A stretch of 61,873 bases of DNA from Prevotella merdae (GTDB lineage Bacteria; Bacteroidota; Bacteroidia; Bacteroidales; Bacteroidaceae), in NCBI RefSeq assembly GCF_900290275.1, contig NZ_LT985327.1, forward strand, positions 1 through 61,873, written 5' to 3'. A program made the translations under genes and the position numbers. Below, one piece after another: positions 1 to 61,873 of this stretch. Position 1 is the first letter of the stretch. Each line of letters begins with the position of its first letter. The notes beneath the pieces are model-generated. The model was not told the origin of the DNA. It worked only from the letters and a program-made list of their open reading frames with translations, and did not search any database.

Positions 1-125
1 GTTTGTCTTGGGCTTCCTTCAGATTTCATCTCGCGATGAACACCCTTGCCTTTGACTATGCAATTCCCGCTATTAGGGCTTGCTCGGGACTTTCACCCGT
101 TAGACAATGCTCATGCCGAGCGTAC
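1..125 (-). mobile_element. Group II intron, 5' end (copy 1, cut by the window edge)
   Basis: On the minus strand the sequence begins GTACGCTCGGC at position 125 and runs off the left edge. It is clearly related, roughly 85% by eye, to the 5' end of the second intron at 26875-27000, including the shared stretch around CTAACGGGTG and AAGTCCCGAG typical of domain I. The second copy is linked to reverse transcriptase and domain V remnants, which identifies this one by homology. The upstream exon at 126-170 is the terminator of the MFS gene. Differences spread along the stretch suggest two related introns rather than a recent duplicate. Confidence 0.75.
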
Positions 126-132
126 TAGATAA

Positions 133-174
133 AAAGAGAGTGTGCCATACTTTTGACACACTCTCTTTTTTTAT
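133..174 (-). terminator. Rho-independent terminator of the MFS gene
   Basis: Inverted repeat AAAGAGAGTGTG / CACACTCTCTTT with a short loop, directly after the stop codon of the MFS gene and followed on the minus strand by a T run. The group II intron starts a few bases past this hairpin. Confidence 0.85.
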
Positions 175-1445
175 TTTCTATATCCCCTAAGTCCATACCA
201 CAACAGCACAAACTCGCATACAAGAGCTATTGTCCACGTGAATTGCCATGAGCCAATCCAGTCGGCCAACATTCCCTGAAGCACTGGGAATACAGCTCCA
301 CCGAACACTCCCATCATAAACACTCCAGAGGCACGCGAGGTATATTCTCCAAGTCCATCAACGGCAAGAGTGAACACACAACTCCACATAACAGAGTGGA
401 AAAGACCTACAGCCGCCAAGAGCCAGAGGTTCTCGGTTAGCATAGCAGCAATCATGAGTGCAATTGCTCCAAGACTAACAGTTATGAGCATAGGACGCGG
501 CTTAACGTTTTTCATTGACGCCGACACCATACGTCCAATAAGGAAACCTCCCCAATAGATTGTGGCAAGCAATGCTGGCGACAAAGATGCACCACCAGAA
601 GCAAGTTCCATTGCGTGAAGGTTTATGTTGTTGCCGATGCTCACCTCCGTACCTACGTAGAAAAATATTGTTATAACTCCATATTTCAGATTGCGGAACG
701 ACCATACGCTTCTTGTGTTTACTGCAGAAGATGCAGAAGAGGTTGCATCTGACGATGAAGAGCGTATGCCCTCGATGTCGGGCAAGGCAAGTCGGCGCGT
801 GGTCAATGTGGTGACTACAATACAGATAGTCATGAGTATAAAAGGCAGGGTGAGTTGCGATGCTGTGACGCTATCGAGAGGAACTCCTGCGAACATAATG
901 CCTGTGACAAAGAGTGGGGCTATGGTTGTGCCAAACGAGTTGACGGCACATGTGAAATTCATCCTTTGCACCGCACTTGTACCTGGCAACGGATAGGCAG
1001 CGATATATGGATTGATGACCACCTGGAGCATGGCTGCAGCAGTTCCCATAAGGAACGAACCCATGAGAAACACGAAGTAGCCAAACGGCACGAAGTCGCC
1101 ATTGACAACAACACCTGCATCGCCAGCATACTCAGCACAAAAAGCAGAGGCTGTATAAAACACCAAGCCTTCGACCATGACTATCAGCGAGCGTATCAAC
1201 GTGCGCTTGTAGCCAATGAGATTGAGCATTCGTCCAGTGCGCGAACTGTTGAGCAGATAGCCAAGGAAGAAAGCGAAGGATATGAGTGTGGTCAATGAGT
1301 TGCGCATGGCTGTGGCTTCGGAGAGGAACGCTATCTTGAGCGGTCCTTGACACTGACCGTTGACTGTTGTAAGGAATCCTACAATAAAATATATAAATGT
1401 GAGCAGCAGGAATGGTCCTGCGGTCTTTAGGCTTAGGGTTTTCAT
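171..1445 (-). CDS. MFS transporter, FucP-like sugar permease family
   Basis: 424-residue major facilitator protein with about twelve hydrophobic segments. The N-terminal region (GFLTTVNG, then a GYKRTL loop after the second helix) resembles the fucose/glucose-galactose:H+ symporter branch. It probably imports a sugar or polyol across the inner membrane. It lies on the same strand as the mannitol-dehydrogenase-family gene and a LacI regulator, suggesting it imports the substrate of that enzyme. The 184-bp gap to the dehydrogenase is filled with inverted repeats. The substrate cannot be read from the sequence. Confidence 0.8.
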   Translation of the reverse strand: MKTLSLKTAGPFLLLTFIYFIVGFLTTVNGQCQGPLKIAFLSEATAMRNSLTTLISFAFFLGYLLNSSRTGRMLNLIGYKRTLIRSLIVMVEGLVFYTASAFCAEYAGDAGVVVNGDFVPFGYFVFLMGSFLMGTAAAMLQVVINPYIAAYPLPGTSAVQRMNFTCAVNSFGTTIAPLFVTGIMFAGVPLDSVTASQLTLPFILMTICIVVTTLTTRRLALPDIEGIRSSSSDATSSASSAVNTRSVWSFRNLKYGVITIFFYVGTEVSIGNNINLHAMELASGGASLSPALLATIYWGGFLIGRMVSASMKNVKPRPMLITVSLGAIALMIAAMLTENLWLLAAVGLFHSVMWSCVFTLAVDGLGEYTSRASGVFMMGVFGGAVFPVLQGMLADWIGSWQFTWTIALVCEFVLLWYGLRGYRK

Positions 1446-1479
1446 ATTGATGTTAGGGTTTTATTTAAGTTTAGAATTG

Positions 1480-1636
1480 ATAGTTGAGAGTTGAAAGTTA
1501 TGATTACCATAGTTGAGAGTTGAAAGTTATGATATGCTTCAACAATAAATGTTTAGCTTGGTAATCATAACTCTTAACTTTCAACTCTCAATTCTCAACT
1601 TGAATAAGCTCTCAATTCTCAACTGAAGATTATAGT
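1480..1636. repeat. Intergenic direct and inverted repeat cluster
   Basis: Two direct copies of a 25-bp unit (starting ATAGTTGAGAGTTGAAAG) lie at 1480-1504 and 1509-1533. A long complementary copy, starting GGTAATCATAACTC, lies at about 1559-1601, with a further fragment to about 1620. RNA from this spacer could fold into a long hairpin between the dehydrogenase and transporter genes. Similar TTGAGAGTTGAAAG-type repeats are familiar between genes in this lineage. A degenerate trace sits at 41228-41250. Confidence 0.75.
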
Positions 1637-3072
1637 ATTTCTTCAAGAGTCTGCATTGCTCCCTTGGCCTTAATGCTCTCCACCATCTTCAGATAAGGCT
1701 GTGTGAAGTTGTTTGCCGCACGCAGGTCGGTACTACGGAATGGCGAGAGGGCAAGGAAATCAAGTGGCTCATCGCTTGCAATGAGCTTCAGGTCGTCGGC
1801 TGTGAGCCATGGGTCGGCCACCTCAAACTGCTCGCCATTATCGTCAGTATGATATTTAAGATAATGGCGATAGGCTGCAAAGAGATAAGCCACACGGATA
1901 AGCTCCTTGTCATCACGTATCATCTTCTCAAGATTAGGCATTACATACACTGGGAACTTAGAAGCACCGTCGAAACAAAGACGAGCCACCTGGTCGCTTA
2001 CCGAACGGTTGCCGAAACGCTCGCATAGAGTCTGCTTGTATAGTTCAAGGTCTGTATCCTTGGGAGCTGGAACATACGGAGTGATGTCGATGTCCATAAA
2101 CTGGCGCACAAACTTGGCAATGCGCTCATCGTGCATAGCAGCGTCCACCTTGCGGTAGCCATAGAGGAATGACGGATAAGAGAGCAATGTGTGAGAAGCG
2201 TTGAGAAGAGAGAGTTTCATGTTCTCAAATGCGGTCACATCATCTGTCATCTGTGCGCCTACATTCTCCCATGACGGGCGACCGGCAGCGAAGTTATCCT
2301 CAACAACCCACTGTATAAAGTCCTCGCAATAAACGGGAGCCTGGTCGTCTGTACCGTTCTCCTCATTAAGACGCTTGATATCCTCTGGGCGTGTGGCAGG
2401 AGTGATGCGGTCGACCATTGAGTTGGGGAAGGTCACATTCTCTTCCATCCATGCTGCCAACTCCTTGTCTTGAGCCTCTATGAACGACATGAAAGCGCGG
2501 CGTGCCGTATTGCCATTGTGCTGAAGATTGTCACAAGAGAGGATTGTGATAGGACCTGCATCCGATGCCACACGGCGGCGAAGTCCCTCAGCCACATAAC
2601 CGAATGCTGTCTGCGGGTCGTGGGGATATTCAAGGTCGTGAGCCACCTGCGAATTGTCGAGCATAAACTCGCCCGTCTGACGTGAGATGTTATATCCACC
2701 CTCGGTGATGGTGAGAGTGATAATGCGGATGTCGGGGTCGGCAATCTTGTTGAATATAGAGTTCTTCTCCTCAACACCCCAATACAACTCAACAAGAGCA
2801 CCAAGACGGTAAACCTCATTGTTGCCGTCGCGTCCGCATACTGTCAGGGTATACTCGCCATTCTGTGCCTTCAGAGCCTTATAGAGATGCTCGTCCCTAT
2901 CCAATATCATAGCTCCGCAGATGCCCCAACCATGCTGGGTAGGGTCTTCAAGCAGATTGCTTGTCATGTATTCGAGGTGAGCACGATGGAAGTTGCCTAC
3001 ACCAAAATGAAGAATACCAGCCTTGACCGAGTTGCGGTCGAAAGAATACGATTTGATTACATTTGTTGCCAT
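1630..3072 (-). CDS. Mannitol dehydrogenase family oxidoreductase
   Basis: 480-residue polyol-specific long-chain dehydrogenase/reductase, a family including mannitol 2-dehydrogenase, fructuronate reductase and arabinitol dehydrogenase. It is NAD(P)-dependent and interconverts a polyol or hexonate with its keto-sugar. The N-terminal nucleotide-binding region contains HFGVGNFHRAH (about residues 22-32). The family signature with catalytic lysine, asparagine and histidine is seen as KLSLLNASHTLLSY (about residues 285-298). Full length for the family. The neighbouring MFS permease and LacI regulator point to sugar-alcohol or hexuronate use; which substrate is inference. A clear promoter and a triple operator array lie upstream. 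Confidence 0.85.
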   Translation of the reverse strand: MATNVIKSYSFDRNSVKAGILHFGVGNFHRAHLEYMTSNLLEDPTQHGWGICGAMILDRDEHLYKALKAQNGEYTLTVCGRDGNNEVYRLGALVELYWGVEEKNSIFNKIADPDIRIITLTITEGGYNISRQTGEFMLDNSQVAHDLEYPHDPQTAFGYVAEGLRRRVASDAGPITILSCDNLQHNGNTARRAFMSFIEAQDKELAAWMEENVTFPNSMVDRITPATRPEDIKRLNEENGTDDQAPVYCEDFIQWVVEDNFAAGRPSWENVGAQMTDDVTAFENMKLSLLNASHTLLSYPSFLYGYRKVDAAMHDERIAKFVRQFMDIDITPYVPAPKDTDLELYKQTLCERFGNRSVSDQVARLCFDGASKFPVYVMPNLEKMIRDDKELIRVAYLFAAYRHYLKYHTDDNGEQFEVADPWLTADDLKLIASDEPLDFLALSPFRSTDLRAANNFTQPYLKMVESIKAKGAMQTLEEIL

Positions 3073-3129
3073 AATCTCTTTAAGTTATTAGTTATTATTA
3101 TTTTAGTTATTAATTGTTCTTTTCGCTTG

Positions 3130-3160
3130 CAAAGATATATGGCAAAAAGATTATGGCAAA
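3130..3160 (-). promoter_or_regulatory. Bacteroidota promoter for the dehydrogenase gene
   Basis: On the minus strand TTTG (3157-3160), 19 bp, then TATCTTTG (3130-3137), an exact match to the TTTG-N19-TAnnTTTG form. The implied start of transcription near 3124 leaves a leader of about 50 nt before the ATG at 3072. Confidence 0.8.
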
Positions 3161-3182
3161 GAATAATTTTAAGGTAAGTTTT

Positions 3183-3225
3183 GGAAACGTTTGCGGTAAC
3201 GTTCCCAAAATCTGCAAACGTTTTA
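3183..3225. promoter_or_regulatory. Triple LacI-family operator array, left side
   Basis: Three CG-centred 12-bp near-palindromes: GGAAACGTTTGC (3183-3194), GGTAACGTTCCC (3195-3206) and GCAAACGTTTTA (3214-3225). They are of the AAACGTTT type bound by LacI/PurR-family regulators. Centre spacings are 12 and 19 bp. The array sits about 60-100 bp upstream of the inferred dehydrogenase start site, an upstream position that fits activation or looping better than simple promoter blocking. Confidence 0.7.
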
Positions 3226-3272
3226 AATAGTAAGTTGTTATTGTGGGAGGTAGGCTCACATAGTCTAACCTC

Positions 3273-4280
3273 CTACTCTCCTGTCGATGCCCGGAGCTTC
3301 ATTTCCGTGCGTAACACTATCTTCCTGTTCTCGGATTCGGGGTTGTGCACCTTCTCAAGCACAAGCTCGGCTGCACGCTGTCCCATCTCCGTTAGTGGCG
3401 GTTCTACTGTAGTTAGTTGTGGAAAGACTATAGTAGAAAGCTCGGTCCCAGAGAATCCTGCCACAGCCACATCCTCTGGTATACGTCGTCCTATCTCACG
3501 CAGACGGTTCATGGCACCAATGGCAAGAGTGTCGGTAAAGGCATACACGGCATCAAACTCTATACCCTGTCTAACAAGACTGTCCACAGCTGCAGCTCCG
3601 TCGGCAAACGTCATACCGGTCTTAACAATAAGCCGAGGGTCGTATATTTGGAATTTCTCCATAGCCTCACAGTATCCACGACCACGCTCCACGGCATTAT
3701 ACACATCGTCAGGACCATAGAGATAGGCTATACGGCGGCGACCAAGACGTATCAAGTGTTCTGCCATGAAGTAAGAGTCGTTGTTATCATCCACCATTAC
3801 CTGCGGCATGTCGTCCATGCCATGAGGTATACGGTCGTAGAAAACAATGGCTACACCCTCTTTGGCAAGACGGCGATAGGTATCGACATTATGCTTATAG
3901 CTGCAAATACTCACTATGAGTCCGTCGACCATGAACTCCTCCATCATCTGCAAGCTCTCTCGCTCACGATTGGGGTTCTCGTCCGACTCGGCTATCATCA
4001 CCTTCTGATTTTTCTTGTAGAGTATGCTCTGTATGCCAGCCACCACCTGCGAGGCGTATGGCGTATGCATCTCGGGCACTATCACACCTATTGTATTTGT
4101 GCGTCCCATCTTAAGGTTCATTGCCACTGGATTGCGGCGATAGCCAAGACGCTCTGCCTCGCGCAGCACAGCCTCACGAGTTTCACGACGTATATTCTTG
4201 TCGTCGGTAAGTGCGCGCGACACTGTGGAAACAGATATGCACAGCGAACGTGCTATGTCTTTTATTGTTACATGTTTCAT
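3273..4280 (-). CDS. LacI family transcriptional regulator
   Basis: 335-residue DNA-binding regulator of normal family length. The helix-turn-helix is at residues 4-24 (TIKDIARSLCISVSTVSRAL), followed by a hinge ending NLKMGRT and a periplasmic-binding-protein-like effector domain from about residue 62 to the end. It likely controls the adjacent dehydrogenase and transporter in response to a sugar. The CG-centred operator triplets on both sides of its gene are its most likely targets, so it may regulate itself too. The effector is unknown. Confidence 0.92.
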   Translation of the reverse strand: MKHVTIKDIARSLCISVSTVSRALTDDKNIRRETREAVLREAERLGYRRNPVAMNLKMGRTNTIGVIVPEMHTPYASQVVAGIQSILYKKNQKVMIAESDENPNRERESLQMMEEFMVDGLIVSICSYKHNVDTYRRLAKEGVAIVFYDRIPHGMDDMPQVMVDDNNDSYFMAEHLIRLGRRRIAYLYGPDDVYNAVERGRGYCEAMEKFQIYDPRLIVKTGMTFADGAAAVDSLVRQGIEFDAVYAFTDTLAIGAMNRLREIGRRIPEDVAVAGFSGTELSTIVFPQLTTVEPPLTEMGQRAAELVLEKVHNPESENRKIVLRTEMKLRASTGE

Positions 4281-4416
4281 TGCCGGTAGAATAGTAGGTG
4301 TTTAATATTTTATTATATAATTTGCAAAAATACAAAAATCCATTGAATATAACTTGACATAAAGCATTAAATAGCCCACTAATGTTTGACGTAATAGATA
4401 TTTCAAGAAAAAAGCG

Positions 4417-4424
4417 TAACTTTG
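4417..4424 (+). promoter_or_regulatory. Probable -7 promoter element upstream of the NADH dehydrogenase
   Basis: TAACTTTG matches the Bacteroidota -7 element. No TTTG lies at the ideal distance upstream, so this is a partial match. The right operator array begins about 50 bp downstream of the implied start site. Confidence 0.45.
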
Positions 4425-4479
4425 CACCATCATAAAGGATAACCCCACTACACAATAGGATACCCCCGCAATATTTATT

Positions 4480-4522
4480 GCAAACGTTTGCGAATTTTGG
4501 AAACGTTACCGCAATCGTTTGC
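4480..4522. promoter_or_regulatory. Triple LacI-family operator array, right side
   Basis: GCAAACGTTTGC (perfect palindrome, 4480-4491), GGAAACGTTACC (4499-4510) and GCAATCGTTTGC (4511-4522). Centre spacings are 19 and 12 bp, the mirror image of the left array. The reverse complement of the left array matches this one at about 36 of 43 positions. It lies between lacI and the divergent NADH dehydrogenase. The rest of the 4281-4617 gap is AT-rich with no other gene. Confidence 0.7.
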
Positions 4523-4617
4523 AAAAAGAAACACACAATAAAAATAAATGGTTTACTCAATAATGGCTAACTTAGCCGTCGGAAAGAGTAACTAAATAAA
4601 CCTTTTTATATTATATT

Positions 4618-5967
4618 ATGAGCATCAACATCCAGAGAAATCAGAAGAAAAGAGTAGTAATCGTTGGTGGCGGACTTGGCGGACTGCGCCTTGCCGAAGA
4701 CCTATACGGCGTAGGCATGCAGGTAGTGCTTATCGACAAGAACAACTTTCACCAGTTTCCACCGCTTATCTATCAGATAGCGTCGGCAGGTATCGACCCA
4801 AGCAGCATTTCATTCCCCTTCCGTCAGATATTCCGCAAGCGCAAGGACTTCTATTTCCGTATGGCTGAAGCTCGTATGGTAGATACCGACAAAAAGATTC
4901 TACAAACTTCTATCGGAAAGATCGACTACGACTACCTTGTCTTGGCAGCCGGAGCTACAACCAACTTCTTTGGCAATAAGAACATAGAGGACTGGGCTAT
5001 TCCTATGAAGACTGTGCCCGAAGCTATGGGTCTGCGCAATGCCTTGCTATCAAACTTAGAGCGTGCATTAACTTGTGCAACAGAGGAAGAACGCCAAGAG
5101 CTTCTAAACGTCGTAATAGTTGGTGGTGGCGCTACTGGTGTAGAGATTGCAGGAGCCTTGTCAGAGATGAAACGCTACGTCATTCCATACGACTATCCCG
5201 ATATGGACTCGTCGTTGATGCACATTTATCTTATAGAGGCTGGCGACCGTCTGCTTGCCGGAATGTCGCAAGACTCGTCAAAGAAGGCTTACGACTTCCT
5301 CAAGAGTATGGGTGTGGACATCCAGTTCGGCAAGATGGTTACTGACTACCGCGACCATAAGGTCATTATGAAGGACGGCACAGAGATTCCTACACGTACA
5401 TTCCTTTGGGTGTCTGGTATTAGAGCCAATGCTATGCCGGGCATCGACGAGAGTCATTTGGGCCGTGGTTTCCGATTTAAAGTAGATCAATATAACCGTA
5501 TTCCAGGCTTGGAAGGAGTATTTGCCATTGGCGACCAGTGTCTGCAAACAACAGACAAGGCTTATCCTAATGGACATCCTCAGGTAGCTCAGGTAGCTAT
5601 CCAGCAGGCTAAGAACCTTGCCAAGAACCTCAAAAAGATTAACGAGGGTCAGGCCGAAAGCTCACTCACTGCCTTCAAGTACAAAAACCTCGGCTCTATG
5701 GCCACCATCGGACGCAACAAGGCGGTGGTTGAAATAGGCAAGTTGCGCAGTCAGGGCTTCTTTGCATGGATATTGTGGCTTGTCGTTCACCTGCGCTCTA
5801 TTCTCGGTGTTAAGAACAAGATGATGGTGCTGCTCAACTGGTTGTGGAAGTATGTTAGCTACAACGACTCTATACGTATGATTACATACGCCACAAAACC
5901 ACGTGAGGTGGTGGAGCGTATGGAACGCGAGCAGACCACACACCTTGGCGAGGACTTGATGGAATAA
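4618..5967 (+). CDS. ndh: Type II NADH dehydrogenase (NDH-2)
   Basis: 449-residue single-subunit NADH:quinone oxidoreductase acting on the inner face of the membrane without pumping protons. The FAD-binding Rossmann motif GGGLGG is at residues 17-22 and the NADH-binding motif GGGATGVE at 169-176. A second FAD-contact motif, GVFAIGDQ, is near residue 300. The C-terminal hydrophobic segment around FFAWILWLVVHL fits membrane attachment. It is divergent from lacI, and the operator array in its leader raises the possibility of sugar-linked control. Other NAD(P)/FAD oxidoreductases are less likely. Confidence 0.88.
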   Translation: MSINIQRNQKKRVVIVGGGLGGLRLAEDLYGVGMQVVLIDKNNFHQFPPLIYQIASAGIDPSSISFPFRQIFRKRKDFYFRMAEARMVDTDKKILQTSIGKIDYDYLVLAAGATTNFFGNKNIEDWAIPMKTVPEAMGLRNALLSNLERALTCATEEERQELLNVVIVGGGATGVEIAGALSEMKRYVIPYDYPDMDSSLMHIYLIEAGDRLLAGMSQDSSKKAYDFLKSMGVDIQFGKMVTDYRDHKVIMKDGTEIPTRTFLWVSGIRANAMPGIDESHLGRGFRFKVDQYNRIPGLEGVFAIGDQCLQTTDKAYPNGHPQVAQVAIQQAKNLAKNLKKINEGQAESSLTAFKYKNLGSMATIGRNKAVVEIGKLRSQGFFAWILWLVVHLRSILGVKNKMMVLLNWLWKYVSYNDSIRMITYATKPREVVERMEREQTTHLGEDLME

Positions 5968-6134
5968 AAATACAAAATAATATCAATAGGAGGGTATGGC
6001 ACATTTGTCATACCCTTCATGCTATTCAACAAACTACACCTTATAATATAAGTTAAAAATAATCTGCAAGATACACATTTGTGATATTTTGCGTAATTTT
6101 GCAAATTGATATATCACACATTTTTATATTTAGT

Positions 6135-8216
6135 ATGTTGGAAAATAGCACGAATACTCCAAAGAGAAAGAATCCGTTTTTTGAACCTTACAACACCCCA
6201 CACGATACAGTACCATTCGAAAGAATACGCCTCGAAGACTATGAAGAGGCTTTTTTTGAGGGCATACGCCGCGACGATGAGGAAATAGACAAAATCGTAA
6301 ACGACCCCGAGGAACCAACTTTCGAGAACACCATTGTGCGTGTTGACAACGAGAACGGCGAAAACTACTACGACTTGCTGTCAAGAGTGTCTACCGTGTT
6401 CTCGTGTATGATGAGCGCAGAAACGTGTGACGAACTCGACGCATTGGCGCAAAAGATGAGTCCGATACTCACCAAGCACGCCAACGACGTGAAACTAAAC
6501 CGTCGACTGTTTGAGCGCATAAAGCATGTTTACGAGCATCATCGCCCGCTTACACCCGAGGAACAGATGCTGCTCGACAACGCCTATGATGGTTTTGTGC
6601 GCTCGGGAGCACTGCTCGATGAGGAAGGCAAGGAACGTCTGCGCAAACTGACCGAGGAGGCAAGCATGCTGTCGCTGCAGTTCTCACAAAACCTGCTTAA
6701 GGAGAACAAGGCATTCACGCTGAACATAACCGATGAGGCTCAGCTCGACGGACTGCCCGAAACAGCACGCGAGGCTGCTCAGCTCGCCGCAAAAGAAGCA
6801 GGAAAGGAAGGCTGGCTCTTCACTCTCGATTATCCCAGCTTTTCGCCATTCATGACATATTCCACACAGCGTGAGCTAAGAAAACAGCTCTATATGGCTC
6901 GCAACACAGAGGGCACACACGACAATGCTGAGAACAACCTTGAGATTTGCAAGCGGCTTGTCAACCTGCGCCGCGAGATAGCACAGCTGCTCGGATATGC
7001 CACATATGCCGACTATGTGTTGGTGCATCGCATGGCATCGAATGCCGACAATGTGTATAAGTTGCTCAACGACCTAATCGATGCCTACAAGCCCACCGCC
7101 ATAGAGGAGGTGAAGGCTATAGAGCGCGAGGCAAAGCAGATTGAAGGCGACGACTTCCAGTTGGAGCCGTGGGACTTTGGCTACTACTCGCACAAGCTAC
7201 AGATGCGCGAGTTTAATCTCGATGCCGAGATGCTACGCCCCTACTTCGAACTGTCGAAGGTTATCGACGGCGTGTTTGGATTGGCAAACAAACTTTATGG
7301 AATCTCGTTCAAGGAGTCGAAGGAAATACAGGTGTATCATCCTGACGTGAAGGCTTATGAGGTGTTCGACAAGGATGGATCTTATCTTGCTGTGTTCTAT
7401 GCCGACTTCCACCCACGCAAGGGCAAGCAGGGTGGAGCGTGGATGACAGAATTCCAAGGACAGTGGATAGACCGCAAGGGCGTGAACGTGCGTCCGCATG
7501 TGAGCGTGGTGATGAATCTTACCAAGCCAACAGCCGAAAAACCAGCTCTGCTGACACTTGGCGAGGTGGAGACATTCCTCCATGAGTTTGGCCACTCATT
7601 GCACGGCATGTTTGCCAATACTCGATTCGAGAGTCTAAGTGGCACCAACGTGTGGTGGGACTTTGTTGAGTTGCCTTCGCAGTTTATGGAGAACTACTCG
7701 GTAGAGAAAGAGTTTCTGCGCACATTCGCCTTCCATTACCAGACAGGCGAGCCTATGCCGGACGAACTAATCGACCGCATTGTGCGTAGCCGCAACTTCA
7801 TGGCTGCCTATGCTTGTCTGCGCCAGGTGAGCTTCGGATTGCTCGACATGGCATACTACACCAAGAAGGAAGAATTCAAGGACGACATCATCCCATTTGA
7901 GAAAAAGGCTTGGGAGAAGGCTATGATAATGAAGCAACTGCCAAACACTTGCATGACAACACAGTTCTCGCATATCATGGCGGGCGGATATGCCGCTGGC
8001 TACTACAGCTACAAGTGGGCTGAGGTGCTTGATGCCGACGCTTTCAGCGTGTTCAAGAAGAATGGCATCTTCGACCAAGCTACGGCACAAAGCTTCCGCG
8101 ACAACATCCTATCAAAGGGTGGAACAGAGCACCCTATGACGCTGTATAAACGATTCCGTGGACAAGAGCCTACTATAGACGCATTGTTGGAACGCAACGG
8201 AATAAAAAGAAACTAA
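6135..8216 (+). CDS. dcp: M3 family oligopeptidase (peptidyl-dipeptidase Dcp-like)
   Basis: Zinc metallopeptidase that breaks down short peptides. The zinc motif HEFGH is at residues 483-487, with the third ligand glutamate near residue 512 in FVELPSQF. At 693 residues it has the usual M3A length. An upstream in-frame ATG at 6081 would add 18 hydrophobic residues, but the ATG at 6135 begins the family-like sequence and follows a TAATTTTG element at 6094-6101, so it is preferred. No convincing signal peptide is seen, suggesting a cytoplasmic enzyme. Oligopeptidase A versus Dcp cannot be settled by eye. Confidence 0.88.
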   Translation: MLENSTNTPKRKNPFFEPYNTPHDTVPFERIRLEDYEEAFFEGIRRDDEEIDKIVNDPEEPTFENTIVRVDNENGENYYDLLSRVSTVFSCMMSAETCDELDALAQKMSPILTKHANDVKLNRRLFERIKHVYEHHRPLTPEEQMLLDNAYDGFVRSGALLDEEGKERLRKLTEEASMLSLQFSQNLLKENKAFTLNITDEAQLDGLPETAREAAQLAAKEAGKEGWLFTLDYPSFSPFMTYSTQRELRKQLYMARNTEGTHDNAENNLEICKRLVNLRREIAQLLGYATYADYVLVHRMASNADNVYKLLNDLIDAYKPTAIEEVKAIEREAKQIEGDDFQLEPWDFGYYSHKLQMREFNLDAEMLRPYFELSKVIDGVFGLANKLYGISFKESKEIQVYHPDVKAYEVFDKDGSYLAVFYADFHPRKGKQGGAWMTEFQGQWIDRKGVNVRPHVSVVMNLTKPTAEKPALLTLGEVETFLHEFGHSLHGMFANTRFESLSGTNVWWDFVELPSQFMENYSVEKEFLRTFAFHYQTGEPMPDELIDRIVRSRNFMAAYACLRQVSFGLLDMAYYTKKEEFKDDIIPFEKKAWEKAMIMKQLPNTCMTTQFSHIMAGGYAAGYYSYKWAEVLDADAFSVFKKNGIFDQATAQSFRDNILSKGGTEHPMTLYKRFRGQEPTIDALLERNGIKRN

Positions 8217-8255
8217 ATATTCACTGCTATTATATAGCAATTATACTGATATACT

Positions 8256-8750
8256 ATGCCAACAAAACATGACAATCCCATCACTACGGAGAAGGGCAAA
8301 GACGCAAAAGCATCCAAGCAATTGCACCTCGACCTACGCTACCTACGTATGGCTCGCATATGGGCAGAGAACAGCTACTGCCAACGCCGTAAGGTTGGCG
8401 CCTTAGTGGTTAAGGACAAGATGATAATCAGCGATGGCTACAATGGAACGCCAAGTGGCTTCGAGAACGTGTGCGAGGACGACAACAACCTCACCAAACC
8501 TTACGTTCTACACGCCGAAGCCAATGCCATAACAAAGCTCGCACGCAGTTCAAACAACAGCGATGGTGCTACATTATACGTAACGGCATCGCCGTGTATA
8601 GAGTGTGCCAAACTGATTATACAAGCTGGCATAAAACGCGTTATATATGGTGAGCAATACCGTCTGACTGATGGTATTGACTTGCTGAAGCGCGCCAATA
8701 TCGAAGTTACATATCTAAATCCCGACGATTATGAATATAAACAAGTCTAA
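8256..8750 (+). CDS. dCMP/cytidine deaminase family protein
   Basis: 164-residue zinc-dependent deaminase, probably turning dCMP into dUMP for thymidylate synthesis. Zinc site and catalytic residues are HAE (His86, Glu88) and PCIEC (Cys114, Cys117). The NGTPSGF stretch is typical of the dCMP deaminase/ComEB branch. Its last 20 bases overlap the start of the S41 protease gene, so the two are probably translationally coupled. Confidence 0.88.
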   Translation: MPTKHDNPITTEKGKDAKASKQLHLDLRYLRMARIWAENSYCQRRKVGALVVKDKMIISDGYNGTPSGFENVCEDDNNLTKPYVLHAEANAITKLARSSNNSDGATLYVTASPCIECAKLIIQAGIKRVIYGEQYRLTDGIDLLKRANIEVTYLNPDDYEYKQV

Positions 8751-10392
8751 CAGATTTATGCCTTTGCTCATGGCTCTGTGCGTAGTCGTGGGCATACTTA
8801 TCGGCACTTTTTATGCCAACCATTTCTCGGGCAACCGACTTAATATTATCAATTCGGGCTCCAACCGCCTGTCAAACTTGCTGCATATTGTAGACGACCA
8901 ATATGTTGACAAGGTGAACATAGACTCGTTGGTGGATATGGCTATACCCCAGATTCTGGCAGATCTTGACCCTCACTCTGTATATATTCCTGCCAAAGAT
9001 GCACAAGCTGTAACAGACGATCTAAAGGGTTCGTTCTCGGGTGTAGGCATCGAATTCACAATACGCAAGGACACCATACACGTACAGAATGTTGTAAAGA
9101 ATGGACCAGCTCAGCGTGCGGGAATACTCGCTGGTGACAAAATTGTTAGTGTAGACGGAAAAACATTTGTAGGCAAAGTAGTAACACAGGACGAGGCTAT
9201 GCGCCGACTTAAAGGTCCGAAAGATACTAAGGTTAAGATTGGCGTTGTGCGTTACGGACAGAAGGCTGTGAAATACTTCACCGTGACACGTGGCGATATT
9301 CCACAGCGCAGCATAACAGCCACTTATATGCTCGACAAATCTACAGGATACATAAAGATTAAGAACTTTGGCGAGACTACATATCCAGAGCTACTCATCG
9401 CACTTGCGCAACTGTCGCAGGAAAGATTCTCCAACCTTGTTATCGACCTACGCGACAATGGTGGCGGATATATGAACTCTGCCGTGCAAATGGCAAACGA
9501 GTTCTTGCCTAAGAACAAGCTCATTGTGTATATGCAAGGACGCAAGTCGCCACGTCAAGACTTCCGCTCTGATGGACATGGCTCTTATCAGAAGATTCCA
9601 CTCATTGTACTCATTAATGAGGCCTCGGCTTCGGCTTCTGAGATATTTGCAGGTGCAATGCAAGACAACGACCGTGCCACTATCATTGGACGACGTTCGT
9701 TTGGCAAAGGATTGGTTCAGCAACAGATAGGATTCCCCGACGGCTCAATGATTCGACTTACCATTGCACGCTACTATACTCCATCTGGTCGCTGCATACA
9801 AAAGCCGTTTAAGCCTGGCGACAACCAGGACTACGACAACGACTTGCTTACACGCTACCAGCATGGCGAGTTCTTCTCGCAGGACAGCATCAAGCACACT
9901 GGTCCGGCTTACCATACAAGTATTGGACGTATTATATATGGTGGCGGTGGTATTACACCTGATATCTTCGTGGCAGAAGACACTCTGAGCATGACATCTT
10001 ACTACAAGCAGGCTGCCATGTCGGGACTTATCCTACAGTATGCCTTCAACTACACCGACAACAACCGTCAGAAACTCAATACCTACAGCAGTATGATGGA
10101 AATGTCTAAGTATCTTGTAAGCCAGAACACCGTAGAGCAATTTGCTGCCTTTGCCGACAAGAACGGACTGAAGCGCCGTAACCTTATGATACGCAAGTCG
10201 CACAAACTGCTTGAGCGTTTCATCAACTCGCGCATCATATACAATATGCTTGACGAACAGGCTTGGACAGAATACATCAACCAAGACGATCCAACAATAG
10301 CTACAGCCCTGAGAGTGTTCGAAAAGAACGAGGCTTTCCCGAAGAAACCGGGAGCCAAGGCAAATACCCAAACCAAGAAAAGAAAGAAATAA
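8731..10392 (+). CDS. S41 family C-terminal processing peptidase
   Basis: 553-residue envelope protease of the CtpA/tail-specific family. An N-terminal membrane segment (about residues 9-26) acts as signal anchor, a PDZ domain covers about residues 95-180, and the catalytic core follows. The nucleophile motif ASASASEI is at about residues 298-305 and the catalytic lysine in SFGKG at Lys326. A C-terminal extension of about 150 residues ends in a lysine-rich tail. It probably trims or degrades periplasmic proteins. It overlaps the deaminase gene by 20 bp. Confidence 0.92.
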   Translation: MNINKSNRFMPLLMALCVVVGILIGTFYANHFSGNRLNIINSGSNRLSNLLHIVDDQYVDKVNIDSLVDMAIPQILADLDPHSVYIPAKDAQAVTDDLKGSFSGVGIEFTIRKDTIHVQNVVKNGPAQRAGILAGDKIVSVDGKTFVGKVVTQDEAMRRLKGPKDTKVKIGVVRYGQKAVKYFTVTRGDIPQRSITATYMLDKSTGYIKIKNFGETTYPELLIALAQLSQERFSNLVIDLRDNGGGYMNSAVQMANEFLPKNKLIVYMQGRKSPRQDFRSDGHGSYQKIPLIVLINEASASASEIFAGAMQDNDRATIIGRRSFGKGLVQQQIGFPDGSMIRLTIARYYTPSGRCIQKPFKPGDNQDYDNDLLTRYQHGEFFSQDSIKHTGPAYHTSIGRIIYGGGGITPDIFVAEDTLSMTSYYKQAAMSGLILQYAFNYTDNNRQKLNTYSSMMEMSKYLVSQNTVEQFAAFADKNGLKRRNLMIRKSHKLLERFINSRIIYNMLDEQAWTEYINQDDPTIATALRVFEKNEAFPKKPGAKANTQTKKRKK

Positions 10393-10444
10393 ACCTCTTA
10401 TATCAAGAGGTAATAGTTTATTTAATCACAAAAAACAAAACGTT

Positions 10445-11723
10445 ATGAAACAATTCAATCACAAGTCAACCCTTTTGGCTATTGCAATGTGTGCAATGTG
10501 TACAAACATGAACGCCCAGGCGTGGGACGGAACATCAGCCGAATGTACCAAAGGAGACGGTAGCAAAGATAATCCGTACCTTATCGAGAATCCTCAAAAC
10601 CTTGCTTGGCTCGCAGAGCAGGTGAATGGCGGCAATACATTCGAGGGAAAGAACTTCAAGCTTGCAGCCGACCTGGATATGGGTGGCAAAGAGCATACAT
10701 TCCCAATGATTGGCAAATTCGATAAATATACAGATGCTTCAGGTACTCCCATAGACAATTCAAAATACTTTAAAGGTACATTTGATGGAGCAAAACACAT
10801 CATCGACAATCTTAATATATCTTATATAGAAGAAGGTGGTAGTGTTATGGAAGAAATTGGCGGCACAGGTCTATTTGCATCTATAACAAATGGTACAGAA
10901 ATTCGTAATATTATCATTGGCAGTAATTCTACTGTAAAGGGGGGGTGCTGTATCAGGTGTGCTTGTTGGTTATATGGGCGGTGGTATTGTAGAATATTGC
11001 GAGAACCGCGGAAAACTTGATGCTAATACCTTCTCTGGAGGTTTTGTCGGCGAAATGGAGGGTGGCATTGTAAGATTCTGCTCTAATAGAGGCTATATTC
11101 ATGCTGCTACAGAGATGAGTGGTATCATAGGCCAAGGAGCAAACAATGGCATTGTTAATTACTGCTATAACACTGGACATGCAGAGTGTATTGGCTTTGG
11201 TGGTGCAGGCATTGCAGGAGCATTGTACGATTCATTCAGCGTAAGTAATAGCTATAGTATTGGTAAAACAGAAGGTCAAGAAAACAAATGGATGGGTATA
11301 CCACAGGCTATTGTATCATCTACAGATACCAAATGTACCATAAAGAACTGTTACTATGTTAAAGAATTTACTGGTGTTGACGATGAAAATGCAACTGCTG
11401 TTACTGCAGACGAGATGAAACAAGCCGACTTCCTAACAAAGATAAACGCTGGTGAAGATGCTTTCGTTGCTGACACAAAGAACATCAACAACGGCTTCCC
11501 AATTCTAAAATGGCAGGCAACCGAAGCTACCGGTATCAAGCACATCAACAACTTTGCAAGTACAGCTATCAACCTCGACGGCAATACTGTTGTATGCGAC
11601 CAGCCTGTTAAGGTATACACTCTTGAGGGCGTACTCGTGGCAAGCGGACATGACGTAACTCTTGACAAGGGTACATACGTTATCAAGGCTGACGGTGCCA
11701 TGAAGAAGGTTGTCATTAAGTAA
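10445..11723 (+). pseudogene. GLUG-like surface protein with C-terminal sorting tail, frameshifted at poly-G
   Basis: One gene split into two frames. The first frame has a signal peptide (about residues 1-24, ending NAQA) and a beta-rich region with GTFDG-type motifs, then goes out of frame after a run of seven G at 10939-10945. The second frame resumes with AVSGVLVGYMGGG and carries GLUG-like repeats to a C-terminal tail (GTYVIKADGAMKKVVIK) of type IX secretion form. Six G would restore a single reading frame of about 425 codons. This could be phase variation, a true mutation or a sequencing error. It is followed 24 bp later by a protease with a similar tail. Confidence 0.75.
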
Positions 11724-11746
11724 CACTATCTAAAACGACGGACGCA

Positions 11747-13792
11747 ATGAAACAACATATCATTTCGTTGCTGCTTCTGTCGGGTGTCGGCATAAATATC
11801 TGTGCGCAAAACACAATTACTTATCCAAGCAAGCTGTCAGCGGGAACGCTGACAGCTATGCTTCGCGCCCAAAAAGCCGATACTCCGAACAAGCTGAACG
11901 CTTTTATAAAATTGTATAATGATGCCGACCGCACAACTGTAGCCACCGAATATGGTGTTAAGTTTAATGTGGGCGGCAATGGTCTATACACGGCAATTAT
12001 CAACCCTAACACTATTGAGGCTTTAAGCAACGACGCTCGAGTTGAACGCCTTGATATAGGCAACAATGCAACAACAACACTCGACCGCGTACGCCCACTT
12101 GTTAATGCCGACAAGACAGGCACAGAGAACGGATTGCCGACACTCTTCGATGGCAAAGGCGTAATAATTGGTGTGGTTGACAACGGTTTCGACTTTACCC
12201 ATCCTATGTTTAAGGATGCCGACGGCAATTGCCGTATCATTACAGCATGGGACCAGAACGTTACTGGTGGATTCAACGACTATGGTTACGGCGTAATATA
12301 CAACACTACGGAAAAGATACTTGCAGCACGCCACGACAATAGCTATGACACTCATGGAACACACGTGCTCGGCATAGCTGGAGGTAGCTCAAGTAGTGCC
12401 TACAAAGGTATTGCTACTGGTGCCCAACTGGCTGTAGTATCTACCAACAAATCAGAACAGGGCATTATAGATGGTGTAGACTACCTTATTAAATATGCCG
12501 AAAGCCAAGGCAAACCTATAGCCATAAATGTGAGCCTCGGCACAGTGTTGGGATATAAAGACGGAACAAGCAATTTTGCACAACTTCTTGATCAATTGCT
12601 TTCAGGCAAGAAGGGCGTGCTTCTGAGCATTGCCACTGGCAATGAAGGTCATCGCAATACGATGATTGCATCAAACAATAATTGCTCGTCTACTCTTGTA
12701 CCGCCAAGCTACGGCAGAGAGAATATCTTTATGCAAGGCGAGACTGGACACAGCTACAAACTAAAGCTTACGCTTAAGAATACAGCTACTGGCGATGTTC
12801 TGCTTGAGAAGATTCTTACATCAGACAATGAGACGTCTGAAAAGATTACAGATTTTGGAACAGACGATCGAGCCAACGCTCTTCTTACAATGTCGTCGCT
12901 AAAGAACGCTATCACAGAGGCCCCGACTTTCAATATTAATCTTTCTTATCTAACGGCTACCAATGAGCAGTGGCAGATAGAGTTTACTACAGATGGTGGC
13001 AAGTATATGGCTGCATGCGATTATGGTTCGTTTGCCGCAGGAGGTAACGAGGGTTTTGTAGACGGCTCGTCGGCTTCTACACTTGCATCTACATCCACAG
13101 GAAAGAATCCTATTGCCGTTGGCGCATACGTATCACGTAAGGATTATACCGACATATCAGGCAAAATCCACAACAACCCATGGACTGAGGGCGACATATA
13201 CGTACGCTCAGGCAAAGGTCCTACATTTGACGGACGTATCAAGCCCGATGTTGTTGCTCCTGGCGCTGCAGTAATATCATCACTCAATTCGTTTGCAGCT
13301 ATGTATTCGGTACCTTCTACAGACAAGGTATATAGCGAAACCACCAATGACCGTACTTATTACTGGGGTGTGGGCAGCGGAACATCAATGGCTACTCCAG
13401 CCGTAACCGGAACAATGGCTCTATGGCTACAAGCCAATAGCACGCTGACACTTGAACAGGCAAAGCAAATTATTGGCAATAGCGCTATTAGCGACACTTA
13501 TGCCAAGGATCTGCCAAACTCTGTATTCGGATATGGTAAGATTGACGCACTTGCCGGACTTAAACTCATCATTACCGAGACTGGCATAAACAACACAAAA
13601 TATGCCACTACCGCATACGACATACAGAACGGCATGCTTATCATGGATGGCAAACATCACGTGACTGTCTACTCTACCGACGGAACAAAACTCTTTGATA
13701 CTTCTGCCAACACGGTTGACCTCAATCAGCTTGCTACTGGTTTCTACATAGTGAAGTTCGGAAACAATGCCATTAAGTACTGCCGTAAGTAG
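11747..13792 (+). CDS. Secreted subtilisin-like S8 serine protease with type IX-style tail
   Basis: 681-residue secreted protease. A signal peptide of about 20 residues ends at CAQ. The catalytic triad is visible as Asp145 (GVVDNGFD), His203 (DTHGTHV) and Ser547 (GTSMATP), with the oxyanion asparagine in ATGNEG. An insert of roughly 200 residues lies between the last two motifs, as in other Bacteroidota members. The last 75 residues form a beta-sandwich tail ending GFYIVKFGNNAIKYCRK, like type IX secretion signals. It is likely exported to the surface with the preceding GLUG-like protein. Confidence 0.9.
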   Translation: MKQHIISLLLLSGVGINICAQNTITYPSKLSAGTLTAMLRAQKADTPNKLNAFIKLYNDADRTTVATEYGVKFNVGGNGLYTAIINPNTIEALSNDARVERLDIGNNATTTLDRVRPLVNADKTGTENGLPTLFDGKGVIIGVVDNGFDFTHPMFKDADGNCRIITAWDQNVTGGFNDYGYGVIYNTTEKILAARHDNSYDTHGTHVLGIAGGSSSSAYKGIATGAQLAVVSTNKSEQGIIDGVDYLIKYAESQGKPIAINVSLGTVLGYKDGTSNFAQLLDQLLSGKKGVLLSIATGNEGHRNTMIASNNNCSSTLVPPSYGRENIFMQGETGHSYKLKLTLKNTATGDVLLEKILTSDNETSEKITDFGTDDRANALLTMSSLKNAITEAPTFNINLSYLTATNEQWQIEFTTDGGKYMAACDYGSFAAGGNEGFVDGSSASTLASTSTGKNPIAVGAYVSRKDYTDISGKIHNNPWTEGDIYVRSGKGPTFDGRIKPDVVAPGAAVISSLNSFAAMYSVPSTDKVYSETTNDRTYYWGVGSGTSMATPAVTGTMALWLQANSTLTLEQAKQIIGNSAISDTYAKDLPNSVFGYGKIDALAGLKLIITETGINNTKYATTAYDIQNGMLIMDGKHHVTVYSTDGTKLFDTSANTVDLNQLATGFYIVKFGNNAIKYCRK

Positions 13793-13826
13793 CAACCTCA
13801 ACCAATCATCACCATATAATAACTCT

Positions 13827-14360
13827 ATGGACAAACAAAGCCTAAGAAAGGAGATTAAAAACAAGAAACGACAATTCACAAGCCAGGAGCTATGCGAGTT
13901 GTCGTTTCCTGTTGTTATGCGACTGTTGTCGCATCCACGTATTAAAACGGCTAATACCGTTATGCTTTATTATTCGTTGCCCGACGAAGTAGACACGCAC
14001 ACGCTTGTCGATTCGCTCCTTATGAGCGGCAAACACATCCTTCTGCCTCGTGTTACGGGCGAAGGTACAATGGAACTGCGACGTTATACTGGTCCGTCCG
14101 ACCTTGCTCAAGGTGCATACAACATAATGGAACCAACAGGCGAAGTGTTTGACAACTATACCGACATCGACCTTGCTGTTATTCCAGGTGTTGCATTCGA
14201 TAAAGACGGCAACCGCATGGGACGCGGCAAAGGCTACTACGACCGCTTGCTGCCTAAACTTGCCAATACCTACAAGATTGGCATCTGCCTCCCCTTCCAA
14301 TTGGTAGAGAAGATTCCTACCGACGAACACGACGTCAGAATGGACGAAGTTTTATTTTAA
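13827..14360 (+). CDS. 5-formyltetrahydrofolate cyclo-ligase
   Basis: 177-residue cytoplasmic enzyme turning 5-formyl-THF and ATP into 5,10-methenyl-THF, a folate salvage step. The family C-terminal motif is seen as GVAFDKDGNRMGRGKGYYDR. An N-terminal basic stretch (LRKEIKNKKR) fits the family. The ATG at 13827 is chosen over an upstream in-frame start at 13767, which lies inside the protease gene. Its 3' end overlaps the convergent Rpn gene by 9 bp. Confidence 0.9.
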   Translation: MDKQSLRKEIKNKKRQFTSQELCELSFPVVMRLLSHPRIKTANTVMLYYSLPDEVDTHTLVDSLLMSGKHILLPRVTGEGTMELRRYTGPSDLAQGAYNIMEPTGEVFDNYTDIDLAVIPGVAFDKDGNRMGRGKGYYDRLLPKLANTYKIGICLPFQLVEKIPTDEHDVRMDEVLF

Positions 14361-15239
14361 TTGCTCTACAACTTCAATAGAAAGACCTGTCATATCTGAT
14401 ATATCATTCAACGACATGCCTCTTTCTATCATCTTCTTTGCAATTTCAATATTGCGCTGTTCGATTCCCTCGGTTATGCCCTCGGCTCTACCCTCAGCTC
14501 TACCCTCGGCAAAACTATCCTTCTTGGCAGTGTTAATAGCATTCACTATATCACGATATGCATTAACACTGTCTTCATATTGCATCAGTTCCTGCGGATT
14601 GAACTTTGATATCTCTGCCTGTTCAAACAAGCGGGTGAAGACACGCTCCTGAAGTGCGGCAGGACGATTCATAAGAACCGAAAGGTTTTTAAGCACATAC
14701 ATCCACTTGTCATACATTGTAACCAACTCATCCTCTGTTTTATTGAACTTTGGTATTTCAACATAGAAGTATGTTAGTTTATCATAGAAGATTTTCTTTG
14801 TATCAACCTCCATCAATTTAACTTCGTGATGCCAATGTTTAGCCTCATCCAAGCCTTCGGCAAAATTGAAGTTCAACAAGCCAATGGTGTAAACAGCCTC
14901 AAGCTTGAAGTCCCAATTTCTACCACGTTGAGCTTGTTCACGTATAGGGAAAGTGGAATAGAAGATGGTTCTATCCTTGAAAAACTCCTGATACACATTC
15001 TGCATCTCAACGATGAACTTCTCTCCTTTTTGGTTCTCACAATATACATCAAATATTGCCCGCCTTGCATCCGAACGATCACCGAGTTGTTCTGAGTTGA
15101 GATAAGTAACATCCTTAACGTCCTGTTTTCCAAGGAACATAGCGTTAAGAAAACTAATAAGCAATTCCTTATTAAACTCCGAACCAAATAGTCTTTTAAA
15201 GCCGAAGTCGGTATGTGGATTTAAGTATCTCTCTTCCAT
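14352..15239 (-). CDS. Rpn family PD-(D/E)XK nuclease/putative transposase
   Basis: 295-residue protein of the recombination-promoting nuclease family. The N-terminal signature NPHTDFGFKRLFGSE is followed by the nuclease core with FDVYCENQKGEKFIVEMQ, giving the acidic and Glu-x-Gln catalytic positions. The C-terminus has an in-frame repeat encoding AEGRAEGRAEGITEG (about 14479-14515), then a helical tail. In the family such repeats vary in number between strains. The gene is a single-copy accessory element, and no inverted repeats marking it as a transposon were seen. Confidence 0.88.
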   Translation of the reverse strand: MEERYLNPHTDFGFKRLFGSEFNKELLISFLNAMFLGKQDVKDVTYLNSEQLGDRSDARRAIFDVYCENQKGEKFIVEMQNVYQEFFKDRTIFYSTFPIREQAQRGRNWDFKLEAVYTIGLLNFNFAEGLDEAKHWHHEVKLMEVDTKKIFYDKLTYFYVEIPKFNKTEDELVTMYDKWMYVLKNLSVLMNRPAALQERVFTRLFEQAEISKFNPQELMQYEDSVNAYRDIVNAINTAKKDSFAEGRAEGRAEGITEGIEQRNIEIAKKMIERGMSLNDISDMTGLSIEVVEQLK

Positions 15240-15278
15240 AATATGCTGTATTTGAATCTATAGTTGCAAATATACTAA

Positions 15279-15315
15279 ATATTCCCCAAAGGTTAGTTGC
15301 CTTTGGGGAATATTT
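15279..15315. terminator. Hairpin terminator between the Rpn and DUF721 genes
   Basis: ATTCCCCAAAGG / CCTTTGGGGAAT with a 7-nt loop. A T run follows on the plus side. It lies 20-55 bp past the stop of the DUF721 gene and just upstream of the Rpn start, where TATATTTG (15267-15274, minus) could serve as the Rpn -7 box. Confidence 0.75.
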
Positions 15316-15334
15316 TTTGTTACACAAACAATGC

Positions 15335-15625
15335 CTAATACACTTTGACATCGGTTATAACCTGACTTCCTACAGCCTGGTTTATGCGCTGCACAATGCG
15401 CGTGCGCATCATGGAGAGGTCCTGACGCAAAGCCGGATTGGTGATTTTCACATACAAGGTTTGGTTCTTGATAAACTTCTCGCCAGTATATCTTGTTATC
15501 ATTGCGCCCATTATATTGTCCCATGCGTCAATGGCACGTTTTTGCAATAAAGGCGTTTCAAGCCCCTCACGGCGCAAGTACATATTCAGCAAGTCGCTGA
15601 TTGATTTCACTTCACGTCTAAACAT
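15335..15625 (-). CDS. DUF721 (DciA-like) protein
   Basis: 96-residue basic protein of the DUF721 family, which includes the bacterial helicase-loading factor DciA. Seen: FRREVKSISDLLNMYLRREGL at the N-terminus, then a KH-like core with LYVKITNPALRQDL. The ATG at 15625 lies one base after the recF stop, so it is preferred to an upstream in-frame start inside recF and implies coupled translation. A role in replicative helicase loading is a family inference. Confidence 0.8.
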   Translation of the reverse strand: MFRREVKSISDLLNMYLRREGLETPLLQKRAIDAWDNIMGAMITRYTGEKFIKNQTLYVKITNPALRQDLSMMRTRIVQRINQAVGSQVITDVKVY

Positions 15626-15626
15626 A

Positions 15627-16727
15627 TTATTTCTCTTTAATCTCTCCCTCCTCCACTTCAAACAGCTTATAGTCGTAGCTTACACTACGCAGTATCTGGT
15701 CGAGATGGTCGCGGTTGGTATCGGTAATGAATATTTGTCCGAATCCATCACCCGACACAAGCTTAACAATCTGCTCCACACGATGAGCGTCAAGCTTGTC
15801 GAAGATGTCGTCGAGCAATAATAAAGGTGTTGTCTGAGATGCTGTGCGACGAAGGAAATCGAATTGTGCAAGCTTCAAGGCAAGCACAAAAGTCTTGTTC
15901 TGACCTTGCGAACCCTCACGTCGCATCTGATATCCACCAAGCATCATCTCAAGATCATCGCGATGTACGCCATGAAGCGAATAGCCCACAGCACGATCCT
16001 TATACCTGTCGCGTTGTATTACGTCTATCAAGGCACCACGCTGTGCATGCGATATATACTTAAGCGACACCTCCTCATGTCCATCCGCCACATGATTGTA
16101 TATATTCTGAAACACTGGGATAAGTTTTTCAACAAAATCCTGTCGTGCATTGAAGATACGCTCACCGTGCCGAGCCATCTCCTGTTCCCATATATCCAAT
16201 AGAGCAGCATCAGGCTCCTGTTCCATCTTCAACAGAGCATTGCGCTGCTGCAAAGCCTTGTTATATCTGTTAAGAGCCTCAATATACCCATTGTCATACT
16301 GCGATATAACAACATCCATTAGTCGGCGACGCTCCTCGCTGCCACCTGATATCAAGGTTTGGTCGGAAGGCGATACAAAGATAAGCGGAATAAGTCCGAT
16401 ATGCTGCGACAAGCGCTTATACTCCTTCTTGTCTCGCTTAAAGTGCTTTTTAGTGCCGCGCTTCATTCCACAATAGATGTCGATAGGGTCGGATGCCTCA
16501 TTCTCATAGAATCCTTCCACTACAAAGAAGTCTTGGTCGTGCATTATAACCTGTGAATCTACAGGATTGAAGGCGCTACGGCAAAACGACAAGTAGTAGA
16601 CAGCATCCAGAAAGTTGGTTTTACCCTCGCCGTTATGACCTATAAAACAGTTGAGATTTGGCGAAAGCTCAAGCGAAGCCTCACGTATATTCTTGAAATT
16701 TAGTATGGATATTTTCTTCAGTATCAT
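15627..16727 (-). CDS. recF: DNA replication and repair protein RecF
   Basis: 366-residue SMC-like ATPase that helps load RecA at single-strand gaps. The Walker A motif GHNGEGKTN is near residues 29-37, an ABC-type signature region (ISGGSEERRRLMD) lies around residue 115, and the Walker B region LLLLDDIFDKLD is near residue 310. Full length. It forms a two-gene unit with the DUF721 gene. TAACTTTG at 16751-16758 on the minus strand is its likely -7 element. Confidence 0.93.
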   Translation of the reverse strand: MILKKISILNFKNIREASLELSPNLNCFIGHNGEGKTNFLDAVYYLSFCRSAFNPVDSQVIMHDQDFFVVEGFYENEASDPIDIYCGMKRGTKKHFKRDKKEYKRLSQHIGLIPLIFVSPSDQTLISGGSEERRRLMDVVISQYDNGYIEALNRYNKALQQRNALLKMEQEPDAALLDIWEQEMARHGERIFNARQDFVEKLIPVFQNIYNHVADGHEEVSLKYISHAQRGALIDVIQRDRYKDRAVGYSLHGVHRDDLEMMLGGYQMRREGSQGQNKTFVLALKLAQFDFLRRTASQTTPLLLLDDIFDKLDAHRVEQIVKLVSGDGFGQIFITDTNRDHLDQILRSVSYDYKLFEVEEGEIKEK

Positions 16728-16923
16728 AGTTCTGTCAACTTATCAGTCTGCAAAGTTACCCCATTTATTATGGAAAAAGAAAAAAAGATAGTATAAATTT
16801 CAATATATGAGATAAATTGAGTAATTTTGCCAAGCATTTATGCCTACAGCCCAAGGTCATTAACAACACCTCAAACCAAGGGCAAAGGCAAGATACCAAG
16901 TAAATTAAAATTAAAATAAATAA

Positions 16924-17628
16924 ATGGCAAACAAAATTGACTTTGGAGCAAACACTCATGTAGAGAACTCCAACAACACCGAGGCATTCATCATTAAGTT
17001 TAAGAAGCAGATAATCATCGCAGTAGTAGCTATCATCGTAGCTATTGCAGGCTTGCTTCTCTATCAGTCTTTCGTTAAGGCTCCACGTGAGGAAAAGGCA
17101 AGCACCGCCCTCGCTAAGGGTCAGGAGTATTTCAACCAGGAGCAGTTTGACAAGGCTCTTAACGGTGACGGCGCAAGCTATGCTGGATTTGTAAAGATAG
17201 CAAGCGACTATAGCGGAACTGACGCTGCCAACCTTGCCGACCTTTATGCAGGTCTTTGCTATGCCAACCTTGGCAAGTGGACTGAGGCTGTTACTTATCT
17301 TGAGAAGTTCTCTACAAAGAGCGACGCTATGATTAGCCCTGCCGCTGTAGCTGCACTTGGCAACGCATATGCCAATACTGGCAATATCGACAAGGCAATT
17401 AGCACACTCAAGAAGGCTGCTGATATGGCTGACAGCAAGGCTGCTGACGACACCAACAACAGTCTGTCTCCTACATTCCTCATTCAGGCTGCTCAGCTTC
17501 TGGAGAAGACCAACAAGAACGACGAGGCTTTGAAGATTTACCAGGACATCAAGAAGAAGTATGTAAACGCACAGGTTGTACAGTCGTCTGAAATCGACAA
17601 GTACATCGAGCGTGTAGCAGAGAAATAA
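16924..17628 (+). CDS. Membrane-anchored tetratricopeptide repeat protein
   Basis: 234 residues. A single membrane helix at about residues 31-51 is followed by an extracytoplasmic helical region with TPR-like repeats (for example [11 protein letters not shown] and [15 protein letters not shown]). Its layout resembles YfgM/PpiD-associated envelope TPR proteins, but orthology is not shown. A TAATTTTG element at 16822-16829 precedes it. It ends 7 bp before the lumazine synthase gene, so the two form an operon. Confidence 0.75.
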
Positions 17629-17635
17629 TAAGAAT

Positions 17636-18112
17636 ATGGCAACAGCACTTCACAATCTCTCTGATTACGACTTCGCTTCCATTCCTGATGCAAGCAATAT
17701 GTGCTTCGGCATTGTTGTAGCCGAATGGAATCCTGAGATAACTGGCGCACTGCTTGACGGAGCTGTTAAGACTCTTGAGAAGCATGGCGCACTGCCTGAG
17801 AACATCCATGTAAAGACTGTTCCGGGAAGCTTTGAGCTGGTATACGGCGCTCACCAGATGGTATTGCATGGCGGATACGACGCTGTTATTATTTTGGGTA
17901 GCGTTATTCGTGGCGAGACTCCTCACTTCGACTATATCTGCCAGGGTGTAACTTATGGCATTGCACGTCTCAATACAACAAGCGAGATACCTATTATATA
18001 TGGCTTGCTTACCACTAACGACAAGCAACAGGCTCTCGACCGCTGTGGCGGCAAATATGGCAACAAGGGCGACGAATGCGCTATTGACGCTATAAAGATG
18101 GCTAAGTTCTAA
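17636..18112 (+). CDS. ribH: 6,7-dimethyl-8-ribityllumazine synthase
   Basis: 158-residue enzyme for the second-last step of riboflavin synthesis, joining the ribityl-uracil intermediate with 3,4-dihydroxy-2-butanone 4-phosphate. Seen: AEWNPEIT near residue 28, the phosphate-site stretch [14 protein letters not shown] (about residues 102-115) with the catalytic histidine, and PIIYGLLTT. Normal length. Its stop is about 14 bp from the 3' end of the second group II intron. Confidence 0.93.
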
Positions 18113-18217
18113 ATTATAGATAACAATCGAGTAGGAGGAAAACGAAGCAGTTTTCTTCCTACTTTCGTTTTCCGACCTCTCACACCACCGTACGTGCGGT
18201 TCCGCATACGGCGGTTC

Positions 18218-19025
18218 CTATTTTGGATACCATTCGAGATACGCCTCCATTAAAGTAGCATACCCTGCGGAGCGCAGATTATCGTTATTTATCGCCCTCT
18301 TCAATACAGGACTATCAGCTATACGCCAATAGCCTTTGCGAGTATTACCCCATTCATATGCTTGGTATTCATTAATACCGCATCTAATGAGGTTTGCCAC
18401 TCTTGTCTTGACTTTCTTCCAAGCTTTCCATATACACATGCGTATTCTACGTCTTAACCATTCGTCTGTTTCAAGCAAGAGACGCTTCATATTAGCAAGG
18501 TGATAATAGCCTACCCACCCTCTTATGTATTCTTTCAGCTTTTGCTTTCTCTTGGCATATCCCCATCCGTTGCTGCGACTTGTCAGTTCTTTTAGTCGCG
18601 ACTTCATCTTGGCTTTGGACTTTGGATGTACCGTGAGTTAGCATTTGCCTTTCATCACATAAAAGGAGTAGCCGAGGTATTTTACTCCTCGCACATACGA
18701 CACTATAGTCTTCTCCTTGTTGACTTTGAGATATAGAGCATTCTCTATAAATTGGGTTATACTCTCCTTTACTCGCATTGCAACCCTTTTGGACTTGCAG
18801 AATATCATCGAGTCGTCGGCATAACGCACAAAGGGGAGTCCTCTGCGTTCGAGTTCTTTATCCAATTCGTTGAGCATTATATTACTCAACAATGGACTTA
18901 GAGGTCCGCCTTGAGGAGTTCCTTCCTCGCTCGCTTCAAACAAACCTTTGTTCATTACGTCACTTCGGAGATATTTGTGTATAAGACTGACCACTCTGCC
19001 GTCTTTTATCGTACGGCTGAGAATT
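18218..19025 (-). pseudogene. Group II intron reverse transcriptase/maturase, C-terminal part
   Basis: Encodes the RT palm with the active site RYADDSMIF and the TPQGGPLSPLLSN motif, then the maturase domain (GWGYAKRKQKLKEYIRGW) to the natural C-terminus at LEWYPK. An in-frame TAA after VMKGKC (18638-18640) breaks it. Reading through the stop gives LTVHPKSKAKMKSRL, so it is a single nonsense change. At the upstream end the intron match begins with ILSRTIKDGRVVSLIHK. No HNH endonuclease domain follows the maturase. Confidence 0.85.
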
Positions 19026-19190
19026 TGTTTAATTCTGGAAAACTTTCGTTAGTGCCTTATACAAAGGACTTTGGGAGAATTACCCATTTTTGAGGTAATG
19101 ACTTGGCAACTGTGCAATCTGCTGCGTTCTACCTTGAATTGCTTACAAGGAACTCTTAGTTTGTTGCAAAGATACGAATTTTACTTATAT

Positions 19191-19239
19191 ATAAAAAGCA
19201 CTGTACTATTTATTATGTCCCTTAGATAGTACAGCACTT
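19191..19239 (-). terminator. Terminator of the four-gene cassette
   Basis: On the minus strand CTGTACTAT / ATAGTACAG forms a 9-bp core stem extended by imperfect pairing, followed by CTTTTTATATATA. It is about 50 bp past the last cassette gene. Between it and the intron junction lies a TATCTTTG promoter-like element (19167-19174, minus) pointing to the intron remnant, with no gene of its own. Confidence 0.65.
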
Positions 19240-19285
19240 GAATATTTGTCTAATTTCTTTTGATATAGAAAAAATGTATTAAAGG

Positions 19286-19480
19286 CTATTCTTTGTGATA
19301 AGAAACCATATCTCCCTTATCATTTCGATACATCTCTATATAATCCAAACAACTTGGCTTTAATGCGCCATTAAAGTGGAAAACAAATGTTCTTCTTCCA
19401 TCATTTGATTCACAACGTAGAGTTGATTCATCTTGTTTTGTTACACGTCCTACAACAAGAGGATTGTATGGTGGTATCAT
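19286..19480 (-). CDS. Hypothetical protein, fourth gene of the cassette
   Basis: 64 residues, not recognised. Begins MIPPYNPLVVGRV and has a short beta-like stretch (RTFVFHFNGALKP). It follows the third gene by 3 bp on the same strand, so it is probably a real small coding gene of the operon. No signal peptide or membrane segment. Confidence 0.5.
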   Translation of the reverse strand: MIPPYNPLVVGRVTKQDESTLRCESNDGRRTFVFHFNGALKPSCLDYIEMYRNDKGDMVSYHKE

Positions 19481-19483
19481 AAA

Positions 19484-20095
19484 TTAAAACGTGCCCTTGC
19501 TAAATTTGTAGTAGATGTCTCGTTGGGTTGGACTATCTATAGTTTTTTCTCCATTTCTCCATAAACAGTTTCTTGGTGAACTAAAGTGATTATAATCTTG
19601 CCCTGAACCGATTTTATGTGCTCTTATAAAATAGCTCTTCACATAACTACCATAATCAGAACACATTTGAATATTCATTTTATAACCATTAATACCATAA
19701 TCCCGTTCTTCTACTCCATAGTGTCCTTCTCCATATTTTACCATGTATGAAAACACCTTATCAGCAACATTGAAGTTTCTTGATGGAATCTTATCAATAA
19801 GACCTTCCGAGAAGTAATCTAATTCAAAGTCAATCTGATAAGAACCTTTCAGATAAAGATATGCTGCAAGATAAATAGCTTCTGCTTCAAGGTCTTTTGT
19901 ATTAAGAGGCATGTGTTTTTTCAGGTCTGTTACACTTTCCTTTACATATTGTTCTATAGGGTCCATAGATGGAGCTTCTGATTGCAGAACTGACTTTATC
20001 GTAGATTCAGACTTACAATTGTTTACACTTGAAGATGATTGTGAACTCACATTTTTATCTTCCTTTTTACCGAATAAAAATTCAAAAAAATCCAT
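19484..20095 (-). CDS. Hypothetical protein, third gene of the cassette
   Basis: 203 residues, not recognised. A short amphipathic start (MDFFEFLFGKKEDK) is followed by a serine-rich linker to about residue 45, then a globular domain with several aromatic residues and GHYGVEERDYG. No catalytic motif is evident. It starts one base past the stop of the second gene and is followed 3 bp later by the fourth, so translation is tightly coupled. Confidence 0.6.
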   Translation of the reverse strand: MDFFEFLFGKKEDKNVSSQSSSSVNNCKSESTIKSVLQSEAPSMDPIEQYVKESVTDLKKHMPLNTKDLEAEAIYLAAYLYLKGSYQIDFELDYFSEGLIDKIPSRNFNVADKVFSYMVKYGEGHYGVEERDYGINGYKMNIQMCSDYGSYVKSYFIRAHKIGSGQDYNHFSSPRNCLWRNGEKTIDSPTQRDIYYKFSKGTF

Positions 20096-20096
20096 G

Positions 20097-21257
20097 TTAT
20101 TTGTATGATTTAAAGTTTAACACTCTATTTCTTGTTTCTTTGTAATTGTACCTACATTCATATTGTAATATCTTAAATAAAGATTCAATATTACGACTTG
20201 TTAATTTGCCATCCTCCGCACAGATTCCTGTATAAAACAACAAAGCTATTGATTTTGCCTGCTCGTGTTTTGCTGATACAATTTCATTATATGTTTTTTC
20301 TTCAATATCAACATATCCTCCCGTATCATTAGGTTTAATAGATGCGTGTTGATAATAGGTAAGTGATTTCATATTATACTTCCATCCCGAAGATATTGAT
20401 ATTTGGGTTGCTAATTCATTACAATAATGCGCAAAGTACATATCTGAAATGTACAACAAGTCAGGATTGATATTTATTGGAATTATATACCTTGCCATAG
20501 AATCCATAGCAATAGATGCCCTATTTACATAAGCTTCCTGTTGAAAGATTTCATCATTTGTTGTACAGGCTAATTTTGTCAAATATAGATAATCATATGA
20601 ATAAATCTTTCTATATAGTTCCATATGGTTTTTAGGGCACATCAATAATAATAATCTAAAAGTATTTGCTGCCCCAGCTAATCCATAATCACTATTCCAA
20701 TATCGATTCGGGAACATTGTAAGTTGATTTATACTTCGATAAAGATAATTTAGCCCTTCTTCGAACTTTTGCCCATACATATACATACCTGCTATATCAG
20801 CAAGTATATATGGATGCTCTGTATCTTTAAATTCAAATATGATAGAATTTAATACAAAAGTAGGAATTTCATATAATGCTAATGAAATTCCCCTTGTACG
20901 CCAAGGAGAATTTAAATCTTTGAATTTAGGCTTGTCATTTTGTGCATTTTGAACTTTGAGGACATAATTATCCACAAACGAATCATCTATGCACAAACTT
21001 CTATCAATCATAGTAATTTCAGACATTTCATAATTCTTACATTTATTATGTAGATACAGTCCCAACTCTTTAAGTAAAGATATGATATACTCATTGTGTA
21101 TTTTATTCACATAAAAATCAAACATCATAGGAAAGAGCCAATTGCCCTTTTTCTCTTGAAAACAAATGGGATGTTCATGTGCAAATTGACTGAACGATTT
21201 TGGGTCAGCAGACTCAATTTTCTCAAGGAGAGTTTTGATGTAATAATTATCTTCCAT
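20097..21257 (-). CDS. Hypothetical helical protein, second gene of the cassette
   Basis: 386 residues, not recognised. Mostly helical and AT-rich, with a stretch at about residues 150-240 (ADIAGMYMYGQKFEEGLNYL) that resembles a TPR-like helical repeat. No membrane segment or known catalytic motif. It begins 22 bp after the nuclease gene. A scaffold or substrate-recognition role is possible but only inferred from the helical pattern. Confidence 0.6.
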   Translation of the reverse strand: MEDNYYIKTLLEKIESADPKSFSQFAHEHPICFQEKKGNWLFPMMFDFYVNKIHNEYIISLLKELGLYLHNKCKNYEMSEITMIDRSLCIDDSFVDNYVLKVQNAQNDKPKFKDLNSPWRTRGISLALYEIPTFVLNSIIFEFKDTEHPYILADIAGMYMYGQKFEEGLNYLYRSINQLTMFPNRYWNSDYGLAGAANTFRLLLLMCPKNHMELYRKIYSYDYLYLTKLACTTNDEIFQQEAYVNRASIAMDSMARYIIPININPDLLYISDMYFAHYCNELATQISISSGWKYNMKSLTYYQHASIKPNDTGGYVDIEEKTYNEIVSAKHEQAKSIALLFYTGICAEDGKLTSRNIESLFKILQYECRYNYKETRNRVLNFKSYK

Positions 21258-21279
21258 ACAAAAAACTTAATTATCAATG

Positions 21280-24165
21280 TTATGATAGATTTTCTCCCTG
21301 TAATGTTATCAACCGCTTCTTAACAGTCCCGTTCTTACAGGATTTTACTATAGAAATTATGACTTCATCCATACGTGGCACTTCCAATTTTCTGTATTCA
21401 TTTGTATCATCACAGAAAACCACAAGATACATCTTTTCGATAATTATGTCATAATTTCTTTCGAGAATATAGCGATATAGGTTCTGTTGAATACAATAAT
21501 GCCAATATGGCGTATCCTCAATTTGATTGAGTTCACCTAACCCTTTCTCGCCATAGTTGTTTACCGCAATCGGTTTACCCCAAAAATCGACAATGCGATG
21601 ACTACGTTTCCAATCATATATGTCAAAAACATCTCCACGTTTATGTATCATATCTATTGTACCAGCAATTTTTAGTTCGTCATCATATATAGCCCATTCT
21701 GTTCTAAACGGTTTAAATTTGTGGTTTTCGAGAAACTCTATGAATTGCATATATTCAAGTTCAAGAGAAATTTGTTCTTCTATGTGAACATATTTTCCGT
21801 CATATTTGAAAGAGAATTCTTGTTGATATGGAAGTCCCTTATAATAGTTTTCTATTTGTTGGTGCATAAAAGTTCCGACATCACGTGAACACGCACCTTT
21901 TGAATCCCATTCTTCAAGAATCTGTCCTTGTGATATATTTCGTTGATTAGCTTTATATTCTGACCAATAGTATGAATCAAATGGCTTAAAGAAACAAGAT
22001 ATCACACTGCTGACAGGAATAAATTGTTCCTGTCCATCATATAGATAAATATGTTCTTGTGGATAGAATTGAATATGAACGTCTTTTTCGCAAAAAACAG
22101 GTTCTCCTATTTTATAGTTTACTTTTCTATTTGAAGAAAACACCAATGGTTTCATTCTCTTGGCACAAACCCTTTCTTTTTCCGTTTGTGTTATGTCTGC
22201 AATTTCAAGTTTCTCATTGTCAACAATACCAAATTCATGGTTCAAGTATTTCTCGCGAGTATTTTCACTTGCCATAACTTTGGCTTCGATTTCTGTCCAT
22301 CGTTCAATTTCCTTTGGAGTAGAACATGAGAGAAAATCGATTGGTAAAACCATAGAGGGTTGTATATAATGAAGAACTTGTGCTATAAAAGCCGCACATC
22401 CCTTAGGATTGGAAAAAACTTGATATTCAGTAAAACGAATAACAATCCATCCGATATTATTCAGAAGTGCATCACGAAAATCATCCCCACATCCTATATA
22501 ATGTATAGGTTTTCGTGTAAATGCAGCATATGGTTCGTCTATTTCAATGTCTATTCTTATAGATGGGTGCTTTTTGCATATAATCGCTATATCTGGTTCA
22601 AAAGGCCTGTTATCTTCTACAGGAAGTATATTGCAATCACCGAGTATAAGTAAATCACATCCCCTGATAGTATCTTGTAGATAATTTTGGAATTTAGCTT
22701 CACTGAACCCTCTTCTTGCTATAGCTTTTCTTCTGTATGGAAAAACAATACAGCCATCTTCAGGATATTTAGTTACTGGATATTTCCAGTTACTCTTATC
22801 TTGGACAACTGATGGCATCAAATAATCAACATATTGAACATCAAAATCATCAACCACTCCAACAGCATAATCACTTTCTATTTTTTTCTCTGTTTTGCAA
22901 ATGACATCTATCAATTCTTTATCTACGCTTTTAGACAAAGCAAAATCTTTAACCTTCTTGACTTTTTCTTTTGCCGTCTCAATATCAGCAGACTTTAATG
23001 CATTAGAAATAGAATTGATTTCATCTTTTATTTGTTTTTGTTGCTGCACTTCTATGTTCTTTTTATCAATGAGTTTTTGCATCTCTTCCCGAGAAAACTC
23101 TTTCATTAAAGAAATATAAACAATACAGGGCTTTTGATGCTTAAATTTCTGTATTACAGATTCGCATCTTTTTACAAACAAGTCTTGTGTTGTTACTCCA
23201 TCAATAATAACAACATAGTTTGAAGATAGTTTATCTATATGATGGAGAGCACATGATTGAAATCCAAGTACAGCCAAATCAAGAGTTAAAAACTGAACTT
23301 GAAGATTTTCATCGAATTCAGCTCCATATGCGATTACTTGCACAGGGACACCCAATGATTTTATAAAGTTACTAATCTCTATGTTGATATAAGAAGGGGT
23401 ATTTATTTTTCCCTCCTTATATTTATCTATATTAATGTTATTCTCTTGCGTCTGTTTAAAATGAGTGTAATCTAAATCGGTTGCAGTGCAAAAACTTGAA
23501 AAAAAGAATTGCCATATGCGATATTCTCCTTGTATGATATTTCCTTTATAGTCGGTTTTTTGAAAATTCATGTTATAAAAATAGCAACCAGAATGTGGCG
23601 TTGTAGATTTTTTGCTACGACATAACTTACTAAAAGCTATTTGTGCCTTTTCCCATTCTTCGGTACTTAAAAACTCTTTTTGCCGCCTATCGAAATCTAT
23701 TATTTCCGTAATATTACTTATTATTATTGATTTGTTTGCAGAAGGATGTTCTTTTTGCCAACAAGTAAGTCCATCTGAATAGTTGGCTTTAATCATATTA
23801 TATTCAGTTGATACCTGCTTTTCTCGTTGTATTCTTTCCAATTCGAGCTTTTCTCTCTTTTCCCATTCAACTTTAGGAAATGAGAGGAATTTATTTATAT
23901 CTTGTTTTGTAAGATTGTTTTCAGACTGGAATATTCGTAATTCTTTTCGAAAGAAAGAGTATGCATTAGGATATATATCTTTTTGATGCTTAAATTTCTT
24001 TATTAAACGCTTAGTTGATAAATTTGATATAAATATAAAAGCTATAAGAATGGCTATTAAAATTCCTATAATTATGCATACGACTTTAAAACCTTGAGTA
24101 AGTCCACAAGTTATAAGTGCTAGTAGGGCATATCCAATACAACCCCATTTTTTTTCTGAATCCAT
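21280..24165 (-). CDS. Membrane-anchored protein with two PD-(D/E)XK nuclease-like regions, first gene of the cassette
   Basis: 961 residues. Two membrane helices lie at about residues 8-48. The middle contains a part not recognised and a lysine-rich coiled stretch (about 350-410). At about 475-600 is a DUF559/Vsr-like region: PFEPDIAII, then IRIDIEIDEPYA, then an arginine and GWIVIRFTEYQV. The C-terminal third, about 725-950, carries a RecB/Cas4-like nuclease pattern: GTFMHQQIE (about 767), a glutamate in RTEWAIYD, AGTIDMI, DWKRS (about 851) and QQNLYRYILE (about 893). The second region appears complete; the first lacks an obvious catalytic lysine. Defence or plasmid maintenance are possible roles. 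Confidence 0.65.
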   Translation of the reverse strand: MDSEKKWGCIGYALLALITCGLTQGFKVVCIIIGILIAILIAFIFISNLSTKRLIKKFKHQKDIYPNAYSFFRKELRIFQSENNLTKQDINKFLSFPKVEWEKREKLELERIQREKQVSTEYNMIKANYSDGLTCWQKEHPSANKSIIISNITEIIDFDRRQKEFLSTEEWEKAQIAFSKLCRSKKSTTPHSGCYFYNMNFQKTDYKGNIIQGEYRIWQFFFSSFCTATDLDYTHFKQTQENNINIDKYKEGKINTPSYINIEISNFIKSLGVPVQVIAYGAEFDENLQVQFLTLDLAVLGFQSCALHHIDKLSSNYVVIIDGVTTQDLFVKRCESVIQKFKHQKPCIVYISLMKEFSREEMQKLIDKKNIEVQQQKQIKDEINSISNALKSADIETAKEKVKKVKDFALSKSVDKELIDVICKTEKKIESDYAVGVVDDFDVQYVDYLMPSVVQDKSNWKYPVTKYPEDGCIVFPYRRKAIARRGFSEAKFQNYLQDTIRGCDLLILGDCNILPVEDNRPFEPDIAIICKKHPSIRIDIEIDEPYAAFTRKPIHYIGCGDDFRDALLNNIGWIVIRFTEYQVFSNPKGCAAFIAQVLHYIQPSMVLPIDFLSCSTPKEIERWTEIEAKVMASENTREKYLNHEFGIVDNEKLEIADITQTEKERVCAKRMKPLVFSSNRKVNYKIGEPVFCEKDVHIQFYPQEHIYLYDGQEQFIPVSSVISCFFKPFDSYYWSEYKANQRNISQGQILEEWDSKGACSRDVGTFMHQQIENYYKGLPYQQEFSFKYDGKYVHIEEQISLELEYMQFIEFLENHKFKPFRTEWAIYDDELKIAGTIDMIHKRGDVFDIYDWKRSHRIVDFWGKPIAVNNYGEKGLGELNQIEDTPYWHYCIQQNLYRYILERNYDIIIEKMYLVVFCDDTNEYRKLEVPRMDEVIISIVKSCKNGTVKKRLITLQGENLS

Positions 24166-24235
24166 AATTCTTACTTATAAATATATAAAGCGTGAACTGC
24201 ACAGCCACGTCTTTACTTGGAGGTCGTAGGAAACC

Positions 24236-24304
24236 TTGCATACAGATGTAGTAATAGCAGCCCACGCTATAGCGTGAGAACCACTATGCCATCTGAGTAT
24301 GCAA
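24236..24304 (-). ncRNA. Structured 5' leader element of the cassette
   Basis: In the roughly 220-nt untranslated leader, TTGCATAC-tc-AGATG pairs with CATCTGTATGCAA (plus positions 24290-24304 and 24236-24248), a 13-bp stem with a 2-nt bulge. Inside is a perfect 14-bp palindrome, CACGCTATAGCGTG (24263-24276). Further toward the gene, CGTG and CACG flank an 11-nt segment. The complementary arms argue for a folded RNA, either a cis-regulator or a separate small RNA. No match to a named RNA family was recognised. Confidence 0.55.
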
Positions 24305-24395
24305 TTTGAAAATTTTCTACGTTTCCAAATACTTGATGCGCATAACGCTTCTTTCTTATCTAATATGTTTTGGAAAGAGTTACCTCAATCCGATA

Positions 24396-24430
24396 CAAAG
24401 GTAAGAAAAATCCGTGATCTGCCATTCAAA
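24396..24430 (-). promoter_or_regulatory. Promoter of the four-gene cassette
   Basis: TACCTTTG (24396-24403, minus) matches the -7 box. The nearest upstream TTTG is at 24427-24430, a spacing of 23 rather than 19, so the upstream box is weak. Transcription would start near 24389 and the leader would run to 24166. The promoter overlaps the relaxase terminator. Confidence 0.55.
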
Positions 24431-24446
24431 CATCACGGATTTTTTT
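24406..24446 (-). terminator. Terminator of the relaxase gene
   Basis: AAATCCGTGAT / ATCACGGATTT with a 13-nt loop and T runs on both sides, about 35 bp past the relaxase stop. Confidence 0.8.
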
Positions 24447-24479
24447 GATTTACAGTTTCATACTCCTATTCTGTCTTGG

Positions 24480-25621
24480 TTACGGTATTCCGATAGCTTC
24501 TCTAAACTCATTCATTTTCTTTCTGAACCAGTTCACGTGTGAAACCCCGTCTATCTTGAAATCGAATCTACCGTTTTCGTCCTGTCTGATGGAACAGACG
24601 GAGTGTCGGGTATCAAAACTTCGGTTAAATTCGGAAGAATAGAGTTCGCCTTTTATCCCGACCTCCTTGAACTCGCACAGTCTTCTGATTATTCCGTCAT
24701 TGAACCCCAATCGGTCACGCAGGAAGTTTATTACAGGCATCAGCTTCTCCACATACGGGAAATAGCGTCTGACAAAATCCGTAAACTCCGACAGCTTGCG
24801 GTGCTGTTGCTCGTAAGCGTTTCTTATCCCCTGTATCTGTTCGGCTTGTTGCCGTTCCCGTTGTCGGGCTTCGTCTTCAAGTTCAAGGATGCGGTCTTGC
24901 AAGTCCTCGTTCCTGCGTTCCAACGATTTCATTCTTCCACTTCCGAAAAGAGAACCCACACTGCTTGCAAGGGCGGTTGCCGTATCGGTGGCTGCGCTTT
25001 TGAGCTTGTCGGTGGGATTTCCGCTTTTACCTGTTTCAGTTCCTCCTGCGCCTCGGCTTTCTTCTCCTGTAACAGTCTGGTTTCGGTTTCAAGGGTTTCA
25101 TTTTTCTTTTTCAAGTCCCGATAACGGACGGAATTTGTTTTCTTGCGGTACTTGCGCTTACCGTCCGTCTGTTCTTTCTTGGCTTTGCGCCTTTCACCCG
25201 TCACGATAGGAACAACGGCTGCGTGGATGTGCGGAGTCTTCTCGTCCATGTGCAGATGGGCGGCAACCACATGGTCTTTGCCGAATGTGGCTTGCAGCCA
25301 TTGGATGCTGTCGTTGCACCATTCGTCGAGCTTTCCTTTTTCCTGTATGTTCATCATATCCTCGTGCGTACCCGACAAAACCACCCGGACAACGCGGACT
25401 TGGTCGTGCGTGATTTTCCGTCTGATGCCTGCCGTGTTCAGCCTGTGGGCAATCGCTTCATCCCTGCCATGAACGCCATCAGGGTATTCGACAAGCACCA
25501 TGTTCAGATGTGTTCTTGTCGGGTCTGCGTTTTTAGGCATTATCTTTCTCTCTATATGGTCGGACTGCGTGGTGTCCGATGTACCCTTTGCCTTCTTAAT
25601 GTCCAATGAAAAATATCCCAT
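24480..25621 (-). pseudogene. MobV family plasmid relaxase, frameshifted and internally shortened
   Basis: Relaxase of the Mob/Pre type that nicks oriT to start conjugal mobilization. The first frame (25621 to about 25020) has the N-terminus MGYFSLDIKKAKG and the three-histidine metal motif HLHMDEKTPHIHAAV near residue 120. Near 25010-25020 the frame shifts: the second frame continues with NPTDKLKSAATDTATALASS into a coiled-coil C-terminus (LERRNEDLQ) ending at 24480. Compared with remembered Bacteroides relatives such as the pBI143 mobilization protein, about 45 residues appear to be missing between TNSVR and YRDLKKK. It is probably inactive, though an N-terminal fragment could be made. Confidence 0.8.
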
Positions 25622-25765
25622 ATCATTACTGTTTTTGCGGTTATCGTTATGTTTCTTCTCTCTGCCTGTGGCATCGGCTCACAGGGTTTATTATGCAAAT
25701 GAACCATTGCAGCACTCGGCATAATCCAGACGAGTTTGGCTTCTGCTCTCGTTTGCACAGGGTTT

Positions 25766-25838
25766 CCAAAGGGATTTCCCTTTGGCTCGATAGGGTGTTT
25801 TTAGCGTTACGGAGTAATGCGTGAAGAAAACGCCCTAT
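25766..25838. other. Candidate origin of transfer (oriT)
   Basis: Lies about 145-220 bp upstream of the relaxase start, the usual MobV arrangement. It contains a perfect 9-bp inverted repeat, CCAAAGGGA-TT-TCCCTTTGG (25766-25785). Next is a longer hairpin with arms ATAGGGTGTTTT (25790-25801) and AAAACGCCCTAT (25827-25838) around GCGTTAC and GTAATGC. The nick site cannot be placed. The rest of 25622-25985 has no recognisable gene. Confidence 0.55.
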
Positions 25839-25985
25839 AGAGCTATGGTATTTCTGTCTAAATACCTTGGGAGAGCGGACGTGCATATTACAGATGAAAT
25901 CCCCCTTTCTTTTTCGGTGGCTGCATCATCCGCCTTGCGGATTGGACTTGCATTTCTCCCGTTTTTCGAGGTTATTCCAGAGATT

Positions 25986-26577
25986 TTCTATGAGTTTGCT
26001 ATGGCTCACGGTATCGAAGAAGCGTTCAAGGTCAAGGTCTACTACATATATGTAGCCTTCGTTGATTATCCTTTGCGCTCCTCGTAGTGCGTCATGGCAT
26101 CCTCTTCTCGGACGGAAGCCGTAGCTCGTCTTAGAGAATTGGTTCTCATAGATGGGAGTCAGTACTTGGTTGATGCACCAAACGGTCTACAACTGTAGGT
26201 ATTCCCAACAGGCGCATCTTGCCATTGTCCTTAGGTATTTCTACCTTTTTCACTGGGTTCGGACGGTAAGAACCGTCCATCAAGGAACGGATGAGTTCAT
26301 CCTTATTGGTCAAGAGCCATGTGAGCAGTTGCTCACACGACATATTGTCGATACCACCACAGCCTTTGTTTCTCATCACTGCCTTGTAGACTCGGCTGAG
26401 ATTTGAAGGACTGAGGATTTGCTCGAAAAGGTGTTCCTTATCGAATGGTACTTCCACGATGTTGTCTTCACACATCCACATGAAGGTCTGCACTCCCCCA
26501 TACCATTCAGTTTCCGACCTATCTCTTTGGGGGCAGCCATTAACTTGGGATAATGTTTTCTGCATTCTTTCCTTCAT
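25986..26577 (-). pseudogene. Group II intron reverse transcriptase, N-terminal part
   Basis: Starts MKERMQKTLSQVNG and covers the RT0 to RT3 region (GIPTVVDRLVHQ, YGFRPRRGCHDAL, YVVDLDLERFFDTVSHSKLIE). The frame changes near 26170: the expected AISQVLTPIYE follows VHQ only after a net loss of about 8 nt. After KLIE the intron match stops where the nested insertion begins; the other half resumes at 19024. A pseudogene by two lesions in this half alone. Confidence 0.85.
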
Positions 26578-27000
26578 AAGGTATGTTTCAATTACTATCG
26601 CTTGATTGTTAGGTTCTGCCCTTCGTGCAACGTTATCGAGTATTGCACTACTATGGCGTCTGCTGACTTCTCACGGCAAGCTTTACTCCGCTTCTTTCGT
26701 AAGAACAACTATTTGAAGCGTCCGTGAGACCTCCTCGGATAAGAACATTGTCTTTCCATCTTATACCTACTTCATTTACACCAACCGTTCCGAATAGCTA
26801 TAGGGCTTTGGTCTGGGTAGCAACCTTACCCACGGTCATATGCCTTGTATGAAGTTTCTGTACGTTAGGTCAGATGTTTGCCGCCGGCTTCTTTCAGGTT
26901 CCAACTCACGATGGACACCCTTGCCCTTGGCTATGTAATTCCCGCTATTAGGGCTTACTCGGGACTTGCACCCGTTAGACAATGCTCGTGCCGAGCATAC

Positions 27001-27044
27001 TATGCAAAAGCGGCACAACCTATATAGGTTGTGCCGCTTTTATA
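27001..27044 (-). terminator. Terminator downstream of ispH; target of intron copy 2
   Basis: AAAAGCGGCACAACC / GGTTGTGCCGCTTTT, a 15-bp perfect stem around a short TATA loop. The group II intron begins five bases beyond the T run on the minus strand. Intron copy 1 has the same arrangement. Confidence 0.85.
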
Positions 27045-27072
27045 TTTAAACCAATCTATTTATATAAGTAAG

Positions 27073-27180
27073 ATGCATCTATGCTTGCTATCAAATGTAT
27101 CTATGCTTGCTATCAAATGTATCTATGCTTGCTATCAAACATGTTTTTGCTTGCTGTCAAAGATGTTTTCTTGCTATCAA
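27073..27180. repeat. 22-bp tandem repeat array at the ispH 3' end
   Basis: Five head-to-tail units: ATGCATCTATGCTTGCTATCAA, then two with ATGTAT at the start, a diverged fourth, and a 20-bp fifth. The ispH stop codon (27177-27179) lies within the last unit, so the array begins in the coding end and fills the gap to the terminator. The units have no spacers between them. Confidence 0.9.
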
Positions 27181-28043
27181 AAACTCAATATCCTTTGCTG
27201 ACATTGCTCCATAAGCCACTTAGGGGTACTTGTAGCTCCACAAATGCCAACGGTATGCACGTCATCCGTAAACCACGCCTTGTCTATCTCCTCAGGACTT
27301 TCTATCTGATAACTGTTAGGATTGACCGTATGACACTCCTTGAAAAGCACCTTGCCATTGCTCGACTTACGTCCCGACACAAACAATATCAGATTGTGCT
27401 TGGACGCAAAGGCGGCAATATTAGGCATGCGGTTAGCCACTTGCCTGCAGATGGTATCAAAGCTCTTGAACGTAGCCCCTGGCTGTATGTGCTGCTGAAT
27501 ATAGTCTATAACACGATGAAATCCGTCGAGCGACTTGGTAGTCTGCGAGTAAAGATAGATATCGCGCGAGAAGTCGAGACGTTCCACATCATCCACCTTT
27601 TCCACAACTATGGCACGACTCTCTGTTTGCCCTACAAGACCAAGCACTTCGGCATGACCACGCTTTCCGAATATAACAATCTGCGCATCGGGATTGGTAT
27701 CGTATTGTCGCTTTATACGGCGCTGCAAGGCAAGCACTACCGGACATGTAGCATCTATTATCTCAATGCCGTTGTTGCGTGCCATTGCATATGTTTCAGG
27801 CGGTTCGCCATGAGCACGCAACAACACTTTAACTCCATGCAGCTGGCTCATCTCATCGTGATTAATGGTTGTTAGGCCTTGTTCGTGCAGACGTTTCACC
27901 TCCATACCATTATGCACAATATCGCCAAGGCAATAGAGCTGGGTACCATTTGCCAGCTCTTCTTCTGCCTTCTTGATGGCTGTGGTAACACCGAAGCAGA
28001 ACCCGCTGCCTTCGTCTATCTCGATTGTCAAATCTTTGTTCAT
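27177..28043 (-). CDS. ispH: 4-hydroxy-3-methylbut-2-enyl diphosphate reductase
   Basis: 288-residue iron-sulfur enzyme for the last step of the non-mevalonate isoprenoid pathway, making IPP and DMAPP from HMBPP. Conserved cysteines are in GSGFCFGV (about residue 16), DATCPVV (about 98) and GICGATSTPKWL (about 270); histidines are in LGDIVHNG and RAHGEPPE. Normal length. It is the last gene of a three-gene minus-strand run after the DUF1573 gene (31-bp gap). The stop codon falls in a tandem repeat. Confidence 0.93.
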   Translation of the reverse strand: MNKDLTIEIDEGSGFCFGVTTAIKKAEEELANGTQLYCLGDIVHNGMEVKRLHEQGLTTINHDEMSQLHGVKVLLRAHGEPPETYAMARNNGIEIIDATCPVVLALQRRIKRQYDTNPDAQIVIFGKRGHAEVLGLVGQTESRAIVVEKVDDVERLDFSRDIYLYSQTTKSLDGFHRVIDYIQQHIQPGATFKSFDTICRQVANRMPNIAAFASKHNLILFVSGRKSSNGKVLFKECHTVNPNSYQIESPEEIDKAWFTDDVHTVGICGATSTPKWLMEQCQQRILSF

Positions 28044-28074
28044 ATTGTTAATAATGTCGTTGATATGACTTTAT

Positions 28075-29136
28075 CTACTCCGTAATAATCTTAATTGTAA
28101 CCTTTGGCAGATTAGGGTCGTTAGTTATCATGAGTACACGTGGTTTAGAGCGTGCATTCTTGAGCTGACGCTGCTCAGCAGTAATCTTAAGCTTGGCAGT
28201 CTCACCCGGCTTTAGGTTCTGCTTGTTTAGCGACACCTGCAATCCTACTGTAAACATCTGCAGATTCTTTATTTTAAGCGTATTCTTACCGTCGTTGCGT
28301 ATGATAATCTCACCCTTAAGCTTCTTCTTGCCGTTGAAGGCACCAAGATTAAGTTCTGTGGTCGACAGATTCATACGTGGAGCATTGGCAAGCTGCGATG
28401 CTGTAAGATTGTCAAACTTAGGCAAAAGCACTGCCGATACCTCAAGCTCTTTCTCATGACTTACACGGTCGCCAGAGAATGCACCAAGGAATACTGAAGT
28501 CTGTGTCAGTCCCATATCCTTCAGACGCTTAGAATTAAGCGTTACGGTAACAACACCACTATGTTGTGGAGCTATCTTCGAAGGCGAAACCTCAGCAGTA
28601 AGGTAATCGGGCAAGTGCATAACAACCGGCTGTATAGTCTCATCGGTAGTGTTGCGTATATGTATCTTCTTCTGCGGACGCTCACCACGGTTTACATCGT
28701 CAAACTCTATGCCATTGCAATCGCTCTGAATATTACCAAGCATAAAGTCGTACTTGCCGCCAAAGTCAACAATCTCTCTAACCACCTGTCCACGCATACG
28801 CAACAGCAGCGGTTCGTCGTTGCCCTCGGTATAAATATCCACAAGTTTGTCGTAACGTCCCATTGTCTGTGCATCGTATGTAACACGCACGATAAACTTG
28901 CTATCGGCAGGAATCGTTCCCTTAGGATATTCCACATCGGTGCAACCGCAACTCATACGAATATCAGTGATGCGCGTTGGACGATTGCCCTTGTTTATTA
29001 CTTCAAACTCGGCAGTTGCCGGCGACTGATAGACAGTCTGTCCGCAGTCGACAATAGTATTGGCTGTCACTATCTTCTGAGCACTCGCAGCGAGTGCCAC
29101 CAAGAAGAGAGATGCAGATATAAATAGTTTCTTCAT
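28075..29136 (-). CDS. DUF1573 domain secreted protein
   Basis: 353 residues with a signal peptide (MKKLFISASLFLVALAASAQ) and about three immunoglobulin-like beta domains. The first contains the family stretch RMSCGCTDVEYPKGTI. Such proteins are periplasmic or surface proteins in Bacteroidota and their function is not known. The start is set at the ATG at 29136; an upstream TTG overlaps the preceding stop and would disturb the signal peptide. Follows the alpha-2-macroglobulin gene closely, so they are likely co-transcribed. Confidence 0.85.
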   Translation of the reverse strand: MKKLFISASLFLVALAASAQKIVTANTIVDCGQTVYQSPATAEFEVINKGNRPTRITDIRMSCGCTDVEYPKGTIPADSKFIVRVTYDAQTMGRYDKLVDIYTEGNDEPLLLRMRGQVVREIVDFGGKYDFMLGNIQSDCNGIEFDDVNRGERPQKKIHIRNTTDETIQPVVMHLPDYLTAEVSPSKIAPQHSGVVTVTLNSKRLKDMGLTQTSVFLGAFSGDRVSHEKELEVSAVLLPKFDNLTASQLANAPRMNLSTTELNLGAFNGKKKLKGEIIIRNDGKNTLKIKNLQMFTVGLQVSLNKQNLKPGETAKLKITAEQRQLKNARSKPRVLMITNDPNLPKVTIKIITE

Positions 29137-29147
29137 ATTTCTATATA

Positions 29148-32100
29148 TCAATTGTTTTTAACATTCAATGTCACAGCCTTGGTACGTGCCATAAACTCTG
29201 GCGAATAAGCACATTGCACGGTGCATGTACCAGTTTGGTAGATGCCACAACGGTCTACATAATAGGTTGTCTCCACAACATGCTTGCCCTTGGCAAGGCG
29301 TGCGAAGAAGTAGTTTGTGGCATTGTCCTTAGGCTGACAATAATATCCATAACCATATCCAGACAACTGTTGTGCCGGCTCAAGACATGCAGCACGGTGG
29401 TCAGACAGCTGAACAAAGTCGTAGTCGCGGTCGGCAATCACTGTTAGACGTACCGTAATACGGTCGCCTACATTAAGCCGTACATTGCCATTGTCAAGTT
29501 TTGCACCATCCTTAAGCACATCACGCAGCACCTTCATGCCCATTGTTGCGTCAGCAACGTCGGCTGTTGGCTGCATAAACTGAGCATAAGCAGCACCCCA
29601 AGATGTACCGGTAGACGTCTTTTCTATAGTTAGCGAGCGCATATTATCGCCCGTCTTAGCCGACTTTACATAACCAAGTGCTGCTGTGGCTTTAGGCATA
29701 GCCAACTTCTGTCCGTTTACTTTTATCACTGCAGGCTGTCCTGCGTTCTCGGTAAGCGAAGAAATATTACCATCCAAGAAGGCATAAACAGCATTGACCG
29801 AGTTGAGCGGTGTATCCCAAGCCTGTGTGCGCTTAGATTGCAACAGCCAACGTTGCATTTCCGAAATAGTATTGGCATCGTTTGGCTGCAAAGCCTTTAA
29901 TGCCTCAATAGCAGCTACCTGCGACGGTATGCGATAGTCGAACCATGAGTAAAGGGCCTTAGGTGTGTCGAAATATCGACCCATATCCTCCTTGTATACT
30001 GTGTACTGACGTATGCTTTCCAGCAAGTCGGCAGCCTGCTTGCGATGATTATTTCCCGCCAACACAACAGCCGACACAGCCTTGCCGTATATAGAGAATT
30101 CGGTGTTCTGTGCAGCAAGACGTGATATAAGGTAGTCGAAATTGCGCTTTGCCGACTGCTGCATATCTCGTCCTGCAAGTGTAGAGGCATAAAGATACTG
30201 TACAGCAAGCTCGCTTGGGCGCACGTTCTTAACTTTGCCTTCGCTCTCTATCTTCTTCATTTCCTTCACCTCACGTGCCATCTGCTTGTCCATATAGGCA
30301 AATGCGGTACGTACAATGGTCTTGGTTTCATTCTGTTCGCCAACCATATGGTTAAGACGGGTCAGAGTCTGTAGAACCGACATCGTCATATAAGGCGAAC
30401 CTTCCATTCCTTTCCACCATGCAAACGAGCCATCAGCATTCTGCAAACGCGAAAGACGCAATAGGTTGTCGGCAAGACGGTAATTGATTTGCGACTCATT
30501 AAAGTAGCCCATCAACTGTTGTTTCTGTTCCGATTCGCGGTCTGCGTCAAGCAACCATGGTGTCTCTGCAAGTACTATTTGCTTCAAACTTTCATTCTTC
30601 TGCAATGCACTTTGCAATGTTGAGCCTCCATTCTGCGATGCATCATTCTTCCACAACTCCATTGTCTGCTTGATTACTGGTGTAGACTGCATCAAGTGGC
30701 GTCCGATAGAGTTGGCATAATATGCTGTAGCGAGCGAGATAGCATTGTCTCCATCTGGATTAATCATCGAAGGTAGAGCCTGAACCACAAGCCAAGCAGG
30801 CGAGTTGGTATACTCCACCGTCAGTTTATTGCTCTTATCATTTACAGCAAACATTTTCTTTAGGTCAAGATGCAGTGTGCCAGGTTCGTTCTGAGTAAAT
30901 GCAATGGTGTTGGTAACCAACACTCGACTGGGCAAAACTGGCATATAATGCTGCTCGCCATCGCTATATCCACGTCCCGAAGCTACGATGCGACATATCA
31001 GCAGTCCGTCGTTCTTTATCTTTGACATGTCAAAATCGAAGTTGGCTGCTATGGTCTCGCCTGCCTTGACCACGAACTTGTGGTCGGCATGGTATACTTC
31101 CTTGCCTGTCTCAGGATTGATAAACGATAGTCGTGCCGTGCCGTCAACCTGTTTATCCGACGTGTTTGATACACGTGCCAAGATTATTCCACTATCTGTA
31201 GAACGTACAAAGCGTGGAACATTAGGCTGTACCATAACAGTCTTCTTGGCTACAGATGTGGCTGATATCATGCCGCTGTTCATCTGGACATCGTGTGCCA
31301 AACCATACAACTGCCATGTTGTGACACTTTCGGGCAGCGTGAAGTTTATAGAAACATTGCCCTTGTCGTCGCTTATCAAGCCTGGATAGAAGAAAGCTGT
31401 TTCCTCAAGATTCTCGCGAACCTGTTCGGTTAGCACTTTACTTGAGCTTTCTTTATCGGCAGAACCAACCGCCGGCAACATCCGAGATGTATTGACAGAA
31501 ACATCTTCATCGGCTACACGATCGGTATCAATAACACCTGCGAATATCTTATTCTTGCCTTTTCGTGATGCAGCATTATCACGTACATACATAGGACGAG
31601 ACACGGAAAGCTCTTCCTTAGCCATCAACACCTCGCCATAATTGGTATACAAAGACTGATAACAGAAGCGGCTGAAGTCGAGCGAGCGCTCGTTGAGGAA
31701 TCGCATAGGTGCCTCACTGTATGCATATACGTTACGGTTGTATACACCGTTCCACGACAACCAAGGCACATTGGCATATACCGGTAGGCTGAACGAGATG
31801 TTATGACTGCGTAACTGGTCAAGCGACTTGTCGTACATTGTTGCAAGCAGTTGTGCACGTGCTGGTGTTCCATCTGGGCGTGTTATGTTGAGCGTCCATG
31901 TTTCGCGCTGTCCTGGAGTAAGACGGTCGCGGAATGTAGTCCACTTAATATTGAGACGAGTGTCAGGCAATGGTCGCTGTATTTTAGCTGTATGTTTGTA
32001 GCTCCGACCATTCTTTACCCAAGCCACAGACAGGGTGACACCATCGCCCCACTCTTCCTTATAGCTTATAGCACGTGTGCGAAGCTCGTTGTGTAGGTCG

Positions 32101-34712
32101 GCTCTGCCTTCTTCTATTATCTTATCGCCTGAGATAATGGTATATACCACATGCTGTATGCTGTCAGTAGAACCTAGTTGTATATACACTGGGCTGCCAT
32201 CAGCAGGGAATTGTTCTGCCGACTGATAGAACCAGTCGTGTGTCTCTACAGGTGCCTTACTATCTTGCAAAGTAAAGGTAACGAACGAGGTTGTCAATGT
32301 ATCCGTACCACAAACAGCTATAAGATTATGACGAGCAGAAGCTAAGGCTGCGGCATCGAGCTTTGCCGGTGTGTTGGCTTTGCATGTATAGCTGTTGTTG
32401 TCGATAGTATAAGTCACGATGCCATCTATTGGCTCGCCCGCATTGTTGCGATAGGCAAAAGTTATGGTTGTCAAACTATCACGCAACGACTTCTCCGGGA
32501 TATCGCATGTAAGCATAGTAGGATAATCGCTCAACGGAAGTGAGGTCTCGCCATGACGTGTCTCGCCTGCAACGTCGGTAACATCGGCTGTTATGTCGAA
32601 GTTGAAGTAGCGTTTGGGATGCTCGTCGTAGGTCTCTGGCATAACCATAGGCACAGCAACAGTGAAGGTTCCGTCGGCTGATGTTTGCAGAGTATCTACC
32701 AAAACGGTCTCGCTCTTGATGTCGTTATCGGCATAACGCCAATAAACTGAGGGACGACGCACAACTCTTACAACAGCCTTTGCACCCTGAACAGGCACAC
32801 CATCAAAACTCTTTGCCGTGGCATTAAAGCGAACTGTATCTCCAACAGCATACTTGGTTTGAGGTTTCTCAAAATCTACCTTGAATGTTGGTCGTTTATA
32901 CTCCTCAACAGAGAAATTAGTGTAGATGTTATTGCCAAGGTCGCTACGCAAAGTGTATATACCCGTCAAGCCACCCTCTGGCAAAACAAAGTCGGCAGAA
33001 GCCATACCAAACTCGTCGGTTGTTACAGTACGCTTGGCTATTTCCTTACGATTGGCATCACGCAAAGTTATAGTCATCTGCTTGCCCGAAAGTGCCTCAC
33101 CCTTATACACCTTATTATTATATGTATAGGCAATAGCTGCTGCATGCACCGTCTGACCAGGTCTATATATACGGCGGTCGGTGTAAATCTTGGTCTGAGT
33201 TACATTTGACTTGTTACCGTAATAATAGAAACGACCTCCCATAGATGTGCGCGGAAAAGCTTTGTCCTCGTCTGTATACACACGGTATGCACGTGGCTCA
33301 GAGGCTTTATACTCTACATATGCCTCTCCATTTACGTCTGTTGTAAATGTCTTAACGTGCTCTTTGCCGTCGCGGTCTATCGACATTACCACATCAACCT
33401 TTGCTCCCGGCACGGCAGTACCAGTTGTGGCGTTGAGCACAGCCACACGACACTTCTTGCCAGGAAGCATCTCTATAACAGGATATAGATTGCTTACACG
33501 CAGCAAACGACGCTCAACCGGCATACTTACGTTGTCGGTTGATACCTCTACAAGATACATACCAGTGCGCAACCCTTTTATTTCCAGGGTGTCGCTTATG
33601 GTCTTGTATGCCGGCATACCTACATAATTGTGTACGTCGGTAAGTACCGGATCTGTAGAAACAATGTGTCGACGAAGACGTGCATAATCCTTGTCGTTGC
33701 TGGGATCAAGATTGGTTGTGCCGTCAATATTCAAGAGGCTGGCGCTGACACGTATCTGCCCTATATTGTTAAGCCCCATCACCATCACCTTACGTGTTAC
33801 ACCAGGCAATGCTATTTCGCCACCAAGCGAAGCATGGAAAGAAGGCAAGGTAAGGCGACGTTGGGCATTGCGCAGAATGTTCATACGTTGCCATGCCCCC
33901 CACTTCATAAGGGCATAGTTTATATAACTCATCTTCTCTTCTGCCGAAATGTCTTCGGCATTCTCCATATAAGCATAACGTTCTATAGCCACCTCGCCAC
34001 ATGGCAGGAGGTCGCCATACTGGCGCACCAATGAGTCAAGCGACATTATGTACTTCGACTTCTTCACTCGTCCCTCGTCTCCTGCACGGCGCGACTTCTT
34101 TACAAGCTCAAGCGCCGTGAGCAATGCACCCTCACGCTTGCCATGCGATGCATAATAGTCGTGCATTGTACGATAGTCGCCTGCACGCATACCTATTACA
34201 TGCAATAGGTCGTCATAATAGTATTTGGAGTCGACACCATCCACCACAAATGGCTCATATCCTGTGGCATAGGCAGATGCAAGTGCATCGGGATGTGCCA
34301 TAGACTTGGCATAATACTCCTTTCCTATATCTACACCGTCATCAAGCAATCGTCTATTGTCGGTATATACCGAACCCAGCACCGACTGATAAACTGCGGC
34401 AAGCACATTATCGCCACTGCTTACAGCAGTCTGTTCGGCATATTTAAGACGTTCTATAGCTGGCAACAGTGAGTCGGGCGACATCATTGTCTCATATCCG
34501 GCAATAGACACCTGTGCCTTAAGCAATTGTCCATATTCATGCTCTCGTTGTGCCTTGTCGGTTATTTTGGCAAGCACCTTGAGTGCCGACTGTGGATGAT
34601 CCTTCTGCATGGCAGAGTCGAACTGCTTCCAAAGGGATGTATATGAGTCGGCTATAGCTGCCAATGGCATGAGCATAGCTACAACCAATGAAATGAGTCT
34701 TGACCTTTTCAT
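29148..34712 (-). CDS. Alpha-2-macroglobulin family protein
   Basis: 1854-residue secreted protein with an N-terminal signal peptide (ISLVVAMLMPLAAIA). A helical or TPR-like N-terminal region to about residue 290 is followed by macroglobulin beta domains including an MG2-type region around YTDRRIYRPGQTV (about 525). Next are the A2M domain around TTWQLYGLAHDV (about 1150) and a helical barrel with NADGSFAWWKG near 1435. The thioester motif CxEQ is not seen: the matching place reads NPDGDNAISL. It may trap proteases or serve the cell envelope. The largest gene of the window, it heads an operon with DUF1573 and ispH. Confidence 0.9.
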   Translation of the reverse strand: MKRSRLISLVVAMLMPLAAIADSYTSLWKQFDSAMQKDHPQSALKVLAKITDKAQREHEYGQLLKAQVSIAGYETMMSPDSLLPAIERLKYAEQTAVSSGDNVLAAVYQSVLGSVYTDNRRLLDDGVDIGKEYYAKSMAHPDALASAYATGYEPFVVDGVDSKYYYDDLLHVIGMRAGDYRTMHDYYASHGKREGALLTALELVKKSRRAGDEGRVKKSKYIMSLDSLVRQYGDLLPCGEVAIERYAYMENAEDISAEEKMSYINYALMKWGAWQRMNILRNAQRRLTLPSFHASLGGEIALPGVTRKVMVMGLNNIGQIRVSASLLNIDGTTNLDPSNDKDYARLRRHIVSTDPVLTDVHNYVGMPAYKTISDTLEIKGLRTGMYLVEVSTDNVSMPVERRLLRVSNLYPVIEMLPGKKCRVAVLNATTGTAVPGAKVDVVMSIDRDGKEHVKTFTTDVNGEAYVEYKASEPRAYRVYTDEDKAFPRTSMGGRFYYYGNKSNVTQTKIYTDRRIYRPGQTVHAAAIAYTYNNKVYKGEALSGKQMTITLRDANRKEIAKRTVTTDEFGMASADFVLPEGGLTGIYTLRSDLGNNIYTNFSVEEYKRPTFKVDFEKPQTKYAVGDTVRFNATAKSFDGVPVQGAKAVVRVVRRPSVYWRYADNDIKSETVLVDTLQTSADGTFTVAVPMVMPETYDEHPKRYFNFDITADVTDVAGETRHGETSLPLSDYPTMLTCDIPEKSLRDSLTTITFAYRNNAGEPIDGIVTYTIDNNSYTCKANTPAKLDAAALASARHNLIAVCGTDTLTTSFVTFTLQDSKAPVETHDWFYQSAEQFPADGSPVYIQLGSTDSIQHVVYTIISGDKIIEEGRADLHNELRTRAISYKEEWGDGVTLSVAWVKNGRSYKHTAKIQRPLPDTRLNIKWTTFRDRLTPGQRETWTLNITRPDGTPARAQLLATMYDKSLDQLRSHNISFSLPVYANVPWLSWNGVYNRNVYAYSEAPMRFLNERSLDFSRFCYQSLYTNYGEVLMAKEELSVSRPMYVRDNAASRKGKNKIFAGVIDTDRVADEDVSVNTSRMLPAVGSADKESSSKVLTEQVRENLEETAFFYPGLISDDKGNVSINFTLPESVTTWQLYGLAHDVQMNSGMISATSVAKKTVMVQPNVPRFVRSTDSGIILARVSNTSDKQVDGTARLSFINPETGKEVYHADHKFVVKAGETIAANFDFDMSKIKNDGLLICRIVASGRGYSDGEQHYMPVLPSRVLVTNTIAFTQNEPGTLHLDLKKMFAVNDKSNKLTVEYTNSPAWLVVQALPSMINPDGDNAISLATAYYANSIGRHLMQSTPVIKQTMELWKNDASQNGGSTLQSALQKNESLKQIVLAETPWLLDADRESEQKQQLMGYFNESQINYRLADNLLRLSRLQNADGSFAWWKGMEGSPYMTMSVLQTLTRLNHMVGEQNETKTIVRTAFAYMDKQMAREVKEMKKIESEGKVKNVRPSELAVQYLYASTLAGRDMQQSAKRNFDYLISRLAAQNTEFSIYGKAVSAVVLAGNNHRKQAADLLESIRQYTVYKEDMGRYFDTPKALYSWFDYRIPSQVAAIEALKALQPNDANTISEMQRWLLQSKRTQAWDTPLNSVNAVYAFLDGNISSLTENAGQPAVIKVNGQKLAMPKATAALGYVKSAKTGDNMRSLTIEKTSTGTSWGAAYAQFMQPTADVADATMGMKVLRDVLKDGAKLDNGNVRLNVGDRITVRLTVIADRDYDFVQLSDHRAACLEPAQQLSGYGYGYYCQPKDNATNYFFARLAKGKHVVETTYYVDRCGIYQTGTCTVQCAYSPEFMARTKAVTLNVKNN

Positions 34713-34788
34713 ATTCTATAATTTTTCTGTTTTCTCGTATAATGGCTTCTGGGGTGATATATTGCATGATATTTGAGCATATCATATA

Positions 34789-34819
34789 CAAAGATAGCGG
34801 AAATATGCAAAACAACAAA
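34789..34819 (-). promoter_or_regulatory. Promoter of the alpha-2-macroglobulin operon
   Basis: TTTG (34816-34819), 19 bp, TATCTTTG (34789-34796) on the minus strand, an exact match to the Bacteroidota form. Of the 309-bp gap to the divergent lipoprotein gene, this and the plus-strand TAACTTTG (34941-34948) are the only signals seen. Confidence 0.8.
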
Positions 34820-34940
34820 ACAAATACGGCTTTTTATTGATAATTATCCATATTAACCATCAATAAAGACAAAAGAAAAGAATAGATGACAATTATATAA
34901 AATCCATATCTTGTTTCTTGTTTTTTCAAATATTAAATTG

Positions 34941-34948
34941 TAACTTTG
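34941..34948 (+). promoter_or_regulatory. -7 element of the NigD-like gene
   Basis: TAACTTTG, with only a degenerate upstream box. It would give a leader of about 65 nt before the ATG at 35022. Confidence 0.55.
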
Positions 34949-35021
34949 CCACAACAATATGGACAACGAACTTGCTCGTACCTGAACTTTATATAATATC
35001 TAATATAACTTTATTTACACC

Positions 35022-35813
35022 ATGCATCAATTACATCGTTATACATCCAGCCTGTTAAGGGCTGTCCACTTGTTCTGCATTGCGACGATAGTATTTGTCG
35101 CAAGTGTTGCCGTTTCGTCTTGCGATAACGACGACGACCAATTTCCGGTATATCCTCTTAATCGTCCTAATGCCATAGTTACGGTTAAACCATCTGCCGA
35201 CGGCTCTACATTCTATATGCAACTCGACGATTCTACACGCCTAACCGCTACCAACATGCAAGCTGCTCCTTATGGCAAACGCGAGGTAAGAGCTTTTGTC
35301 AACTATAGACTGCTTACACAACCTGCCGACAAGCGCAACTATGAGGTATATATCAACTGGATTGACAGCGTGCTTACAAAGCCTATGATTGAATATCCTG
35401 CCACCAGCGAGACTGATGCAATGCACTTAAGAAAGGACCCTGTAGAGATAATGCGCGACTGGACGGTTAGCGAGGATGGCTATCTTACCATACACTTCCG
35501 CACATTATGGGCAGCCAACGGCACTCCACATTACGTTAATCTTGCTGCAACAAACGCTGCAAATCCATACGACCTTACTTTCTTTCACGACGCACAAGGT
35601 GTAAAGGGTGGATATTGGGGCGACGGTATTGTAGCATTCCGACTTGACCAACTGCCCGATACTGGTGGCAAGACTGTAGACATGACATTGCATTGGACAT
35701 CATTCAGTGGCGAGAAGAGTGTTACATTCAAGTATTCCACACGCCATACAACAAACAAGATACAAGGCTTGAGTTTTGCTCAAAGCGGACAGTTTGAAAA
35801 GGCTTTACACTGA
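35022..35813 (+). CDS. NigD-like lipoprotein
   Basis: 263 residues. A long signal sequence ends in the lipobox AVSSC (about residue 34), so it is a lipoprotein. It is followed by an acidic linker (DNDDDQ), an N-terminal OB-like domain and a C-terminal beta-sandwich with YLTIHFRTLWAANGTPHYVNL, as in the NigD family of Bacteroidota surface lipoproteins. No enzymatic motif is visible; the role is unknown. Confidence 0.8.
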   Translation: MHQLHRYTSSLLRAVHLFCIATIVFVASVAVSSCDNDDDQFPVYPLNRPNAIVTVKPSADGSTFYMQLDDSTRLTATNMQAAPYGKREVRAFVNYRLLTQPADKRNYEVYINWIDSVLTKPMIEYPATSETDAMHLRKDPVEIMRDWTVSEDGYLTIHFRTLWAANGTPHYVNLAATNAANPYDLTFFHDAQGVKGGYWGDGIVAFRLDQLPDTGGKTVDMTLHWTSFSGEKSVTFKYSTRHTTNKIQGLSFAQSGQFEKALH

Positions 35814-35876
35814 TTATACATATAATATATAAAGATAACATACACTTAAACATACTAAAATCAAATCAAAGAAACA

Positions 35877-36767
35877 ATGGAGAAAACAACAGTAAAACTC
35901 CCAGGCAAGAGCCTCAAAAGCAATGCCAAGGACATGTTCTTCATCACATTCGGCATTTTTCTCTATGCCGTAGGCTATTGTGCATATACATTGCCTGAGA
36001 AATTGGTTATGGGCGGTGTGGCTGGTGCATCGGCACTTATCTACTATGCCACTAACATCCCTGCCGGTACATCTGTGCTTGCGCTTAATGTCTTGATGCT
36101 TGTCATTGCCATGTCGGCACTTACAAAGCAATTCTTCTGGCGCACAATCGTTGGTGTAGGCATATTGTCTTTCATGATTAGTGTATTGCAGCCTTTCTTT
36201 GCTACATTTCCTATTATGACTCCAGGCGAAGACAAATTCATGCATGTACTAATCGCTGGCGTTCTTTGTGGTGCAGGTCTTGGCATTGTATTCTCACACA
36301 ATGGCTCTACTGGCGGTACTGATATCCTCACTATGTTGCTCAACAAGTACTTCCGTCTCAGCTTTGGACGTGCCATGCAGTTCGTAGACTGTATCATCAT
36401 ATCTTCGTCATACATCCTCTTCCACAGTATGGAGACCATCATATACGGTATTGTTTTCACTATCACCGCTACCGTAACATGCGACTATATTGTAAACGGT
36501 ACACGACAGACCGTGCAGTTCCTTATCATCTCTAAGAAACATAAGGAGATTGCCGATGTTATCAATCACCGTGTTAATCGTGGCGTTACTGTTGTTGACG
36601 GAAAGGGATGGTATAGCCAAAACGATGTTAAAATGCTTATTGTGCTTACTCGTAAATACGAGTCACAGGATGTGTTCAACCTTATCAACGAAATAGATCC
36701 GGATGCTCTTGTGTCGCAGACTTTCTGTCACGGCGTATTCGGCGAGGGATTCGACAAGATTAAGTAA
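35877..36767 (+). CDS. YitT family membrane protein
   Basis: 296 residues with about six membrane helices in the first 200 residues (GGVAGASALIYYATNIPAG and NGSTGGTDILTMLLNKYF are typical). A soluble DUF2179 domain follows at about 220-296, containing RGVTVVDGKGWYSQNDVKML. The transported substrate, if any, is unknown. It precedes the MATE gene by 23 bp, so the two are likely one operon. Confidence 0.9.
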   Translation: MEKTTVKLPGKSLKSNAKDMFFITFGIFLYAVGYCAYTLPEKLVMGGVAGASALIYYATNIPAGTSVLALNVLMLVIAMSALTKQFFWRTIVGVGILSFMISVLQPFFATFPIMTPGEDKFMHVLIAGVLCGAGLGIVFSHNGSTGGTDILTMLLNKYFRLSFGRAMQFVDCIIISSSYILFHSMETIIYGIVFTITATVTCDYIVNGTRQTVQFLIISKKHKEIADVINHRVNRGVTVVDGKGWYSQNDVKMLIVLTRKYESQDVFNLINEIDPDALVSQTFCHGVFGEGFDKIK

Positions 36768-36790
36768 GCCCATAAGTTTAAGGCTACACA

Positions 36791-38095
36791 ATGATGCAAT
36801 CTATCGATCGTAAAATACTCAAAATAGCTCTTCCGTCTATTGTCAGCAATATAACGGTGCCATTGTTGGGACTTGTAGACACTGCCATATCTGGTCATAT
36901 GGGGTCGGCTGTATACATAGGTGCCGTAGCTGTAGGCAGTATGATATTCAATGTTATATATTGGATTTTTGGCTTTCTACGTATGGGTACGAGCGGTATG
37001 ACATCTCAAGCCTATGGCCAACGCAACCTCGATGGTGTGGCTTCATTATTAGCACGCTCCATCGTCGTTGCATTGGGCATAGCCTTTATTATAATCCTTT
37101 TACAGACTCCTATCTGCAATATTGCCTTGGCTTTTATCAATCCTGACAGCCCAACAGCTTTGGCTGCACGCACCTACTTCAGTATTTGTATATGGGGCGC
37201 ACCGGCTATGTTGTGCCTTTACAGTCTTACGGGATGGTACATAGGCATGCAGAACACCCGCCTGCCTATGATGATAAGCATACTGCAAAATGTGGTAAAC
37301 ATTGTGGCAAGCCTACTGTTTGTCTATGCTTTGGATATGAATATAGAGGGTGTGGCTCTTGGCACACTCACAGCACAATGGTTTGCTATCGTTGTGTCGC
37401 TATTGCTGTGGACCAATACATACGCCAAGCGGTTGTTCCATCGAATTCGTTGGAACAACATTATCAATGGTGCTGCCATGCAACGCTTCTTCACCGTAAA
37501 CCGCGACATCTTCTTGCGCACACTGTTTATTGTATCGGTCAACTTCTATTTCCTCTCTGCCGGAGCTGCCGAGGGTACTATTGTGCTTGCCGTCAACACT
37601 CTGCTTATGCAACTATTCACACTCTTCTCTTATGTTATGGATGGTTTTGCATATGCAGGAGAGGCGCTTTGTGGCCGACTGTATGGTGCAGGCAACCATC
37701 AGGAGTTTAACAAGACCTTGTACCGTCTGTTTGGTTGGGGCATAGCACTGTCTACTATATATACATTAGTATATGCCATAGGCGGTTCTGCCTTTCTATC
37801 ATTGCTTACCAACGATGCTGAGGTTATAGCAGCCTCAACAAGTTATCTGCCTTGGGCTGTGTTCATACCGTTATGCGGCATGGCTGCCTTTGTATGGGAT
37901 GGTGTGTTCATTGGCACCACATCAACACGCGGCATGCTATTGTCATCGGCCTTGTCTGCCCTACTCTTCTTCATCGTATACATATCATTGCGTTATCAAC
38001 TGCACAACCATGCCTTATGGCTCGCCTTCCTTGTATATCTTGCGGCAAGAGGAGTGGCGCAGACCATTATCTTTAAACGTAGTCAACATTTATAG
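36791..38095 (+). CDS. MATE family efflux transporter
   Basis: 434 residues and twelve predicted membrane helices. The start IDRKILKIALPSIVSNITVPLLGLVDTAISG is typical of the DinF-like branch of multidrug and toxic compound extruders, with RMGTSGMTSQAYG in the third helix region. Probably exports organic cations or toxins using an ion gradient; the substrate is not predictable. The second codon is also ATG, so the start may be three bases later. Convergent with the RND pump gene, with one base between the stops. Confidence 0.9.
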   Translation: MMQSIDRKILKIALPSIVSNITVPLLGLVDTAISGHMGSAVYIGAVAVGSMIFNVIYWIFGFLRMGTSGMTSQAYGQRNLDGVASLLARSIVVALGIAFIIILLQTPICNIALAFINPDSPTALAARTYFSICIWGAPAMLCLYSLTGWYIGMQNTRLPMMISILQNVVNIVASLLFVYALDMNIEGVALGTLTAQWFAIVVSLLLWTNTYAKRLFHRIRWNNIINGAAMQRFFTVNRDIFLRTLFIVSVNFYFLSAGAAEGTIVLAVNTLLMQLFTLFSYVMDGFAYAGEALCGRLYGAGNHQEFNKTLYRLFGWGIALSTIYTLVYAIGGSAFLSLLTNDAEVIAASTSYLPWAVFIPLCGMAAFVWDGVFIGTTSTRGMLLSSALSALLFFIVYISLRYQLHNHALWLAFLVYLAARGVAQTIIFKRSQHL

Positions 38096-38096
38096 C

Positions 38097-41000
38097 TTAC
38101 TTACCCTTATCAAACACCACTGTATACAGCACAGGCAGCACCGTGGCAATGAGCACCATGGAGATGAGCGTGCCAAAGAACACTACGGCTGCCATTGGCG
38201 ACCATAGTGTATTGTTCTCGAGCATCATAGGCAATACGCCTACCGATGCTGCTGCAGATGTAAGGAATATCGGACGCATACGGCGCTCGCCTGCCTGAAA
38301 GGCAGCTTCTCGCACCGACAAGCCTTTATCTCTACGCAACTCTTCGGCATAGTCGAGCATAATAATGCCATTGCGCACCAATATACCCATCAAACTTACC
38401 ACTCCCAAAATACCAGTTATGGACATATCATAACCCGTAATAAGCAGTCCTACAGCAGCGCCAAACACACATAACGACATCGACGACAAATTGACAAGGG
38501 CCAAGGATATGCGCTTGAAGTGGAATAGCAAAATAAAGAAGATTATAAACACGGCTATCAACACACCTGTAGATACCTGTGGCAACGTCTCTGTATCCTT
38601 CTCCAACATTCCACCCATATGCACCTCTACTTCCTTTGGCAACGACAACTTAGCCACACTTGCCTCCACTTGCTTTGCAAGACGGTCGGCATTATAGCCA
38701 CGCATAGGTTCTGCCACCACCGAAATAGTGCGCACACCATTACGGCGCACTATGCAACCGTCTGTAAAGTCGGGCTTTATAGTGGCAAACTGTCGTAGCG
38801 GTACCGATGTTGTTCCACCCATAACGGGTATATATTCGTTACCTAACGATGTAAACTGGTTATTGTCCTTATGGTCGGTTTTCAGTACAACACCTACAGG
38901 ATAGTCGCCTTCCCACAATGATGTAATAGGCACACCAGGACCATAATGCACGGCAAGACATGCCGTAAGCAGTGCCTTATTTATGCTGAGACGGTTCGAT
39001 TCTGTTTCGTTTAGCGTTATGTTAACACCTGGTTGTGGCTCCTCAAAATTAGTTCTTACAAGCTGCAAGCCTTCTGTCTCACGCATGCAGGCAGCCACCT
39101 TGTCGGCAGCCTTACGTAATATATTAAGACTATCGCCACTTATACGTATCTCTACAGGATAGGCTGCATTGTTGTAGTCCATCTGTTTAAAGCGCACATA
39201 GGCATCGGGAAAATACTGGGCATAACGATCGGCATACTCGTCGAGCACTTTTGCAGTCGACTCATTATCTACAGTATTTACGATAAGCTGTGCAAAGTTA
39301 GTGCCTCCTATCTGCGGTGCATATGTCACGTTGAAGCGTGGCGAACCCTGTCCTATAAATGATGTTACAGCCGTCACTCTTTTATCTCGTTTTAGTATAT
39401 GTTCTAACGAGTCTGTCACCTCGGCTGTGCGTTGGACTGTAGTGCCATTGGGCATAAATATCTCTACAGCAAACTGGTCGCGCTCCTCAAGTGGCATCAT
39501 ACGTTGTGGCACCATCATGAACAACATCACTCCAAACACAACAATACTCAATCCTGCTAACAATGTTAGTCTGGGATGGCGAAAGCATCTTGTAAGCAAC
39601 CATGTATATCCGGCTTGCAGATAGTCGAGTGGCTTACGGCGACGATTGGCTGCGTTGTTCTCCTTTATACCCTCGTGTATAAAGGAGTATTGAAGATAAG
39701 GTGTGAGTATAAGCGATACCGTTAGCGATACACTTAAGATGATGAACATTGCCCACGGAAACGACTTAACAAAGTCGGCCATTTCGCCCTTCATAGTGAA
39801 GAGGAAAGGGAAGAATGTCAAGCTTATGGACAACGTAGCAGACAATACCGACATAAAGAACTCGCGTGGTGCTGCTATCGAGGCATGCCATCGCGACATG
39901 CCATGACTAAGTTTCTCCATATAGTTGTCTATGATAACAACCGAATCGTCTACAACCATACCGAGCGTTACGATTAATGCGGCAAGTGTAACTGTATTAA
40001 GCTCAAAACCGAATATATAAAAAATGCCCACCGAACTAAATATGGTTATAGGTATCGACATGGCTGACACTTCTGCTACACGACGCGGCATAAGCAACAC
40101 AACGACAATGATTACGGATATAACGGATATCAGCAACTCACGAAGAAAATTTACAACAGACTCGCTCACCACCCTACTTTGGTCGGTTATTATGCTTAGA
40201 CGCACCTCGTTTGGCAGTTCTTGCTTAAAGTCGTCTATTTGCTTGCGTACTTCCCTACCCATCTTTACAATGTCGTTACCAGGGCGCATCTCTACCGAAA
40301 GCAACACACATTTCTTGCCATTCGACTTGATGTACTTGTCCATCTGTGGATATTCGCGCACTATACGTGCAACATCTTTCAGGCGTATTACATCGCCTGT
40401 AGGTGTAGAATAAACAATCTGGTTTGCCACATCAAGCTCCGAATTATACGCATCGTTGATGTGTATAGGCGCTGTGGCAGAACCATCCTCTACCGATCCG
40501 CTATAAGTTGTCAATCCCTGCATGGCAAGCGAGTTGAGTATGGTGAACGACCCAATGCCATACTTTGCCATCTTTTGCTGGTCAAGATATACCGTAAGCT
40601 GCTCCATCTGCAATCCGTATGTGCGCAAATTGGAAATGGCATCAATACGGCGCAAGCGCGACTTTAGGTTGTCAAGATATTCTCTCAATTCGCGATAGGT
40701 CTTCTGTCCCGATTCTATAGTTATAAGCAATGCAGATGTTTCTGCAATGTCGTCTACAGCCTGAACAGCAGCCACCGATGATGGCAACTGCATCTTAAAA
40801 GCCGATAGACCATGCTTGAACTTCGACCAAAAGGCATCCTTGTCTTCTATATCAGCGTTCAACTCCACATATACTATAGCCATTCCGTCCTTAGTCTGCG
40901 AGTATGTTTTGTCCTTGCGCACCTCCTTGTAGCCAAACACAAAGTCTTCGAGTGGTTTTGTTACACGCTCTTCTATTTCCTGAGATGTACTGCCTGGACA

Positions 41001-41222
41001 TACAGCTACTACGGCTCCCTGCCTAATGGTAAACACTGGCATCTCCTGTTTAGGCATATTCACAATTCCAGCCAATCCCATTACCACAAGCATACCCATA
41101 AGTAGGAGTATGATGTTGTGGTAGCACATTGCCGATTCTATAAAACTGCGCTTCATCAAACGATTTGGCTTACGCTTTATTCTGGCACGTATATGTTCGT
41201 GTAAATCTGTATCCTTCTTCAT
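38097..41222 (-). CDS. RND efflux transporter permease (AcrB/HAE family)
   Basis: 1041-residue inner-membrane pump of usual size with twelve membrane helices and two large periplasmic loops. The proton-relay helix 4 is visible in VVDDSVVIIDN. It lies 12 bp after the adaptor gene on the same strand, so they form a tripartite pump without its outer-membrane channel, which must be elsewhere. Probable cargo is drugs, bile salts or lipids, but no regulator or other clue to substrate is present. Confidence 0.93.
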   Translation of the reverse strand: MKKDTDLHEHIRARIKRKPNRLMKRSFIESAMCYHNIILLLMGMLVVMGLAGIVNMPKQEMPVFTIRQGAVVAVCPGSTSQEIEERVTKPLEDFVFGYKEVRKDKTYSQTKDGMAIVYVELNADIEDKDAFWSKFKHGLSAFKMQLPSSVAAVQAVDDIAETSALLITIESGQKTYRELREYLDNLKSRLRRIDAISNLRTYGLQMEQLTVYLDQQKMAKYGIGSFTILNSLAMQGLTTYSGSVEDGSATAPIHINDAYNSELDVANQIVYSTPTGDVIRLKDVARIVREYPQMDKYIKSNGKKCVLLSVEMRPGNDIVKMGREVRKQIDDFKQELPNEVRLSIITDQSRVVSESVVNFLRELLISVISVIIVVVLLMPRRVAEVSAMSIPITIFSSVGIFYIFGFELNTVTLAALIVTLGMVVDDSVVIIDNYMEKLSHGMSRWHASIAAPREFFMSVLSATLSISLTFFPFLFTMKGEMADFVKSFPWAMFIILSVSLTVSLILTPYLQYSFIHEGIKENNAANRRRKPLDYLQAGYTWLLTRCFRHPRLTLLAGLSIVVFGVMLFMMVPQRMMPLEERDQFAVEIFMPNGTTVQRTAEVTDSLEHILKRDKRVTAVTSFIGQGSPRFNVTYAPQIGGTNFAQLIVNTVDNESTAKVLDEYADRYAQYFPDAYVRFKQMDYNNAAYPVEIRISGDSLNILRKAADKVAACMRETEGLQLVRTNFEEPQPGVNITLNETESNRLSINKALLTACLAVHYGPGVPITSLWEGDYPVGVVLKTDHKDNNQFTSLGNEYIPVMGGTTSVPLRQFATIKPDFTDGCIVRRNGVRTISVVAEPMRGYNADRLAKQVEASVAKLSLPKEVEVHMGGMLEKDTETLPQVSTGVLIAVFIIFFILLFHFKRISLALVNLSSMSLCVFGAAVGLLITGYDMSITGILGVVSLMGILVRNGIIMLDYAEELRRDKGLSVREAAFQAGERRMRPIFLTSAAASVGVLPMMLENNTLWSPMAAVVFFGTLISMVLIATVLPVLYTVVFDKGK

Positions 41223-41233
41223 CTTGACAACTC

Positions 41234-42277
41234 CTAATTCTTAATTCTTAAGTCTTGGCCTTCGCTAACCTTCTGGCTTCCTTCTGTTATAACCTTGTCG
41301 CCTGCCTTTAGTCCAGAGGTTACGATGACACCTCCTTCAACAAAGTTGCCTATGATTATATACTGCTGATGTGCCTTTCCTGCTACAGCGAGCCATACAA
41401 AACGACGGTTGTCAGAATCTAACTTTACGGCATTAAGCGGAACTGCCAATGTTCCAACAGACAATTGCGACACCTCTGCCATTTCTACACTGCACACCAT
41501 TTCAGGCATAAGTTTTCCGTCACTATTTACTATGCCAAGCTTCACGCTGTATGTATGCGATACGGCATTAGCTTCAACGCCTTTCTCCTTAACCACAGCC
41601 TCATAGCTCTTGCCACCCACTGCCTTTACGCTTACACGGGCTCTTGCACCCACCTTTATAGACGATACCTCTCCCTCAGGCACCGACATCTTTACGTCTA
41701 CGCTCGATATTTCAACAAGTCTATATATCTGTTGACCTGCCATAACATTCATACCTCGCTCTGCTGTACGCTCGGATATAACACCCGAGAAAGGCGCCAC
41801 AAGCGATGTGCGTTGCAATTGGGTACGTGCCAAACGTTCTGACGATTGTGCCTGTTCAAGCTTTGTTTGTATCTCTACCCAACGTATGTCCGACACAACT
41901 CCTTGCTTATGCAGAGGCTCAAACCTACGATAGGCATCTTCTGCCTGATGCAATGTGGTAAGCGTTAGCTGATGTGCGTCGCGCAATGTCACAGGGTCGA
42001 GTGTTGCAAGCAATTGTCCTTTAGACACATGGTCGCCTTGATCTACCATAAGTCTAAGTACATTGCCTGGCACCTCAAAGCTTAATGCTGTGCCCGAACG
42101 CTCTACTATACTACCTACATACTCGCTACTAACACCACTATCAGTACCGCCAACCGTAACAACCGATACTGCAACTGGTGCCTTAGGGGTATTATCCTTC
42201 TTGTTGCCGCATGCCCAAAGTAGCATCACTGCAACAATCAATACCGGATATAGAAATGCTAACGACTTGTTTTTCAT
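41234..42277 (-). CDS. RND efflux periplasmic adaptor lipoprotein
   Basis: 347 residues. A signal peptide with the lipobox LLWAC (about residue 21) anchors it to a membrane. It has a barrel-sandwich/lipoyl domain (GNVLRLMVDQGDHVSKGQLLATLDP), an alpha-hairpin and a beta-barrel with RAERGMNV-like pump contacts (SERTAERGMNVMAG). An in-frame upstream start at 42418 would add 47 residues ahead of the signal peptide and is rejected. It heads the pump operon. Confidence 0.9.
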   Translation of the reverse strand: MKNKSLAFLYPVLIVAVMLLWACGNKKDNTPKAPVAVSVVTVGGTDSGVSSEYVGSIVERSGTALSFEVPGNVLRLMVDQGDHVSKGQLLATLDPVTLRDAHQLTLTTLHQAEDAYRRFEPLHKQGVVSDIRWVEIQTKLEQAQSSERLARTQLQRTSLVAPFSGVISERTAERGMNVMAGQQIYRLVEISSVDVKMSVPEGEVSSIKVGARARVSVKAVGGKSYEAVVKEKGVEANAVSHTYSVKLGIVNSDGKLMPEMVCSVEMAEVSQLSVGTLAVPLNAVKLDSDNRRFVWLAVAGKAHQQYIIIGNFVEGGVIVTSGLKAGDKVITEGSQKVSEGQDLRIKN

Positions 42278-42404
42278 ATCTAACACAATCTTTTTTATTA
42301 AATATATGCCATTGGCAAACGTTATCAACAACAATGCAAAAGTACTATTTTTCCTAATAACACAAAAACGGAACACCACAAAAGTGATGCTCCGTTCTAT
42401 TTTT

Positions 42405-43334
42405 TTATACCACGTCAATGATTATATCTTCCGTCCCTATCTTCCGCCAATCAAAGGTATCAATCAATTCCTGTGCCGATATCGGGGCTGATGTCTGGGT
42501 CAGTCTGGCTGCATGTGCAAGCATTCCTATTATCTGCTCTGCCGAATAACGCTCGCGCAACGATTCCATGTCAAGACTTTTGTCGCGCTTCGACAATCGC
42601 TGACCGGCTGTATTGCACAACAATGGCAGATGTATAAAGTCAGGAGAAGAAAAACCAAGTTGATTAGCCAAATATATCTGTTGTGGCGACGACAGTAGGA
42701 GGTCGCGCCCACGCACCACCTCATTTATGCCCATCAATGCATCGTCTACTACTACCGCAAGCTGATAAGCCCATGCCCCATCCTTACGGCGCACTATAAA
42801 GTCGCCGCATTGCACAGCAAGGTCTACTGTATGCATACCATAATGACCATCAGTAAAGCTAATCACTCCCTCGCCCACTGGCGGTACCTTCATACGTATT
42901 GCCGCAGGACCGCTGTGTATTCCAGATGGCAGATTACGGCATGTTCCCTTATATACCACTCTACCGTCACTCTCGTGTGGTGCCTGTGTTGCAAGAATAT
43001 CGGCACGTGTACAATAGCATGGGTAGGTCATGTCTTGCGCTTTAAGCATTTGCAGATAATGCTCGTATATGTTGCCACGCTGGCTTTGATAATAAGGTCC
43101 TTCATCCCACTGCAGTCCCAACCACTCAAGGTCGTCCATTATCAAGTCTGCCCATTGTTGTCGAGAGCGTTGCGGGTCAATGTCCTCAATACGCAATAGC
43201 CACTCTCCGCCTTTCGACTTAGCCGAAAGCCATGACAGCAAAGCACTGAATACATTGCCCAAGTGCATACGCCCTGTAGGCGAAGGGGCAAAACGTCCTT
43301 TAATGTTATTGTTGTTCATACTGTATATACTCAT
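42405..43334 (-). CDS. gluQ: Glutamyl-Q tRNA(Asp) synthetase
   Basis: 309-residue truncated relative of glutamyl-tRNA synthetase that attaches glutamate to queuosine in tRNA-Asp. Seen: GRFAPSPTGRMHLGN (HIGH-type motif) near residue 13, zinc site CYCTRAD with a downstream cysteine, and LSKRDKS (KMSKS-type). It lacks the anticodon-binding half of a full synthetase. A second ATG at 43319 is an equally plausible start (MNNNNIKG). It lies next to tRNA-His on the same strand. Confidence 0.88.
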   Translation of the reverse strand: MSIYSMNNNNIKGRFAPSPTGRMHLGNVFSALLSWLSAKSKGGEWLLRIEDIDPQRSRQQWADLIMDDLEWLGLQWDEGPYYQSQRGNIYEHYLQMLKAQDMTYPCYCTRADILATQAPHESDGRVVYKGTCRNLPSGIHSGPAAIRMKVPPVGEGVISFTDGHYGMHTVDLAVQCGDFIVRRKDGAWAYQLAVVVDDALMGINEVVRGRDLLLSSPQQIYLANQLGFSSPDFIHLPLLCNTAGQRLSKRDKSLDMESLRERYSAEQIIGMLAHAARLTQTSAPISAQELIDTFDWRKIGTEDIIIDVV

Positions 43335-43417
43335 ATGATATTAATAGGAGGTACGGTAAATATATTGGTCGAGCCTGATTAATATACCGGACGAGCCACT
43401 GGGGAATATATATATGA

Positions 43418-43449
43418 AAAAAGGAAGTTCCTTTTATAAGAACTTCCTT
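43418..43449 (-). terminator. Terminator downstream of tRNA-His
   Basis: AGGAAGTTC / GAACTTCCT with a loop of about 8 nt and a T run on the minus strand, directly past the tRNA. Confidence 0.8.
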
Positions 43450-43456
43450 CTTGTTG

Positions 43457-43531
43457 GGTGGCAGGTGGGACTCGAACCCACGACATTCAGAACCACAATC
43501 TGACGCTCTAACCAACTGAACTACGGCCACC
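43457..43531 (-). tRNA. tRNA-His (GTG anticodon)
   Basis: A complete cloverleaf reads on the minus strand from GGTGGCCGTAGTTCAG, with anticodon loop TTGTGGT and T loop GGTTCGAGTCC. An extra 5' G pairs with the C at the discriminator position, the hallmark of tRNA-His. One acceptor pair (C/T) is a mismatch. No CCA is encoded after it. Confidence 0.93.
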
Positions 43532-43696
43532 ATGATTAGTTTGCTTACTTGAAGATTTCGTTACTTCTTTAAAGCGAGTGCAAAGGTAACACATTTAATT
43601 TAAACCTCCAAATGTTTTGGCAAGTTTTTTCAAAAAAAGTTGCAAATAATTTATTTTACCCCTTTCATCTATTATCCTTACATTCGGTTGGTTTGC

Positions 43697-43764
43697 AATA
43701 AAAGGTTAGACGGATGGCATTACGAGATATTGCCCGCGTAATGCCATCCGTCTAACCTTTTATT
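43697..43764. terminator. Very long perfect hairpin downstream of secG
   Basis: Arms of 28 bp, AATAAAAGGTTAGACGG.. (43697-43724) and its exact complement (43737-43764), around a 12-nt loop. A/T runs at both ends let it act as a terminator on either strand. It lies about 55 bp past secG. The rest of 43535-43818 has no gene. Confidence 0.85.
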
Positions 43765-43818
43765 CTACCCCGAAGGGTTTTGCTCACAATAGTATGTTCT
43801 ATATGTTTAACCTAACCT

Positions 43819-44229
43819 TTAGTTGGCAGGCTGAGCTGGAGCTTGCTGAGCTGGAGCCTGAGCAGCACCGTTAGTAGCAGGAGTAGCCTGCTTTGCATCA
43901 GTAGCAGGAGCCTGCTGACTTGCACCAAAACCAGGTGTTGTGTTAGGATTAGTTGTCTGTGTCTCGGTTGCAGCCTTCTCCATAACACTTGTTTCAGTAG
44001 AAGAAACAGGAGCGAGGTGGGCACAGATAATGCTGAAAACTACAAGTGAGGCAGCGAGACCCCATGTAGCCTTCTCTACGAAGTCGGTAGTCTTGCGTAC
44101 ACCCATAATGGCGTTTGATGATGAGAAGTTTGAAGCCAAACCGCCACCCTTAGACTCTTGGATAAGTACGATGCCAATCATGAGCAACGATGCTATCACA
44201 ATGAAAATTACGAATAAGATGTAAATCAT
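43819..44229 (-). CDS. secG: Preprotein translocase subunit SecG
   Basis: 136 residues, larger than in Proteobacteria because of a low-complexity tail. Two membrane helices (about residues 2-22 and 52-72) surround the family stretch VLIQESKGGGLASNFSSS. The C-terminal 60 residues are rich in Ala, Pro, Gln and Thr (QQAPATDAKQATPATNGAAQ). It assists SecYE in protein export. The 85-bp gap separates it from the TPR-like gene upstream. Confidence 0.92.
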   Translation of the reverse strand: MIYILFVIFIVIASLLMIGIVLIQESKGGGLASNFSSSNAIMGVRKTTDFVEKATWGLAASLVVFSIICAHLAPVSSTETSVMEKAATETQTTNPNTTPGFGASQQAPATDAKQATPATNGAAQAPAQQAPAQPAN

Positions 44230-44314
44230 TTTTATACTTATTATTTATTGTTTGTTATTTTGCTTGTCTTCTGTATATTTTACATAGCCTAAATAGGCGT
44301 AAACAGTATCTATC

Positions 44315-45091
44315 CTATTGCTTCACAACCTTCTCGTTGGCTATGAGTTTCTTTAAGAATCGAATTTGGTCTGCAAAGTAAGCATTTTTTTTTGGATAAT
44401 TCAAATTTAATCGCTGAATTATTTCAAGAGCCTTCGAATATCTACCTTGTTTTATATATATTTTAGCCAAAGTCTCTGTAAAATAGCTTTCTTCGCCCTC
44501 GGCAGGCGTCTCTGCCGGTGTCTCAATCTCGGGTTTGTATGTTGGTTGTTCTTGCAGCTGAATCTTAGCTCCATCCTTGTTAAGGAAGTCGTCTATAAGG
44601 CTTTGCCCCTTAAGCTGTGGAGTTTGTTCGGCTTCCTTCTGCTCTTCATCGCTCTCTGTCTTCATAAGATAAGCCACATAGTCGACAGCAGCATCGGCAG
44701 GTGTAGGCTTTACCTTGCGTTGCTCATCGCCCTCGGTTGGTTCCGGATTAGAGTCGAGGAAATTGTCGATAATTGAAATAGTGCGGTTGACATCCACTTC
44801 CTTCTTTCGTTTGGCAGCCTCAGCAGCTTCTTCGGCAGCCTTTTCAGCCACAGTCTTTATCTTATAACGTGCTCCCTCAACCATATCAAACAGCAACCTA
44901 CGGTCGGAAACATACAATGCTGCACGTCGCAGTTCATCGTCAAAGGCAGTATCATGCAGCAGATACATGTTCTTAAGCATTAGCAGACGCGCTGTCTGAT
45001 AGTATGGATAGAGCGCAACAAGGCTTCGGAGTTCGTACAACGTCTCCTTGTTCATTAGCTCGGGCTGATTTATGAGTCGCACTAAATCCAC
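44315..45091 (-). CDS. Conserved Bacteroidota TPR-like protein
   Basis: 258 residues, cytoplasmic in appearance. The N-terminal helical part (LYELRSLVALYPYYQTARLLML) is followed by an acidic linker and a C-terminal TPR-like pair around YIKQGRYSKALEIIQRLNLNYPKK. The function is not known. It lies between lptE and secG, an order commonly seen in this lineage. Confidence 0.75.
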   Translation of the reverse strand: MDLVRLINQPELMNKETLYELRSLVALYPYYQTARLLMLKNMYLLHDTAFDDELRRAALYVSDRRLLFDMVEGARYKIKTVAEKAAEEAAEAAKRKKEVDVNRTISIIDNFLDSNPEPTEGDEQRKVKPTPADAAVDYVAYLMKTESDEEQKEAEQTPQLKGQSLIDDFLNKDGAKIQLQEQPTYKPEIETPAETPAEGEESYFTETLAKIYIKQGRYSKALEIIQRLNLNYPKKNAYFADQIRFLKKLIANEKVVKQ

Positions 45092-45172
45092 GTCTTAAGA
45101 TGTTTAAAGGTTTAATGTTTAATCGTTATTGCTGAATGTTTGATGTCTTACAACAGGCGAAGATGCAGCTTA

Positions 45173-45706
45173 TTACCAGTTGGCAACTGTGGCATTGAAT
45201 ATCTGGTCGGCAAGATCCTTTACCATCTGTGTTACAAGTTCCTCTTGTACAGAGGCAAGACTTTGGGTTGTCTCGTACGACTTGCTGGCTGTGAACTGTC
45301 GCTCAAAGTCCTCGTTGTGATTGACGTTATTGGTAAATCGAACGTTTACTGTGATAGAAAGTTCAGTCTGTGCCGAGCGTCCGTCGGCTGCCACCGACTT
45401 GTTGCGTTGTGTATACTGTGTTATCTCGCCCTCTATCTTAAGGTCGCCACCACGCTTAACCTGTATAAGCTTGGTATGGTTGGCAAACTCATCCTTAAGT
45501 TGATTGTTGAACATCGGTCCCATAGGACCCCACACATAGCTAGAACGTATAGGGAAGTCGGCTATCTGTATGGTCTTGGTCTTGGTGTAGTCGATGCTTG
45601 CACCATTAAACTTATAGCCCTTGAATGCGCACGAGGCAGCCGTCATGGCCACAACGAGTACAAGTGCTATATATATATAATGTGTAAGATGATAACTTGT
45701 TTTCAT
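45173..45706 (-). CDS. lptE: LptE family LPS-assembly lipoprotein
   Basis: 177-residue predicted lipoprotein with lipobox AASC (about residue 26) after a short signal peptide. The opening of the mature part, AFKGYKFNGASIDYTKTKTIQI, and the DFERQFTASKSYE region are typical of Bacteroidota LptE-like proteins, which plug the LptD barrel in LPS insertion. It follows the sigma-54 activator gene by 30 bp, so it is probably read with it. Confidence 0.85.
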   Translation of the reverse strand: MKTSYHLTHYIYIALVLVVAMTAASCAFKGYKFNGASIDYTKTKTIQIADFPIRSSYVWGPMGPMFNNQLKDEFANHTKLIQVKRGGDLKIEGEITQYTQRNKSVAADGRSAQTELSITVNVRFTNNVNHNEDFERQFTASKSYETTQSLASVQEELVTQMVKDLADQIFNATVANW

Positions 45707-45736
45707 TCTATAATGGTTTATTGAGGGTACAGCCCA

Positions 45737-47083
45737 CTACTTTTCGAGTCCATACTGCTTAATGCGACGATAGAGAGTGCGGTCGGATATGCCCAACTCT
45801 TGTGCCGCTTTCTTGCGATTGCCATTGTTGCGTTCGAGAGCCATCTCCACAGCCTGACGTCCTATGTCACTCAGGTTAAGACTTTCGCTCTCACCAATGT
45901 TGATACTATCGGCATCGTTTATCTCTTCGGCCTCAGCCTCCTGATAAGGATCGAAGTGAGGATGTTCAGCATTGTTGAATGTATGCGAGCCATTGCGGTA
46001 AGTCTGCTGACCATTATCGTATGGATTAGCGGCATGTGCATACGGCTGTATAGCATGTGCGGCATCGGTGCCTATGCGTGTATCGGGCGAAGATAGCGAA
46101 GCCAACTGTCTATTAGCGGCAAACGAGTCGATAGCACGATTGTCGTCTATCTGCTTGCGCAGTGATGTTACCTCATGGCGCAACTCGCTAACGTTGCCAC
46201 GTAGTTCGTAAAGTATCTTGTACAATATCTCGCGCTCGCTCTCGTACGAGTGAGCACCAGGTGTGGCTGTAGTTGTGAGCTCGGTGCTCTCCTGCCCGTT
46301 GGGGATAAACTTGCTCAGCATATCGGCGTTGATTTCGCGTTGCTGACTTAATACCGACATCTGTTCAGTGATGTTCTTAAGCTGGCGCACATTGCCAGGC
46401 CACTTGTATTTAAGCATAAGCGCCTTGGCATCCTCGGTAAGCGTAATACGCGGTATGCGGTATTTCTCTGCCATCTGCATCGTGAATAGACGGAATAGCA
46501 AAAGGATATCCTCGCCACGGTCGCGCAATGGAGGCATCTGAACAGGTATGGTATTGAGTCGATAGTAGAGGTCCTCGCGGAAGCGTCCCTCGGTTATTGC
46601 CTTATGCATGTTGACATTAGTAGCGGCAACAATGCGTACATCGGTCTTCATAACCTTCTGCCCTCCTACTCGAATGTATTCGCCTGTTTCAAGCACACGC
46701 AGAAGTCGAGCTTGTGTGGCTATAGGCAATTCGCCTACCTCGTCGAGGAAAATAGTGCCCTTATTGGCTATACCAAAATAGCCCTCGCTCTCGCCTATCG
46801 CACCAGTAAAGGAGCCTTTCTCGTGTCCAAATAGCTCGCTGTCGATAGTACCTTCGGGTATAGAACCACAGTTTATAGCAAAATATTTCTCGCGTTTGCG
46901 TGGCGAATTGTCGTGAATAAGTCGTGGAATAATCTCCTTTCCCACTCCACTCTCGCCCATAATGAGCACACTAAGATCGGTCGGCGCCACCTGCAAGGCT
47001 ACGTCGAGAGCATGGTTCAAAGCATCGCAGTTGCCCACGATGTTGTACCGCTGTTTTATTCTTTGAAGTTCAGAAGTGTCCAT
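45737..47083 (-). CDS. Sigma-54-dependent transcriptional activator without a receiver domain
   Basis: 448 residues. The AAA+ domain starts near residue 10 with Walker A GESGVGKE (about 43-50), the sigma-54 contact loop as GSFTGA (GAFTGA variant), Walker B GTIFLDEVGELP and the arginine finger region FREDLYYRL. A linker of about 150 residues rich in Asn, His and Tyr precedes a Fis-type helix-turn-helix at the C-terminus (KKAAQELGISDRTLYRRIKQYGL). No receiver domain is present, so control must come by another route. It leads the lptE-TPR-secG group. Confidence 0.9.
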   Translation of the reverse strand: MDTSELQRIKQRYNIVGNCDALNHALDVALQVAPTDLSVLIMGESGVGKEIIPRLIHDNSPRKREKYFAINCGSIPEGTIDSELFGHEKGSFTGAIGESEGYFGIANKGTIFLDEVGELPIATQARLLRVLETGEYIRVGGQKVMKTDVRIVAATNVNMHKAITEGRFREDLYYRLNTIPVQMPPLRDRGEDILLLFRLFTMQMAEKYRIPRITLTEDAKALMLKYKWPGNVRQLKNITEQMSVLSQQREINADMLSKFIPNGQESTELTTTATPGAHSYESEREILYKILYELRGNVSELRHEVTSLRKQIDDNRAIDSFAANRQLASLSSPDTRIGTDAAHAIQPYAHAANPYDNGQQTYRNGSHTFNNAEHPHFDPYQEAEAEEINDADSINIGESESLNLSDIGRQAVEMALERNNGNRKKAAQELGISDRTLYRRIKQYGLEK

Positions 47084-47255
47084 TTGGTAGCAAAATTACA
47101 TATAATTATTGAGAAAATGGCGATAAATCAGCACTTTTTCCTGTAAAGAAGTTAAATTATCTTGACGTGAAGGAAGGGAGAATACGATGTAATAAACAAA
47201 CTCGACTCCGGCGATGGATAGTACCTATTCCATACTGATATCTTAAGGAATAGCT

Positions 47256-48272
47256 CTACTCTCTTGTTCTTCTGTTCTTCTTACTTAATGCACCCGGCGC
47301 CGAAGTTGTCTTTATCAGCAACAATCCTATACCTGTCCACACCAACTCGCGCACTCTTACAATAAGAGCCACGAATACACCCTGACTGGCTTTTAGTCCA
47401 AGACCTGCAGCCGACATAAGGAAACCGCCCTCCCTGCCACCAAGCTGCAAGGGAATAAAGAACAGGAGGTTGGCAAATAGAGATGTAAAGGCGAGGATAA
47501 GAATACAATCGGCATAGTTGGCAGAAGGCATGAGCACACGCAATACAAAGTATATCTCGGCTGTCGAACATATACGGCACATTAGCTCAAGTAGTACAGC
47601 CGACACAAACGTGCGACGGTTCTGATTGTGCAAAGCTGCTATCTGACAATCAACAGTATCTAACTGCTGACGATGTTGGTCGACAAAGCGAGTTGCCCAA
47701 TTGCGCAAGCCTGGAACCGAACTAAGCAAACCAAGGGCACGATGGGCAAGTCCCTTGCGATAGCCTACTATGAAAAACCATAATCCAAGCAAGCAGAACA
47801 ACGTAACAGCCGTTAGCAGTACACCCATAAAGACATCGAGTGGACGCACAACAAGGTAAAGCGCTACGGACAATAGCCAGAACCAGAAATGACTGAAGAT
47901 ATGGGTCATGGCAAAGAGTATGACCGATGACGATGCACGTTCGGCTCCGATGATTGGCGATAGCGACATAATGCGGTAGGGCTCGCCACCCAACAGACCA
48001 CCTGGCGTAGCATAGTTGAGGGCAAAACCTGAGACTGTAATCTTATACAGCCACCAGAAACGTACTGGTGTTTTACCACCCGAATTAATGATGATGTACC
48101 ACGATGCCGTGTTAAAGATATAAAGGAAAGCCCATAGCACAATAACGGCTACAGACCAATAACCAGCATGACACAGCCCACTCCACACCTGAGTGTAGTC
48201 GAGCTGTGTCAGCATGAGTATAAGAACAGCCACTCCGAAAAGGAAGAAGGCATTTTTATATTTTGGTTTCAA
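47256..48272 (-). CDS. Lysylphosphatidylglycerol synthase-type membrane protein (flippase-like)
   Basis: 338 residues with about eight membrane helices and the family stretch SGFALNYATPGGLLGGEPYR near residue 85. A later helix contains LQLGGREGGFLM. Only the membrane domain is present, with no catalytic synthase domain, so a lipid flippase role is the family inference. It begins 6 bp after pdxA, so the two are coupled. Confidence 0.82.
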   Translation of the reverse strand: MKPKYKNAFFLFGVAVLILMLTQLDYTQVWSGLCHAGYWSVAVIVLWAFLYIFNTASWYIIINSGGKTPVRFWWLYKITVSGFALNYATPGGLLGGEPYRIMSLSPIIGAERASSSVILFAMTHIFSHFWFWLLSVALYLVVRPLDVFMGVLLTAVTLFCLLGLWFFIVGYRKGLAHRALGLLSSVPGLRNWATRFVDQHRQQLDTVDCQIAALHNQNRRTFVSAVLLELMCRICSTAEIYFVLRVLMPSANYADCILILAFTSLFANLLFFIPLQLGGREGGFLMSAAGLGLKASQGVFVALIVRVRELVWTGIGLLLIKTTSAPGALSKKNRRTRE

Positions 48273-48278
48273 TATCTA

Positions 48279-49469
48279 TTATTCGTTTGTTACGGGTGCA
48301 GCCTGTGATGATTCAGCTGCAGGCTTGCTTTCTGCCATAGGTCTTGCGTTATCGTTTCTTGGTGCCTGCTTGCGGTCAGGTCTGAATCCTTCGCGCTTTT
48401 TAGGAATTGCAAAGCGCACCTTCTCACTCTCATCGCGCTTCTCATGATATAGCTTTTGCAAAGGATTAGCAAGTGGCTCATCATACTCGGCACGATTGCG
48501 CACAATGTCAATAGCCTCGAATATGGCATGACGCAAGGCACTCTCGTCGCTTATACCCTGTCCGGCAGCGTCGAAATCGGGAGTCTGTGCAGGTGCTGTA
48601 CAAACAAGAGGCAGCGAGGCAACATAATAGATGCCGTCGTTCTGCATAAGCGTTGTAAATGGAATAACGGCCTGATCGTCGTACATTGCCAGTGTAACAT
48701 CGAAGGCATCGTATATATTCTCGCCAAAATATTCGTCGGCAGCATATGGTCCGTAAACATTGATGCCTTCGTCGGCAGCCTTGCATACAGCCGGACCTAT
48801 GATGTTCTTCTCCTCATCGCCATTGGCTGTAGAATTGAGTGCAAGCACACCGATGCGTGGATTTGACAGACGGAAGTCGCGCTTCATAGCCTCGTTAATA
48901 GTGCGCAACTTAGCCAGAAGCAAGTCTTCGGTGATGTGCGACGGAACATCCTTGATGGCGAGACCATCTGTAGCAAGTGCTATGCGCATCGACTCATTAA
49001 TGAGCATCTTGATAGCCTTGGCTCCATCGCCGATGCTTGTCTCTGAGTATTGCTTAAGTCCACGATAGGTGAAGTTGGCATCCGACATGTTATCCGGATT
49101 TACCGGACAAGCCACAAGCACATCAAATAGCTGACTGCGGAAATCGGTCATAGCTCTATCGAGCGCCTTAAGCGCTGCCTCGCCCGACTCTTTTGTAGGT
49201 ATACCAAGTTCTACCTTAACATCGTCGTCGAAACAAGCCAATAGATTAACACGTCCATCCTGTGCATCCTCAGCCTTATTTATAATACTGAAGTTGGCCT
49301 GTGTATCCATTGCCTTGCGATGATAGGCAGCAATCTTAGGCGAACCGTAAATGATGGGAGTACAAAGCTCCAGCATCTCTGGCTCGGCAAAGGTTTTAAA
49401 AATAAGCTCATATCCGATACCGTTGGTATCGCCATGCGTTATGGCAACGCGTATTTTTCTATCTTCCAT
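48279..49469 (-). CDS. pdxA: 4-hydroxythreonine-4-phosphate dehydrogenase with a C-terminal extension
   Basis: 396-residue NAD-dependent enzyme of vitamin B6 synthesis. Seen: THGDTNGIGYELIFK at the N-terminus, the zinc-site stretch near GPYAADEYF, and AMYDDQAVIPFTT (family YHDQ region). The family normally ends near residue 345. Here a basic, Ala/Pro/Ser-rich tail of about 50 residues (KKREGFRPDRKQAPRND and on) follows. The tail gives no known domain. Confidence 0.9.
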   Translation of the reverse strand: MEDRKIRVAITHGDTNGIGYELIFKTFAEPEMLELCTPIIYGSPKIAAYHRKAMDTQANFSIINKAEDAQDGRVNLLACFDDDVKVELGIPTKESGEAALKALDRAMTDFRSQLFDVLVACPVNPDNMSDANFTYRGLKQYSETSIGDGAKAIKMLINESMRIALATDGLAIKDVPSHITEDLLLAKLRTINEAMKRDFRLSNPRIGVLALNSTANGDEEKNIIGPAVCKAADEGINVYGPYAADEYFGENIYDAFDVTLAMYDDQAVIPFTTLMQNDGIYYVASLPLVCTAPAQTPDFDAAGQGISDESALRHAIFEAIDIVRNRAEYDEPLANPLQKLYHEKRDESEKVRFAIPKKREGFRPDRKQAPRNDNARPMAESKPAAESSQAAPVTNE

Positions 49470-49509
49470 TGTTTATATAATATGTGTATAAATAATATTT
49501 TGTGTACAG

Positions 49510-50532
49510 TTAGTCAATATGCTTTTTGCCCGGCAGATGCCTTATAGGCTCCAACCTTTTCTTTGCCTGTTGCTTGTGCGTGGCATATACTATTGCCTCA
49601 AGCTGCATGACAAGGTTGCGTTTCTGCTTTCCCGGTGCATAGACAAAACCTTCTACGGTGACAACATCACGAGGATAATAGCCCCATATAGAACGTGCCA
49701 CAAGCGGTCCGCCCATAGCATCGCCATGCATTTGCCATAATCCACGCCATTCGTGTGTATATATGTCCTCCCGCTCGTCGTACTTATAGGTAACGCTACA
49801 GGCATTGTGCACGGTAGACATATACATAGAGTCGGTCTCGCCCTTGATATTTACCTGCATAACGCTATCGCGCTTGCCAAACGCATGCTTGTATATGCAG
49901 ATGTTCTGCATAGCCGTAGGCGAATCGTTGGAAATCCAAATAAAGTCCTTGCCACGCTTGCACGATGTCATGTCGGCTGGGATAGGTATATCGAAACCAA
50001 ACATCCTCTTTACTTCTGCCTCCATGTTGGGATTGTGCTTGCGCCTTATCATCTGCGTATAGGCTTTAAGCTCGTGTTCCTTTAGACGTGCCGTCAACTG
50101 CTTGGCATATCCTTGAAGAGCTATGCCTTCTGTTGTTGTGTCGCATAGACATTGTGCGGACGGAGCACATATTAGCGCTATAAGCTGAGGCTCGGCATAA
50201 CGGTTGTTATACCATTTAATGCGCAACTTGTCGTATTTCTTGGGATTGACATCCACAATTATCAGCGAACGTGCATAGCGCAATACTCCCTTTAGAGCCT
50301 CTGAGGGCTTGATATTGGGCTCGCTAACATCGAACATTGGTTCGGGTTGCGGCAGTCCTTCAATCTCCACACTTAAAGCTTTGTACAAGATACTATCCGC
50401 ATCGCCCACAACTGTTACCTCAAAAGGTCGTCCGCCACTGGCTGGCAACATACTCTTGCGACCATTGCAAGCAGCAAGGACAAAACTTAGAAAGGCCAAA
50501 AGGGCGAAATGCAAACTTCTATATCTGTACAT
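49510..50532 (-). CDS. DUF4837 family lipoprotein
   Basis: 340 residues. A signal peptide with lipobox VLAAC (residue 21) is followed by a DUF4837 domain; stretches such as YARSLIIVDVNPKKYD and NDSPTAMQNICIYKHAF are typical. Function unknown, found in Bacteroidota. It lies between rlmN and pdxA on the same strand. Confidence 0.82.
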   Translation of the reverse strand: MYRYRSLHFALLAFLSFVLAACNGRKSMLPASGGRPFEVTVVGDADSILYKALSVEIEGLPQPEPMFDVSEPNIKPSEALKGVLRYARSLIIVDVNPKKYDKLRIKWYNNRYAEPQLIALICAPSAQCLCDTTTEGIALQGYAKQLTARLKEHELKAYTQMIRRKHNPNMEAEVKRMFGFDIPIPADMTSCKRGKDFIWISNDSPTAMQNICIYKHAFGKRDSVMQVNIKGETDSMYMSTVHNACSVTYKYDEREDIYTHEWRGLWQMHGDAMGGPLVARSIWGYYPRDVVTVEGFVYAPGKQKRNLVMQLEAIVYATHKQQAKKRLEPIRHLPGKKHID

Positions 50533-50627
50533 AATAAACCGTATGTATATATGACTTTATTAACAATCGTCACACATCATCCCCTCCCTATGTAGGAGTG
50601 CTCAAGAGTGGAGCTGTTTTCTATCTT

Positions 50628-51668
50628 CTACTTCCTTTCTTCCTCTATTGTCTTAGCTGTAGACAGCAGTCCGCATGCCGCAAATATGTCCTGTCCACGA
50701 CTTGCACGTATCGTTGTGATAATGCCATGGTTGTTGAGATAATCGCGGAAAGTCTCCATCTTCTGCTCGTCGCATCCCTCAAGATCTACATTAGGAATTT
50801 TGTGGAAACGTATGAGGTTGACACGACAGAACAAACCCTTTGTCAGTTTTACTATCTCGCGGGCATGAGTCATCGAGTCGTTTACACCACGGAACATAAT
50901 GTACTCGAACGACAGGCGACGCTGATGTGTAAAGTCGTACTGGTGCATAAGGTTTATTACCTCAGTAATAGACATGCCGCGTTCGGCAGGCATAAGCATG
51001 GCACGCTGCTCGGGTATGGGCGAGTGCATGCTGATAGCCACATGACACTCGCTCTCGTCGAGGAATCGCTTAAGCTTGTTCTTTACACCCACGCTACTTA
51101 CTGTTATGCGCTTGGGGCTCCATGCATAGCCATAATCAGACGTAAGCACCTCTGTTGCCTTAAGCACATTATCAAGATTGTCCATAGGCTCGCCCTGACC
51201 CATAAACACAATGTTGGTGAGCTTGTCGCGTTCGGGCAGCGAATATATCTGGTTGAGAATGTCGGCTACAGTAAGATAACCCTCAAAACCCTGTTTGCCT
51301 GTTTGGCAGAATAGGCAATTCATCTTGCAACCCACCTCGCACGACACACATAGTGTGGCACGGTCGTGATCGGGTATATATACGGTTTCCACATGCTTGC
51401 CCGACGCTGTGGGGAAGAGATACTTTATTGTACCGTCCTTAGACTTCTGGCATTCGATGTGCGGCATACAGCCTATAGTGTACTCGGCAGCAAGCTTGTC
51501 GCGGTTTGCCTTTGATATGTTGGTCATGTCGTCTATCGACATCACGTGCTGAACATATAGCCACTTGGCTATCTGACCACCGGTAAAGGCGGGCATACCG
51601 AGCGACTTGGCCACTTCCTTAAGTTCGTAAAGCGATAGTCCGAGTAATGTTTTCTTATTTTCTGTCAT
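50628..51668 (-). CDS. rlmN: 23S rRNA (adenine-2503-C2)-methyltransferase RlmN
   Basis: 346-residue radical-SAM enzyme methylating A2503 of 23S rRNA, and in some species tRNA. The iron-sulfur motif CKMNCLFC is near residue 125, preceded by CVSCEVG. GVNDSMTHA near residue 265 and AACGLLS near the end (second catalytic cysteine) are present. TAACTTTG at 51691-51698 on the minus strand is its likely -7 box. First gene of the minus-strand run down to the flippase-like gene. Confidence 0.93.
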   Translation of the reverse strand: MTENKKTLLGLSLYELKEVAKSLGMPAFTGGQIAKWLYVQHVMSIDDMTNISKANRDKLAAEYTIGCMPHIECQKSKDGTIKYLFPTASGKHVETVYIPDHDRATLCVSCEVGCKMNCLFCQTGKQGFEGYLTVADILNQIYSLPERDKLTNIVFMGQGEPMDNLDNVLKATEVLTSDYGYAWSPKRITVSSVGVKNKLKRFLDESECHVAISMHSPIPEQRAMLMPAERGMSITEVINLMHQYDFTHQRRLSFEYIMFRGVNDSMTHAREIVKLTKGLFCRVNLIRFHKIPNVDLEGCDEQKMETFRDYLNNHGIITTIRASRGQDIFAACGLLSTAKTIEEERK

Positions 51669-51779
51669 ATATTTGTTGGCATTATTTATGCAAAGTTACT
51701 GAAAGTCTTGCACATAACGACATCCTTGTGCGTTTTTTTTGAATTGCATAGCAATATACAGAAATAATTCTTTATTTTC

Positions 51780-51810
51780 TTTGTCATTTATTTTATTTTG
51801 TTTACATTTG
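51780..51810 (+). promoter_or_regulatory. Promoter of the surface lipoprotein-barrel pair
   Basis: TTTG (51780-51783), 19 bp, TACATTTG (51803-51810), an exact match to the Bacteroidota form, with a leader of about 100 nt before the ATG at 51917. Confidence 0.8.
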
Positions 51811-51916
51811 CAAACAAATAAAATAGTAATGTTCAAATACAAAAACTACCCCTACAACAGGACTTACTGTTTTAAAACTAAATAGCTTAATTTTTAACAT
51901 CAAAACATAATATTCT

Positions 51917-53737
51917 ATGAAGAGTGACATCAACAAATCAAAGATGTTGGTATGTCTGCTGTCGTGCGGTATGCTTACCTTAGGCACAGGATGTACTGAC
52001 AATGATTTCGACTTGTCGAAAATCGACACTACTATTGGTATTGGTGGCGACGAACTAACGTTGCCTACCAACAGCACAGAGAACATCATGCTTGACGATG
52101 TACTTGAGCTGAACAACAGCGACTTGGTATATATTGCCGAGAATGGCGACTATATGTTCAAGAAGGAAGGCGATGATTGCGCTCCGGCTCACCCATTGGT
52201 TGACAAGGTAAACGTAAGCCAGACCAACATCAAAAACTTGAAGATTGAGGTAACTGTTCCTTCTTCGGTGCTGCTATCGGCACGCAAATCACCAAGCCGA
52301 CTAAAGAAGATTGACGAGGTTAAATCGGGTGGCAAGGTGGCCGAATTTGAATACGTAGGCAAGACTCCTAAGGAAATAAAGGAGATTACATCGGCTGGCG
52401 TTTCGGCTGACGTTGTTATCAATATCAACCTGACCGACGAGCTGAAGCAGTTTATTCCTACTTTCAAGACGCTCACTATGCAGATTCCGTCGTACATGCA
52501 CCTTAACGTTACATCGTGCTCGGAGAAGAACTACAGCTACGACAAGAATACAGGCAAGATTACACTTTCAAACGTTAAGACTGCCTCGCCTATCTACATC
52601 AAGGGTATGATTGACGTTCTCGACTTCAAGACCAAGGGCACAAACACCAGCAAGCTTACATTTAAGCCAGGTGTAGGCAATGCAGACGGCACCGTGGACA
52701 TGAAGGGCGAGATTGAGACAAGCATTGTATTTGACGAGGTGAACGCTACTGCAGGCACCGTTCCTACAAACATGTACTTATCGGCAAAGATGACAATGGG
52801 CAAGATAACCATTAACAGCGCTAAGGGTAAGTTTGACCCAGAGATTGACTTGGGCGACCTGGGTAATATTGAGATTAACGATGTGCCCGACTTCCTTACA
52901 GGAGACGATGTGCATGTAAACCTATACAACCCGGTTTTAGAGTTGGAGATTAACAGCGACATTGCCATAGCCGGAACGCTTAAAGGCAACATCGTGGCTA
53001 AGGACAAGAACAACAAGACTATTGCCCAGGTGGCCATTCCGACAATGAACATCAAGCCTAACGCCACTACACGTATCTGTATATGCAAGTATCCTAACGA
53101 GGTGGACAAGTCTAAGTATGATGAGGTGAAGAAGGTAGACAACCTGTCGGACATCTTGGCTACAATACCTAAGACTATACAGTTTGAAGCCGACGCTAAT
53201 GCAGACGCTACAAAGGAGGCCGAGATAAAACTGGGACATCAATATACCATCACTCCTAAATATAATGTGTCGGCCCCGTTGGCTTTTGACGCCGGTGCGC
53301 AGATTACATACCGCGACACTCTTGACGGATGGAACGACGATATCAAGGACTGTGAATTGGCTGAAGGCTCGTACATAGAGCTGAAGTCGGACATTGAAAA
53401 TAAGCTTCCAGCATACCTGAAACTTAGCTCTAACGCTATAGATGTTGACGGCAACGAGATTGCTAAAGAACTTATCGAGGTAAAGGTTTCTAACATGATT
53501 GAGGCTTCGACCGATGGTACAACCGCCAAGACTACTCCTGTAACCATCACAATAAGTGAGAAGAAGAAGGGTATGCTGAAGAAGGTGGACGGTCTGACAT
53601 TCAAGATTGAGGTGGCTGCCGACGACAATGGAAACAATCCTATCGTAGGAAAAACTATCAACGCTTACAACCACACCATCACAGCAAAGAATATCAAGGT
53701 GAAGCTTGTTGGAAAGATAATTGCTGACTTTAACTAA
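51917..53737 (+). CDS. Large hypothetical surface lipoprotein
   Basis: 606 residues, function not recognised. A signal peptide leads to a lipobox ending in LGTGC (about residue 26), then DNDFDLSKIDTTIGIGGDE. The rest is beta-rich with repeated blocks resembling stacked beta domains (for example PVTITISEKKKGMLKKV). It precedes the DUF5723 gene by 20 bp, so the two are probably one operon for a surface complex. Confidence 0.7.
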   Translation: MKSDINKSKMLVCLLSCGMLTLGTGCTDNDFDLSKIDTTIGIGGDELTLPTNSTENIMLDDVLELNNSDLVYIAENGDYMFKKEGDDCAPAHPLVDKVNVSQTNIKNLKIEVTVPSSVLLSARKSPSRLKKIDEVKSGGKVAEFEYVGKTPKEIKEITSAGVSADVVININLTDELKQFIPTFKTLTMQIPSYMHLNVTSCSEKNYSYDKNTGKITLSNVKTASPIYIKGMIDVLDFKTKGTNTSKLTFKPGVGNADGTVDMKGEIETSIVFDEVNATAGTVPTNMYLSAKMTMGKITINSAKGKFDPEIDLGDLGNIEINDVPDFLTGDDVHVNLYNPVLELEINSDIAIAGTLKGNIVAKDKNNKTIAQVAIPTMNIKPNATTRICICKYPNEVDKSKYDEVKKVDNLSDILATIPKTIQFEADANADATKEAEIKLGHQYTITPKYNVSAPLAFDAGAQITYRDTLDGWNDDIKDCELAEGSYIELKSDIENKLPAYLKLSSNAIDVDGNEIAKELIEVKVSNMIEASTDGTTAKTTPVTITISEKKKGMLKKVDGLTFKIEVAADDNGNNPIVGKTINAYNHTITAKNIKVKLVGKIIADFN

Positions 53738-53757
53738 CCTCTACACAACTCGATTTT

Positions 53758-55182
53758 ATGAAAAGATTAGGTAAATATATACTCGCCGCTACAATGACCT
53801 CGGTCTGCGGCAACATGATGGCACAAGGACTCAACTCGGGATACTTTACAGACGACTATAAGTTCCGCCATACAATGAACCCGGCATTTGAGAACGAGCA
53901 GAACTATGTGTCGCTGCCAGCTCTCGGCAACTTGAATGTACGCACTCAAGGCAATTTTGGATTGGGCGATGTGATATTTGACAATCCACGATATGGTCTT
54001 GACAGCGACAAGAACAAGACTACATTCATGAACCCATACATCTCTACAAGCGAGGCTCTTAAGGGTTTCAACAAGGGCGACAACTGCATCAACGCTGATG
54101 TGGACATCACATTGCTGTCGGCTGGATTCAAGGCTTTTGGCGGATACAATACTATTTCTATCGATGCCCGAACCAATATCGGCATGTCGCTACCTTACGA
54201 GCTGTTTGAGTTTGCCAAGAACACCGGCAACAAGACATACGAGATGAACGACATCAATGTGCACACTCAGTCGTTTGTACAGCTTGCTTTCGGCCACTCA
54301 CGCAACATAGGCGACAAGCTTAGAGTAGGCGCTAAGGTTAAGTTGCTGTTCGGTGCCGCACGCGGCGACTTGCAAATAACCAACCTACGTGCCGACCTTA
54401 CTGGCGAGAACAAGTGGACTATGTCGGGCAAGGCTCTTGCCAACGTGTCGATGAAGGGATTTGCATATCAGGAAAAGGAAAAAGAATACAAGCAAGACAA
54501 TAAGGGCACATACCGCTATGTAAACGATGTTGATGTCGATGGTGCCGGAGTTGGCGGATTTGGTATGGCTTTCGACCTTGGTGCAGTATACAAGATTAAC
54601 GACGACTGGACCGTAAGCGCCGCTCTTATCGACCTTGGCTATATCAACTGGAGCAACAATATGCAGGCTGTAAACAAGCAGCAGACTTTCGAGTTTGACG
54701 GTTTCCACGACATAGCTGTAAAGAAGAACGACAACAACGGCAACCAGAAACCTAACTCGTTTGCAAGTCAGGGCGACAGCTATTCTGACCAGCTTGCTAA
54801 CTTTGCCAACCTATCTGACGACGGCGACAAAGGCAGCCGCTCAACTGGTATAGGTGCTACACTTAACCTGGGTGGCGAGTATACTTTCCCGTTGTACCGC
54901 AAGCTGCACTTCGGTTTCCTTAGCTCTACACGCTTCAATGGCAAGTATACTTGGACTGAGGGCCGCCTTAGCGCCAACGTGGCTCCGCTGAAATGGATTG
55001 ACGGTGGCGTGAACTTTGCCGTTAACAGCTTTACTGCAAGCTGCGGATGGATTCTGAACATCCACCCAAAGGGTATGAATATCTTCGTAGGTATGGACCA
55101 TATCGTGGGCAAGACAAGCAAGGAATTTATTCCGCTTAGCTCTAACGCAAGCGTGAACCTCGGCTTTAACGTTGCTTTCTAA
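53758..55182 (+). CDS. DUF5723 family outer-membrane protein
   Basis: 474 residues with a signal peptide (ending NMMAQ). The conserved opening GYFTDDYKFRHTMNPAFENE is typical of this family. Alternating hydrophobic strands and a final aromatic residue (NLGFNVAF) point to an outer-membrane beta-barrel. Function unknown; likely works with the lipoprotein encoded just before. Confidence 0.8.
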   Translation: MKRLGKYILAATMTSVCGNMMAQGLNSGYFTDDYKFRHTMNPAFENEQNYVSLPALGNLNVRTQGNFGLGDVIFDNPRYGLDSDKNKTTFMNPYISTSEALKGFNKGDNCINADVDITLLSAGFKAFGGYNTISIDARTNIGMSLPYELFEFAKNTGNKTYEMNDINVHTQSFVQLAFGHSRNIGDKLRVGAKVKLLFGAARGDLQITNLRADLTGENKWTMSGKALANVSMKGFAYQEKEKEYKQDNKGTYRYVNDVDVDGAGVGGFGMAFDLGAVYKINDDWTVSAALIDLGYINWSNNMQAVNKQQTFEFDGFHDIAVKKNDNNGNQKPNSFASQGDSYSDQLANFANLSDDGDKGSRSTGIGATLNLGGEYTFPLYRKLHFGFLSSTRFNGKYTWTEGRLSANVAPLKWIDGGVNFAVNSFTASCGWILNIHPKGMNIFVGMDHIVGKTSKEFIPLSSNASVNLGFNVAF

Positions 55183-55217
55183 CAGAATTCTCGTTAAAGG
55201 ATTTTTTATGGCTTAAG

Positions 55218-55303
55218 CAATGAGGCAAAGCTCGGATTTGCCTCATTGTATTTGCAAAAACAAAATTATACCGTTCGTTCAGGGAGCTGCCCTGGACGAA
55301 CGG
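55218..55303 (+). terminator. Two hairpins downstream of the DUF5723 gene
   Basis: CAATGAGGCAAA / TTTGCCTCATTG (55218-55248) and CCGTTCGTTCAGGG / CCCTGGACGAACGG (55271-55303, one G-T pair). The first, about 35 bp past the stop, is probably a terminator though its T run is weak. The second may be structural. No gene is seen between here and 55557. Confidence 0.6.
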
Positions 55304-55392
55304 ATATTATAACCAATATGCCCTGAAAGGCTGTATATTCCATGAATTCGAACATTTTTATTCCATATATTCAAGCAATATTCAACGGCACA

Positions 55393-55494
55393 AAGTAAAT
55401 TATATTAAATTGGCAAGTAAATTATATTAAATTGGCAAGTAAATTATATTAAATTGGCAAGTAAATTATATTAAATTGGCAAGTAAATTATATT
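55393..55494. repeat. 22-bp tandem repeat array upstream of the helicase-associated-domain gene
   Basis: Four exact units of AAGTAAATTATATTAAATTG plus GC, followed by a partial fifth ending at about 55494. No spacers. It is 60 bp upstream of the small ORF, where repeat number could change promoter spacing. Confidence 0.92.
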
Positions 55495-55556
55495 GCTTTT
55501 TAAAAGCGAATAATCTTACAAATCGACATCATCCAATTATATTTACAACAATCATT

Positions 55557-55772
55557 ATGACAAAAAGAGAAGAGAATTGGCTCAACAGATACGAAGCCTT
55601 GAAAAACTATATTGAAGAGCACAAACAACTGCCAGACAAGAAGAAGGTGGAGAATCGAGGCTTGCTTAACTGGTGGAAATATAATAAGAAATGTATGAAA
55701 CAAGGAACCCTTGACGACGAGAGAGTGAGGATGCTGACCGAACTTAGCAACATGCGAAACATCAAGCAATAA
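55557..55772 (+). CDS. Small helicase-associated-domain protein
   Basis: 71 residues. WLNRYEALKNYIEEHKQLPDK and LLNWWKYNKKCMKQGTL match the helicase-associated (HA) domain pattern, here as a single unit without a helicase. Such domains bind nucleic acid in larger proteins. The ATG at 55557 is chosen because upstream codons lie in the tandem repeat region. It could be a stand-alone accessory factor or a remnant. Confidence 0.65.
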   Translation: MTKREENWLNRYEALKNYIEEHKQLPDKKKVENRGLLNWWKYNKKCMKQGTLDDERVRMLTELSNMRNIKQ

Positions 55773-55814
55773 AATCTTGCTATATAAAAAACAGAACACT
55801 TAAGTCAGACTAAA

Positions 55815-56606
55815 TCAAAATTTGTCCGACTCAAGTATGTCCTTAACAGTCAACTTAGAATGACTCTTGGCGTATTGTTCCACTATAGCAGTATACTTGG
55901 TGCTGAACACCTTCTTGCCAAGCAACCAGTTGACCGACCACATTATCTTGCCAATGTGAAGATCGCGCTCGTATTGCGAGCGGGTTTCATTGTTCTTCAA
56001 CGGATACATTCCCAAGAGATAGAAACTCATACAATCGGGCACAATATACTCACGTGTCATTAGCTTGCGCTGGTCCTCAGTATAAAAGCGGCTGTATAGG
56101 GGATAATCCTTGCCAAGATACTTGTCAAGAGAGATGCCAATGGAATTGTTGCCTATAATAACACTTTGGTCCAACGCACCTATCTGAGTGTAGATGACAG
56201 GCATACGCATATTTGGGCAAAGCTTCTTCAACTTCTTGAAGGCAGCGCTAAACTGCTTGTTTACATCGTTCATATTGGCATACTGCAACTCGGCATCGGC
56301 TATGAGCGACTGCAAAATTGTGTCTTGGTAGAAATTAAGAAACTTGGAATTTATCTCAGGGTCGTTAACCTCGCCTAAACGAAGCACATCCTCGATAAGT
56401 GTACGGGTTTCCATAGAATATTCAATATTCATCTGCTGAAGAGCAGAGAAATCGCCTGTGGTAAGATAACGGCTTTGAAGACGGTCATAACGCTGAATTT
56501 CGACAAGCATTGTCTGACTGTCTTCACCATATTGCTTCAACTTCAATTCGCAAGCGGTTGAAGCCAATAATATAACGGTTACTATAATTAGATATATCTT
56601 TCTCAC
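55815..56606 (-). CDS. GldB-like lipoprotein
   Basis: 264 residues when started at the GTG at 56606, giving a signal peptide VRKIYLIIVTVILLASTAC with lipobox. A further in-frame ATG at 56663 would place the start inside the promoter and is rejected. The stretch GISLDKYLGKDYPLY and the later HIGKIMWSVNWLLGKK fit the GldB family of gliding/type IX secretion-linked lipoproteins. Role here is inference. Confidence 0.72.
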   Translation of the reverse strand: MRKIYLIIVTVILLASTACELKLKQYGEDSQTMLVEIQRYDRLQSRYLTTGDFSALQQMNIEYSMETRTLIEDVLRLGEVNDPEINSKFLNFYQDTILQSLIADAELQYANMNDVNKQFSAAFKKLKKLCPNMRMPVIYTQIGALDQSVIIGNNSIGISLDKYLGKDYPLYSRFYTEDQRKLMTREYIVPDCMSFYLLGMYPLKNNETRSQYERDLHIGKIMWSVNWLLGKKVFSTKYTAIVEQYAKSHSKLTVKDILESDKF

Positions 56607-56633
56607 AATAGGCAAATACTGAATATTCTTTTG

Positions 56634-56664
56634 CAAAAATACTAAAAAAGTTTTTAAAAACAAA
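56634..56664 (-). promoter_or_regulatory. Promoter of the GldB-like gene
   Basis: TTTG (56661-56664), 19 bp, TATTTTTG (56634-56641) on the minus strand. The start site near 56628 supports the GTG start at 56606. A hairpin AAAGTTAAACGTCA / TGACGTTTAACTTT (about 56679-56718) lies behind it, between this gene and the glycosyltransferase gene. Confidence 0.8.
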
Positions 56665-56750
56665 GTATTCAGCTAAAAAAGTTAAACGTCAAGCCTAATT
56701 TTGACGTTTAACTTTTAAAAATTTATAAACTCATACTGTTTATTCAGTTT

Positions 56751-57761
56751 TTATTTGTAAGTATGCTTGCCCTTGACATAATACATCCAAAGGATGCTAT
56801 AGGGTTTGCGCATCTTACAGGACTTATCTACACGGCGTGCCTGTATGCGCTTGCGGTCTTCGGCAAAATCGGACCGCCATGCCTTAAAGGCACGACGACC
56901 ACGCAACACAGCTCGAAACTCTCCCCAATTGCGGTCTAACAAAAGCGACTTGAAGGCTGCCACATAGTCGAGCCAGAACCTAACTCGCATTACATGACGT
57001 AATTCTTGCTCGGGCAGATTCTTGTATAGCATGGTTAGATTGTTGCGAAAATTGAGATAGGTCTTCATAGGATTGCCCTTTGGAAGCGTTCCGCCTCCTA
57101 CATGATATACCACACTTTGGGGTACGCAATATATCTTACGGCCAAAACTGCTTAGACGCCAACAAAGGTCTATCTCCTCGCAATGAGCAAAGAATCGGCC
57201 ATCAAGAGCACCTGCATCCCAATAGTCGGCACGACGTATCATCAATGCGGCTCCAGTGGCCCAAAGCACTTCGGCAACATCATCATACTGACCTTTATCC
57301 TTTTCTACCGTATCAAATATGCGACCACGACAGAATGGATAGCCATAACGATCAAGATAACCACCACTGGCACCAGCATATTCAAACATATCACGAGTAT
57401 GCTCGGCACGCAACTTAGGCTGGCAAGCTGCCGCTTCAAGATGAGCATCCATAAACTCAACAAGCAAGTTAAGCCAGCCTTCGGTTACCTCTACATCACT
57501 ATTCAAAAGCATATAATACTCGTTGTCTACCTGCTTAAGAGCACGATTGTAGCCTTCTGCAAAACCGTAGTTCTTGTCAAGAACTATGGTCTGGACAGAG
57601 GGAAATTCATCGCGAAGCAACTGCAAAGAGTTGTCGGTGGATGCATTGTCGGCTACAATAATGTCGGCTACATCCTGCGAGTGCTCTATAACAGACGGCA
57701 AGAAACGATGCATCATTTTGGCACCATTCCAGTTGAGTATAACAATAGCAACTCTCTTCAT
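56751..57761 (-). CDS. Family 2 glycosyltransferase
   Basis: 336-residue inverting glycosyltransferase of the GT-A fold. VAIVILNWNGAKMM opens the nucleotide-sugar site, DNASTDNSL follows near residue 40, and the metal-binding region is seen as MLLNSDVEV near residue 85. WATGAALMIRRADYW and CEEIDLCWRL are typical of rhamnosyltransferase-like members. Donor and acceptor unknown; probably polysaccharide or LPS synthesis. It follows mtaB by 23 bp. Confidence 0.88.
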   Translation of the reverse strand: MKRVAIVILNWNGAKMMHRFLPSVIEHSQDVADIIVADNASTDNSLQLLRDEFPSVQTIVLDKNYGFAEGYNRALKQVDNEYYMLLNSDVEVTEGWLNLLVEFMDAHLEAAACQPKLRAEHTRDMFEYAGASGGYLDRYGYPFCRGRIFDTVEKDKGQYDDVAEVLWATGAALMIRRADYWDAGALDGRFFAHCEEIDLCWRLSSFGRKIYCVPQSVVYHVGGGTLPKGNPMKTYLNFRNNLTMLYKNLPEQELRHVMRVRFWLDYVAAFKSLLLDRNWGEFRAVLRGRRAFKAWRSDFAEDRKRIQARRVDKSCKMRKPYSILWMYYVKGKHTYK

Positions 57762-57784
57762 AACGAACCGGTGTTTACTGTCAA

Positions 57785-59152
57785 CTAAATTATCTCTGCC
57801 TTAAGTGCCGAATGATCATGATTGAATCCGCCAAGACGCACTCGGATTAGCTTGTTGTCATATTCGTCGCAAGCCTCACGCGGCGACAATTCTACACGTA
57901 TGTAGTTGTCGGTGAATCCGTGCATAGACTTTCCGCGAACAGCCTTCTCAAACAATACTTCACGCTCTGTACCGATATAACGTTCGTAGAATTCGATACG
58001 CTTCTTCTCGCTTAGCTCGAGCAACTGTTTGCTGCGCTGCTTCTTGTCGGCATCATTTACTATATAAGGTATGCGGAGGGCTGCAGTTCCAGGACGCTCA
58101 CTATAAGGAAATACATGCAACTGGGTTACATCTACATCTTCAAGGAAGTCGTAACACTCGGTAAAGCACTCTGGTGTCTCACCACGGCATCCCACCATTA
58201 CGTCTACACCAATGAAGGCATCAGGCATACGCTCCTTGATAAGAGATATCTTATGGGCAAATAGAGCTTTGTCGTAACGACGATGCATCAAGCGCAACAC
58301 CTCATCACTACCACTCTGCAAAGGAATGTGGAAGTGAGGCATAAAGGCTCGGCTCGTGGCACAAAAGTTGATAAGCTCGTCGGAAAGAAGGTCGGGCTCC
58401 ATCGAACTGATACGATAACGCTCTATACCTTCTACTTGGTCAAGGGCCTTAACAAGATCTACAAAGCTTTCGCCTGTAGTTTTGCCAAAGTCGCCTATGT
58501 TTACACCTGTCAATACAATCTCTTTTCCTCCCTCTTCAGCTGCCTGTTGAGCCTGTGCCACAAGCGAGTCAATAGACGGATTACGCGAGTTGCCTCGGGC
58601 GTAAGGGATAGTACAATAGGTGCAGTAATAATCGCAACCATCCTGTACCTTCAGGAAGTAACGGGTACGATTACCACGAGAACATGATGGGGCAAACGAC
58701 TTTATGTTCTTGGTCTTAACCGAAAAGAACTGATGAAGCGAGTTATTTTCATTACTCTCACTCATTTCACGCTCCGATTCCTTAGCTGTCCAAGCATCAC
58801 TTAAGAACTGAATAAGGTCGGCTTTCTCGTTTGAACCAAGAACCAAATCAACACCTTCTATCTTGCTGACACGCTCAGACTCTAACTGGGCATAACATCC
58901 TGTTACTACAACAAAGGCTCCTGGATTCTCGCGAACCATTCTATGTATGGCCTGTCGACATTTATGGTCGGCCACTTCTGTTACCGAACATGTGTTAATA
59001 AGACAAAGGTCGGCTTTCTCGCCTTCCTGTACACCTGTTACGCCAAGCTCCATCAACATCTTGCCAAATGTTGAGGTCTCTGAGAAGTTAAGCTTGCAGC
59101 CAAGGGTATAGTAGGCGGCTTTCTTATTCTGGAATACTGCTGTATTTATCAT
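57785..59152 (-). CDS. mtaB: tRNA t6A37 methylthiotransferase MtaB
   Basis: 455-residue radical-SAM enzyme adding a methylthio group to t6A37 in tRNA. An N-terminal methylthiotransferase domain (YYTLGCKLNFSET, NTCSVTEVAD, VVTGCYAQ) gives three cysteines. The radical-SAM motif CDYYCTYC is near residue 170, and a C-terminal TRAM domain is at about 390-450. TAACTTTG at 59196-59203 (minus) is the likely -7 box. MtaB is preferred over MiaB or RimO from the overall sequence. Confidence 0.9.
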   Translation of the reverse strand: MINTAVFQNKKAAYYTLGCKLNFSETSTFGKMLMELGVTGVQEGEKADLCLINTCSVTEVADHKCRQAIHRMVRENPGAFVVVTGCYAQLESERVSKIEGVDLVLGSNEKADLIQFLSDAWTAKESEREMSESNENNSLHQFFSVKTKNIKSFAPSCSRGNRTRYFLKVQDGCDYYCTYCTIPYARGNSRNPSIDSLVAQAQQAAEEGGKEIVLTGVNIGDFGKTTGESFVDLVKALDQVEGIERYRISSMEPDLLSDELINFCATSRAFMPHFHIPLQSGSDEVLRLMHRRYDKALFAHKISLIKERMPDAFIGVDVMVGCRGETPECFTECYDFLEDVDVTQLHVFPYSERPGTAALRIPYIVNDADKKQRSKQLLELSEKKRIEFYERYIGTEREVLFEKAVRGKSMHGFTDNYIRVELSPREACDEYDNKLIRVRLGGFNHDHSALKAEII

Positions 59153-59469
59153 CTAATATATGTATATATATAATATGTATCTTGTTTGGTGACTGCAAAG
59201 TTACTCAAAATTATGTTACTAATCACACCTTGCACTTATTTTTACACTAATAAGCATTCCTTTAGTTTACCTGTAAGCTCTATACATAGCCTTTTGTGCG
59301 CACACAAAAACATCTAAAAACATTAAATTTAAGCTATGATCAATAGCTAATAAAAACATTAACATTTATTCACAGTCTGTATATTATTGATTTTCAATGA
59401 TTTATAAGATGGTTACAAAATAGTCGAAAAAAAAACCTTAAAACATTAACGCGGTATCAAAAAAATACT

Positions 59470-59477
59470 TACCTTTG
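59470..59477 (+). promoter_or_regulatory. -7 element of the mini-lipoprotein gene
   Basis: TACCTTTG, about 53 bp before the ATG at 59530. No good upstream TTTG box. The rest of 59153-59529 is AT-rich with no gene seen. Confidence 0.5.
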
Positions 59478-59529
59478 CAATGTTTTAATAAACAAATGAT
59501 TGTTTTACAGATTTAAAAAGCAAAGAAAA

Positions 59530-59694
59530 ATGAAGAAATTAGTTTTAATGTTCGTAGCTATCGCAGCTATCTCTTTCGCATCTTGTGGTAACAAAACAGC
59601 TGCTCCTGCAGCAAACGCTGACAGCGATACCGTTCAGGTAGCTGACACAACTGTTGACACAACAACTGTTGCTGATACTACAAATGCTCAGTAA
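59530..59694 (+). CDS. Small Thr/Asp-rich lipoprotein
   Basis: 54 residues. A signal peptide (KKLVLMFVAIAAISFASC) with a clear lipobox is followed by a tail of about 35 residues of repeating Asp-Thr-Thr-Val units (DTTVDTTTVADTT). Likely an outer-membrane or surface mini-lipoprotein of unknown role. The start at 59530 is preferred to an upstream ATG that lacks a signal peptide. A strong terminator follows. Confidence 0.75.
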   Translation: MKKLVLMFVAIAAISFASCGNKTAAPAANADSDTVQVADTTVDTTTVADTTNAQ

Positions 59695-59725
59695 TTCGAT
59701 AGTTCGAACAGAAAAATGAGAGATT

Positions 59726-59757
59726 AACCGCTGACCTTCGGGTCGGCGGTTTTTTCG
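59726..59757 (+). terminator. Terminator of the mini-lipoprotein gene
   Basis: AACCGCTGACC / GGTCGGCGGTT with a TTCG tetraloop and six T. The stem has one G-T pair. Confidence 0.88.
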
Positions 59758-59781
59758 TTTATATAACAATCTACTATATCT

Positions 59782-60534
59782 ATGACAATTAAATATAATA
59801 AACTTGAAACGGTTGCCTCGGTTGCTACAACTTTCTTTATTACAAATGCAACCTTTACAACTACAGCACAGGCCAAGACTGTAACGAAAACACTTGAACT
59901 CTGGCATGTTGGTGCTGTTGTTAGCTATGATGAGGTTAAGACATTCGGCATAGGCAACTGTTTCACACAACATAATATTGACAATGCTCTCTTCAAACGC
60001 ATCTACGGCAAGTCGTTCAAACACAATTGTACTATCAAACGTACTGAGTTGCGCTATCTACACCTACTACATTATACTATAGATGGACGCATAAAGCTTG
60101 GCGAAATGATTTGCCATAAGGATGTGGCTGACGATCTTATTAGTATCTTCAGACAACTATTCGATGCAAAATATCCAATAGAACGAATGAAACTCATCGA
60201 TGATTATAACGCAGATGATGTCACGTCTATGAACCATAACAACACTACATGCTTCAACTATCGGGTTGTGGCAGGATCTAAGAAGTTGTCTAGCCATAGT
60301 ATGGGCAAGGCTGTAGATATTAATCCATTGTACAACCCATACGTTAAACGACGTGCAGATGGCTCTTATAAAATAAGTCCTGAAACGGGACGCAAATATG
60401 CCAACCGCTCCAGGAACTTTAAATATAAGATAGATAAAGACGATCTAGCTTATCGCCTATTTACTAAACACGGATTTCGTTGGGGTGGAAATTACCGATC
60501 ACTTAAAGACTATCAGCACTTTGAAAAGTACTAA
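59782..60534 (+). CDS. M15 family D,D- or L,D-peptidase-like protein
   Basis: 250 residues with a putative signal peptide ending at AQA (about residue 33). The zinc site is visible as SSHSMGKAVDINP (His and Asp near residues 173-180) and DYQHFE at the C-terminus (third ligand). This pattern fits M15 VanY/endolysin-like enzymes acting on peptidoglycan peptides. Its last 32 bp overlap the convergent MFS gene. Confidence 0.8.
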   Translation: MTIKYNKLETVASVATTFFITNATFTTTAQAKTVTKTLELWHVGAVVSYDEVKTFGIGNCFTQHNIDNALFKRIYGKSFKHNCTIKRTELRYLHLLHYTIDGRIKLGEMICHKDVADDLISIFRQLFDAKYPIERMKLIDDYNADDVTSMNHNNTTCFNYRVVAGSKKLSSHSMGKAVDINPLYNPYVKRRADGSYKISPETGRKYANRSRNFKYKIDKDDLAYRLFTKHGFRWGGNYRSLKDYQHFEKY

Positions 60535-61714
60535 GCTGACGCTCTCTACGGCGCATATTTTGAAACAATCGTAAGGCACAATACAACGATGCCAGAATAC
60601 CTATAAAACCTCCTGCATAACCAATATAGGATACAGAAGTGTTACTTACCACTAAGCCACCTATATATGCGCCACATCCTATTCCAAGATTGAATATTCC
60701 AGAGAATATAGACATTGCAATAGACGTTGCTTCTTTAGGCGCAAAACGTATCGTATTGTCCTGGAAAGCGATGTTAAACGCTGTTGCCATAGCTCCCCAA
60801 AAAATACATACTAATATCATTGTAAACATACAAAAAGCTGCTACTTGCATTAATATCAAAGATAAGGCTGTTCCAAATGTTACAACAAATATAAAGCGAT
60901 AGCGATTGGACATATAATATTTTGAGAAAGCTATACTACCTAACATTCCTGATGCTCCAAAAAACACAAGAGTTGCGGTTACAACATCTTGTGGCATATT
61001 TGCTATCCTTCCCAAAAATGGTTCTATATAACTGTATCCAGTATAATGGGCTGTGGCAAAAAGAACTGACATTACAAATACGCCTACAAGCACCTTATTG
61101 TATAATAAAATAGGTAATTTCTTTACAGAGAACTTTCCACGACTCTCAAGCCTTGGAAATACCATAGCTATTAATACAAATATTGATGCTGCAATAACAC
61201 CTAAACAGAAGAAAGTCATTCGCCATCCAATATATAGACCTATCACACGTCCAAGCGGCAAGCCTATTACCATAGCTACAGAGGAACCCGTAGCAATAGT
61301 GCTTAATCCAAGTGCTCGCCTACCATTAGGAACTATTCGTACAGCAAGAGGCGATGCAATAGACCAAAAGATTGCATGGGCGCAAGCCACTCCAATACGT
61401 GAAAGCATAAACATATAATAACCATCTGCTATTGCTGATATTATATGACTGACAACAAACAATGCTGTAATACCTAATAACAACCGCTTTAACTCCATCT
61501 TTGAAACCAGAATCATAAGTGGCAACGACATTAAAGCCACTACCCATGCATATACTGATATTAATAGTCCAGCACGAGTATCACTGATATTTAAATCAAA
61601 AGCAATATCCGTCAGAAGTCCTATGGGCATAAATTCTGACGTATTAAACACAAAGACAGCAAATGTTAGACCTATTAAGGGTAACCAAGAAGTAAATGAG
61701 TTTTTCAATTGCAT
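60503..61714 (-). CDS. MFS exporter, SotB/AraJ-like
   Basis: 403 residues with twelve membrane helices. The opening VFNTSEFMPIGLLTDIAFDL is the hallmark of DHA1-type sugar or drug efflux proteins such as SotB. The ATG at 61714 gives the family-like N-terminus; an ORF start at 61816 would run over the insertion sequence and is rejected. It sits 47 bp downstream of a transposase stop on the same strand, so an IS has landed just upstream of it. Confidence 0.85.
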   Translation of the reverse strand: MQLKNSFTSWLPLIGLTFAVFVFNTSEFMPIGLLTDIAFDLNISDTRAGLLISVYAWVVALMSLPLMILVSKMELKRLLLGITALFVVSHIISAIADGYYMFMLSRIGVACAHAIFWSIASPLAVRIVPNGRRALGLSTIATGSSVAMVIGLPLGRVIGLYIGWRMTFFCLGVIAASIFVLIAMVFPRLESRGKFSVKKLPILLYNKVLVGVFVMSVLFATAHYTGYSYIEPFLGRIANMPQDVVTATLVFFGASGMLGSIAFSKYYMSNRYRFIFVVTFGTALSLILMQVAAFCMFTMILVCIFWGAMATAFNIAFQDNTIRFAPKEATSIAMSIFSGIFNLGIGCGAYIGGLVVSNTSVSYIGYAGGFIGILASLYCALRLFQNMRRRERQLSTFQSADSL

Positions 61715-61760
61715 TATTATAAAACGTGTTATTGTTGTCCTAAAACGGGTCAGTGGAAAT

Positions 61761-61873
61761 TTAGTGGGGATAAGCATAAATCTTTGCAAGTCGATACAGA
61801 AAGAACTTTTCATCAACGATACCCCTTAGTGATGCTCTGAAGGCTTTGATTTTCGCATTAAAGGATTCAGCTG
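61761..61873 (-). mobile_element. ISL3-like transposase, C-terminal end (cut by the window edge)
   Basis: Reading from the right edge on the minus strand gives AESFNAKIKAFRASLRG, then IVDEKFFLYRLAKIYAYPH and a stop at 61761. This matches the C-terminus of ISL3-family (ISAon1-type) DDE transposases. The rest of the element lies outside the window. Its left end should be between here and 61714, but no terminal repeat can be confirmed. Confidence 0.75.

Follow-up and report, generated by a model that had tools for sequence, protein, structure and literature searches.

A conserved structured leader ahead of exchangeable cargo on predicted NBU-like elements of Bacteroidales, and a candidate two-nuclease immune operon behind it in Prevotella merdae

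The mobile elements closest to the locus described here are the NBU-type elements of Bacteroides, one of which, NBU2, carries lincomycin-resistance cargo. With respect to its RNA component, the put and EAR RNAs are comparable antiterminating leaders. For the Bacteroidota, two reports mention long or structured 5' UTRs, in B. thetaiotaomicron (PMC7366714) and in F. psychrophilum, where some of them have no Rfam match (PMC9723704), which makes an undescribed leader family in this phylum plausible. Within the open-licence PMC literature, as far as its texts are accessible, we found no description of the leader reported below; subscription papers lie outside this coverage.

We analyzed a 61,873-nucleotide stretch of Prevotella merdae DNA (contig NZ_LT985327.1, positions 1 to 61,873; hereafter the window) in which a first-pass annotation had pointed out a four-gene, AT-rich cassette headed by a membrane-anchored protein with two nuclease-like regions. 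The observation was partly confirmed and its interpretation partly supported. The explanation that we favor, and consider on balance probable, combines an NBU-like cargo slot, a cis-acting RNA leader and a defence-type operon. The cassette would form the cargo-bearing end of an NBU-like integrative mobilizable element, in which a backbone of integrase, helicase-primase, toprim primase and MobV would be followed by a fixed slot composed of promoter, leader and exchangeable cargo.

All features of the cassette lie on the reverse strand. The unit begins with a Bacteroidota-type -7 promoter box of sequence TACCTTTG (24396..24403, read from 24403 to 24396), exactly where the annotation had placed a -7 element. 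A 5' hairpin predicted by RNA folding (24372..24391), the sequence of which differs among copies, lies close to the presumed transcript start and is followed by the structured leader core (24188..24352), which is supported by covariance model R1 and by covariation and has no Rfam match. Downstream are ORF1 (21280..24165, 961 aa), ORF2 (20097..21257, 386 aa), a 203-aa first part of ORF3 with interrupted frame (19484..20095) and a 64-aa remainder, initially counted as "ORF4" (19286..19480). The claimed terminator (19191..19239) is real: a hairpin at 19239-19196 is followed by a T run, and its fold of -15.6 kcal/mol (z -3.0) was equalled by 1/200 shuffles. The genes are as tightly spaced as described (gaps of 1-22 nt), but they number three and not four. 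The two parts of ORF3 match positions 1-187 and 189-253 of a single ORF3 family profile, built from those of 97 homologues that were at least 200 aa long, and they form one 269-aa ORF in the related locus L005; the cassette thus consists of three genes, the third of which is interrupted here. The stated difference in base composition was also found, with a GC content of 0.320 over the ORFs versus 0.450 outside the insert. Elsewhere in the window, GC also dips at 55001-56000 and 59001-61000 (0.35-0.38).

The proposal that the unit rides on a mobilizable insertion is borne out by a match to the NCBIfam MobV family (E 2.2e-46) and by element homology at 19030-25959 to L005 (contig IMGVR_UViG_2873675759_000001, the same locus as L009, L188 and L189). 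The insert (19030..25959, reverse strand) reads as an NBU-like integrative mobilizable element in truncated form, comprising a MobV remnant, the leader and the cargo. By blastn, L005 is 99.6% identical to the window over 19030-25124 and 98.8% identical over 25123-25959, and the window is missing ~133 nt of mobV that are present in L005, so that MobV is split over two frames. The remnant (24480..25621, reverse strand) accordingly appears as two ORFs, the first of which gives the MobV match, and the window copy of the element ends inside toprim. The order in L005 is a tyrosine-recombinase-like integrase, a small HTH-like protein, helicase-primase, toprim primase, MobV, leader and ORF1-3, with a glycosyltransferase-like and a dihydroorotase-like gene in the flank past ORF3; toprim and Mob were named by tblastn, the other genes by inspection and from annotated relatives. 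Integrase, primase/toprim and Mob are joined in one unit in L005, whereas the window holds only the mob remnant and the cargo. On sequence grounds, the carrier is a predicted NBU-like integrative mobilizable element, and its mobility is likewise a prediction. Rfam group II intron models (RF02001, RF01998, RF00029) match on both sides of the insert, giving an intron with approximate ends at 18126..26915 (reverse strand), and of the two reverse transcriptase halves flanking the insert one ends with ...SKLIENL... and the other begins with ILSRTIKDG...; the insert is thus placed within the reverse-transcriptase ORF of this intron. We note that this ORF is also out of frame in the part before the insertion point.

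When the whole cassette was compared with plasmids by megablast, the leader region alone was matched, at 79-85% identity, in four records from Phocaeicola, Bacteroides, Parabacteroides and Prevotella that carry different genes downstream. The first-pass annotation had recorded a long leader. A leader is indeed present, but it is more than a long 5' UTR, being a conserved structured RNA of ~165 nt that the annotation overlooked. R1 scores the window copy at 169.9 bits (E 1.2e-37), this copy being itself one of the 78 sequences in the model. These 78 were selected for diversity from 115 cores whose 3' end could be recognised; a further 10 pattern matches had no such end, and a slightly looser pattern returned 132 loci. 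RNAalifold on the 78 distinct cores gave 42 pairs, 14 of them with double-sided changes. Over 40 pairs and 78 sequences, 97.1% of cells pair compared with 88.7% after shuffling, and pairing falls to 34-42% when one partner is slid by 1-3 columns. Cells changed on both sides number 302 versus 95.8 shuffled, and the covariation score is 0.270 versus 0.123; like the pairing of 97.1%, these values were reached by 0/500 shuffles. Such cells count sequences, not events, and pairs that carry at least one double-sided change are barely more numerous than in shuffles (14 versus 12.2, reached by 30/500). A-C cells (31 versus 144 expected) are depleted far more than G-U cells (366 versus 472 expected), which indicates that the mRNA-sense strand is the strand that folds. 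Comparison of the leader with Rfam 15 was negative for the window copy, for 5 main-family loci and for 15 weaker-relative loci. We regard it as very probable that the leader is an RNA.

A 3' pseudoknot, which was kept out of the leader model, joins the last 8 nt ahead of the outer stem's closing strand to sequence further downstream but before the start codon; by inspection, this partner frequently falls in a small hairpin loop. In the main family, 57/114 distinct copies reached a score of at least 15, as opposed to 17% with downstream sequence taken from other loci and 7% with shuffled sequence, and only around one copy in two shows the pseudoknot clearly. Among 20 weak relatives (11 from named Bacteroidales genomes and 9 from the phylum sample, with one degenerate copy, in L169, excluded) a score of 15 was found in 15/20, with 13 at 21-32 nt downstream, compared with 16% for other loci's sequence and 5.7% for shuffled sequence. 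In the window copy the partner is absent at that place, and ORF1 begins 22 nt past the core. With ORF3 interrupted and the leader lacking this partner, the operon is probably degraded in the window genome. The whole cassette could even be a decaying remnant without function, since mobV is also partly deleted and the element truncated; against this, ORF1 and ORF2 are complete and the segment shares 99.6% identity with an intact copy, and we leave this reading a substantial but minority possibility.

Two simpler devices were considered for the leader. A terminator switch at the outer stem was rejected as a general mechanism because the alternative hairpin is found only in some copies (score 7 in 39/100 versus 15% shuffled). 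An ATG at about +10 of the core is conserved, and in 100/101 distinct cores its reading frame closes at codon 5 (67) or codon 9 (33). Stops at codon 5, however, occur about as often as independent letters would give (67 versus 64.3), and the ATG is kept in 2/10 weaker relatives; a leader peptide is thus not supported as a general feature. As a separate observation, the leader in five loci (L013, L123, L127, L129 and L139) is followed by GAACC... and further on by TGATACC, a motif that may mark a further insertion or an alternative 3' form.

The position of the leader relative to promoter and gene is highly regular. The motif TAnnTTTG occurs 40-75 nt before the core, with a median position of -53, in 112/120 distinct upstream stretches, the window included (shuffled mean 3.1). 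A sense ORF of at least 60 codons starts no more than 150 nt after the leader in 104/114 loci, compared with 12/114 in a mirror control, and the distance from leader to start codon has a median of 53 nt (IQR 44-57). The leader thus sits in the 5' UTR of the transcript predicted from these signals.

Upstream, a Mob gene ends 80-160 nt before the leader in 37/120 loci (38/131 in all). Two queries were used for this count, the MobV of pBUN1, which is nearest to 23 of the 38 Mob genes, and the relaxase of locus L003, which is nearest to 15; by these, 83/120 loci have no adjoining Mob. Cargo is exchanged between matching backbones: in L005 and L008 one element occupies one and the same chromosomal position, with 93.3% identity over 6.2 kb of backbone, but their similarity ends at leader position +164 and is followed by unrelated cargo and then by a 98%-identical flank. 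A shared upstream backbone occurs in 142 locus pairs; in 128 of these the homology breaks off at +120..240, and in 12 it runs on past +400. The adjoining mob genes and the break in cargo similarity at the leader end would fit a DNA element, acting either as single-stranded DNA in transfer replication (a single-strand origin or ssDNA promoter) or as an attC-like site for cargo recombination. Yet locus pairs without a shared backbone show the same stop (4413/4639), the pattern that conserved leaders and non-conserved cargo would give, so that the break marks the end of conservation and by itself does not prove a recombination site. The fixed orientation and spacing to the start codon, the promoter box upstream and the pseudoknot within the 5' UTR also argue against a DNA element, as does the sense-strand G-U pattern, with which top-strand ssDNA is still compatible. 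We consider a DNA function very unlikely.

The genes behind the leader are diverse. After removal of near-duplicates and of one protein longer than 1500 aa, which left 81 of 104 first cargo proteins, BLASTP grouped the 81 into 52 clusters of up to 11 proteins. By Pfam and PADLOC, the cargo contains matches to DarT, trypsin-like proteases, MBOAT, a TOTE-system domain, beta-lactamase, an aminoglycoside adenylyltransferase family member, HamA and several 'PDC' candidate families, each family having 1-3 members among the matches listed (the first 25 of 55 and 35 families). Matches to RT-Protease_XI in the cargo may be explained by the trypsin-like proteases. Because putative lipoproteins, resistance genes and other genes are included, the cargo is not defence-specific. 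In pBUN1 (L011), for example, the leader (5084-5249) lies after mobV and directly before blaMUN-1 (5301-6206). We also noted that in L131 the gene behind the leader is nucleotidyltransferase-like and probably accounts for the Aminoglyc_resit match; it brings to mind linA, a cargo gene of NBU2. L169 contains two leader copies 2.7 kb apart (3074-3230 and 5763-5930), of which the first has degenerate ends and, by inspection, toxin-antitoxin-like genes downstream.

A shared leader before so many unrelated genes suggests a common control switch for traded genes. We think it quite likely that the leader controls expression in cis, as predicted from its position and fold. It would work as an RNA in the 5' UTR and would be a portable regulator of any gene placed downstream, gating transcription or translation by switching its fold under the influence of a general cellular signal or factor. 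The leader could instead be a constitutive expression or insulation module, that is, a promoter joined to a stabilising, Rho-resistant or antiterminating 5' UTR that senses nothing. The unrelated cargo (52 clusters among 81 proteins) speaks against a metabolite-specific switch and so accords with such a module, as do the promoter box in 112/120 stretches, the 5' hairpin and the rejection of the terminator switch as a general mechanism. On the other hand, loops that hardly vary, a long composite fold and a pseudoknot ahead of the start codon go beyond what a stabiliser would require, and we regard a purely constitutive module as somewhat unlikely.

In a pattern scan of species-representative genomes, at least 119 stretches contained the leader. 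Among the matches listed, 78/80 titles name what we take to be members of the Bacteroidales; the other two (L044 and L090) are Staphylococcus and Roseburia MAGs with isolates named NALB, perhaps mislabelled or mis-binned Bacteroidales. R1 was detected in 12/41 sampled genomes from the order of B. xylanisolvens XB1A (G001), with up to 14 matches per genome, and in 12/296 sampled genomes of the phylum; G001, picked for carrying the leader, is in both samples, and strict filters lose weak matches. It was also detected in 8/39 genomes of a second order (two at 134-138 bits) and in 2/39 of a third, centre genomes counted. Of the nine loci from the phylum sample (L177-L185), those of G028, G041, G281 and G269 lie outside the order of G001. 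The samples taken from the orders of G028 and G041 almost coincide and that of G269 is separate, and neither overlaps the genomes listed for the order of G001; from these non-overlapping sets we infer, among the genomes listed, relatives of the leader in at least two further orders of Bacteroidota. All 16 genomes selected for the leader had 2-15 matches each, some of which are antisense echoes of the hairpin.

A broader idea is that elements of the Bacteroidota have an integron-like cargo slot in which a phylum-wide RNA holds new genes under a single general signal, for instance infection, translation stress or arrival in a new host. This idea is speculative and we rate it as rather unlikely, but if true, a cargo-independent RNA switch would make it safe to trade genes as different as a nuclease effector, a DarT-like toxin, a protease and a resistance enzyme. 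A large RNA common to many mobile elements of a dominant gut phylum, located before defence-like, toxin, protease and antibiotic-resistance genes, would be a common control point for switching on traded genes, and it raises the testable question of how incoming genes escape harming a new host or falling silent in it.

In the window the cargo is the ORF1-3 operon. ORF1 had been credited with two N-terminal membrane helices. Its N-terminus is indeed hydrophobic and the structure model has helices at residues 9-22 and 25-63, but hydropathy shows a single stretch, all 19-residue windows starting at 13-37 exceeding 1.6; one and two helices are therefore indistinguishable by hydropathy, and two separate helices are plausible. 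The next region (23095..23598) is tentatively assigned a ComF/PRTase-like fold, a weak call. The middle region (22357..22716), taken as DUF559/Vsr-like at first, remains a candidate for such a domain: it has a PD...DxExD core and a tentatively predicted 3hrl-like fold, and its DUF559 Pfam match of 16.3 bits stays below the cut-off of 20.6. The C-terminal region (21295..22038, like the others on the reverse strand) matches the fold of MGME1 in the predicted structure and is of the PD-(D/E)XK RecB/Cas4/MGME1-like type. The annotation had made its reading depend on a nuclease fold in the large protein, and the model predicts such a fold; the full RecB/Cas4-like nuclease pattern that it had reported corresponds to an MGME1/Cas4-like domain with conserved motifs. 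In the alignment of homologues the nuclease motif columns are invariant or almost invariant. Among the 109 listed homologues of at least 640 aa, PD..DxExD is present in 108, GxxxH in 102, an AGTID-type motif in 105 and a DWK-type motif in 90; the QxxxY pattern is too loose for counting. We take the C-terminal motifs to be the PD-(D/E)XK RecB/Cas4/MGME1-like catalytic set. As a side observation, proteins from cyanobacterial plasmids (matches H11-H30) mostly resemble the DUF559-like region of ORF1 (residues ~450-680), and 24/39 records among the cyanobacterial plasmid matches are typed conjugative.

The two-nuclease module of ORF1 is elsewhere fused to a retron-type RT, MBL, LRR or PRTase. The protein-database match P0072 joins the module to a retron-type RT and matches PADLOC RT-Protease_XI with E 1.1e-99; it is possibly an undescribed type of RT-effector fusion. 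The PRTase fusion P0087 matches ShosT (E 2e-11) and, unlike ORF1, belongs with the ShosT/PsyrT matches. In the cassette itself, no RVT domain was found in ORF1-4, the RT pieces outside it being those of the group II intron, and PADLOC 2.0.0 returned no family for any of the four ORFs at E <= 10.

The remaining ORFs gave Pfam, NCBIfam and PHROG matches at chance level (ORF2-4). ORF2, with 156 homologues, is predicted to be all-helical (pLDDT 86.5, pTM 0.87), and its model had no significant structural match. Many of the 97 ORF3 homologues are ~240-280 aa long and others ~400-430 aa. As to whether the genes occur together elsewhere, a check that the annotation had proposed, all three are present, among the loci compared, only in L005, but this locus is 99.6% identical to the copy in the window and does not count as an independent co-occurrence. 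In L126, ORF2 and ORF3 lie behind the same leader and ORF1 is absent, and seven loci (L190-L196) have ORF1-type modules or parts of them with ORF2 and ORF3 undetected in the stretches compared. An ORF2 relative was found in 1/393 genomes sampled from the order of G001, and ORF1-type modules were found in 2/299 genomes sampled from the family of L126's genome. The cassette is rare among the genomes sampled, and obligate co-occurrence of ORF1-3 is unsupported, the trio being confined, in these loci, to two copies that are almost the same.

A membrane protein that combines an endonuclease-like with an exonuclease-like domain, as ORF1 is predicted to do, could destroy DNA entering at the membrane. 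Anchored there, ORF1 would use the Vsr/DUF559-like domain to nick or cut invading DNA and the MGME1/Cas4-like exonuclease to degrade the exposed strand, and ORF2, predicted to be all-helical, and ORF3 would sense or restrain it. We think it likely that the ORF1-3 operon serves as an immune effector. A membrane nuclease carried on an integrative mobilizable element, with a possible PRTase domain as in the ShosT-matching P0087, might alternatively serve not in phage defence but in plasmid or element competition, or belong to a toxin-antitoxin-like addiction module by which the element is maintained in the population. No antitoxin-like gene was recognised in the cassette, however, and retron-type immunity is suggested by the presence of the module in a fusion with an RT, so we hold a competition or addiction role to be unlikely. 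As a part of both a membrane protein and a retron-type RT fusion, the two-nuclease module is a candidate effector of more than one immune system.

Among the described systems close to the operon are the retron and RT-fused effectors (PADLOC RT-Protease_XI and RT-TIR_XII), to which P0072 links it through the shared two-nuclease module. Unlike a retron, the cassette has no RT gene, and ORF1 itself lacks an RT and has hydrophobic helices and another domain at its N-terminus. In comparison with MGME1/Cas4/RecB-like nucleases, ORF1 adds a Vsr/DUF559-like nuclease domain within a single membrane protein. The ShosTA/PsyrTA systems are approached by P0087, through its PRTase toxin match, and not by ORF1.

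The carrier resembles the NBU-type elements of Bacteroides in that L005 has integrase, helicase-primase, toprim primase and MobV with cargo at the mob end; it differs from them in the truncation of the window copy and, as far as the literature covered goes, in the conserved leader before the cargo. Flavo-1 and the other Bacteroidetes motifs of Weinberg 2010 are structured RNA motifs from the same phylum (PMC2864571). Those with Rfam numbers are set apart from the leader by the lack of any Rfam match at the leaders scanned; for Bacteroides-2 and GUCCY-hairpin the table of that paper lists none, and the comparison covers only the numbered motifs. It is plausible that the leader family is undescribed. 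Like riboswitches, attenuators and the put and EAR antiterminators, the leader is a structured 5' UTR between promoter and start codon with covariation and a pseudoknot. In contrast to known cis-regulatory leaders, it has no Rfam 15 match at the loci scanned, precedes functionally incoherent cargo and is located on mobile elements. With integron cassettes the elements share a fixed expression slot and exchangeable cargo; judged by position alone, they differ in that the folded element stands 5' of the gene, after the promoter, and not 3' of each gene.
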